Source of the DNA: a virus
Direction: 5' to 3' (one strand)
DNA length: 34,895 nt
IMG/VR virus record: IMGVR_UViG_3300032323_000719
Coordinates: 1-34,895 of that record
In this document: one piece after another, positions 1-34,895 of the stretch
Position numbering within the stretch: position 1 is the first letter of the stretch
How the letters are laid out: the number at the start of each line of letters is the position of its first letter
Position numbers and translations under genes: made by a program
The notes under the pieces: generated by a model
Database searches by the model: none
What the model saw: the letters and a program-made list of their open reading frames with translations, nothing else
Told to the model about the DNA's origin: nothing

Positions 1-1188
1 GATAATAAAGTTGGTATTAACAAATTAGTTCCCGACGAAGCGTTAGACGTTGAAGGCAATATTTCGTTGTCAGGTTCGTTGATAGTTACCAACGTTGCAG
101 AAAGTTCTAACCTTAATAACGGTTCTATAAGAACAGCAGGCGGTATCGCTGTTACAAAAAATGCATTAATCGGCCAAGATATCAACGTACTAGGCACTAG
201 TATATTAAAAACTACTATACCTGCAACAACTGAAGCATTTGACATAGGTACCGTTGAAAGAAGATGGGGTACTGTTAGAGCAAAAGCATTGGTGGCAGAT
301 ACAATTGAAGGTACACTGAAAGGTGACATCGAAGGTAATGCTACTACAGCAACTAACTTACGTTTTATTACTTCTTTCTCTCTTGCAGGAGATGTAACAT
401 CTCAGGTGCTAGATTTCGACGGACAGTCGGGCGGCTCATCTAAGATTTTTAATACTTCGTTAACTTCTGCGATTATTAGTAGTAAGAACGAACCTTTCCC
501 TAATATTTCTTCACCTAACGATTTTATTTTAGTGTTTAGACCGGGTTCGGGTCTTTTAAAAGAAAGAAGAAACGTTTTCGTTGGCGACCTTGCTGTTCCT
601 ATTGGCGCTATTATGCCATTTGCCGGTAGCAATGTTCCTTATGGTTATCTATTATGCGACGGCAGCGAAGTTGAAAGATCAAAATACAGTGACCTGTATG
701 ACGTGATCGGAACGATATATGGAGTAACAACATTAGGTGTTAATACATTTAAACTTCCGGACCTGCGAGGACGCTTTGCTCTAGGTAGAGACAACATGGA
801 TAATACTGGTGTTGTTCCGAATACCGTAGGCGGTTATGTAGATGCCGGCGGCGGTAACGTTGATAGAGTTCCTGGTACAGCAGCAGATAACCTCGGCGGT
901 TCAGGCGGAGCGTCATCTAACACATTGACTACTTCAAACTTACCTAATCACGAACACACAATGAGAGGATCAACTGGTCAGCAATACTATGCGACTCGAG
1001 TTGATACAGCAGTTCCGTTAGATATTGGTGCGTTTTCTGATAGAGGACCTACAGCTATTGGTCAATCACAGTATCTTCCTAACACCGGTAGTGTTAGAAC
1101 AAACGGTTCATTAAATCAACCTTTCACGCTTATGAATCCTTATCTAACATTGAATTACATTATTCGTTCAGGACCTCCTGCATTCTAA
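1..1188 (+). CDS. Tail fibre protein with phage tail-collar domain (5' end outside window)
   Basis: The reading frame is open from base 1, so the gene starts before the window and 395 residues are visible. The first visible residues (DNKVGINKLVPDEALDVEGN) are typical of a tail-fibre shaft. The C-terminal half has a classic phage tail-collar domain at about 595-810: VPIGAIMPFAG, then YGYLLCDGSEV, then FKLPDLRGRFALG. After it come a Gly/Ser-rich stretch and a terminal LTLNYIIRSG strand, as in receptor-binding short tail fibres. The protein should be a virion component at the distal tail or baseplate. It is followed after 13 bases by a second fibre gene on the same strand, consistent with a late structural operon. 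The fold assignment is strong. Which T4 fibre it corresponds to (gp12-like or another) cannot be decided from this fragment. Confidence 0.88.
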   Translation, partial: DNKVGINKLVPDEALDVEGNISLSGSLIVTNVAESSNLNNGSIRTAGGIAVTKNALIGQDINVLGTSILKTTIPATTEAFDIGTVERRWGTVRAKALVADTIEGTLKGDIEGNATTATNLRFITSFSLAGDVTSQVLDFDGQSGGSSKIFNTSLTSAIISSKNEPFPNISSPNDFILVFRPGSGLLKERRNVFVGDLAVPIGAIMPFAGSNVPYGYLLCDGSEVERSKYSDLYDVIGTIYGVTTLGVNTFKLPDLRGRFALGRDNMDNTGVVPNTVGGYVDAGGGNVDRVPGTAADNLGGSGGASSNTLTTSNLPNHEHTMRGSTGQQYYATRVDTAVPLDIGAFSDRGPTAIGQSQYLPNTGSVRTNGSLNQPFTLMNPYLTLNYIIRSGPPAF

Positions 1189-1201
1189 GGTTAAAAAAAA
1201 T

Positions 1202-3004
1202 ATGGCATATATCATTAATAAAACAGACGGTAGTATTTTAGCATCAGTGGCCGATGGTCAGGTTGATACTTTATCTACCAATATAACCTTGATAGGAAAA
1301 AATTATTCTGGATTCGGTGAAGCATTAAATGAAAATTTTGTTAAGATTTTAGAAAACTTTTCTGGATCAGCGGCTCCTTCAAAGCCTATTAGAGGACAGA
1401 TTTGGTTTGACACAGCAGAATTAAAACTCAAAGTTTATAACGGTCTAGCATTTCAGCCAGTTAGTTCGGCAACTATTGCCAACAGTCAACCTACAACACT
1501 AGGTACTGGTGACCTATGGTTTAATGATATTGACAAACAGTTATATTTCTTTGACGGTACTAGTACAATTCTTCTTGGACCAGAGTATTCCGTTAGTCAG
1601 GGTTTGTCAGGTTTAAAAGTAGTCAACTTACTTGATACTTTGAATCAGAACCGCGTTATCACAATTTTATATAATAACGGAATCTTGTTAGGTATTTTTG
1701 CCAAGGATGCGTTTACTCCTAAAGTTCCTATCAGTGGTTTTGAAGGATCTATAGTTCCCGGATTTAACGCAGGAACGTTGAGCGGAATTAAATTCAACGT
1801 AACAGCTACGAACGCAGAACAGCTAGGTGGACAGCCTGCTAACGTATATGTTAGAAACGATACATCAAACATTATTAACGGTCAATTAATTTTAACATCA
1901 AATCTAGGTCTAGTTATTGGTGACGCTGGTCAAGGTTTGTTTCAGGTACAGAACGGTAACATATTATTAGCTAACATTGCATCGAATAGAAACTTTACGT
2001 TAAATCTACGTAGAGGTGTTATCCAAGAACCGGCAATGTTCGTTGAAACTGCCACAAGAACTGTAAATTTCTATAGAGAAGAAATAGAAAGCGAAGTTTA
2101 TGTTGGAGGCGACTTAACTGTTCAAGGTAACTTCGAAGTTAAAGGATCAGTTACTACTTTAAGTTCGTCTATTTTAACCGTAGAAGATAAAAATATTGAA
2201 TTAGCAAGAACAGCTGAACCGACAGATGCATATGCAGACGGCGGCGGTATAATTTTGAAAGGAGCCAGTGATCATTCTATACTATGGTCGCAGGCTGGAG
2301 CATCTTGGGATAGCACAGAACATTTTAATCTTGCCACAGGCAAGGCCTACAAGATTAATGGTCTCGATGTTATTACAGCGACATCGTTAGGATCATCGAT
2401 TACAAGTATTCCGGGTGTTACATCGTTCGGTACTCAAACACAGTTAACTGTGGGACCAATTTTATCTCCCGGTGATCCGCCAACACCTTATATAGAATTC
2501 GTAAACAATAGAATTTCTACACTGATCACGAATCAGAATTTAGAAATTGCACCTAACGGTAACGGAAATATTGTATTAATCGGATCACCAAAGATTGAAG
2601 GTTTGGCGAATCCAACAGCAGCTCAAGATGCAGCTACTAAAGAATATGTTGACGATGAATTACAGACTAGATCGATATTGTTTTCGATTGACGTCTCTGA
2701 TGGTATTTCTAACAGCTCGATCGCAACAATTCTTACATCATTGGCGCCGCCAGTTGAATATAGAAGCGGAACTATTGCTAGATTATTATGCAGTACATTG
2801 TCAAACTCACCAACTCAGGTAAACCTTAACCCGTTATTAGTGTTAGACAACAGTACTGAATTTAGAACAGCAGACGGCGGAACAGCATTTGCTGTGACAA
2901 ACGTTGCATTTAACACAGTCAGTGTTCCAGCACCAATCATTGGTATTTCTAGAGTTGTTAAAACATTCCAACTGGTTGCAGGTTCATGGACCTTTATATC
3001 ATAA
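1202..3004 (+). CDS. Tail fibre / virion structural protein, paralogue 1 (600 aa)
   Basis: This is a probable tail-fibre or whisker-like structural protein. Residues 1-85 form an N-terminal module (INKTDGSILASVADG ... GKNYSGFGEALNENF ... PIRGQIWFD) that recurs in the next two genes, so it probably docks the protein to a common virion site. The middle is beta-rich and repetitive. Near residue 475 it has an ATKEYVDDEL segment, a pattern common before fibre tips. Unlike the two paralogues downstream it lacks the C-terminal ARYADLAE domain and instead ends in a short strand-rich tip (FQLVAGSWTFIS). The start is ATG preceded by AAGG and an A-run. It lies between the tail-collar gene and paralogue 2 in a same-strand block. 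Structural role is fairly sure; exact position in the particle is unknown. Confidence 0.8.
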   Translation: MAYIINKTDGSILASVADGQVDTLSTNITLIGKNYSGFGEALNENFVKILENFSGSAAPSKPIRGQIWFDTAELKLKVYNGLAFQPVSSATIANSQPTTLGTGDLWFNDIDKQLYFFDGTSTILLGPEYSVSQGLSGLKVVNLLDTLNQNRVITILYNNGILLGIFAKDAFTPKVPISGFEGSIVPGFNAGTLSGIKFNVTATNAEQLGGQPANVYVRNDTSNIINGQLILTSNLGLVIGDAGQGLFQVQNGNILLANIASNRNFTLNLRRGVIQEPAMFVETATRTVNFYREEIESEVYVGGDLTVQGNFEVKGSVTTLSSSILTVEDKNIELARTAEPTDAYADGGGIILKGASDHSILWSQAGASWDSTEHFNLATGKAYKINGLDVITATSLGSSITSIPGVTSFGTQTQLTVGPILSPGDPPTPYIEFVNNRISTLITNQNLEIAPNGNGNIVLIGSPKIEGLANPTAAQDAATKEYVDDELQTRSILFSIDVSDGISNSSIATILTSLAPPVEYRSGTIARLLCSTLSNSPTQVNLNPLLVLDNSTEFRTADGGTAFAVTNVAFNTVSVPAPIIGISRVVKTFQLVAGSWTFIS

Positions 3005-3023
3005 GAATAATTAGGAGCGGTAA

Positions 3024-5135
3024 ATGCCATACATCATAAACAAATCGGACGGAACAGAATTAGTCGTAGTCGACGATGGGAATCTAGATACGACTACCAG
3101 TCTCGGATTACTTGGCAGAAATTACAGTGGGTATGGCGAAGTACAGAATGAGAACTTTGTTTATCTATTAGAAAATTTTTCTAATATAGCTGCACCAGCG
3201 AGACCAATACAAGGACAACTTTGGTTTGATACAACAACTCAGAGATTGAACATATATGATAGATCTACATGGAAAGCAGTAGGAGCCGCTAATGTTCAAG
3301 ATACTCCTCCAACAAACGGCTCTGGGGGTTTTTGGTATAAGTCAACAACTAATCAACTTTTTGTTTTCGCTGGAAACGAATGGCGTCTTGTAGGACCTGA
3401 AGCGGTTGAAAATTTTGGTGACACTAGAATGTCATCAGAACAATTAGCAGATACTGTTGGAACTTTCCATGCTGTTATCAAAGTTTTAGTTAATGATTTT
3501 GTTCTAGGAATTATATCTCCGGATACATTTACAATCAATGCTGAAACTCCTATTCCAGGTTTCGGCGAAGTTGTAGTCGGGTTTAATTTAAATTCATTGA
3601 TAGGATCTTTTAACGGTCCATTAAAGGGTAATGCAGACACTGCCACAGCCTTACAAAACCCAAGAACAATTAACGGAGTGGTGTTCGACGGACAGTCGGA
3701 TATTACTTTAAAATCTGCTACTTCTAATCGATTAATTCGCGGTACCTATTTACTAGGTAACGATTTTGATGGAGCTGTGAGTACATCTTGGTCAGTTGAT
3801 GCAACACCAAATAATACCATTGGAAAAGTTGTGGCTCGAGACGGGTCAGGAAACTTTTCTGCAGGAACAATTACTGCGAATCTTAGAGGAACACTTTTAG
3901 GAAATGTATCAACTACTATAGGACGAAGTGTTTTTAAAATTGTAGAAGCTGAAGAATTTATTGGCGCAAACTTATCTGGAAACGCTGCTTCGGCAACAAG
4001 ATTACAGACAGCTAGACAAATTAACGGAGTTTTGTTTGACGGCACGTCAAATATTACCATACCGACTTCGGCTATCAGTCTAACTGGCCCTAGACTAGCA
4101 CCTAATGTTGTTGAATCTGATTTAACTTCGTTAGGAACATTAGTTTCTCTTAAAGTTTCTAATACGGGAATCACGGTCGGCAATGCAGACGATATGCGAA
4201 TTTCTTCAACATCGGATGGTGGTGTTGAAATAAAAGTTGATAATAGTAAAGGTATAACGTTTGCAGTCAAAGATGTGTCAGTAGGAACTGGTTACGGTGC
4301 TGTGAGATTCGTTGATTCTGCTACGGTATTAGCAGCAGGTGGCGAAGATTTTCCATCAATTATTCCGGTAGGAACAGTTCCTGTTAATCTAGGATCAACA
4401 ACTAGTAGGTTTAATACAATTTATTCAACTAGCATGTCAGCACCTACATTGAATACTGCGGTAATCAATACAACCGATCCGCAGAACGTTGTTACAATGA
4501 CTAGTAATGTTGTAATCGAAGGCAATCTAATTGTCAATGGTGTATCAACTATAATAAATTCTACTCAGACATTTATTGATGATATTTTATTAACTCTTGC
4601 TGCGGGATCTTCTAATCCTGCTGCGGCAAACGGTGCCGGTATATCAATTGACGGTGCTGGCGCACAATTGTTTTACAGTGTCAACGGTGACAAGTGGAAT
4701 ATTAACAAAGATTTAGATGCAGGTGCGTTTACATTTATTGGTACTGCAACATCAGCAAGATACGCTGACTTGGCAGAAAACTATCTTGCAGATACAGAAA
4801 TTGAGCCAGGAACAGTTGTATGTTTTGGCGGCGAAGCAGAAGTTACTATCTGTAATACAGATGGTTGCAGTAAAATAGCAGGAGTTATTTCAACAAACCC
4901 TGCGCACTTAATGAACAGTGATTTACAAGGAAAACATGTTGTACCAGTGGCCCTTCAGGGAAGAGTTTATTGTAAGGTAAGAGGTCCTGTGAAAAAAGGA
5001 GATATGTTAGTTAGTGCCGGTGATGGTTTTGCCAGAGCCGAAAATTCTCCTAAAATCGGATCAGTTATAGGTAAATCCATTGAAAATTTCGATGGAGAAC
5101 ATGGATTAATTGAAGTTGTAGTTGGTAGGGTCTAA
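3024..5135 (+). CDS. Tail fibre / virion structural protein, paralogue 2 with YADLAE C-terminal domain (703 aa)
   Basis: A second member of the three-paralogue family. Residues 1-85 carry the shared N-terminal module (YIINKSDGTELVVVDDG ... GRNYSGYGEVQNENF ... PIQGQLWFD). The central region has short repeats around GNADTATAL and GNAASATRL, each followed by an INGV(V/L)FDG strand, the usual repetitive shaft of marine myovirus fibres. From about residue 574 a C-terminal domain begins with ATSARYADLAENY and continues with PGTVVCFGG, AGVISTNPAHLMN and ALQGRVYCKVRGPVKKGD. The same domain ends paralogue 3. It may be a tip or an intramolecular trimerisation or maturation domain; I cannot tell which. 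An AGGAG ribosome site sits 8 bases before the ATG. Structural role likely; receptor role inferred. Confidence 0.8.
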   Translation: MPYIINKSDGTELVVVDDGNLDTTTSLGLLGRNYSGYGEVQNENFVYLLENFSNIAAPARPIQGQLWFDTTTQRLNIYDRSTWKAVGAANVQDTPPTNGSGGFWYKSTTNQLFVFAGNEWRLVGPEAVENFGDTRMSSEQLADTVGTFHAVIKVLVNDFVLGIISPDTFTINAETPIPGFGEVVVGFNLNSLIGSFNGPLKGNADTATALQNPRTINGVVFDGQSDITLKSATSNRLIRGTYLLGNDFDGAVSTSWSVDATPNNTIGKVVARDGSGNFSAGTITANLRGTLLGNVSTTIGRSVFKIVEAEEFIGANLSGNAASATRLQTARQINGVLFDGTSNITIPTSAISLTGPRLAPNVVESDLTSLGTLVSLKVSNTGITVGNADDMRISSTSDGGVEIKVDNSKGITFAVKDVSVGTGYGAVRFVDSATVLAAGGEDFPSIIPVGTVPVNLGSTTSRFNTIYSTSMSAPTLNTAVINTTDPQNVVTMTSNVVIEGNLIVNGVSTIINSTQTFIDDILLTLAAGSSNPAAANGAGISIDGAGAQLFYSVNGDKWNINKDLDAGAFTFIGTATSARYADLAENYLADTEIEPGTVVCFGGEAEVTICNTDGCSKIAGVISTNPAHLMNSDLQGKHVVPVALQGRVYCKVRGPVKKGDMLVSAGDGFARAENSPKIGSVIGKSIENFDGEHGLIEVVVGRV

Positions 5136-5146
5136 ATTTAGATCCT

Positions 5147-5154
5147 GATAAATA
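5147..5154 (+). promoter_or_regulatory. Possible T4-type late promoter, 7/8 match
   Basis: GATAAATA differs from the T4 late element TATAAATA only at the first base. It lies in a 42-base gap before the gene at 5178. Transcription would start near 5160 and leave a short leader that contains the GGAG ribosome site at 5167-5170. The placement mirrors that of the perfect element at 11755, but the mismatch makes this a weaker call. Confidence 0.4.
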
Positions 5155-5177
5155 GTATGAGATAATGGAGTTACTCG

Positions 5178-6932
5178 ATGCCATATCAAGTAGATAGATT
5201 TAACGGAACCTTTTTAACCTCGGTCGCAGACGGTACTATTGATACCACGACCGATATTCGCTTTGTTGGTAAGAATTATGCGGGATATGGTGAGGTACAG
5301 AATGAAAATTTCTTACATTTACTAGAAAATTTCGCTAATACTACACAGCCACCAAAAGTAATTACAGGGCAAATTTGGTACGATAGCGGTGAAAAACGCT
5401 TAAAATTTTACGACGGAGCTAAATTTAGAATAGCTAGCGGTGCTGAAGCATCAGCTACTGCTCCTGCTGGACTTACAACAGGTGATTTTTGGTGGGACAC
5501 TACTGCTAATCAGCTATACACATGGTCCGGTTCTGACTTTATATTAGTTGGCCCAGAAGCAAGTCCCGATCTTGGGGCTTCCGGTGTTATTCCGCAGATT
5601 GTTAAAGATGTATCTGGAACTAATCATTCGATATTAAAGTTCCAGTCAGGTGGCGACACACTAGTCATTTTAAGTAAAGATGAATTTACATTAAACAGTA
5701 CACTGAATCCTATTGCAGGATTTACTTTAATTAAGAAGGGTTATAATTTAATTAACTCTGGAAGTACTGGTGTAACTAGTTCCGATCATTTTTATTGGGG
5801 TACAGCATCTAACTCTGTTAAGCTCGGCGGATTCATAGCTGACGATTTCGTTAGAAAAGGCTCAATTTTATTCGATCAACGAGTAGACTTTAACGATCCA
5901 GGATTTAGATTAGGTGATCAAAAGGACTTATCAGTTAAAGTTGAAAACGGTGATCAGGTAGTTTTCGAAACTGACAACGGTGGCGGTTCTTTTAATTTTA
6001 GAATAAAATCTTCCCCAACTGTAACACAAACTCCTCTAGTAATAGCTCCTAATGGGCTTTTACCTGGAACTAATAATCTTTATTCTATTGGCGGCGCAGG
6101 CAATGTTTGGTTATCAGTTAGTGCTACAACATTTATTGGTAATTTAACAGGCGATGTAACTGGAAATACTTTTGGATTACATAAAGGGAATATAGTTGCT
6201 AACGATGATTCAACGATCTTCAATGCCAACACAAAAATTATAACAGCGGACTTCCAAGGAACATTAACGGGTAACGTTATCGGTGATGTTACAGGAACTT
6301 CAACTAACACACTGACATTAAATGGATTGACTGGTAACGTTTCTTCAACAGGTTCAACAGTTGCTATTAGAGATTCGTCTGGTCGATTGTTTGCCACTGC
6401 ATTCAAAGGCAACAGTGATACTACTGATAGACTAAGAATTGATAATACAGCAGTCGATACAGGCACAGGATATTTCAGTGCTAAAACAACAGCAGCAGGA
6501 AACACTATAGCAGCGAGAGATTCTGCTGGTAATTTATTTGCTGTTCTATTCGACGGAACAGCAACAGCAGCAAGATATGCCGACCTTGCAGAAAAGTATC
6601 TTCCAGACACTGATTACGAAACAGGCACAGTGGTAATGATCGGAGGAGAAAAAGAAATAACAGCCTGCACCTGGGGCAAACGAGCCATTGGTGTAGTTAG
6701 TGCAAATCCTGCTTTCATGATGAACAAAGATCTAGAAGGCGGAATTTACGTAGCGTTAAAAGGGCGTGTTCCAGTCAAGGTAATTGGTCGTGTTAAAAAA
6801 GGAGATGATTTAATCGCAGCCGACAATGGCTGTGCAATGATCGCAGTTCCTCATTCTAGCGGCGTTTTTGCAGTTGCTTTGGAGAGTAACGATGACGAAG
6901 GCGTAAAAATTATTGAAGCATTGGTAATATAA
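5178..6932 (+). CDS. Tail fibre / virion structural protein, paralogue 3 with YADLAE C-terminal domain (584 aa)
   Basis: The third member of the family. Residues 1-85 repeat the N-terminal module (VDRFNGTFLTSVADG ... GKNYAGYGEVQNENF ... VITGQIWYD). The middle has the turn-like repeats GNLTGDVTGN and GNVIGDVTGT, typical of fibre shafts. The C-terminal 125 residues start at ATAARYADLAEKY and run through GTVVMIGGEKEIT, GVVSANPAFMMN and ALKGRVPVKVIGRVKKGDD, matching paralogue 2. The start is chosen by GGAG at 5167-5170, 7 bases before the ATG. A near-perfect late promoter element lies just upstream, so this gene may be transcribed separately from the two before it. Virion role likely by family resemblance; host-range role is inference. 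Confidence 0.8.
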   Translation: MPYQVDRFNGTFLTSVADGTIDTTTDIRFVGKNYAGYGEVQNENFLHLLENFANTTQPPKVITGQIWYDSGEKRLKFYDGAKFRIASGAEASATAPAGLTTGDFWWDTTANQLYTWSGSDFILVGPEASPDLGASGVIPQIVKDVSGTNHSILKFQSGGDTLVILSKDEFTLNSTLNPIAGFTLIKKGYNLINSGSTGVTSSDHFYWGTASNSVKLGGFIADDFVRKGSILFDQRVDFNDPGFRLGDQKDLSVKVENGDQVVFETDNGGGSFNFRIKSSPTVTQTPLVIAPNGLLPGTNNLYSIGGAGNVWLSVSATTFIGNLTGDVTGNTFGLHKGNIVANDDSTIFNANTKIITADFQGTLTGNVIGDVTGTSTNTLTLNGLTGNVSSTGSTVAIRDSSGRLFATAFKGNSDTTDRLRIDNTAVDTGTGYFSAKTTAAGNTIAARDSAGNLFAVLFDGTATAARYADLAEKYLPDTDYETGTVVMIGGEKEITACTWGKRAIGVVSANPAFMMNKDLEGGIYVALKGRVPVKVIGRVKKGDDLIAADNGCAMIAVPHSSGVFAVALESNDDEGVKIIEALVI

Positions 6933-6940
6933 GGATAGAT

Positions 6941-9900
6941 ATGACTTCAGGATCGTTTATTACTGCGATTGGTTATAATACTATTCGTAGCAAAATTGCA
7001 GAATTAATGGGAGTGGGTTCCGGATCAAAGGGTTACGGCCAAACAATCATTAGCCAGGTAGTAGCACCTGGTTCTATTATAACAAAATCTCAATGGGATG
7101 ATTTAAGATTTGATTTATTAAATCTTAGAATACACCAAACCGGAGTAGTACCTGTTGTACCCGAAGTTAATAGAGCAGATCCTGTAGTTTTCGGTACAAG
7201 CCAACCAGCAGTTCAATATAATCAAATAGCCGACCAAGCGGTACTAGATAGATTTTTATTAGGTCCAGGTCAATTTGTTGTACAAAATATCTCCAACTTA
7301 AATTATACAAATTTATGGTATAACACTCTTTCCACGATAGTTACAGTTACTTTTGGATCTCCGGATCAAGCGAGATTCTTTTTTAATTCGGGTGGAAAGA
7401 TAAGATTAACTAGCTCTCGTTCTGGAGGAACTGTTTCTTCTCAGAATCGTGCCTGGACAGGATTATTGAGTTCAGTTGGCGCAAGAGATTTTGGTGCTAT
7501 CGGTAATACTGTAAATTTTTACAATTTAACAGGTGACTTTCAAACAGTTTTCAGTAGCAGGTCAGGTGGCATTTATTATAGTTCTGTTTACAGAAACAAC
7601 GAATATAGAATTGAAGCCAGATGTGACACTACAACGAATACAGGCGGCACAGCGAGAACTGTTCAATTTAGAATTTCTTATATTGATCTTCAACCAAATA
7701 CATTTAATAGATTTACCGACGGTACACTAAATCTTACAGTTGACGAAATTAGAGCACAAGGAACATTGGTTCCTGAGGGATCTGGAACATTTTCTATAGT
7801 AAGACCCGCAGTAACAACTATTCCAATTTCGGAATCAGGAGCGCCAATAGTTCCTCCTGGATCGTTATACATTCCTTTTGTTCCTGCGATTACAAACATT
7901 CCACCAACTCGCCCGACAGAAATAGAATCTGCGATAACATTATCATCGTACGATGTATTTACGGCTTCAGGAACACAAGATTATACCACACCTGGAAATT
8001 ATGAATTTACAGTACCTCCTGGAGTTTCGACATTAAATGTTGAACTCGCTGGTGGAGGCGGAGCTGGTGGATTTTCTGTAAGAGGCGATCCTCAACTAGG
8101 TGGTGGTGGCGGTGGATCGGGTGGATATTTGCAAAGATCTATTTCAGTATTCCCAGGACAAAAATTACAAGTCAGAGTTGGTCGTGCAGGACAAGCTAAC
8201 ACTAACAGAGTTTCTTTGAATAGAAATGGTACTATGTCATATATTGCTGAAGGTTTTTCAAATCTAACAGCTTCATATGCGACAGCATATCCAGAAGTTA
8301 CTTGGCCATCTTGGTCTAGTTTCATGAAATCCTATGCAGTATGGCCTACAGGAGCAGTGACTTCAGCACCATCGGAAGGTGATAGAGAAATATGGTACTA
8401 TGAAGTTCATATTCCGTCGACTGGTTCTTACACTTTTACTGCCGCAGCTGATAATTCGTTGAATGCATTATGGCTAGATGACGAACTGATTATACAAAAT
8501 TTTAATTCATTCTCAACAACTACCACAGCTACTAGAACTTTAACAGCAGGTTTATACACCGTTGTGGTAGTAGGTGTAAATGCCGCAGGCTCTAGTGGAA
8601 ATCCTGCAGGTGTTGCGGCAACTATCACTTCGGGAAGCAGATTAATATGGAGTACTAGGTATGGTAGAAAAGCAACCTTAACTGGTGTGTACTCCGCAGG
8701 CGGTGGTATTCAGGGTGAAGATGCTACGCAATCATTGTTGGGTAAAGGCGGATTGCCAGGATTACCTGGTGGCCAAGCTGGTGCAAACGGAACCTTAACT
8801 GACAATCCTAATGCATCAAGAGGCGGTATTGGCGGAACAACTCCGGTTGGCACAGGCGGTCTTGGCGGATCTGGCATCGCAGGCAGCAATGGTCAGGGTT
8901 TTGGCGCAGGCGGTGGCGGCGGCGGTATTACACAGGTTGACAATACGATTACTGATCCCGGTAATCCCGGCGGAAATGGATCTTCTGGTAAAATTTCTTT
9001 ATCGTGGGGTACAACTTTCAGAGGTATAGCGAATATTGGATTTAGTTGGTCTGGCGGTGGTGACACTGACGGTACTCTAAAATCAGCATTATGGACACTA
9101 ACACCGATATCAGGCTTCCTTGGCGGTCCGTTTAGCGGAGAGCAAATAATTTCTGGAACCCCAGTTGCTGGTCTATCTCTTGCTGGACAGACAATTACAT
9201 ATACACTTGGTCAAGGCGGTGCCGGTGGATCGGGTGCATCTAACGGTAACAACGGTACAAATACAACAGTTACTTTCCAAGGAGTTACATTAACAGCTTT
9301 TGGTGGTACTGGGGGTAGATATAATTCTACTCAAAACGCTAACGGCGGCAGCTTTAGTGGCGGAGATAGTGGTGTTGTTGGTGGTGTTGGTGGCGGCATG
9401 ACAGGTGATGACGGCGGAGGTGGCGGTGGTGCTATCGGCGGCGTTGGAGCACCTTATACAGGTTCGTCAAATAGAGGACAGAATGGTGCCCAGAGTGCAG
9501 ACTATCTTGGGTTACAGGCAGCGGTCGTTGCTTCTAACTTTACATGGGTTGGCGCTGGTGCCGGCGCAGATGACGGTGCAACACCTAGAAATGCCAAGAA
9601 CGGCGGAACAGCATTAGGTTTTGGTAGCGGAGGTGGCGGTGCAGGTTGGTACGGAGGTAATGGCGGTACTGGTCTATATGGTGGTGGCGGTGGCGGAGCC
9701 TCCGGTTATTCTGCTGTACAAACTGGTGGACGTGGTGGCCAAGGTGCTGTTGTTTGCCAATTTGTTGGCGGAACAACTCAATATATTGTATTAACTAGCG
9801 GCACAGCATTTACTGTTCCTACAGGAACCACAGCAGTAAGAATTTGGGCTGTTGGTGCAGGCGGTGGTGGCGCAGGTTCACCTTCACAGGACGGAACATC

Positions 9901-10771
9901 CGGCGGCGGTGGTGGTGCAGGTGGTATATCGTTTAGAACCTGGACAGGCACCGGATATACAGGAAGTGCAAACGTAGAGGTTTCTTCAGCCACTCCAGGA
10001 ACACAAATATCATACAGAGTTGATGTTAGATATAAAGATAACTTAGACGCAATATCTGCGGTAAGATCTAGAACCTTTACTCAGCAAGTGCCAGGTAGTC
10101 AATCGATATCTGTTGGTAGAATATACACAACTCCTGAAACAATATATTGGGGAGAAACTCCAAGAATCTTCGTTGAGTTAACTAGACCTTCAGCGGCAGC
10201 AGTCCCGGTTGAAATTAGATATGTATACTCGGGCGCGATCGCAGCAGCCATTGGTCAAACCGGAATAGTGAACACCTTTAACATAAATGTTCCTGCTGGT
10301 CAAACAATAGCATCAGTTTTAGGAACTGTTTATCAGAATAATTTACCAGCTGGTGGCTTAATAGGAACTGCGTTTATTAATAATATTCCGCAGTCAAATA
10401 ATAATCTATCTTTCTTAACCTATGCAGGCCAGGGAAGAAATATTACAGTATCTTCAGTTACTGGAGTTCCGCAGCAAGTTTATTGGGGTCAAACTCCTTC
10501 ACTGAGAGTGAATTTAAATACTCCATCATTAACACCTGTGGTCGTTGAACTGAGATTTGACTGGACTGGTGATATAACTAACATATATGGTACTGACAGT
10601 AACACTACATTATCAGTGACCATTCCAGCTAATCAGAGTTTTGGAACAGTAGCATTGCCGATTTATCTCACTGGATATCCGTCGGGAGCTATAGTTGGTG
10701 CTGCATACATAAACGGTGTTGCTCAAACTGCTGAAATCGAATTCTTAAGATATATGGGCCGAGCGCCATAA
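6941..10771 (+). CDS. Large glycine-rich adhesin-like tail protein with PA14-like segment (1276 aa)
   Basis: This is a modular, probably receptor-binding virion protein. Residues 1-310 are paralogous to the entire next gene: compare YNTIRSKIAELMG, SQWDDLRFDLLNL, ARFFFNSGGKIR and EYRIEARCD. From about 365 a Gly-rich domain starts (GGGGAGGFSVRGD ... VFPGQKLQVRVGRAGQ). About 483-565 resembles a PA14-type beta domain (WYYEVHIPSTGSYTFT ... ALWLDDELI). Residues about 590-1010 are again extremely Gly-rich, with runs of GGG and GAGG like the polyglycine lattice of gp38-type phage adhesins. The C terminus has two related repeats of about 110 residues. There is no signal peptide or membrane segment. 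An AAGGA ribosome site lies 5 bases before the ATG. The adhesin role is inferred from composition and position. Confidence 0.75.
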   Translation: MTSGSFITAIGYNTIRSKIAELMGVGSGSKGYGQTIISQVVAPGSIITKSQWDDLRFDLLNLRIHQTGVVPVVPEVNRADPVVFGTSQPAVQYNQIADQAVLDRFLLGPGQFVVQNISNLNYTNLWYNTLSTIVTVTFGSPDQARFFFNSGGKIRLTSSRSGGTVSSQNRAWTGLLSSVGARDFGAIGNTVNFYNLTGDFQTVFSSRSGGIYYSSVYRNNEYRIEARCDTTTNTGGTARTVQFRISYIDLQPNTFNRFTDGTLNLTVDEIRAQGTLVPEGSGTFSIVRPAVTTIPISESGAPIVPPGSLYIPFVPAITNIPPTRPTEIESAITLSSYDVFTASGTQDYTTPGNYEFTVPPGVSTLNVELAGGGGAGGFSVRGDPQLGGGGGGSGGYLQRSISVFPGQKLQVRVGRAGQANTNRVSLNRNGTMSYIAEGFSNLTASYATAYPEVTWPSWSSFMKSYAVWPTGAVTSAPSEGDREIWYYEVHIPSTGSYTFTAAADNSLNALWLDDELIIQNFNSFSTTTTATRTLTAGLYTVVVVGVNAAGSSGNPAGVAATITSGSRLIWSTRYGRKATLTGVYSAGGGIQGEDATQSLLGKGGLPGLPGGQAGANGTLTDNPNASRGGIGGTTPVGTGGLGGSGIAGSNGQGFGAGGGGGGITQVDNTITDPGNPGGNGSSGKISLSWGTTFRGIANIGFSWSGGGDTDGTLKSALWTLTPISGFLGGPFSGEQIISGTPVAGLSLAGQTITYTLGQGGAGGSGASNGNNGTNTTVTFQGVTLTAFGGTGGRYNSTQNANGGSFSGGDSGVVGGVGGGMTGDDGGGGGGAIGGVGAPYTGSSNRGQNGAQSADYLGLQAAVVASNFTWVGAGAGADDGATPRNAKNGGTALGFGSGGGGAGWYGGNGGTGLYGGGGGGASGYSAVQTGGRGGQGAVVCQFVGGTTQYIVLTSGTAFTVPTGTTAVRIWAVGAGGGGAGSPSQDGTSGGGGGAGGISFRTWTGTGYTGSANVEVSSATPGTQISYRVDVRYKDNLDAISAVRSRTFTQQVPGSQSISVGRIYTTPETIYWGETPRIFVELTRPSAAAVPVEIRYVYSGAIAAAIGQTGIVNTFNINVPAGQTIASVLGTVYQNNLPAGGLIGTAFINNIPQSNNNLSFLTYAGQGRNITVSSVTGVPQQVYWGQTPSLRVNLNTPSLTPVVVELRFDWTGDITNIYGTDSNTTLSVTIPANQSFGTVALPIYLTGYPSGAIVGAAYINGVAQTAEIEFLRYMGRAP
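10103..10768 (+). repeat. Two tandem C-terminal domains of about 110 residues in the glycine-rich adhesin
   Basis: Copy 1 (10103-10441) and copy 2 (10442-10768) share the order YWGETPRIFVELTRPS / YWGQTPSLRVNLNTPS, then VEIRYVYSGAI / VELRFDWTGDI, then NVPAGQTIASV / TIPANQSFGTV, then LPAGGLIGTAFIN / YPSGAIVGAAYIN, ending LSFLTYAG / IEFLRYMG. The copies are clearly homologous but diverged, so this is an old domain duplication. The strand-rich pattern suggests an immunoglobulin-like fold. Confidence 0.8.
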
Positions 10772-10800
10772 GTACTGTAGCAGATTTAAAAAGATAAAAA

Positions 10801-11730
10801 ATGGCGATACCAGTAACTAATGCTGTAGTTCGAATAGCAGACTATAATGATTTAAGAACCCAGGTAGCTAATATTTTAGGTACTGGTGCAGGCACGTCTG
10901 GTTACGGACAGATTATGAGATCCATCCAAATTCCTGCCGGAAGATTAGTATCTGTTCAAGATTGGGAAAACTTAAAATTTGATATTTTAAGCATACTTCT
11001 GCATCAAGATGGTGTAACTCCTAATTTAATCAGTCTTCAGGAAGGTAGAGTGATTAGTGCTGCTTCTACAGAAGTTCCAACAGTGTATACCAATGCAGCA
11101 GCAAATATCGGAACCAATAAATTTAATATTGCCAACGGACAGTTCGTTACAGAAACTAGAGGTTCAATTTCTAGAACGTGGGATTCAACAACTTCTCCAA
11201 CAACTTGGCGTGTTAGTTGTACTGCAACAGTAACAGTGACTTTTGCATCAACAGATGCAGCAAGATATTTTTTCAATGCAGGCGGCAAAATTAGATTTTC
11301 CAGTGAAAGATCCGGCGGAGTTTCTACATCACAGAATACTTCTTGGACTAGCCTATTAAACACTGTAGGCACACAGTCCTTTGGTTCAACTGCACCCGCG
11401 GTAAATTTTTATACTTTAACTAACACAGATCAATTCTGGTATACTGCTTCAGCAAGCTCTCCTTATTCTACCAATAGATTCCGTTTAGCTGCTCGTTGTG
11501 ATATTACCAATAACGTTAACGGTGGAGCAAGGATACTAACTTTTACTGCAACTTGGGAAGATAGATATAATGATCCAGGCCCACCGCAGCCGGGCGATGC
11601 AGTTGACGGAAAATTAGAATTGTTTGTTAGCCAAATTAGGCCAAGCGGTGTTCTATACCCAGATTTAATTCCGTCTAGCTTCTTTATAGACTCTCCTTTA
11701 TACACCCTAGGCCAGATAACCGGTTCATAA
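10801..11730 (+). CDS. Short paralogue of the adhesin N-terminal region, virion structural protein (309 aa)
   Basis: This 309-residue protein aligns along nearly its whole length with residues 1-310 of the 1276-residue protein before it: YNDLRTQVANILGTG against YNTIRSKIAELMG, QDWENLKFDILSILLHQDG against SQWDDLRFDLLNLRIHQTG, then ARYFFNAGGKIRFSSERSGG, FRLAARCDITNN and the DGKLELFVSQIR strand. It lacks the Gly-rich region, the PA14-like segment and the C-terminal repeats. It may be a free form of the attachment domain, a cap, or the remnant of an adhesin whose tip was lost or moved. No strong ribosome site precedes the ATG (only AAGATAAAAA), which hints at weak or coupled expression. The homology is directly visible; the role is inferred. 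Confidence 0.75.
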   Translation: MAIPVTNAVVRIADYNDLRTQVANILGTGAGTSGYGQIMRSIQIPAGRLVSVQDWENLKFDILSILLHQDGVTPNLISLQEGRVISAASTEVPTVYTNAAANIGTNKFNIANGQFVTETRGSISRTWDSTTSPTTWRVSCTATVTVTFASTDAARYFFNAGGKIRFSSERSGGVSTSQNTSWTSLLNTVGTQSFGSTAPAVNFYTLTNTDQFWYTASASSPYSTNRFRLAARCDITNNVNGGARILTFTATWEDRYNDPGPPQPGDAVDGKLELFVSQIRPSGVLYPDLIPSSFFIDSPLYTLGQITGS

Positions 11731-11749
11731 ATTTTTCTCCACAAGCGAT

Positions 11750-11767
11750 CAGTTTATAAATAAACTG
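11750..11767. repeat. Perfect 8-base inverted repeat around the late promoter
   Basis: CAGTTTAT, two bases AA, then ATAAACTG form an exact inverted repeat that encloses the TATAAATA late element at 11755-11762. It lies in the 59-base gap between the last tail gene and the glycosyltransferase block. It is too AT-rich and too short in loop to look like a usual terminator. Confidence 0.7.
11755..11762 (+). promoter_or_regulatory. T4-type late promoter TATAAATA (perfect)
   Basis: This is an exact copy of the T4 late promoter element, which is read by host RNA polymerase carrying the phage late sigma factor gp55 together with the sliding clamp. Transcription should begin near 11768, leaving about 22 bases of leader with a GGAGAG ribosome site at 11778-11783 before the TTG start at 11790. 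It heads the eight-gene overlapping chain up to 18924. Confidence 0.85.
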
Positions 11768-11789
11768 CGTATATAATGGAGAGATTAAA

Positions 11790-12140
11790 TTGGACGAAAA
11801 ACTCAAATCCGCCCTGGCATTTTCAAACTACCGACAAACCCTAGCTACACAGAGACGTCTTCTAAAAGAAAAATTAGAAGCTCGCTTAACCTACGGATTC
11901 AACGGCGGCATTTTTAAAATAGATCAGAATCTATTAACATTTGTAGATTTTTTTATTAAAAACGGTCGAACAGAATCTATTCCCTTAATTGATACTAACG
12001 GAAATCCTATTATGATCCACGACCTTGAAAAATTCAAGGACGAGATCTTTGACAGATACTTTTCAGCTACTAACGAGTATATTGATTCGTTTGAAAAATT
12101 AAAAAAATCAAGAACCATTGAAAAGTTATTAGATCTATGA
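11790..12140 (+). CDS. Conserved phage protein of unknown function heading the glycan block (116 aa)
   Basis: I do not recognise a named family. The protein begins at TTG (MDEKLKSALAFSNYRQTL), chosen because GGAGAG sits 6 bases upstream; there is no in-frame ATG nearby. It is mostly helical and charged, with a basic N-terminal helix (QRRLLKEKLEARL) and a C-terminal helix rich in Lys, Glu and Phe. There is no membrane segment or signal peptide. It is the first gene after the late promoter, and its stop overlaps the next start as ATGA, so translation is probably coupled to the first glycosyltransferase-like gene. It could be a small structural or assembly protein that happens to share the transcript. 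Confidence 0.7.
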   Translation: MDEKLKSALAFSNYRQTLATQRRLLKEKLEARLTYGFNGGIFKIDQNLLTFVDFFIKNGRTESIPLIDTNGNPIMIHDLEKFKDEIFDRYFSATNEYIDSFEKLKKSRTIEKLLDL

Positions 12141-12997
12141 AAAAAGGCGTTCTAATATTTGCTCATAACAGCAGAGAAGTAGATTATTCGGTATTGGCTT
12201 TAATATCGGGAAGTCTTGCAAAAAAACATCTCAAAGTTCCTGTGTCAGTAGTAACAGATCAGTCAACTATGTCATGGATTAAAGAATCCGGTAATGAAGA
12301 AAAATTCAAAGATGTTTTTGAAAATATTATTTTAGTTGAAAGACCAGACACTGCTAACGTTCGTAGACTTAACGATGGTGGCGAATCTAAAATGGTTCCC
12401 TTTATTAATTCCAGTCGAACTGTGGCCTATGATGTTTCTCCTTATGATCGAACATTGCTGATCGACAGCGATTTTTTAATCTTTTCCGATCAACTTTCAA
12501 ATTATTGGGATCTCGATTACGATGTAATGATATCGAAATCTATAGATGACATACAAGGAGATAGGATAGGCCATTTAGATATTTCAGTATCAGAAACAGG
12601 AACACATCTATATTGGGCTACATGTGTTATGTTTTCAAAATCCGATTACGCAAAAACGTTTTTCGATCTAACAAGTCACATCCAAGAAAATTATAGACAC
12701 TACGGAGAAATTTTTAAATTCTCCACAGAACAGTATAGAAATGATATCTCTTTCAGCGTTGCCAAACACATTATGGATGGATTTGAAACAGACACATCGT
12801 CAGCATTACCGCCCTTATTAACTACTATAGATAGAGATGTGCTAATAGATGTTAAGGATAATAAATTAGTATTCCTTATTCACAAACAGCAAGAATGGAA
12901 TGCTTTTTATCCAGCAGTGATTGATGGAAGGGATGTTCATATAATGAACAAACAAAGTATAGTTAGAAATAAAGATCTACTGTTGGAGTTAGTATGA
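12137..12997 (+). CDS. GT-A-like glycosyltransferase (DSD motif, 286 aa)
   Basis: Probable nucleotide-sugar glycosyltransferase of GT-A type. The N terminus (KKGVLIFAHNSREVDY) is a beta strand and loop typical of the nucleotide-binding half. A second strand and turn (VPVSVVTDQSTM) follows near 34-45. RTLLIDSDFLIF near 104-115 carries the DxD metal and sugar-nucleotide motif. Downstream are the aromatic-rich acceptor-side elements (HLYWATCVMFSKSD). The closest match in style is the GT8-like group. Its start overlaps the previous stop (ATGA) and its own stop overlaps the next start (ATGA). Acceptor unknown; given the neighbours it could act on a phage-made glycan, a virion protein or host surface sugar. 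Confidence 0.65.
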   Translation: MKKGVLIFAHNSREVDYSVLALISGSLAKKHLKVPVSVVTDQSTMSWIKESGNEEKFKDVFENIILVERPDTANVRRLNDGGESKMVPFINSSRTVAYDVSPYDRTLLIDSDFLIFSDQLSNYWDLDYDVMISKSIDDIQGDRIGHLDISVSETGTHLYWATCVMFSKSDYAKTFFDLTSHIQENYRHYGEIFKFSTEQYRNDISFSVAKHIMDGFETDTSSALPPLLTTIDRDVLIDVKDNKLVFLIHKQQEWNAFYPAVIDGRDVHIMNKQSIVRNKDLLLELV

Positions 12998-13833
12998 CTT
13001 TTGGTTATCTATTGATTATTTCAGAACATGCATCTAGAGACTATCTTAAGATGGCCTATGCTCTAGCACTGAGTATAAAAAACACACAAAAGGAAGGATT
13101 TGATAAGGTAGCACTAGTTACTGACAATGTCGATCGTGTAAAAAAATTAAAAAGTCCTTGGGTGTTTGACGAAGTAATACATTGGGATAAAGAAACATAT
13201 TGGGATGGAAGATCTTGGATGGACAAATTAAGTCCTTGGGATCACACAATTTGTTTAGATGTAGACATGCTATTTCTAAGAGATTGCAGTCACTGGGCTG
13301 AGTACTTTATTAAGAACAGCGAAGTGTATGTGGCAAACAAATCCTATACAATCAGCGACAAAGTAGTAACCAAAGATTTTTATAGACAGACATTTACTAA
13401 AAATCAATTACCTAATTTGTATTCTTTTTATACCTATTTCAAGAAAGACAGTGAATTAGCAGATGAATTTTTTACACTTGGTCGTTATGTTATAAAAAAT
13501 AATTTAGAATTTAAGAATACGTTTTTATCTGAATTCATTCCTAATGAAGTAGGAACAGATGAAGCGTTTGCGCTCAGTGCTAAAATTTTAGATATACAAG
13601 ATCAGATTGCATATCCTTTAGACTTTCCTAAAGTAGTTCATATGAAACCAATGGTACAGGACTGGCCCTGGCCTGCAAATAAAGTAACAGATCATGCAGG
13701 ATTTTATCTAAACAATAAAGGGCAATTAAAAATAGGAAATCAGCAACAGTACAGTATTATTCATTATGTAGAAAAAGATATAATGACAGATGAATTAATT
13801 TCAACTCTAGAGAAAATAGCATGGAAGAAATAA
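12994..13833 (+). CDS. GT-A-like glycosyltransferase (DVD motif, 279 aa)
   Basis: A second GT-A-like protein, similar in plan to the preceding one. It has an N-terminal strand (FGYLLIISEHASRDYLKMA), a VALVTDNVDRVKKL segment, and HTICLDVDMLFLRD near residues 85-98 with a DxD motif. It then has an acceptor-side region with EVGTDEAFALSAKI, where the conserved DE pair after GT is typical of retaining GT-A enzymes. A late FPKVVHMKPMVQDWPW segment with a His followed by Lys resembles the C-terminal metal ligand region of GT8. GGAG lies 7 bases before the start. It overlaps the next gene by 13 bases. Catalytic class is reasonably supported; donor and acceptor are unknown. Confidence 0.65.
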   Translation: MTFGYLLIISEHASRDYLKMAYALALSIKNTQKEGFDKVALVTDNVDRVKKLKSPWVFDEVIHWDKETYWDGRSWMDKLSPWDHTICLDVDMLFLRDCSHWAEYFIKNSEVYVANKSYTISDKVVTKDFYRQTFTKNQLPNLYSFYTYFKKDSELADEFFTLGRYVIKNNLEFKNTFLSEFIPNEVGTDEAFALSAKILDIQDQIAYPLDFPKVVHMKPMVQDWPWPANKVTDHAGFYLNNKGQLKIGNQQQYSIIHYVEKDIMTDELISTLEKIAWKK

Positions 13834-14414
13834 CTTACGACTTCTCTGATTTTGCAGACAAGTTTGATTTAAAGAAAATTGAATATTATGCCCTATATGA
13901 TTCTAATACATTAACAGTTAAAGGCATATATCCGTCACATGCGTTGGAAGATAGAACAGATGCTATCGCGATTGATCACGAATTAGCCGACAGGATTAAC
14001 AGCGGACATACCAATATGTCCAAATGTAAAGTTAATCTATATAATAGAACCATAGAAGTAATTGAAGACAATTCAGAAATTTCTATCGACACTGTATTAC
14101 ACAGAATCATAGAGAAAAAATGGAACACTAAAAAAACCAAAAACGATATCTTGATTATCTATGACTCTAAAACAAAGATTTTGAAATTTAAAATACATCA
14201 AAAATATTTTAGTGATGTTACCTGGCCTAAAAATCTAGAATTAAAATTTATAATCACAGGATACAACGACCCGCATATCCTATACAAAACTATTTCTTTT
14301 ACGTTAGGTGCTATATTAGAAAAAAAGACCATAGAGGCCAAAGTAGACATTGATGGGGAATTTAGTATTTTTTCAAAACGAGTTTTCCCAAATTATCAGT
14401 TGGAGATATTATGA
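13821..14414 (+). CDS. Unknown protein in glycan block (197 aa)
   Basis: No family recognised. The protein starts MEEITYDFSDFADKFDL and is a soluble mix of helices and strands, rich in Lys, Ile and Asp, with no cysteine cluster, DxD or membrane segment. It has three strand-like segments of similar build: YALYDSNTLTVKGIYP, KVNLYNRTIEVIEDN and LIIYDSKTKILKFKI, which may be internal repeats of a small beta unit. It is embedded between two glycosyltransferase-like genes, overlaps the first by 13 bases and the next by ATGA, so it should be co-produced with them. A carbohydrate-binding or scaffold role is only a guess. Confidence 0.65.
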   Translation: MEEITYDFSDFADKFDLKKIEYYALYDSNTLTVKGIYPSHALEDRTDAIAIDHELADRINSGHTNMSKCKVNLYNRTIEVIEDNSEISIDTVLHRIIEKKWNTKKTKNDILIIYDSKTKILKFKIHQKYFSDVTWPKNLELKFIITGYNDPHILYKTISFTLGAILEKKTIEAKVDIDGEFSIFSKRVFPNYQLEIL

Positions 14415-15322
14415 GAGTAATTGAATTTGACATTATTTTTCTTAGCTATGACGAACCGAATGCAGATTTGCATTATGCAGATTTATGTAACAAGGTGCCT
14501 TGGGCCAAACGTGTTCACGGAGTGAAAGGCAGTGATGCAGCACATAAAGCTGCTGCCGAAGCATCTGAAACAGAATGGTTCATTACTGTGGATGCTGATA
14601 ATATTGTCGATCCTGAATTCTTCAATTTTAATCTCGATATGTCTGATCCAAAGATTCGTGTATACGGCTGGTGTGGTCGTAACGTGATCAATGGACTGCG
14701 TTATGGTAATGGTGGTTTAAAGATCTGGAATAAAGAGTTTGTATTAAACATGAAAACTCACGAAGCATCAGAAAGCGACCGAGCACAGGTAGATTTTTGT
14801 TGGGAAGATGGTTATAGAAATTTTCCCATGAGTTTTAGCGACAGTGTTATTACGGGATCCCCGTTCCAAGCATGGCGAGCAGGATTCCGTGAAGGTGTTA
14901 AAATGACCTTGCTCGACGGAATCAAAGTTCCTGCACAGGAAATACAAAAAAGAATATGGTGGCACAATCTACATAGATTAAAAATGTGGGCCACAGTGGG
15001 AAGTCATGAAGATAACGGACTTTATGCTATCTACGGTGCAAGACTAGGAACATGGATGACTAACTGCACAGACTGGAATTACATTGAAGTTAGAGATTTT
15101 GAAATACTAAGAGGCATATGGAATCAATACGGCAAACCCTATGAAGAAGCAAATGGAGAAGGGTTGGTAGAAGAAATCGAGTCGTTGGGTGAAAAAATCA
15201 AATTGAATCTAGGATTCAATTGGCCCTACCTAGATCCAAATAAGAGCAAATATACATTAGACTTATACAATGAAACAATAGAATTGTGTAAAACTTATTT
15301 TAGAATGCCAGAACATGTATGA
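14411..15322 (+). CDS. Glycosyltransferase-like protein (DAD motif, 303 aa)
   Basis: GT-A-like protein with a distinctive N terminus (FDIIFLSYDEPNAD), followed by AKRVHGVKGSDAAHKAAAEA and WFITVDADNIVDPEFF near 57-72. The DAD acts as the DxD metal site. Further on come RVYGWCGRNVINGLRYGNGG and SPFQAWRAGFREGVKM. All these landmarks recur in the C-terminal third of the next gene, so the two are paralogues. GGAG lies 7 bases before the ATG, and the start overlaps the previous stop by ATGA. The next gene overlaps the end by 8 bases. This subfamily appears in marine myoviruses from what I recall; the sugar and acceptor are unknown. Confidence 0.7.
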   Translation: MRVIEFDIIFLSYDEPNADLHYADLCNKVPWAKRVHGVKGSDAAHKAAAEASETEWFITVDADNIVDPEFFNFNLDMSDPKIRVYGWCGRNVINGLRYGNGGLKIWNKEFVLNMKTHEASESDRAQVDFCWEDGYRNFPMSFSDSVITGSPFQAWRAGFREGVKMTLLDGIKVPAQEIQKRIWWHNLHRLKMWATVGSHEDNGLYAIYGARLGTWMTNCTDWNYIEVRDFEILRGIWNQYGKPYEEANGEGLVEEIESLGEKIKLNLGFNWPYLDPNKSKYTLDLYNETIELCKTYFRMPEHV

Positions 15323-16310
15323 TATTCTTTATGCCAGTCGAGATAAAATCTTAGAACAAGACTGGATCAATTTTAAATCAAGATTTCCTCGAGCTATACG
15401 TTGTGATAACGTAGAAACTTTCGACGATCTAAAATCTAAAAGTTTTACAAAGTTTTTCTGGATTGTTTGGGACGACTTAGAAATCGTAGATGATTTTAAA
15501 TTTGATTATACTATTCCTGAATGGGATAGAATGTACACACATCTTTTCTTAAACGGAGATGAGTACAATGGCGTTGTACTAATTTCTAAAGACATTGAAG
15601 TTAGTAAAAAAGAAATTGAATTTAGATTTTTTATGAATTTTAAATCGATAGAAACTCTTGCTAGTCGATTTAAAAAATATGATATCATTGGTATAGGTAA
15701 TATCGATGAAAATCTGAAGAATAAATTTCCTCATACAAAGATGTTGCCAGTAACCGCAACATTAGAAGAAATCAAAAATGCATCTTCCACTAGAATGTTT
15801 TGGATTGTATGGTACGATGTTATTATCGATAAGAATTTTGATTTCTCTTATAGAGCAGCTACATACGCTGACACTAAACAAATACATGCCTTTAAGAACG
15901 GAAACTATTATGACGGGATATGTTTGTTTCCAAAAGATGTAGAAATGTCTCAACGTGAATTTGCTTATAAATTCTTTGCTAATAAAAAAGAAACAGGAAT
16001 ACAAGCATCTTTACCAAAGCCCTACGATATTGTATTCATTAGTTATAATGAACCAAATGCTGACGAAAATTACAAATTGCTCTGTGAAAAATTTCCTAGA
16101 GCTAAAAGAGTTGATAAAGTTAAGGGCATACATCAAGCACACATTGAGGCAGCAAAACTATCAACTACGGATGTGTTTTGGGTAGTTGACGCCGATGCTA
16201 TCGTTGTTGATGGATTTAATTTTGATCACATAGTTTCTACTTACGATAAAGAAACCGTTCATGTGTGGAGAAGCCGAAATCCTATTAATGATCTAGAGTA
16301 CGGTTATGGC
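15315..16310 (+). repeat. Tandem triplication of a glycosyltransferase N-terminal half-domain
   Basis: Three protein-level repeats within one gene, each running from an MYDI/KYDI/PYDI strand through FPRA(I/K)R or FPHTKM, an FW(I/V)V strand carrying the DxD position, and a GGV/NGVVLISKD/DGICLFPKDVE segment. Copy boundaries are near 15315, 15675 and 16020. DNA-level identity is low, so this is an old duplication, not a recent slippage. Confidence 0.7.
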
Positions 16311-16706
16311 GGTGTTAAGCTATTACCTAAAAAACTCACATTGAATATGGATATAACTAAACCAGATATGACTACTAGTATTTCTAAACAGTTCAATGCT
16401 GTTTCGATAGTGTCAAATATTACTGCATTTAATACTGATCCTTTTTCTACATGGAAGTCTGCCTTTCGAGAGTGTGTAAAATTAGCCAGCGGTATTATAG
16501 TTAGAAATAAAGAAAAAGAAACTTTAGAAAGATTAGAGACGTGGTGTACTGTAGGCAATGATAGAGAGTTTGGAATATACGCCATTGCAGGTGCTAATGC
16601 TGGTAAATTGTACGGAGAGTCTAATAAGGATAATCCTACAATGTTAAATAATATCAATGATTTCGATTGGTTAAAACAAGAATTTGAAAAGGAATTCCCA
16701 CAGTGA
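15315..16706 (+). CDS. Three-repeat glycosyltransferase-like protein with only one intact DxD (463 aa)
   Basis: The protein is built from three copies of the same N-terminal half-domain seen in the preceding gene. Copy 1 (about 1-118) has FWIVWDDLEI at 48-57. Copy 2 (about 121-230) has FWIVWYDVII at 162-171. Copy 3 (about 236-463) has FISYNEPNAD and FWVVDADAIV at 288-297, followed by the rest of a full-length domain (WRSRNPINDLEYGYGG, FSTWKSAFRECVKL). Only copy 3 keeps the DxD; copies 1 and 2 have Trp at the first Asp. I infer one catalytic domain plus two non-catalytic, perhaps sugar-binding or scaffolding, copies. It overlaps the previous gene by 8 bases and meets the radical SAM gene at TGATG. 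Confidence 0.72.
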   Translation: MYDILYASRDKILEQDWINFKSRFPRAIRCDNVETFDDLKSKSFTKFFWIVWDDLEIVDDFKFDYTIPEWDRMYTHLFLNGDEYNGVVLISKDIEVSKKEIEFRFFMNFKSIETLASRFKKYDIIGIGNIDENLKNKFPHTKMLPVTATLEEIKNASSTRMFWIVWYDVIIDKNFDFSYRAATYADTKQIHAFKNGNYYDGICLFPKDVEMSQREFAYKFFANKKETGIQASLPKPYDIVFISYNEPNADENYKLLCEKFPRAKRVDKVKGIHQAHIEAAKLSTTDVFWVVDADAIVVDGFNFDHIVSTYDKETVHVWRSRNPINDLEYGYGGVKLLPKKLTLNMDITKPDMTTSISKQFNAVSIVSNITAFNTDPFSTWKSAFRECVKLASGIIVRNKEKETLERLETWCTVGNDREFGIYAIAGANAGKLYGESNKDNPTMLNNINDFDWLKQEFEKEFPQ

Positions 16707-18112
16707 TGGAACAACACAGAGTAGTACTATATAAGAAAGTCAAAGAAGAATTGGATCAACACGGTCCGGGAATGTGCCTAGCTAAATGGAGTCAGACAAC
16801 TATACATTTGGGAACAGGTCATACACATAGCTGCCATCATCCCGGGACTCATAAAATTCCTGTAGAAGAAATTCTTATAGATGCAAGTGCATTACATAAT
16901 ACCAGTTATAAAAAAGAAAAGCGTAAAGAGATGATGAGCGGCTTTAGGCCGTCAGAATGTCAATATTGCTGGAATGTTGAAGATAATGCTGATCGCGGAA
17001 ACAATGAATTTTACAGCGACAGGGTTTATAAAAGTGCCGAGTCTTGGTCGCGAGTTCTTAAGAATAAAATTGAAGAACAAGGTTGGGGGAAAAATATTAA
17101 TCCCAGCTATTTAGAAATTAGTTTCAATACAACTTGTAATTTTAAGTGTAGCTATTGTAGTCCTGATGTTAGTTCCAAGTGGATGGAGGAGATTGTCGCA
17201 TCTGGTCCTTATCCTACATCTACCTACTATAATAATATCGAAGGAGTTAAGGCCTTTGATAAAATGCCTATACCTGAGCGTGAAGATAATCCGTATGTGG
17301 ATGCTTTCTGGCGTTGGTGGCCAGATCTTTACCCAGAACTGCACACTTTTAGAATCACAGGCGGGGAACCGTTATTAACTAAACATACTTTTAGAGTTCT
17401 TGATTATATTATCGAAAATCCTAATCCTAAGTTAGAATTAGCGATCAATTCAAATTTGGTTATTCCTAATTCTTTATTTCAAGAATTTATTCAAAAAATT
17501 AAAATAATTCTTAGTAAAAGATCGGTAAAAGGTGTTTCTCTGTTTACCAGTTGTGAAGCCTATGGTTCTCAAGCTGAGTATATTAGATATGGCATGGATT
17601 ATAAAAAATGGATCGATAACTTGTATGAATTTACTAGAGAATGTCCTGATGCACTGATAGGTCTCATGTGTACCTATAATGCTCTTTCGGTAACAACATT
17701 TGAAAAATTCTTAGAAGATATGCTAGAGCTTAAAAAATTTAGAAGAGAGCTAGGTATTCCTCATTATAAATTTATAATAGATATTCCGTATCTTAGAAAT
17801 CCTGCACATCAGAATATTAAAATTTTAACTCCTGAATTTTTACCCTATATCGACTCCCAGATAAAATTTATGGAAAATAATCTTATTGATTATTCATCGA
17901 GAGAGTTATTAGGATTTGAGCAGGCAGAATATGAAAAAATGAAAAGAATACATTCATTGTTTAAATATTATATGGAAAATCCAGAAGATGTTACTAGGGA
18001 TCGAAAAGATTTTGTTGTCTTTGTTAATGAACACGATAAAAGAAGAGACACTAATTTTTTAAAAACTTTTCCAGAATTTAAGGATTTTTACGATTTCTGT
18101 TCTATGCTATGA
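16706..18112 (+). CDS. Radical SAM protein with N-terminal cysteine-rich (twitch-like) region (468 aa)
   Basis: Numbering here counts from a GTG three bases upstream of the chosen ATG. Radical SAM enzyme: CNFKCSYCS carries the CX3CX2C cluster motif (Cys 145, 149, 152), and FRITGGEPLL at 217-226 is the SAM-contacting GGE motif. Before the core, a region with Cys 25, Cys 44 (THSCHHPGTHKIP), Cys 86 and Cys 89 (SECQYCW) looks like an auxiliary Fe-S or twitch domain placed N-terminally. That layout is known for a radical SAM group found in marine phages and bacteria. The substrate is not known. Its place between glycosyltransferase-like genes and an SGNH hydrolase suggests modification of a sugar or a virion protein. 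ATG at 16706 (TGATG overlap) was preferred over the GTG at 16703. Confidence 0.82.
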   Translation: MEQHRVVLYKKVKEELDQHGPGMCLAKWSQTTIHLGTGHTHSCHHPGTHKIPVEEILIDASALHNTSYKKEKRKEMMSGFRPSECQYCWNVEDNADRGNNEFYSDRVYKSAESWSRVLKNKIEEQGWGKNINPSYLEISFNTTCNFKCSYCSPDVSSKWMEEIVASGPYPTSTYYNNIEGVKAFDKMPIPEREDNPYVDAFWRWWPDLYPELHTFRITGGEPLLTKHTFRVLDYIIENPNPKLELAINSNLVIPNSLFQEFIQKIKIILSKRSVKGVSLFTSCEAYGSQAEYIRYGMDYKKWIDNLYEFTRECPDALIGLMCTYNALSVTTFEKFLEDMLELKKFRRELGIPHYKFIIDIPYLRNPAHQNIKILTPEFLPYIDSQIKFMENNLIDYSSRELLGFEQAEYEKMKRIHSLFKYYMENPEDVTRDRKDFVVFVNEHDKRRDTNFLKTFPEFKDFYDFCSML

Positions 18113-18924
18113 AAGTTGAAAATATTGATCAAATATATGCGCCTAACATAGGCCTTGAAAATTTAGGAAGACTGAACCAATTTGTTCACGGCGAGTTGCT
18201 CAATAATAACAGTGTTGGTAAACCTTTTGAAATTATAGAATTTCCATACTTAAAGGAACCGGGGGCAATAAAAGATTCGTGGTCTTATAAAATTAACTCT
18301 CACGGTTTTAGAGGAAAGGAATGGAAATTTAAAAAAGGATTTATACCTTTTTTTGGCTGTAGTTATACCTTTGGAATAGGCGTTGAAAAAAACATAACTA
18401 CCTTGTTTGAAGAGAAGACAGGAAGAAAATGTATCAATCTCGGAATTCCCGGATCGTCATTGCCTTTCGTTTTAAAATCATTTCATATATTCAATACTAT
18501 ACAACCTAGTAGATGTGCTGTAATCACATTACCGGCTTTAGACAGGATGGTAAATCCTAAAAGAAGTAAACACGGAGAATGGGAATACTATAATATTCTT
18601 CCCAACATGGCAAATACAAGATCGGACTATGAAAAGATATATCGAGTATTAGGTTCGGACTATTTTGTTTCAGCAGCATTAGATTACATAGCTTGGGCTA
18701 AAACAACTGCAAAACTAACCAACACTATATTATATTGGTCTTCGTGGCATGACAGTACTATGTCTTTGATTAATTCATGTATAAATCGAGAGAATATTTT
18801 TTACTACGATTATAATAATAATCAAATAGATTTAGGAAGGGACAACGGACACTGGGGTCCGAAGAGCACAGAACGCTGGGCTGATAATTTAATTAAATTT
18901 TTGGAAGAAAGAAACGAATTATAG
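18109..18924 (+). CDS. SGNH/GDSL-like hydrolase or acyltransferase (271 aa)
   Basis: Residues 81-90 FFGCSYTFGI match block I of SGNH enzymes, with Ser85 as the likely nucleophile (GCS in place of GDS, a common variant). NLGIPGSS at 110-117 fits block II with the oxyanion Gly. RDNGHWGPKS at 244-253 supplies the Asp245-x-x-His248 pair of block V. An upstream NSHGFRGKEW motif at 63-72 is often seen just before the catalytic domain in phage and cell-surface SGNH proteins. Family members add or remove O-acyl groups on polysaccharides. It ends the late glycan block, overlapping the radical SAM gene by ATGA and converging on the minus-strand arm with a 6-base overlap. Enzyme class is well supported; substrate is inferred. 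Confidence 0.78.
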   Translation: MKVENIDQIYAPNIGLENLGRLNQFVHGELLNNNSVGKPFEIIEFPYLKEPGAIKDSWSYKINSHGFRGKEWKFKKGFIPFFGCSYTFGIGVEKNITTLFEEKTGRKCINLGIPGSSLPFVLKSFHIFNTIQPSRCAVITLPALDRMVNPKRSKHGEWEYYNILPNMANTRSDYEKIYRVLGSDYFVSAALDYIAWAKTTAKLTNTILYWSSWHDSTMSLINSCINRENIFYYDYNNNQIDLGRDNGHWGPKSTERWADNLIKFLEERNEL

Positions 18925-19224
18925 AATTTTAGAACTAGATTCGGATACGTCTTTTTTAAGACGAGATATATCAAATCTAAAATCTATCTTTGTAATATCT
19001 TCTCGATATTCGTGAAATGTCTCAACTAATCGATCTGATACGATCTGAGCGTGGCTGTCAGCCAATTGTTCCTTTACATCAATTTCCCATACTCTGCCAT
19101 TCTTAAATTCTAACCTGACGAACTCTATGTAATACACCGGAATAGTGTTTACATAGAGGTCTTCAAAAATTTCAGGCCATTCTTTTACGAAATGGTTAGG
19201 TAATTTATATAAAGGCTTAGGCAT
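18919..19224 (-). CDS. Conserved phage protein, unknown (101 aa)
   Basis: Not assigned to a named family. The start at 19224 (MPKPLYKLPNHFVKEWPEIF) was chosen because it overlaps the upstream stop by 8 bases (ATGCCTAA). A longer frame to 19344 would run deep inside the upstream gene and gives an implausible Arg/Lys-rich extension. The protein is small, charged and soluble, with a strand pair (PVYYIEFVRLEFKNG RVWEIDV) followed by long helices. It is the last gene of the minus arm and is probably transcribed late from the promoter at 21082-21075. It may be a late regulatory or assembly protein; nothing in the sequence settles that. Confidence 0.7.
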   Translation of the reverse strand: MPKPLYKLPNHFVKEWPEIFEDLYVNTIPVYYIEFVRLEFKNGRVWEIDVKEQLADSHAQIVSDRLVETFHEYREDITKIDFRFDISRLKKDVSESSSKIL

Positions 19225-19837
19225 CGGTAGTTTCTTTAGCCTTTGCGGTCTTCTTCTGCGGCGGATCAATTTCATCTGCCTGTTTACGCAATTTAGCAGC
19301 TTCTTTATACATAGCGTCTGCTTGGCTTCTATAACTACGTGCAAGATCCTTATCAGTTAATACAGCTGGCTCATTTGTAGTACTGGAAGTTTCTACAGTT
19401 TGAACTTCGGCTACGGTTTGAACTTCTGCTGTTTTGTCTGGAGCACCAGTAACAAAATAAGCTAACTCATCTACAGCACAGTTACGCTGTTCTGCAATTA
19501 GAACATTTAACTGATCTAAACGAATTGAATCATTTGTTGTAGGAGTCATAGTAACATGGTCAGTGGAGACCTTATGTAACCATCCGCCTACCTGTAGAGT
19601 TCTTAACATAGGTTTTCCGTCTGGGAACATTCTAATATGTAAAAGTTCTCCAAATTCAAATGTATCCTGTGCTTGGTCGCCTTCTACTAGCGCCATAATT
19701 GCATCGTGATAAGAATCTGGTAGATTTGAAGCCGCAACTACTAGAGCCTTGTCTGATTCTCCGGGCAAAGTTCTGAAAGCCACTAAAACTTTTGCTCCGG
19801 TGTTATCGATTCTTCCAATGTGTTTTAGGGTTCTCAT
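19217..19837 (-). CDS. Conserved marine T4-like phage protein, unknown (206 aa)
   Basis: The N-terminal 120 residues form a compact strand-rich domain (MRTLKHIGRIDNTGAKVLVAF ... LPDSYHDAIMALVEG ... FGELLHIRMFPDG) that I recall as widespread but unnamed in marine myoviruses. The C-terminal 90 residues are different: a Thr/Glu/Val-rich linker with a short repeat (AEVQTV twice) and a Lys/Ala-rich helical tail, probably disordered or coiled. An AAGGA ribosome site lies about 7 bases upstream of the ATG. It overlaps the next gene by 8 bases and follows the previous one by one base. A structural or assembly role is possible given the late promoter upstream, but no function is shown. Confidence 0.75.
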   Translation of the reverse strand: MRTLKHIGRIDNTGAKVLVAFRTLPGESDKALVVAASNLPDSYHDAIMALVEGDQAQDTFEFGELLHIRMFPDGKPMLRTLQVGGWLHKVSTDHVTMTPTTNDSIRLDQLNVLIAEQRNCAVDELAYFVTGAPDKTAEVQTVAEVQTVETSSTTNEPAVLTDKDLARSYRSQADAMYKEAAKLRKQADEIDPPQKKTAKAKETTDA

Positions 19838-19838
19838 A

Positions 19839-20063
19839 TTATTGTCCTTCTTTTTTAGTAACAGATTCTAAAAATGTGTTTAGCTTGTTAAAGGTTTTAC
19901 CTACAGCTTCTAATTCGTTGGCTTTGAATGCGCCTCGTTGACTAGCAACTTCGATAATACTTTTTAAAGAAACAAGGTCGCTGATGTTTAAATCAGTTTG
20001 TTGTTGTTCTGCCTGTGGTGGCGCAGAAGATGCGACTGGCTGATCTTTAATTTCCTCGGTCAT
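19839..20063 (-). CDS. Conserved small phage protein, unknown (74 aa)
   Basis: The start MTEEIKDQPVAS at 20063 is supported by GGAG 6 bases upstream and a TAATG overlap with the preceding gene. The N-terminal 25 residues are Gln/Ala/Pro-rich and probably flexible. The remainder (NISDLVSLKSIIEVASQRGA then FKANELEAVGKTFNKLNTFL) is a helical pair that I recall as strongly conserved among marine T4-like phages. The function is not known. It sits in a run of late, minus-strand small genes. Confidence 0.75.
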   Translation of the reverse strand: MTEEIKDQPVASSAPPQAEQQQTDLNISDLVSLKSIIEVASQRGAFKANELEAVGKTFNKLNTFLESVTKKEGQ

Positions 20064-20335
20064 TATGTTCTCCTTATAAATGGACATGCGAGCATGAAAA
20101 ATGTTAATTCTTTTTGATTTTCAAATCCTACAACCACTGAAACTTTTAACTTATTATCTTGGTCTACCATTGGTAGTTTATTAATGGCGAACCTTCCTTT
20201 TAATTTATTAAAAATCCAATTTTCCAATTGAGAATCGAAATAGTCTGTTTCGCTAACTTTCAATTTTGAAAAATGCGAAGGCATATAACTTAATTTTCGT
20301 TTCTTCAGAACGTCTAAAGGATTGATATCAAACAT
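20063..20335 (-). CDS. Conserved small phage protein, unknown (90 aa)
   Basis: MFDINPLDVLKKRKLSYMPS begins a small basic protein with central WIFNKLKGRF and a strand-rich C terminus (KLKVSVVVGFEN ... LTFFMLACPF). There is no recognised domain. The stop shares one base with the next start (TAATG), so the two are likely coupled. No good ribosome site precedes this ATG, and the upstream 23-base gap has nothing else convincing. It could be a small baseplate or assembly factor by position alone, which is weak evidence. Confidence 0.65.
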   Translation of the reverse strand: MFDINPLDVLKKRKLSYMPSHFSKLKVSETDYFDSQLENWIFNKLKGRFAINKLPMVDQDNKLKVSVVVGFENQKELTFFMLACPFIRRT

Positions 20336-20358
20336 CGTGAAATATTTATGTGGGTAGT

Positions 20359-20757
20359 TTATGATAGGGAAGAATCTTGGCTTAGTCTTTTGGCCAATGC
20401 TTTGCCGTAGCCCATTTTTCTTATATCTCCTGAAAAGAGATATAATTCAAATGCTGCTTTTTCTTTTAATACGACTATGTATTTTTTAGTTAGATAAAAT
20501 GGAGAATCTATAAATTTATCTAACCAAACTAATATCTGTGGGGTGATTTTAAATTCGTCGGGGAGATTAATTTTGTAGGTTTTTATATCAGCTTCTTCTA
20601 CAAGTTTAATTCCGTGATCAGTTAGTCTTAATCCGCCTTCTGTTTTTTCGCGAACATTGTGCCAAATTAGACTACGCATCTTTTTTATGGTATCTTGGTC
20701 AACGGCTTCGTTTTTTGATTTTAGGATTACCGTTGTGTAGGTATCCTTGATGTCCAT
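20359..20757 (-). CDS. Conserved phage protein, unknown (132 aa)
   Basis: A soluble protein of mixed helix and strand, with segments TVILKSKNEAVDQDTIKKMR, GGLRLTDHGIKLVEEADIKTY and FYLTKKYIVVLKEKAAFELYLFSGD, and a basic C-terminal helix (KMGYGKALAKRL). I recall close relatives in marine myoviruses annotated only as hypothetical. The LTDHG ... LVEEADI part resembles a small regulatory fold, but no helix-turn-helix is evident. It follows the previous gene by two bases, so both belong to one transcript starting at the late promoter near 21080. Confidence 0.7.
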   Translation of the reverse strand: MDIKDTYTTVILKSKNEAVDQDTIKKMRSLIWHNVREKTEGGLRLTDHGIKLVEEADIKTYKINLPDEFKITPQILVWLDKFIDSPFYLTKKYIVVLKEKAAFELYLFSGDIRKMGYGKALAKRLSQDSSLS

Positions 20758-20759
20758 TT

Positions 20760-21044
20760 TTAAACGACCCTTTCACCGTTTGTTAATTTATAAACTTCGA
20801 AATCGTTACACTTAAACAGTCTATTCAGTTTCTTGGCTAGATTATGGGCATGGCCCGGATTTGAAAAACTGACCTTCTTATATTTTGGGCCAGGATAGCT
20901 AGCCAGCAGACTCCCGCTTTTCAAATTGAAAGGTTGTTTTTTATAAAATACAGCCCATATCGCTTCACTTTCAAGAACTTGATCTAATTTATAGTTCTCT
21001 TTGTTAGCATGTTCAAGTATCACTTTAGGTTTTGGTCTACTCAT
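20760..21044 (-). CDS. Conserved small phage protein, first gene after minus-strand late promoter (94 aa)
   Basis: The protein starts MSRPKPKVILEHANKENYK and has WAVFYKKQPFNLKSGS, then PGPKYKKVSFSNPGHAHNLA, then an amphipathic helix and a final VYKLTNGERVV strand pair. It is basic and small. No named domain is recognised. AGGA lies about 11 bases before the ATG in a leader that would begin near 21069, just after the TATAAATA element. As the promoter-proximal gene of the late minus-strand group it is probably made with virion proteins or late regulators. Confidence 0.7.
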   Translation of the reverse strand: MSRPKPKVILEHANKENYKLDQVLESEAIWAVFYKKQPFNLKSGSLLASYPGPKYKKVSFSNPGHAHNLAKKLNRLFKCNDFEVYKLTNGERVV

Positions 21045-21074
21045 CTATACGTGTTTCCTAATTAACCACGTATA

Positions 21075-21082
21075 TATTTATA
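21075..21082 (-). promoter_or_regulatory. T4-type late promoter TATAAATA on minus strand (perfect)
   Basis: Plus-strand TATTTATA reads TATAAATA on the minus strand. It lies in a 42-base gap, 31 bases before the start at 21044, leaving a short leader. It is flanked by GTATA and TATAC (21070-21083), a small inverted repeat. It should drive the genes from 21044 down to 18919 late in infection. Confidence 0.8.
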
Positions 21083-21086
21083 CCTA

Positions 21087-21335
21087 TTAGAAACTTCCGC
21101 CGTCGAACTTAACGTCAATTTTTTCAGCGTTGTTCTGTATACTAGCCAGCATTTGATGGATTTCTTGAACAGTAGACGATAATCTTGAAGTTAGTATAGC
21201 CATTTCTAGTGTAAGATCTCTAGCTTCTTGTATGGTTATCCTAATTTCCTTCTGTTGACTTCTTTCTGCCATAGATATACGTTGTATTAACTTTTGTATA
21301 GTTGGCATTGTTATTGGAAGTTCATTTTGAGACAT
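21087..21335 (-). CDS. Small coiled-coil phage protein (82 aa)
   Basis: Almost the whole protein is predicted helix: residues 11-75 have heptad-like spacing (IQKLIQRISMAERSQQ, LTLEMAILTSRLSSTVQEIH, MLASIQNNAEKIDV), ending in a short KFDGGSF tail. AGGTG lies 7 bases before the ATG. It overlaps the preceding gene by 14 bases. There is no enzymatic motif; it may be an oligomeric adaptor. It is the last gene before the minus-strand late promoter, so it belongs to the upstream early/middle transcript or is read through. Confidence 0.7.
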   Translation of the reverse strand: MSQNELPITMPTIQKLIQRISMAERSQQKEIRITIQEARDLTLEMAILTSRLSSTVQEIHQMLASIQNNAEKIDVKFDGGSF

Positions 21336-21798
21336 TTGATAGCACCTGTTTCATTTCTAACTCTGTTTTAAAAGGTCCTCGGTATTCGTATCTTTGTAAC
21401 GTGATCAATTTTGGACAAAAGCTCTTGACCCAACCCTTGTCGAATCGAATAACATAGTAACCGGCACAGTACAGACTTTTTGAATCACCACTTTTTGTAA
21501 ACAACGGAAGTTTACGTTTGATATCGAACATAGCATTGTGAGGTTCGGTACTGGTAGAATATCCGTGAATCTCATTTGGTTGAGCGTCATTGCTTTCTTT
21601 TAAAATTTTAGCTACGAAGAACTCTTTACCGAATTGTCGAGTAAGGCTTTCTTTGGTATCGTAAATCTTAATTCCTAATTCATTGCTCATAACAAATCTG
21701 TTATCTTCATCTTTTCTTAGCGTAGCGAACTTCTCGCCATCTTTCTCGACGATCCAGAATTTATTATCGATGATTGGTTTAGCATGTATTTCTGTCAT
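21322..21798 (-). CDS. Conserved marine T4-like phage protein, unknown (158 aa)
   Basis: MTEIHAKPIIDNKFWIVEKD begins a soluble protein with paired strands (GEKFATLRKDEDNRFVM) and a conserved-looking middle (NEIHGYSTSTEPHNAMFDIK) followed by YCAGYYVIRFDKGWVKSFCP. Similar proteins are, from memory, common in marine myoviruses next to the Rnh gene, without a known role. Its start overlaps the stop of rnh by ATGA, so the two are translationally coupled, which suggests a role in replication or repair. That inference rests on neighbourhood alone. Confidence 0.75.
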   Translation of the reverse strand: MTEIHAKPIIDNKFWIVEKDGEKFATLRKDEDNRFVMSNELGIKIYDTKESLTRQFGKEFFVAKILKESNDAQPNEIHGYSTSTEPHNAMFDIKRKLPLFTKSGDSKSLYCAGYYVIRFDKGWVKSFCPKLITLQRYEYRGPFKTELEMKQVLSNVSK

Positions 21799-22781
21799 AG
21801 TGTGTACCTCGCATTTAATGGTTCGGCATACGATTGTGCCTGCTCCGAAATCTTTTTCAGATCGTAAAGGTTGCAGAACTTCATAAGACGAATGCCAACT
21901 TGGCTGATATTTTTATTAGCTTCAGTCGCTTGAGAAATCGTAGTAAAGATTATCTCTTTGATGTGTTCTGGTTGATAACTTAGATCAATAAGTCTACGAT
22001 TACGTTCATAATCTTCTAACACTCGATGTTCTTTGCCTTCGTGATCAGTCCATCTCTGAAGCATGAGATTGTTCCACGCAAATCCTTTGCTTTTACGATC
22101 TTCGAACGCTTCAGTAAGACCCACTTTCTTGCTTGAGCCTTTAGTACGAACACCTGGATACGCTGAGAAGACATTATCACTGGTATCACCACGCATACAT
22201 TTCTCAAATAAGAGCCATTCTGGATCGGGCGCAGCCTTAGGTTCTTTTGTCTTTTTATCGATGATTGATTTACCCTTGTCATCGAAATATCCTTCATGCG
22301 TGATAGTACATTCCATTACACCATTGTATTGTTTTACATTGGGTGCGATAAGTTGTACGAAGTCTGTGTCTGTACTGATAATAACATGGTTATCATTTGG
22401 ATGTGCTTGAATAAAACCTGCAATAAGATCGTCTGCTTCTAATTGCGGATTTTGTAAAACTGTACAATTAGTTTTATCTTTAATGAAATCTTTAAAAGTA
22501 TCGAAAGCTTCCCAGAATACTTTTTCTTCTTCTTGCTCTCTTTCGTTGTGAGCAGCACGAGCATCGGATCGATTGCGTTTGTAAGGCTCGTAATAGTCCT
22601 TGCGCCACGAGCGTCCTTCTAAGCAGAAGATAACATGGCTACCGTTAAACTGTTGCCATGCTTTGCGAATAGAGTTAAGAGTAATATGAAAAGCCATGCC
22701 CAACTTAATGTCAGCATCGCCGTTAATAACATGTCTAGCACGGAAGAATGTGTTAGCAGTATCAACTAAAATATATGTCAT
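21795..22781 (-). CDS. rnh: T4 Rnh-like ribonuclease H / 5'-3' exonuclease (FEN family)
   Basis: Flap-nuclease family enzyme of 328 residues, close to the length of T4 RNase H (305). It removes RNA primers and 5' flaps from lagging-strand DNA. Metal-binding acidic residues appear in the expected order: Asp7 (LVDTANTFFRAR), Glu115/Asp117/Asp118 (LEADDLIAGF), Asp138/Asp140 (STDTDFVQL), and Asp199/Asp202 (CMRGDTSDNV). A basic arch region (Arg60-Lys61, Lys68-Arg69, Arg71) precedes them. An SKKVGLTEAF segment stands where the helix-hairpin-helix DNA contact lies. It overlaps both neighbours by ATGA. In T4-like phages this is a replication gene, which anchors the minus-strand arm as early or middle. 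Confidence 0.9.
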   Translation of the reverse strand: MTYILVDTANTFFRARHVINGDADIKLGMAFHITLNSIRKAWQQFNGSHVIFCLEGRSWRKDYYEPYKRNRSDARAAHNEREQEEEKVFWEAFDTFKDFIKDKTNCTVLQNPQLEADDLIAGFIQAHPNDNHVIISTDTDFVQLIAPNVKQYNGVMECTITHEGYFDDKGKSIIDKKTKEPKAAPDPEWLLFEKCMRGDTSDNVFSAYPGVRTKGSSKKVGLTEAFEDRKSKGFAWNNLMLQRWTDHEGKEHRVLEDYERNRRLIDLSYQPEHIKEIIFTTISQATEANKNISQVGIRLMKFCNLYDLKKISEQAQSYAEPLNARYTL

Positions 22782-23206
22782 TGTTTTAACTTTTCTTTTA
22801 AATTACCAGATTCAACTGGACCACCGTAATCACCGTCAACGACTACGTTTGCACAAAGTTCACGGAACCAGCGGTCGACTATTTCTTCATCTTTATCGCC
22901 GTCTGCACCATAACCCTCTTGCTTTAATTTTAACACAAAATGCTCGTTCCAGTCAAGCTCGAAGAATCCATTTCGAATGTTATCTTGATTAACGTGTGTG
23001 TTCAACACACCAACCCACGGTTCTTTTTTTCTTGTTGCTCTTTCTTTTGGACTTAGTTTAGCCAGTTCTTCTTGTTCTTGAGCTACCTTCTGTGATTTCT
23101 CTGCTTCTTCTAAACGTTGATTGGCTTCTGCTAGATCTTTTTCGGCTTTCTGTATCGATTCTTCTAGCTTATCTAAGCCCATTAATTTTTTAATAAATTT
23201 TTGCAT
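22778..23206 (-). CDS. Conserved coiled-coil phage protein, unknown (142 aa)
   Basis: Residues about 10-60 are a long Glu/Lys/Gln-rich coiled coil (LEESIQKAEKDLAEANQRLE and following). They are followed by a compact conserved domain with KEPWVGVLNTHVNQD, GFFELDWNEHFVLKL and DEEIVDRWFRELC. The latter half is familiar, by memory, from marine T4-like phages but unnamed. The start at 23206 (MQKFIKKLMGLDK) is preferred because it forms TAATG with the queE stop and has GGGGA upstream. A GTG four codons earlier is the alternative. Co-translation with queE and overlap with rnh place it in the middle operon; no activity is evident. Confidence 0.75.
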   Translation of the reverse strand: MQKFIKKLMGLDKLEESIQKAEKDLAEANQRLEEAEKSQKVAQEQEELAKLSPKERATRKKEPWVGVLNTHVNQDNIRNGFFELDWNEHFVLKLKQEGYGADGDKDEEIVDRWFRELCANVVVDGDYGGPVESGNLKEKLKQ

Positions 23207-24057
23207 TAAGTTCCCCACTCATTTTTAAATAACGGCACTTGTAGTCTATCACTGTAACGTAAGCCATTTTTCATCGCTAATTCTGCAACACGACGATTGT
23301 TTAGTGTATAAACACTTTCAACTCCGCCTACAGGCATAAGATAACAAGGACCACTGAATCCTTCCGCACGATAAATGTCTAATGTCTCCAATGCTTCTTC
23401 TGCATCTTCTTCTGTGGCTATAACAAATTTAAGATATGTATATCCAACATCTTCATAATCACAGACAACATCAGGTCTGATAGCTTCGTGACGTTCTTCT
23501 CCAGAACAGCTTAACTTAGCACTGACACTGAAAGTCAAACGATGATATCCTCGTTCTTCCATGCCCCATGCTCTAAGATAATCTTTAAATTCTTTAGTTA
23601 ATTTTTGAGTACCATTAGTTTCAAAAGTGATCTCTTTAAGGCTCTGCATCTTAGGATGATCTAGCAGTTCGGAGTAAGCACGTTGCCACCCAAGCAGCGG
23701 TTCTCCTCCTGTGATGACCAAGTGCTCCTCTCGCCACTCGTTGAATGGTAGAATTTCGCAGATTCTTTCTGCGATGGCGTCGCTAGTAAGCATTGGGCTA
23801 AGATCCTTAAAGCGAGGATCCCAGCTAGCATAACTATCACAACCAGTAGAAACCAATGGAAGTTCTTCATACTTCTTAAACTCTCCAATCCTAGAAGCAA
23901 TAGCTTCGACTTCTGAACTATGTTCTCCTTTGGGCATACCAAAGCCAGCACATTTAAAGTTACAGCCAAATGTGCGTAAGAAAACAGAAGGTACGCCCAT
24001 GTAGCGTCCTTCACCTTGTACACTATAAAATAGTTCTGCGATTTTTATTTTACTCAT
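23206..24057 (-). CDS. queE: QueE, 7-carboxy-7-deazaguanine synthase (radical SAM)
   Basis: QueE converts 6-carboxytetrahydropterin to 7-carboxy-7-deazaguanine (CDG). Diagnostic features are YSVQGEGRYMG at 11-21, FLRTFGCNFKC at 26-36, HLVITGGEPLL at 112-122, and EITFETNGTQ further on. The Fe-S cysteines are Cys32 and Cys36, but the expected third Cys two residues on is absent. The best candidate is Cys73 in TGCDSYASWD, which matches the usual CDS...WD stretch after an insertion of about 34 residues, giving CX3CX36C. With FolE, a QueD-like protein and DpdA in the same arm, the product is probably destined for phage DNA rather than tRNA. It overlaps the gene at 24050 by 8 bases. Confidence 0.9.
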   Translation of the reverse strand: MSKIKIAELFYSVQGEGRYMGVPSVFLRTFGCNFKCAGFGMPKGEHSSEVEAIASRIGEFKKYEELPLVSTGCDSYASWDPRFKDLSPMLTSDAIAERICEILPFNEWREEHLVITGGEPLLGWQRAYSELLDHPKMQSLKEITFETNGTQKLTKEFKDYLRAWGMEERGYHRLTFSVSAKLSCSGEERHEAIRPDVVCDYEDVGYTYLKFVIATEEDAEEALETLDIYRAEGFSGPCYLMPVGGVESVYTLNNRRVAELAMKNGLRYSDRLQVPLFKNEWGT

Positions 24058-24253
24058 TCTTTATTATACCTTTATTGATGAAAGTTGTCAAGTCTTCTTT
24101 GATAATATTATATGTTCCATCTTTATTATCAATCCAATGAAGACAATCGCCTTCTTTCCATCCTGCCTCTTTTAACAAATCTTCTGGAAGATTTAATATG
24201 CCATCACCTGTACTAGGATCTTCATCGACGTTAAGAATCCAAGATTTTGTCAT
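24050..24253 (-). CDS. AbrB/SpoVT-like small protein (67 aa)
   Basis: The start at 24253 (MTKSWILNVDEDP) is chosen by its ATGA overlap with the upstream stop; a longer frame has no ribosome site of its own. The sequence ILNLPEDLLKEAGWKEGDCLHWIDNKDG has the layout of a swapped-hairpin AbrB domain: a strand, LP(E/D)xLL helix, GW.EGD turn, then a strand. Such proteins are usually dimeric DNA-binding regulators or antitoxin-like, and short forms are common in T4-like phages. Lying just upstream of queE with an 8-base overlap, it could regulate phage or host genes. The fold call is moderate; the DNA-binding role is inferred. Confidence 0.68.
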   Translation of the reverse strand: MTKSWILNVDEDPSTGDGILNLPEDLLKEAGWKEGDCLHWIDNKDGTYNIIKEDLTTFINKGIIKNE

Positions 24254-24462
24254 ATGAATACTTTCTTTTTTGATTCTTCCTGATCTGTTTTCCATTGCTC
24301 GTATCTGAGTTTACGACACTCGTCTCTTACCTCGGTGGGAATATCGGGATGCCATTCTGCCATTCCGCAGTCATAGACTCTTACAGGCTTTTTAAATTCT
24401 GCAAATGCCAAAATGAATATGACAAATAAAATCATTACAACAAAAAGAAATGTGTCTTTCAT
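24250..24462 (-). CDS. Small membrane-anchored phage protein (70 aa)
   Basis: Residues 4-22 (TFLFVVMILFVIFILAFAE) form one strong transmembrane helix with no cleavable-signal pattern. After it come a short basic stretch and a charged tail with two cysteines (YDCGMAEWHP, VRDECRKL). It probably sits in the inner membrane with the tail on one side. Function unknown; small single-span proteins in phage early regions often affect host membrane proteins or superinfection. It overlaps the genes on both sides by ATGA. Confidence 0.7.
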   Translation of the reverse strand: MKDTFLFVVMILFVIFILAFAEFKKPVRVYDCGMAEWHPDIPTEVRDECRKLRYEQWKTDQEESKKKVFI

Positions 24463-24653
24463 AGTTCTTCGCTGATCATGATTTTACACAAAAGAGCTTC
24501 TTTTTCGTTCCGAAAGAAAAACTTCATTTCGTCAGCACCAACTTCGGTGGTATACCGATCTCCGGGAAGACCAAAATGTTCAACGATCTGAGCACAAGTC
24601 TCATTCCACCATTGATTACTTTGGCTTTTCCACGGAACTCGTATTTCAGTCAT
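24459..24653 (-). CDS. Conserved small phage protein, unknown (64 aa)
   Basis: [20 protein letters not shown] starts a small acidic protein. The order strand, helix (CAQIVEHFGLPG), strand (MKFFFRN), helix (EKEALLCKIMISEEL) suggests a small alpha/beta fold. No catalytic motif is seen. From memory it is conserved among marine myoviruses. It shares a base with the previous stop at 24653 and overlaps the next gene by ATGA, so it is part of the same dense run. Confidence 0.7.
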   Translation of the reverse strand: MTEIRVPWKSQSNQWWNETCAQIVEHFGLPGDRYTTEVGADEMKFFFRNEKEALLCKIMISEEL

Positions 24654-24880
24654 TATTTAGATCTTCCTGTGGTGCATGAATCGGACCATAGTTCTTGTGC
24701 CTGTTGTTGATATTCTTTTAGCTCTTGGTCGGCTCGTAGTTGATCTTCCATCCAAAGCATTTTTTGATGTTGATACAATTCTTCAGTGAGACCGTGCCAG
24801 CCGATACATTTGCCAGTTGGACTACGACCACATCCGCAGGCTACTCCACCTTCTTTGATTTGATCTGCTCTAACTTGCAT
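24653..24880 (-). CDS. Small cysteine-rich protein with CDGSH-like motif (75 aa)
   Basis: The N-terminal third contains [18 protein letters not shown]: Cys15, Cys17, Ser20, Cys25, Gly27 and His29, spacing CX1CX7CX3H. This resembles the 2Fe-2S CDGSH motif (C-x-C-x2-S-x4-5-C-D-G-x-H) but is one residue shorter and has Ile in place of Asp. It could bind a 2Fe-2S cluster or a zinc ion. The C-terminal 45 residues are a charged Gln/Glu-rich helix ([19 protein letters not shown]). AGGAA precedes the ATG. No function is known; the metal-binding idea is inference from the residues. Confidence 0.72.
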
Positions 24881-24883
24881 GAT

Positions 24884-25087
24884 TTATTCCTTGAAATATT
24901 TTTCCATTACTTCTAGTTTGTCCATGTACTCGGCAATTTGAGCGACTTCTTTTTCAATAGCATCCATGAGGTCTGTATGATCATGTATAGCCATTGGATT
25001 GTTTAACATGATGTCTACATTCGTTTTATGCTTACGAATGTGTGCTTCAAAATGCTGCTTCAGTGTTCCGATAATTTCTTTTCTCAT
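24884..25087 (-). CDS. Small helical phage protein, unknown (67 aa)
   Basis: Entirely helical in appearance: MRKEIIGTLKQHFEAHIRKH, a central loop with AIHDHTDLMD, then an acidic helix (EVAQIAEYMDKLEVMEKYF). His residues are unusually frequent (5 of 67). There is no recognised domain. The start overlaps the HIT gene stop by ATGA. A short gap of three bases separates it from the cysteine-rich gene that follows. Confidence 0.7.
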   Translation of the reverse strand: MRKEIIGTLKQHFEAHIRKHKTNVDIMLNNPMAIHDHTDLMDAIEKEVAQIAEYMDKLEVMEKYFKE

Positions 25088-25485
25088 TTTGATTTCCTAT
25101 AATTTCCCTTTTCCGGTATAACATGACGTACACCACCTGTAGGGTCTTCCATATCTCCTGTGCGTCTAGGGATAAGATGCACATGAGGCCAACCTACAGT
25201 TTGTCCAGCAGACTTACCGTAGTTAAATCCAATATTAAATCCATCGCACTCTCCGGCTTCGACCATTCTCATGCCGTCTCTAACAGCATCCTCAAATGCA
25301 TCTATTAGAACGTGCAAAGTGTTATATTTAGGCACAAATAGCATATGGCCTTCTGTAACAGGATATTTGTCTCTAAATACTTTTACATGAAAGTCTTCTT
25401 CAACTAGACTATCCCAAGGTGCTTGACTGTCTTCTATGAAAGGAGGTTGATCCTTCATCACTTTAAATGTATTATCTTTTTTCAT
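25084..25485 (-). CDS. HIT-family nucleotide hydrolase (133 aa)
   Basis: Histidine-triad protein. GHMLFVPKYNTLHV at 46-59 is the usual strand after the N-terminal half. FNIGFNYGKSAGQTVGWP then HVHLIPRRTGD supplies the active site, with His101 and His103. The first His of the triad (HxHxH) is replaced by Trp99, a variant seen in other phage HIT proteins; the catalytic central His is kept. HIT enzymes cleave nucleoside phosphoramidates or dinucleoside polyphosphates. In this region, among phosphoribosyltransferase and deazaguanine genes, it probably helps nucleotide turnover. Overlaps both neighbours by ATGA. Confidence 0.88.
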   Translation of the reverse strand: MKKDNTFKVMKDQPPFIEDSQAPWDSLVEEDFHVKVFRDKYPVTEGHMLFVPKYNTLHVLIDAFEDAVRDGMRMVEAGECDGFNIGFNYGKSAGQTVGWPHVHLIPRRTGDMEDPTGGVRHVIPEKGNYRKSK

Positions 25486-25709
25486 CTTTGATACTCCTTG
25501 CGTTCGCCGGGCAAAGAATCTTCTTTGATTGTGAATTCTCTACCCATAAGACTTCCAAAAAATACACGAGTATTTTCTTTATAAACCATACGTAGTTTTA
25601 CAGTCTGAAAAGCTACTTCTAAAAATGCTCGAGGTTTATAGTTGAGGATATGAGCCTCAACGTCTTTACCGTTATCTGTACAATGAATTTTTACTTTAGC
25701 ATCGATCAC
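25482..25709 (-). CDS. Small phage protein, unknown, GTG start (75 aa)
   Basis: MIDAKVKIHCTDNGKDVEAH begins a beta-rich small protein (LNYKPRAFLEVAFQTVKLRMVY, KENTRVFFGSLMGREFTIKED). The regular strand pattern suggests a five-stranded barrel or sheet, perhaps OB- or Tudor-like. The start is GTG at 25709, supported by an unusually strong GGAGGAGGT ribosome site and by a GTGA overlap with the 40-codon gene upstream. No named family is recognised. Confidence 0.72.
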   Translation of the reverse strand: MIDAKVKIHCTDNGKDVEAHILNYKPRAFLEVAFQTVKLRMVYKENTRVFFGSLMGREFTIKEDSLPGERKEYQR

Positions 25710-25828
25710 TTTTTACCTCCTCCGATTTTATGATTACGAAAATCGCAGAGTTTATGATAACCCATGGCATAACAGCCACAATGTTTTCCCAGGATCCAGC
25801 GGGCTAGTGCTATTCTCAATCTAGTCAT
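25706..25828 (-). CDS. Mini-gene, small basic cysteine-containing protein (40 aa)
   Basis: Read from the gap: ATG at 25828, stop TGA at 25708-25706. The protein starts MTRLRIALARWILGKHCGCY and continues with AMGYHKLCDFRNHKIGGGKK. AAGGA lies about 7 bases before the ATG. It overlaps the upstream gene by ATGA and the downstream GTG start by GTGA, which is the pattern of every real gene pair here. Three Cys and three His suggest a possible metal site. It is basic with an amphipathic N-terminal helix. Function unknown. Confidence 0.7.
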   Translation of the reverse strand: MTRLRIALARWILGKHCGCYAMGYHKLCDFRNHKIGGGKK

Positions 25829-26004
25829 TGTGGTTCCTTAAACAGTGGCACACCATCAGTTAAATGACGCACATATTCCAAGTTGGGAAATGTATCTAGT
25901 GTGCCACGATGGCGTTGAATCGTCAAGTTACCTTCACGCTCAATAGCATAGAAAAACATTTCTGTAGCACCTTCTTCTATTTGACTTTTAAAATATTCTT
26001 TCAT
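25825..26004 (-). CDS. Mini-gene, small phage protein, unknown (59 aa)
   Basis: Read from the gap: ATG at 26004, stop TGA at 25827-25825. The protein is MKEYFKSQIEEGATEMFFYA then IEREGNLTIQRHRGTLDTFP and NLEYVRHLTDGVPLFKEPQ. It starts right at the stop of the preceding gene and ends with an ATGA overlap to the next, so the whole 295-base gap between 25710 and 26004 is coding. The helix-strand-strand-helix order looks folded. No family is recognised. Confidence 0.72.
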   Translation of the reverse strand: MKEYFKSQIEEGATEMFFYAIEREGNLTIQRHRGTLDTFPNLEYVRHLTDGVPLFKEPQ

Positions 26005-26184
26005 TTATGCTCCGTAGTATCCCTGTGCGTGTTCAGAATCTCGTTCGCGTAGGATTCGATCCACTCGCTGAATAGCTTCTTCGCGTTCTTTATCGGTGAG
26101 TTCATAGCATCTAGGATTCTTTTTTGGATCACGCATCAGAGGATATCTATTATTGGGATGGGATCTAAAAATCTTTTTTAACAT
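26005..26184 (-). CDS. Small basic phage protein, unknown (59 aa)
   Basis: The start MLKKIFRSHPNNRYPLM at 26184 is preferred: it overlaps the phosphoribosyltransferase stop by 7 bases and has GGTGGA upstream. A longer frame to 26220 would lie inside that gene. The protein has a basic N terminus, then ELTDKEREEAIQRVDRILRERD as one charged helix. It may bind nucleic acid or a protein partner; there is no motif to decide. Confidence 0.65.
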   Translation of the reverse strand: MLKKIFRSHPNNRYPLMRDPKKNPRCYELTDKEREEAIQRVDRILRERDSEHAQGYYGA

Positions 26185-26768
26185 TTTGTCCACCAATCTT
26201 CCCAAGGAAAATCTACCCAAACATCGTTCTCTGCTTTGTTGATTTCTTTACCAACATAGTCCATTGGTGCTTCGCATTTACTAGCTAGATTATCGACAAC
26301 GACTGCGAATCTAACGTTGTTATTCCAAACTTCGTCCCAACTGTCGTCTCCAGGGAAACAGCCACTGCGCCAATCGTTTATAATCCAGTTAAAGGTAGCA
26401 CCTGTGTCATTTATATCGTCTACGATTAAAATGTTTTTATATGTAGCACCTTGCTCTAAAAGATCATTGGCAGCTTCTAGTATACCAGTTACATCTATAG
26501 GATTCTCTATATATCTTTCTCTACTGTTAGGACCAAGTGCATCTTCGGCCATCCATAAGTTACTTTCTGCTTCGTTGCCATCTCTAAGACTTACTCCTAG
26601 TGTGTGCATAGGAATATTAAGATACTGACTGATCATGACAGCAGGAATCAACCCTCCACGAGTGATTCCTACGATATAGTCAGGGCGCCAACCGCTGATT
26701 AAAATATCTCTACAGATTTTATTAACTAATCCGTTGAGCTCATGCTGATTTATTATGAGCTTGTTCAT
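26178..26768 (-). CDS. Phosphoribosyltransferase (purine-type PRTase, 196 aa)
   Basis: Type I PRTase: the PRPP-binding loop ILIVDDINDTGATF at 113-126 is clear, and GITRGGLIPA at 34-43 is the PPi-binding loop. These enzymes join a free base to PRPP to make a nucleotide. The size and the RGG loop resemble xanthine/hypoxanthine-guanine types. A large middle insertion (LRDGNEAESNLWMAEDAL) and an acidic, Trp-rich C terminus (DVWVDFPWEDWW) are unusual. AAGGAG sits 6 bases upstream of the ATG. It overlaps the cupin gene by 29 bases. Base specificity is not shown; guanine salvage is an attractive guess beside a DNA transglycosylase. Confidence 0.87.
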   Translation of the reverse strand: MNKLIINQHELNGLVNKICRDILISGWRPDYIVGITRGGLIPAVMISQYLNIPMHTLGVSLRDGNEAESNLWMAEDALGPNSRERYIENPIDVTGILEAANDLLEQGATYKNILIVDDINDTGATFNWIINDWRSGCFPGDDSWDEVWNNNVRFAVVVDNLASKCEAPMDYVGKEINKAENDVWVDFPWEDWWTKC

Positions 26769-27210
26769 ATCTCTCCTTTAGATATTCTTCGTGTTTAATC
26801 CATTTGTTATTAACTAAGAAACCCCAATCACGCTTTTTAGGACCAGGCATGAATAATGTCCAAGCAGTGACACCTTCTTTTAACTCAATGCGATGATAAC
26901 TAGTAGGTGAACAGATACGGAAATGACCAGGGCCACGCCATTTACGAACCTCGCACGTCTTTCTGCCTGCTGAATCAAATTGTGGGATCCATTCATAATA
27001 ACCGCCTCGTAAAATTAATGTAGCATAAGGCCACGGATGATCATGAACATCGTCTGGATCACCTTTTAAAAACTTATGTAAAAAAACGTTAAAAGGAAAA
27101 TTCTCTCTTTCCTTAAGAAAAAGATAATAGCGTTCTAAATATGGCTCGTTACAGGTACGATCCATAACAATACGTTTACGTCCCAAACGTTCAAGCAGTT
27201 TCAACAACAT
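26740..27210 (-). CDS. Cupin-fold protein (156 aa)
   Basis: A small cupin: VHDHPWPYATLILRGGYYE at 55-73 is motif 1, with His56, His58 and Glu73 as likely metal ligands. PTSYHRIELKEG with His106 is motif 2. The C terminus (GVTAWTLFMPGPKKRDWGF) completes the barrel. Such phage proteins are common in marine T4-like genomes and have no fixed substrate; candidates include sugar or nucleotide modification and metal-dependent dioxygenase activity. GAGGAG lies 7 bases before the start. It overlaps the DNA glycosylase by 20 bases and the phosphoribosyltransferase by 29. Confidence 0.82.
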   Translation of the reverse strand: MLLKLLERLGRKRIVMDRTCNEPYLERYYLFLKERENFPFNVFLHKFLKGDPDDVHDHPWPYATLILRGGYYEWIPQFDSAGRKTCEVRKWRGPGHFRICSPTSYHRIELKEGVTAWTLFMPGPKKRDWGFLVNNKWIKHEEYLKERYEQAHNKSA

Positions 27211-27628
27211 TAAAAATCTCCTCAGCGAGATATCGCTTCAGTTCTTTATCAGTAGGATGCACAGTATAGTTCTGTTTGAAAAATATTTCATAACTGTCGC
27301 TACCATACTTTCCTATTCCATATAATATTGTAGCATCATTTCCGTCCCAAGTCAAGAAATCCGCAGTCATTTTTTTCAATCTTTTGAACCGAGTGTTATA
27401 CATTCCTAAAGGCCAAATTACTTCTTTGACTTCATCTTCCATAGCCCACAGAAATTCACCGGGCCCGGGCCAGCGATCTAAAAACAAAGGCAGCACATAT
27501 TTGACTGCCTTTCTTCCAGTTTGGTTTAACATAATAACAGCGACCATATGCTGCCATGCCCACTCTCGACGATCAGTGGCAGGCAACTGTTGTTGAACCA
27601 TTAGCTCGTCGAGCAAAGGTGTTATCAT
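27191..27628 (-). CDS. MBD4-like HhH-GPD DNA glycosylase (145 aa)
   Basis: A compact base-excision DNA glycosylase. The residues follow the MBD4 catalytic domain closely: VIMLNQTGRKAV at 31-42, VIWPLGMYNTRFKRL near 70-84, the helix-hairpin-helix LYGIGKYGSDSYEIF at 102-116, and YTVHPTDKELKRY at 121-133 with Asp127 as the catalytic Asp. There is no 4Fe-4S loop, as expected for MBD4 and unlike endonuclease III. MBD4 removes T or U paired with G. In a phage with modified guanine it may repair deaminated sites or act on host DNA. It lies between the cupin gene and a small gene two positions from folE. Family call is good; its target in this phage is inferred. Confidence 0.82.
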   Translation of the reverse strand: MITPLLDELMVQQQLPATDRREWAWQHMVAVIMLNQTGRKAVKYVLPLFLDRWPGPGEFLWAMEDEVKEVIWPLGMYNTRFKRLKKMTADFLTWDGNDATILYGIGKYGSDSYEIFFKQNYTVHPTDKELKRYLAEEIFNVVETA

Positions 27629-27840
27629 GTTTTATCACGTAACCAAGCGTCAACCTGTGCTTCTGCTTCTTCTTGAGTAACAGCATAAGCATAGATCCAA
27701 TAACAGTCTTCTCGTCCTTTAATATCAAACGGTACAGGACCATTAAACAGTATACCATCTTCTAGCATACGTTTTACTTCAAACTTCTTTAGATTTTTAG
27801 CACGATTGATTAGATCGTTAGCCATGTCAACTGAATTCAT
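27625..27840 (-). CDS. Conserved small phage protein, unknown (71 aa)
   Basis: ATG at 27840 (MNSVDMANDLINRAKNLKKF) is chosen because GAGGTG lies 5 bases upstream; the GTG six bases earlier falls inside that ribosome site. The protein has an N-terminal helix, a strand with VKRMLEDGILFNGPVPFDI, and a C-terminal YWIYAYAVTQEEAEAQVDAW segment. No named domain is recognised. It overlaps the DNA glycosylase start by ATGA and follows the folE stop after two bases. Confidence 0.72.
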   Translation of the reverse strand: MNSVDMANDLINRAKNLKKFEVKRMLEDGILFNGPVPFDIKGREDCYWIYAYAVTQEEAEAQVDAWLRDKT

Positions 27841-27842
27841 AA

Positions 27843-28682
27843 TCACCTCGGAGCAAAGTCTTGTTGTAGTTTAATGTTGTCAAAGAACTCTTTCTTTGTT
27901 CCTTGATCGTCTTTAAATGCACCTTTTAGTACAGTAGTCTGCGTTAGACTGCTATGTGCCATAATGCCGCGATTCTCACAGCAACCGTGAACTGCTTGAA
28001 CATAAACGCCTACGTCTTTGGCTCCTGTGGCCTTGGCGATCTCGCGAGCAATATCATTAGCAAGTTCCTCCTGGAGAGTTCCACGTCTTGCGCACCACTG
28101 TGCGATGCGTGTGTACTTACTAAGTCCAATGAGCTTGGAAGCCGCAATAATGCCAATATAGGCAACACCACTAACGGGCTGATGATGATGGCTACACATA
28201 CTGCGAAGCTCACTGCGAACAACCAACATACCTTCGTAACGGTCTTCCGTATCGTTAGGGAATGCTGTGGCGTCTGGTGCTGGGTCATATCTTCCTGCCA
28301 TTATTTCGTTAAAATACATTTTAGCCAATCGACGAGCAGTGCCGTGACTATTAGGATCGTTTTCTCGATCAATGAGTAATCGATCAAGCACTGTTTCAAA
28401 TGCTTCTGTTGCTTCGTCGATCAGTTTTGCTTTATCTTCTTCAGTGACATAATCGCTGATATTGTCGCCTGCCCAGAAACGTTTGCCTTCGCGTTTCATT
28501 TTAAAGCGAAGAAAGTCACCTAGGTATTTGCCTTCTTGATATCCACCGTCGCCAGCCATTGCATCTAAGGCTGTTTCTTTTTTAACGTATACTGGTTTAC
28601 CTAAAGGTTCGTATTCGTCTTCTTTGAATGCCCTATCATTTTTTTCATTTAGGATAGGGTCAGGTTTGAATTTTGCTGTCAA
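27843..28682 (-). CDS. folE: FolE, GTP cyclohydrolase I (279 aa)
   Basis: GTP cyclohydrolase I converts GTP to 7,8-dihydroneopterin triphosphate, the entry step to pterins and 7-deazaguanines. Zinc ligands are visible: Cys163 and His166 in RSMCSHHHQPVSG and Cys234 in VHGCCENRG. SKLIGLSKYTRIAQW and the ARRGTLQEELANDIA segment are highly typical. Compared with the E. coli enzyme (222 residues) it has roughly 50 extra N-terminal residues (Lys, Glu, Asp-rich). The start is TTG at 28682 with GGAG 8 bases upstream; no ATG fits. Within this arm it supplies substrate to the QueD-like protein and QueE. Confidence 0.93.
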   Translation of the reverse strand: MTAKFKPDPILNEKNDRAFKEDEYEPLGKPVYVKKETALDAMAGDGGYQEGKYLGDFLRFKMKREGKRFWAGDNISDYVTEEDKAKLIDEATEAFETVLDRLLIDRENDPNSHGTARRLAKMYFNEIMAGRYDPAPDATAFPNDTEDRYEGMLVVRSELRSMCSHHHQPVSGVAYIGIIAASKLIGLSKYTRIAQWCARRGTLQEELANDIAREIAKATGAKDVGVYVQAVHGCCENRGIMAHSSLTQTTVLKGAFKDDQGTKKEFFDNIKLQQDFAPR

Positions 28683-28717
28683 TTTTATTTCTCCGAGTTA
28701 TAGTCGTGGATGACATA

Positions 28718-29794
28718 TTATTTTAACATCTCCAATAGATTATTACAACTAAAGAAGTTCTCAGTTAATATATCTACCTGTTTATTTAGGCTTGGTAAGA
28801 ATTTTTCATAATTTTCCATGTACTGGATAATTTTGTGGCATACTTCTTTTCTATGGACTTCGTAAGATTCAAAACTCTCAGTCCATTCACTAGGATACTT
28901 AAATGTATCTAGCGCCATTTCGCTGTAGCTTAAACGATCTGGTACCATAGGTATCGCATCTACTAGAGCACCTTCATACCAACTGATGCCTAGTGTTTCT
29001 TGTAGATTGGCACTGAATACAAGTTTAGCTTCGCCTAGCATATTATGATATTCGTTCTTAGTTAACGGATATTCCTGACATACTTTAAATTCGTATTGTG
29101 GAAGATGTTTTTTAAGATCTTCAAAAATAGGAAGTTGTTTTTCAGGAGCGATACGATGTGGGAATAAGATAAGATCACGTTTAGGCATGTTCTTATACAT
29201 CATAAGAGTATCGGGCATATATTCCATGGGCCAGCCACTCTTTACAATTTTGCCTTCGTCTTTGAAATCACGTATAGTATCTTCTAAAGTTTCCCACAAC
29301 AGTTCATCGCAGAACATATCAATATGAAACTTAGTGGCAAAGTAATTATGATCAAACGCAGCAAAGAATGATTTCTCAGCATGTCTAACCCAAGGCTTAT
29401 CTCCAACAAGGCGACCTAAGAAGTCTTGAGGATCATATGAACCAGCATGCCACAATCCGTGAGTAATTACTGGAATACCCAGCAACTCGCTCATATACTT
29501 TAGGTTTATGATACCAGGGTGCCAAGCATCAGTAAAGATAAAGTGATCATTAGGATTAATTGATCCGGAACAAAACAAGCGACCAATCTGCTCAACCTGA
29601 CTAGCCTTGTATATATTGGTACCACCAAAATTAAGAAAGGCACCAGGAGTAGTGGCACTAGGAATGTCCGTAGGACCAGAGATAACTTGAACATTGTATC
29701 CTCTCTTTCGCAACAAGGCAGGCAAGTGGGTTTTCCACTGCCCTGTATACCTTGTTTCTACTGCCTCAAGATCAACGAGAAAAACTTTGACCAT
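28718..29794 (-). CDS. GT-B-type glycosyltransferase (358 aa)
   Basis: A two-domain GT-B (GT4-like) enzyme. The N-terminal domain starts VKVFLVDLEAVETRYTG and includes HFIFTDAWHPGIINL and IPVITHGLWHAGSYD. The C-terminal domain begins with ILFPHRIAPEKQLPIF at 209-224, where the R...EK pair contacts the diphosphate, and has the E-x7-E pattern in QETLGISWYEG (Glu266, Glu274). No membrane anchor is present. It overlaps the 84-residue gene by 23 bases and sits between folE and queD-like genes. A DNA-base glycosyltransferase acting on a modified base is one option; a cell-envelope or protein acceptor is another. Fold secure, substrate not. Confidence 0.8.
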   Translation of the reverse strand: MVKVFLVDLEAVETRYTGQWKTHLPALLRKRGYNVQVISGPTDIPSATTPGAFLNFGGTNIYKASQVEQIGRLFCSGSINPNDHFIFTDAWHPGIINLKYMSELLGIPVITHGLWHAGSYDPQDFLGRLVGDKPWVRHAEKSFFAAFDHNYFATKFHIDMFCDELLWETLEDTIRDFKDEGKIVKSGWPMEYMPDTLMMYKNMPKRDLILFPHRIAPEKQLPIFEDLKKHLPQYEFKVCQEYPLTKNEYHNMLGEAKLVFSANLQETLGISWYEGALVDAIPMVPDRLSYSEMALDTFKYPSEWTESFESYEVHRKEVCHKIIQYMENYEKFLPSLNKQVDILTENFFSCNNLLEMLK

Positions 29795-30026
29795 TGCGTC
29801 TTCCGTTGTTGTCCCAACGAGGCTTGTTACCTTGATAAGGCCTGCGTGGACGCTTACTTGCTAGGTAAGCCTGATAATTTGCAGAATCTTTACGATAAAG
29901 ATCCGCAGGGTTGAAATCGCAGAGTTCGAATCTGCAATAGTTGTGGTAGGCTTCGAGGTCCTCCCACACCTTCACGACGTCAGGACGGTTAGTAAAATAA
30001 TCGTAGTCCTTGTAATTACGTGCCAT
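29772..30026 (-). CDS. Conserved small basic phage protein, unknown (84 aa)
   Basis: The N-terminal half is compact (YKDYDYFTNRPDVVKVWEDL, then YHNYCRFELCDFNPADLY). The last 30 residues are Arg/Asn/Gly-rich and probably disordered (RPRRPYQGNKPRWDNNGRRN). The basic tail suggests nucleic-acid contact. GGAAG lies 10 bases upstream of the ATG. Relatives in marine myoviruses are known to me only as hypothetical. It overlaps the GT-B gene by 23 bases and lies next to the queD-like gene. Confidence 0.73.
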   Translation of the reverse strand: MARNYKDYDYFTNRPDVVKVWEDLEAYHNYCRFELCDFNPADLYRKDSANYQAYLASKRPRRPYQGNKPRWDNNGRRNGQSFSR

Positions 30027-30047
30027 GATAGCTTTCTTCCTTATAGT

Positions 30048-30443
30048 TTAGTACTTAATAAATGAACCATTTTCTCCGTCTTCGGAGACCTCAATCCAAA
30101 CCTCACGGCCTGGATACTTTAGTGCGATGATGTTATATAAGTCTTCTGACATCATCTCACAACTTTTATGATCAAGGCTTAGAACGGCACCTTGACCATT
30201 ATACAACGATTCGAGCCATCGCTTGAATTGGATGAACTCGATGTCCCTGTCATCGTGCTGCACACTGATCCACACCCTGAAATGAAAGATGTGACGATGA
30301 GGGTAACCCAAAAATGATACGTCATATTCGTCTCCTGTAGCTAGATTTGGATCTGTCAGAGCCGCAGGATATTTGTGAATTCCTTCCTTACGGAAAGTGA
30401 CCCAGATCATTTTGTTAGGTCTTTGATCTTGTCTAATAATCAT
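30048..30443 (-). CDS. queD: QueD-like protein (6-carboxytetrahydropterin synthase / PTPS family, 131 aa)
   Basis: PTPS/QueD family. The zinc ligands align as His23 (EGIHKYP), His49 and His51 (GYPHRHIFHFRVWI). The catalytic Asp-His pair is present as Asp91-His92 (LSLDHKSC), followed by SEDLYNIIALKYPG and VWIEVSEDGENG with Glu121 in the substrate-binding position. No cysteine occurs between His23 and His49, where QueD enzymes carry the proton-shuttling Cys; the only Cys is at 95. It may use another residue, do a different step, or be structural. Neighbouring folE, queE and a DpdA-like gene argue for the deazaguanine path. Overlaps the gene at 30440 by ATGA. Confidence 0.8.
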   Translation of the reverse strand: MIIRQDQRPNKMIWVTFRKEGIHKYPAALTDPNLATGDEYDVSFLGYPHRHIFHFRVWISVQHDDRDIEFIQFKRWLESLYNGQGAVLSLDHKSCEMMSEDLYNIIALKYPGREVWIEVSEDGENGSFIKY

Positions 30444-30667
30444 ACTGATAGTAACCCTTCACAGAGTTTTTTGATTTCTTCTCTAGTCATATGAAAGTTA
30501 TATGTACTAGCGGTAGTGATATCGCCCTCGTCACTGATACATTCTTGAATAATATCTACAGCTAGAAGTCCGGTTGGCGCAATACATTCCCAAGATTCTA
30601 CACGAACTCTATAAGCAGGTGATTCTTTAATAGTGATATTTTTAATTTTAAGATCTGGATGTTTCAT
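30440..30667 (-). CDS. Conserved small phage protein, unknown (75 aa)
   Basis: MKHPDLKIKNITIKESPAYR starts a small acidic protein with a strand-rich N-terminal half (VRVESWECIAPTGLLAVDII) and a helix at the end (TREEIKKLCEGLL). There is no named domain. It overlaps the genes on both sides by ATGA. Its constant company with the QueD-like gene may be only operon membership. Confidence 0.7.
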   Translation of the reverse strand: MKHPDLKIKNITIKESPAYRVRVESWECIAPTGLLAVDIIQECISDEGDITTASTYNFHMTREEIKKLCEGLLSV

Positions 30668-31011
30668 CGTTTCAGTGCCTCCATCATTACGATTTTACCT
30701 AATGCATCACCTAGATCTTGTTCTTCAGTGATCACATGTATTGAATTAAGATTACGATCTTTGTGATGATCATAGCTGCGAGTTTCTACAACGTATCCGC
30801 CACTGGCTTTATAAATTTGCATACGCATACCATCACTAGCAAGTTTATCTTCTGATACGACAACACTGTCTTGATCATATTCGTCACTGTTGAGCCAATT
30901 ACGAAAACGTTGTTTTAAACTCAGTTTCATTTTCTGTTCTTTCCTAATTCTGCGAGCAGGTCTAATTGCTTGTTGTTTAGCACTAACAGTAGCATATCCC
31001 ATTGTACCCAT
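30664..31011 (-). CDS. Conserved phage protein, unknown (115 aa; shorter start possible)
   Basis: The conserved body is LSLKQRFRNWLNSD, then an acidic loop, MRMQIYKASGGYVVETRSYD and HVITEEQDLGDALGKIVMM. The paired strands then helix suggest a small alpha/beta domain. Two starts are possible. The ATG at 31011 makes a TAATG overlap with the upstream stop and adds 27 basic residues. The ATG at 30930 (MKLSLKQRF) has AGGAAAG upstream but would leave an 80-base gap. I kept the longer form because gaps that size are otherwise absent. No function is evident. Confidence 0.7.
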   Translation of the reverse strand: MGTMGYATVSAKQQAIRPARRIRKEQKMKLSLKQRFRNWLNSDEYDQDSVVVSEDKLASDGMRMQIYKASGGYVVETRSYDHHKDRNLNSIHVITEEQDLGDALGKIVMMEALKR

Positions 31012-31568
31012 TATTTTATAATCTCATCTTTGCCATATTGATCCCAATCGGTAAACTTATCTCTACCAAGTAGGTCCTGTAGGTTATGGCACCAAACCCC
31101 AGGATTAGTTGCATTAAAATCTTTGTCGTCGATCTTAAGTGTAGCGTTATAACCTAGTTGATTAATATAAGGTAATTTTACACTAATCTGCGGAATAAAT
31201 CTACGCTTTTCGGTAAGACCGCTTTCTAGTAATCCTTCCGTTTCGCGAACATCGAAGTCTAGAGTACACCAGAGATTATATTCACTGTCTAGACAAACAT
31301 AGATCATGTTCTCCCAAGGACGCCATGTTTCACTATCGTTAACACCATTGGTTTTAAAACTTTGATTAGCACCAAAGTAGATATGTGTTATGTGTTTAGA
31401 TTGATCAGTATATGATCTAGATTCTTTTACGATATCTAAGATCGTGTAAGGATCGTGAACTCCGACTACAAATAAAGTTTTCATTCCGTAAGCAGGAGTA
31501 CGCTCAATCTCTACTCCTGTAAAGAATGTAATATCCGTTGCTACACCTGATGTATAATCACGCTTCAT
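31011..31568 (-). CDS. Conserved marine T4-like phage protein, unknown (185 aa)
   Basis: The N terminus is distinctive (VATDITFFTGVEIERTPAYG), followed by KTLFVVGVHDPYTILDIVKE, THIYFGANQSFKTNG, and an acidic middle with NLWCTLDFDVRETEG. The C terminus has NPGVWCHNLQDLLG. The TLFVVG and HIYFGAN segments look like strands of an alpha/beta enzyme fold, but no known catalytic signature is seen. I recall relatives in marine myoviruses without a role. Sitting among deazaguanine genes, it could be an accessory enzyme of that pathway; that is a guess from position. Confidence 0.73.
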   Translation of the reverse strand: MKRDYTSGVATDITFFTGVEIERTPAYGMKTLFVVGVHDPYTILDIVKESRSYTDQSKHITHIYFGANQSFKTNGVNDSETWRPWENMIYVCLDSEYNLWCTLDFDVRETEGLLESGLTEKRRFIPQISVKLPYINQLGYNATLKIDDKDFNATNPGVWCHNLQDLLGRDKFTDWDQYGKDEIIK

Positions 31569-31981
31569 TGATCAGAACCTTCCCATTCTTCGCCGGTATC
31601 GACATTGGTTAATTGTATTGGACCATAGATCCAATGTTCTGTATCATCATTACTCCAACCATCGCCTTCCATACCTTCGAACCATTCTTCATCCCAAAGT
31701 GCTTGAATACGCTCTTGTTCTTCTTCTGGCATATCATCAGGAAATGTCCATTCAACCCAACACCCGTCAGTCATATCTTCCATTTCCCAATCATAATCAC
31801 CGAACAGCACTTCATACCCATCCGGGTTATCGAGATCGATATCAGGTCTTTCATCACTTTCGCAGGTCCACGTACCCCAACGAAAGCCTTCATCCTTGGT
31901 TACTGTGATACCGTCTTTGTGCCAAAACTGACGCTCGACAGCACTCTTTTTGTGTAGATTAGTAATCTTCCAAATAGCCAT
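31565..31981 (-). CDS. Highly acidic, Trp-rich phage protein (138 aa)
   Basis: By count it has 39 Asp/Glu against about 9 Lys/Arg, and 12 Trp in 138 residues. Clusters include DYDWEMEDMTDGCWVEW, PDDMPEEEQERI and WDEEWFEGMEGDGW. The N terminus (MAIWKITNLHKKSAVERQFW) is basic. The charge pattern is like that of DNA-mimic or inhibitor proteins, and equally like an acidic structural protein. No fold is recognised. It overlaps the next gene by ATGA and shares a base with the 52-codon gene upstream (TAATG). Confidence 0.75.
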   Translation of the reverse strand: MAIWKITNLHKKSAVERQFWHKDGITVTKDEGFRWGTWTCESDERPDIDLDNPDGYEVLFGDYDWEMEDMTDGCWVEWTFPDDMPEEEQERIQALWDEEWFEGMEGDGWSNDDTEHWIYGPIQLTNVDTGEEWEGSDQ

Positions 31982-32139
31982 TACTTTCTCCTAAAGAAGT
32001 TTTTGATTGAATTGAGTAAATTTAAATATCGAAAATGATAAGAGGTTAAGAAAGGAGTTCTATGAGGGCAACGTCCTTGGTTCCAATCACATCCAACTCC
32101 GCCGTCTTTAATTGTAAGGCCACAGGCTTCGCATTTCAT
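31981..32139 (-). CDS. Mini-gene, zinc-ribbon-like protein (52 aa)
   Basis: Read from the gap: ATG at 32139, TAA at 31983-31981. The sequence is MKCEACGLTIKDGGVGCDWN, QGRCPHRTPFLTSYHFRYLN, then LLNSIKNFFRRK. Cys3, Cys6, Cys17 and Cys24 (with His26) form a likely zinc site, and the tail is an amphipathic basic helix. It overlaps the upstream stop by ATGA and the next start by TAATG. I recall this CEACGLTIKDGG type of small protein in marine myoviruses. Possibly a nucleic-acid-binding regulator. Confidence 0.8.
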   Translation of the reverse strand: MKCEACGLTIKDGGVGCDWNQGRCPHRTPFLTSYHFRYLNLLNSIKNFFRRK

Positions 32140-32579
32140 ATTTCAAATCCATTGTCTTTAGCATAGCGAGTCACACGTTCTTCTTCGTGTTTATCACAAA
32201 GTGTGCGGATCCAACCGCCATTACGCATTTTACCAGGAGCACCACATTCTTCGCAAGTATGAGCCGCCCAACTTTCTGCCATACGTACCATACCTTGAAT
32301 CTTTTCGTCACCGCCATCGTAATAGAAACGAAGTCCGCCGAACTTTTCTTTGATCTGCACAGCAATTACCTGTTCGACAACAGGGTGTTTCTCGTGATTT
32401 TTATTTTGCCAATCGATGTGATGTTGAATGTTGGCACAAAGGCTATCTAAGATCTGATACCAACCGTCGCCACATTCGAAACCCCAACACATTAGAGTTT
32501 CTTTCATATCCCCATGTCTGTTCTTAAAGATCAAAGGATACTTTTTACATAGTTGTTCGTCTAGTTCTTGTTTCACCAA
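32136..32579 (-). CDS. Widespread phage protein with C-terminal zinc finger (147 aa)
   Basis: The N-terminal two thirds (YPLIFKNRHGDMKETLMCWG, FECGDGWYQILDSLC) and the middle IKEKFGGLRFYYDGGDE segment belong to a protein type found in many unrelated phages, always unnamed as far as I know. Near the end, Cys109, Cys112 (CEECGAPG), Cys128 and His131 (TLCDKHEEE) give a CX2C-X15-CX2H zinc finger. A role in DNA or RNA binding is plausible. It overlaps the mini-gene by ATGA and the gene before it by 7 bases. Confidence 0.82.
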   Translation of the reverse strand: MVKQELDEQLCKKYPLIFKNRHGDMKETLMCWGFECGDGWYQILDSLCANIQHHIDWQNKNHEKHPVVEQVIAVQIKEKFGGLRFYYDGGDEKIQGMVRMAESWAAHTCEECGAPGKMRNGGWIRTLCDKHEEERVTRYAKDNGFEI

Positions 32580-32803
32580 GTGTCCACATCAGTGATATCA
32601 ACGGTAGTATCGATGTCCTTATCGCTATCGTTGAATAGGTTGAATTTAACAACAACGGCAGGACCGATTCCGCTGCTGTGACTTTCTTCGAGAGTGAACC
32701 ACTCAACTTCTTTAAAGTGAGCGGCCATTTTAGCAAGTTTTTCAATCTGTTTTCTATTTAGAGAAAATTGATTGGGTTGATACTTTTTCTTTTCTTTAGA
32801 CAT
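32573..32803 (-). CDS. Conserved small phage protein, unknown (76 aa)
   Basis: A basic N-terminal stretch (MSKEKKKYQPNQFSLNRKQI) is followed by a helix and two strands (VEWFTLEESHSSGIGPAVVV, KFNLFNDSDKDIDTTVDITD). The combination of basic head and acidic tail is common among small phage proteins with unknown roles. It overlaps the zinc-finger gene by 7 bases. Three bases separate it from the DUF465-like gene upstream. Confidence 0.7.
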   Translation of the reverse strand: MSKEKKKYQPNQFSLNRKQIEKLAKMAAHFKEVEWFTLEESHSSGIGPAVVVKFNLFNDSDKDIDTTVDITDVDTW

Positions 32804-32806
32804 GAT

Positions 32807-32980
32807 TTAACTTAGCTGTTTAGATTTAAGTATAGCAATTTGATCTTTTAAATGCAACCTTTGCTTCTTCAAATCTTCCAGTTTTAGGTCTTCAAACAGG
32901 CCATTTTTTTCCAAAGTATCGATCTGTTTATCCAAAGCACGATGTGCTTCTTCTAAGTGCTTAATACGATTCTCATACAT
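32807..32980 (-). CDS. Mini-gene, DUF465/YdcH-like coiled-coil protein (57 aa)
   Basis: Read from the gap: ATG at 32980 with AAGGAG upstream, TAA at 32809-32807. The sequence is MYENRIKHLEEAHRALDKQI, DTLEKNGLFEDLKLEDLKKQ, RLHLKDQIAILKSKQLS. The H-x-x-LD-x-x-I then LKKQ(R/K)LxLKD pattern is that of the DUF465 (YdcH) family, two antiparallel helices. Function of the family is not established. It immediately follows the DpdA-like gene, separated by 14 bases, and so may be coexpressed with it. Confidence 0.82.
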   Translation of the reverse strand: MYENRIKHLEEAHRALDKQIDTLEKNGLFEDLKLEDLKKQRLHLKDQIAILKSKQLS

Positions 32981-32994
32981 ATAAACTCCTTGCG

Positions 32995-34521
32995 TTATTC
33001 TGCTACTAGTTCATCTAACCGTTCATCCTCACGATCATTTTCCCAATCGTTATTATCATCTTCTACAAACAATCTATTAAACTCGTTGGTAACACCACCA
33101 CGTAAACGAGCACCTTCTAAATTCTTTAAGAAGAAGTCTGCTTCTTTGATCATAGCAAATGCTTCATCTTTGGTCTTGCAATCAAATAGTTCTTCAACAA
33201 ATCCTGCAAAATAAAGAATGTTACGAGGAACCCACTCTGAGTATTCGTGCATATTGATTTCTTTACTGCTAGGCTTAGTATAAGATTTCCAATTAGGACG
33301 ATGCTTGGCTAATTCGATATCCATCAAGTTGCAGGCACGTTGAACAGCACGGATATGACATTCAACATTATGCCCCATCATTAGTGCATACGCAAAGCTA
33401 TCCCACGATGTTTTACCTTCTTTGCCAATCTTATTCAACATTCCTGGTGCATAGTGGCAAATATCTGCGATCGTAAGTCTGCGACCGAAATCGCTTTCGA
33501 AAGGAAAAGGTATATCGTGCCGTCCGGCAAGACCCTTATTGTCCGGGGCTTTATCCATGATAACACTGAATCGCTTATTGGTATGCTGGGCGTTAGTATA
33601 TACCAATCCGTGAGCTGTTGCGATGAAAGGTGATGCGCAGTCAAAGGAAATTGTGAAGTTTTCATTTACGTGCTTTCTAATTTGACGTTGGATCAACGTT
33701 AGATAACAGGCCCAGTCTAGCTGTGCAGTACCCAAGAAGTGCATCCAATCTTTGCCTTCTAATAGTCCATCAAACTTTAATGTAACCAGTCTGCGTAGAG
33801 TAATAGGCATCTTACACATGTTAGCGCCACCCATGGCCCAACCTTCTGCTGCCTTATCTCCCCATACCGCAGTATCTGAGAATTCTTTAACACCTTGATA
33901 CCATTTTTCTGCTGTCTCCCAGTCTGATCCTTGGAGAACATTTAAAAATTTAGTATTGCCTAAACGATTTTCTAAGAAATACTTGTTATTGAACTTAGTT
34001 TTATCCAAGCAGTCGTCAAATGTTTTTAATCCTGTTTTAGGACTATGAATATGATCGCAAGCCCAGGTTGGAACGTCTAGCATCATGGACCAATCTGCAG
34101 TAAGTTCTAACCACTCTAAAATACTTTGACGAGTTTTATCAGCAGCAGGGCCTTCAAAGTTCAACCAATCAAATTTAAGAACACCTTTACCAATCTGGTA
34201 TCCACCGGAGTCACCTAGGATCATAGTCTTGCTACGATCACGCTGTTGTATCATTGATTCTTGATCGATACTTTTTTGTAGATCTAATTGTGCATGTCCT
34301 GCTGAATACAAGCCGTACTTGTAATAAAAGTAGCCCTGTTCAGGATTTAGAAAGTTCATGCCTTCGATGCCGCGATCAAAACCTGCAGGAACTCGTTCAT
34401 CTGCGATAAACTTTTCTAATCTTTGTTTTGCAATGTATGTACTATAGAAACTACTGATCGCAGGCAAATAGACTGCGTAGTCTTTTTGTAATGGTGTTAG
34501 GTCAACTGGTTGTTTGCTCAT
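32995..34521 (-). CDS. dpdA: DpdA-like DNA-guanine transglycosylase (TGT fold, 508 aa)
   Basis: Related to tRNA-guanine transglycosylase. Key sites appear in order: ILGDSGGYQI at 101-110 (general-base Asp104), LDVPTW at 149-154 (Asp149), FLNVLQGS at 192-199 (Gln197-Gly198), GWAMGGANM at 227-235 (Gly231-Gly232), and TISFDCASPF at 290-299 with Asp294 as nucleophile. Phage DpdA proteins of this type swap guanine in DNA for a 7-deazaguanine. The length (508, against about 375 for bacterial TGT) and lack of the usual CxCxxC zinc site fit DpdA better than tRNA TGT. FolE, QueD-like and QueE genes lie in the same arm. It overlaps the upstream gene by 20 bases. Confidence 0.87.
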   Translation of the reverse strand: MSKQPVDLTPLQKDYAVYLPAISSFYSTYIAKQRLEKFIADERVPAGFDRGIEGMNFLNPEQGYFYYKYGLYSAGHAQLDLQKSIDQESMIQQRDRSKTMILGDSGGYQIGKGVLKFDWLNFEGPAADKTRQSILEWLELTADWSMMLDVPTWACDHIHSPKTGLKTFDDCLDKTKFNNKYFLENRLGNTKFLNVLQGSDWETAEKWYQGVKEFSDTAVWGDKAAEGWAMGGANMCKMPITLRRLVTLKFDGLLEGKDWMHFLGTAQLDWACYLTLIQRQIRKHVNENFTISFDCASPFIATAHGLVYTNAQHTNKRFSVIMDKAPDNKGLAGRHDIPFPFESDFGRRLTIADICHYAPGMLNKIGKEGKTSWDSFAYALMMGHNVECHIRAVQRACNLMDIELAKHRPNWKSYTKPSSKEINMHEYSEWVPRNILYFAGFVEELFDCKTKDEAFAMIKEADFFLKNLEGARLRGGVTNEFNRLFVEDDNNDWENDREDERLDELVAE

Positions 34522-34876
34522 ATTCTCTCGCTAGTTTAGCAGTAATATCTAACTGCTGTTTTGCCTTTTCTAAATTGTTCAATGCTATTTTAACAGCCTC
34601 GTTATCTTTTGCCAAGGATTCCCAAGCCAATTCTTCGCTTCGTTTTTCTTTTGCCCAATCGAGTAAAGATTCTGCATCCGGAGTTAGTCCGACGCTAGCA
34701 TAACTCATATTGAGCATAACCCAATTGCTACCGTCAAATACTTCCATGTTCTGCGTAGAAGTATTGAATCGCATATTGCCAACACCTTGTTGTCCTGAAT
34801 AAGAATTCACATAGGTGCTGGCATTACCGTTAGATACTGTCGTATAACGACCGGATTGTGTAATGCCTTTGATCAT
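34502..34876 (-). CDS. Conserved T4-like phage protein, possibly structural (124 aa)
   Basis: The N-terminal half (MIKGITQSGRYTTVSNGNAS, then NMRFNTSTQNMEVFDGSNWV) has the NMRFN-T-x-Q-x-(M/L)-E-V-FDG-x-W pattern of phage tail-fibre or virion proteins. The C-terminal half is a long charged coiled coil (SLLDWAKEKRSEELAWESLA, VKIALNNLEKAKQQLDITAK). The start at 34876 forms TAATG with a stop in another frame (visible residues PAQAA then stop), implying an upstream gene just outside the window. The same frame is also open to the window edge, so a longer form cannot be excluded. A structural role on the early-side strand is odd. Confidence 0.72.
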   Translation of the reverse strand: MIKGITQSGRYTTVSNGNASTYVNSYSGQQGVGNMRFNTSTQNMEVFDGSNWVMLNMSYASVGLTPDAESLLDWAKEKRSEELAWESLAKDNEAVKIALNNLEKAKQQLDITAKLAREYEQTTS

Positions 34877-34895
34877 TAAGCTGCCTGTGCTGGAA

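Follow-up and report, generated by a model that had tools for sequence, protein, structure and literature searches.

An eight-gene cassette that follows tail-fibre genes is a real, conserved and probably late-locked glycan-type gene set of uncultured T4-like phages. The cassette forms one conserved unit, whose constant part runs from the first gene, u1, to the fifth, gtC. Taken as a whole, it is best explained as a set of genes that decorates new virus particles, a reading to which we would give an even chance.

Gene organization

The window, that is, the whole stretch of DNA analysed here, is a virus record of 34,895 bases in its own right. The ORF calls place eight genes on the + strand between 11790 and 18924, behind the tail-fibre genes (Table 1). 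A previous sequence-only reading of this DNA had described eight overlapping or abutting genes here, and all of the ORFs are found where it put them, with successive overlaps of 4, 4, 13, 4, 8, 1-4 and 4 bases (1-13 bases overall). In relatives, u1 starts with ATG at the place of the TTG used in the window. That reading had also set the cassette right after tail-fibre genes, with which the PHROGs assignments agree: the upstream genes encode tail-collar, tail-fibre or other virion proteins, with the exception of 10801-11730, which has no PHROG match but whose N-terminus is like that of the fibre genes before it. Genes located 3' of the cassette in the window lie on the opposite strand.

Table 1. 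Features of the cassette and of the region in front of it
Feature	Position	Strand	Remarks
Six tail-collar/tail-fibre/virion genes	67..11730	+	Directly upstream of the cassette; several with a common N-terminal domain
Leader hairpin	11734..11784	+	Predicted; would mask the u1 ribosome-binding site in read-through RNA
T4-type late promoter TATAAATA	11755..11762	+	Inside the hairpin; conserved place in relatives
u1	11790..12140	+	116 aa; opens the conserved core; TTG start
gtA	12137..12997	+	GT-A-like; DxD D110/D112 conserved; profile similarity to glycogenin very weak
gtB	12994..13833	+	Glycogenin/GT8-like; DxD D89/D91 and H216-x-K218 conserved
u2	13821..14414	+	Two-part, fast-evolving; C-terminal part predicted Ig-like beta-sandwich (weak match)
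gtC	14411..15322	+	GT-A glycosyltransferase-like; helical C-terminal part; DxD D61/D63
gtD	15315..16706	+	GT domain at about residues 237-463, DxD D292/D294, gtC homologue; two degenerate module copies ahead
rSAM	16703..18112	+	Twitch-type N_Twi_rSAM; alternative start ATG at 16706
SGNH/GDSL-type hydrolase or acyltransferase	18109..18924	+	DUF6473; GCSxT 83-87, D245/H248

Conservation and distribution of the cassette

Relatives of gtC in IMG/VR number at least 593, and the best 80 of these share 79-95% identity with the window protein; the scan with the radical-SAM protein gave 55 loci. The recurring order is fibre genes, a gap of about 59 bases, u1, gtA, gtB, u2 and gtC. Among the 54 non-redundant IMG/VR gtC loci with enough upstream DNA, u1, gtA and gtB are all present in 51, and in 50 they stand in the order u1-gtA-gtB upstream of gtC. 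The search for the same gene set in related phages, proposed earlier as a check, thus finds a conserved unit whose genes travel together and are not scattered singly over related genomes. The idea of an eight-gene pathway unit stands in part, as the first five genes are constant but the 3' part is variable and often holds several radical-SAM genes. The variable content after gtC comprises gtD, radical-SAM genes (from one to five or more) and assorted SGNH genes. At least one radical-SAM gene is found in 56 of 57 tails and the SGNH motif, in its strict form, in 19 of 57, and among the 109 tail ORFs that have no other assignment 16 show SGNH motifs, compared with 20 of 495 other ORFs.

The carriers are uncultured T4-like phages, often jumbo, and aquatic. 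The T4 major capsid protein gp23 is carried by 6 of the 8 contigs tested, and the isolates nearest by gp23 to a contig of 219 kb are jumbo T4-like phages, for example Sinorhizobium phage Phosso and Pseudomonas phage PA5oct. Searches at the DNA and protein level, with queries from both the window and the marine clade, covered 50,697 phage records and found no cassette member, and thus no cultured carrier in that collection: the window queries u1, gtB, gtC, gtD and rSAM and the marine-clade queries gtA and gtC had no match, and a marine-clade rSAM hit nothing but radical-SAM proteins of Vibrio phages, at about 22% identity. With gtC as query, bacterial genomes yielded 54 loci, many of which are phage-like contigs in metagenome bins that keep the cassette gene order.

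Beyond the core, gtD, u2, u1 and gtA diverge in step with the adjacent fibre gene (positive partial correlations), and the fibre gene one further upstream shows no partial correlation with cassette divergence. Adjacency could explain this co-divergence, which shared descent also confounds.

Protein families of the cassette

The earlier recognition of four GT-A-like proteins is borne out by a DxD motif that is near-invariant in all four families, gtA, gtB, gtC and gtD. Pfam and NCBIfam returned no family for u1, u2, gtA or gtB, and gtB matches the glycogenin-2 profile around its DxD (E 3e-4, profile positions 8-109). The most conserved protein of the cassette, gtC, is hardly recognisable by sequence (Pfam GT2, E 0.06); the structural model (pLDDT 90.5) shows a GT-A fold in residues 1-150, matching many GT-A enzymes. 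The top Foldseek matches are to the N-terminal domain of PBCV-1 A64R (E 4e-6; TM-scores 0.25-0.42), and many unrelated GT-A enzymes are found at VIA Z 9-11. Given the low TM-scores and the many other GT-A enzymes behind the top matches, the model indicates the fold and not the substrate, and by this model gtC is a GT-A protein and putative sugar transferase. The GT domain of gtD is homologous to gtC (z 52 in a shuffle test), and it is through this homology that gtD is assigned to GT-A. Its two degenerate module copies score z 28 against each other and 14-16 against the GT domain, and the number of copies differs among relatives.

The radical SAM enzyme of the sequence-only reading proves to be a clear member of N_Twi_rSAM (NF033640), far above the cut-off of 170 with 322 bits over model positions 3-398 of 398. 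It possesses CxxxCxxC at 145/149/152 and GGE at 220-222, and further conserved cysteines at 25, 44, 86 and 89. In these phages the family stands among GT-A enzyme genes, frequently as multiple copies, and up to 21 matches to the NF033640 model, some of them below cut-off, are found in one phage contig. The SGNH protein was likewise correctly named, as it matches Pfam DUF6473 (40.5 bits, gathering score 27) and keeps the catalytic motifs, with S85, D245 and H248 conserved in a set of only 5 sequences. For u2, Foldseek found nothing below 0.001, and the Ig-like match of its C-terminal part reaches Z 6 only and is not read as a sign of function. PDB matches of u1 to MutL (E 0.03) and of rSAM to a PPR protein were taken as chance.

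Late promoter and leader

Exact copies of TATAAATA number two in the AT-rich window against 3.85 expected by chance; as a single octamer is thus unsurprising, the late promoter claimed earlier needed comparative support. This octamer ends 28 bases before the u1 start in the window, and of 35 non-redundant freshwater leaders, 33 have NTAAATA at 25-42 bases upstream of the u1 start, 21 of them as the exact octamer. It is this fixed place in relatives, and not the rarity of the octamer, that makes the promoter credible. Judging from T4 practice, the transcript is expected to start at about 11769, past the 5' arm of the hairpin.

The outer stem of the leader hairpin pairs 11734-11741 with 11777-11784, its 3' arm containing the Shine-Dalgarno sequence TGGAG (11777-11781), and the inner stem pairs 11750-11756 with 11761-11767. 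The window leader folds at -16.5 kcal/mol (z -2.6), and RNA started at the promoter is essentially open by computation. A hairpin fold occupies the 60-70 bases ahead of u1 in most relatives, and in nearly all freshwater relatives the promoter is predicted to lie within the hairpin and the 3' arm to cover the u1 ribosome-binding site. Leaders were analysed by single-sequence folding and accessibility, and a MAFFT alignment of the leaders was set aside for covariation analysis, since its stems slip and two of its rows are mis-registered. Over 33 loci, the mean probability that the Shine-Dalgarno sequence is unpaired is 0.13 in read-through RNA against 0.63 in promoter-started RNA, and 0.38 when the 5' part is shuffled. 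The shift in accessibility has the expected direction in 32 of 33 loci, with a Wilcoxon p of about 8e-7 for either comparison, although the sequences are related and their independence is incomplete. The masked share is 94% for u1 leaders; among the controls it is 8% and 0% for the two fibre genes ahead of u1, 10% for other unassigned genes and 25% for gtB, which overlaps gtA.

Part of the marine clade has instead a sigma70-like promoter (TTGAnn-N16-18-TAnnnT) in the same hairpin geometry as the freshwater late promoter; all 6 testable leaders of this kind fit, with Shine-Dalgarno unpaired probabilities of 0.04 in read-through against 0.66 in promoter-started RNA. In the remaining marine leaders a clear promoter or hairpin was not found.

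The features of a T4-type late lock on the ribosome-binding site are present in prediction, namely a late promoter within the stretch that encodes the hairpin and a ribosome-binding site in the 3' arm. The conserved promoter and the masking leader give good support to a prediction of strictly late cassette synthesis, which agrees with the late timing proposed from the sequence alone. In T4, genes e and I-TevI follow the same logic of masked ribosome-binding site and late promoter, and soc and 49 are also listed with masked sites (PMC3014915). The likeness extends to sequestration of the site in an RNA helix and, for gene e, to a late promoter in the sequence encoding the 5' strand of the helix (PMC3014915). 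The leader described here differs in that it precedes a multi-gene glycan-type cassette, and in the sigma70-like promoter that takes the equivalent geometry in part of the marine clade.

Possible function of the cassette

From the computed gene set, its conservation, the motifs, the GT-A fold of gtC and the switch of hairpin and promoter, we infer substrates, acceptor and purpose as follows. In RNA that reads through from the tail-fibre genes, the hairpin would hide the u1 ribosome-binding site; once the late promoter inside the hairpin fires, RNA would begin past the 5' arm and the cassette would be translated. The soluble proteins gtA, gtB, gtC and gtD would then build a short oligosaccharide in the cytoplasm from host nucleotide sugars, attached to a protein of the phage virion, for which a fibre or another surface protein is the likeliest candidate. 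Radical-SAM and SGNH enzymes may tailor the glycan by redox chemistry, rearrangement or acyl exchange, the five-gene core laying the constant part of the glycan and the variable 3' genes diversifying its outer part. Virion decoration fits best because the glycosyltransferases are predicted to be late-only, soluble and fibre-linked and are accompanied by putative tailoring enzymes; the counterpoint is that the GT-A fold is generic. More tentatively, and with rather less than an even chance, a dedicated late-locked virion glycosylation pathway may be shared by hundreds of uncultured T4-like phages, jumbo ones in many cases, with radical-SAM and SGNH enzymes remodelling the glycan or fibre peptides and with a constant core and a diversifying outer part.

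Late in infection, the same enzymes may instead alter the host envelope, at the LPS core, the O-chain or the capsule, and thereby spare progeny re-adsorption to debris or infected neighbours, or exclude rivals; this is possible, if on the unlikely side. GT8 and radical-SAM genes in the host recognition cluster of pelagimyophages have been read in this way in print, the authors taking glycosyltransferase clusters to modify the O-chain (PMC7029224), and the GT8/glycogenin-like character of gtB agrees with it. Chromosomal gtC relatives in Rhodobacterales and Photorhabdus adjoin other glycosyltransferases, and the neighbours in Photorhabdus include an ABC transporter and an HlyD protein; as sequence context these neighbourhoods support a glycosyltransferase role for gtC, and envelope glycans would fit them as well. 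However, no hydrophobic segment of membrane type was found in any of the eight cassette proteins, and a GtrA-type flippase (PF04138) was found in 0 of 6 relatives, whose contigs are perhaps incomplete, two observations that do not match a GtrABC serotype conversion system. Superinfection exclusion is normally an early function, and the predicted late-only expression therefore fits it poorly and favours modification of the virion.

It is improbable that the radical-SAM enzymes act on peptides instead of sugars, in which case the products would be fibre proteins both glycosylated and radical-modified, or else a small modified peptide, and u1 or u2 would serve as substrate or carrier. Some twitch/SPASM radical-SAM enzymes do modify peptides, u1 and u2 are small core proteins without a recognised enzyme motif, and the peptide S-glycosyltransferases SunS/ThuS are among the structural matches of gtC. 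Nevertheless, no function was found for N_Twi_rSAM, u1 has no conserved Cys/Ser/Thr-rich tracts, and leader-peptide, protease or export genes were not recognised in the cassette. Modification of phage DNA bases in the manner of T4 is very improbable: phages do encode DNA glycosyltransferases (well established, and cited also in a passage of PMC12619734), but the predicted lock is late and does not match replication timing, a thymidylate-synthase-fold gene (PF00303, the hydroxymethylase fold, which does not separate hydroxymethylase from thymidylate synthase) occurs in a single one of the 6 relative contigs, which may be incomplete, and a GTP cyclohydrolase I and a QueE-like gene in the window are separate candidates for DNA modification.

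Comparison with known systems

If the cassette glycosylates its own virions, capsid glycosylation in the chlorovirus PBCV-1 has a comparable logic, with virus-encoded and mostly soluble glycosyltransferases (PMC9614988). A64R (A064R), whose domain 1 is the nearest fold to gtC though at about 16% identity and a low TM-score, is by experiment a rhamnosyltransferase that builds the capsid glycan (PMC9614988). The chlorovirus set differs in belonging to a eukaryotic virus, in its early genes and in having methyltransferases where the cassette has radical-SAM and SGNH proteins (PMC9614988). Mycobacteriophages, different phages that are likened here by description only, bear glycans on capsid and tail tube according to work cited in a passage of PMC12619734.

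The pelagimyophage host recognition cluster also belongs to T4-like aquatic phages and combines fibre genes with GT8-type glycosyltransferases and radical-SAM cassettes, and is described as non-syntenic and hypervariable, between VrlC and gp14 (PMC7029224). By that description, the cassette differs in its fixed-order five-gene core, its own late promoter, the leader masking the ribosome-binding site and the opposite-strand genes that come after. The gp14 model had no match in six contigs, nor in the controls. Each element has precedents, be it glycosyltransferases next to fibre genes in phages, radical-SAM genes of phages or glycosylated virions; new here are the fixed core, the combination of genes and the leader switch. 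To our knowledge, there is no known case of radical enzymes in virion glycosylation.

The leader is a predicted translational lock of the T4 kind that persists across widely differing sequences, and whatever the glycan, it predicts that the cassette is not made early. If virions are indeed decorated, widespread uncultured aquatic phages would own a glycan pathway with radical enzymes, which would be relevant to host recognition and phage ecology.

Radical-SAM genes outside the cassette

The model of N_Twi_rSAM (NF033640), the family of the cassette radical-SAM gene, has 21 matches in G006, the 328-kb contig of locus L101, and 18 in G002, the 282-kb contig of L038. Many of these matches exceed the curated cut-off and most are located outside the cassette, an expansion of N_Twi_rSAM within single phage contigs. 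Related radical-SAM genes are also found in loci L083-L091, L120, L122-L126 and L133, within other conserved phage clusters that lack u1-gtC; in one example, ORFs of about 243, 285, 80, 471 and 477 amino acids precede the radical-SAM gene.

Related loci and other features of the window

In Photorhabdus, the gtC-like gene of L186 is clustered with GT4, GT2, nucleotidyltransferase, ABC transporter and HlyD protein genes, and the product of this cluster looks like one that is glycosylated and exported.

Features outside the cassette
Feature	Location	Strand	Remark
GTP cyclohydrolase I gene	window 27843-28682	-	opposite-strand region
QueE-like radical-SAM gene	window 23206-24057	-	opposite-strand region
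TATAAATA, exact	window 21075-21082	-	31 bases before opposite-strand gene 20760-21044
gtC-like gene	L186 10001-10702		Photorhabdus

The hairpins of the marine-clade leaders L113, L134, L135 and L101 finish with a U-run immediately 5' of the u1 start codon, and may therefore double as terminators of the fibre transcript. Apart from the cassette copy, the window contains a single exact late promoter octamer, a possible second late promoter. The presence of GTP cyclohydrolase I and a QueE-like gene suggests a 7-deazaguanine DNA-modification pathway; the scanned genes included no QueC or QueD partner.
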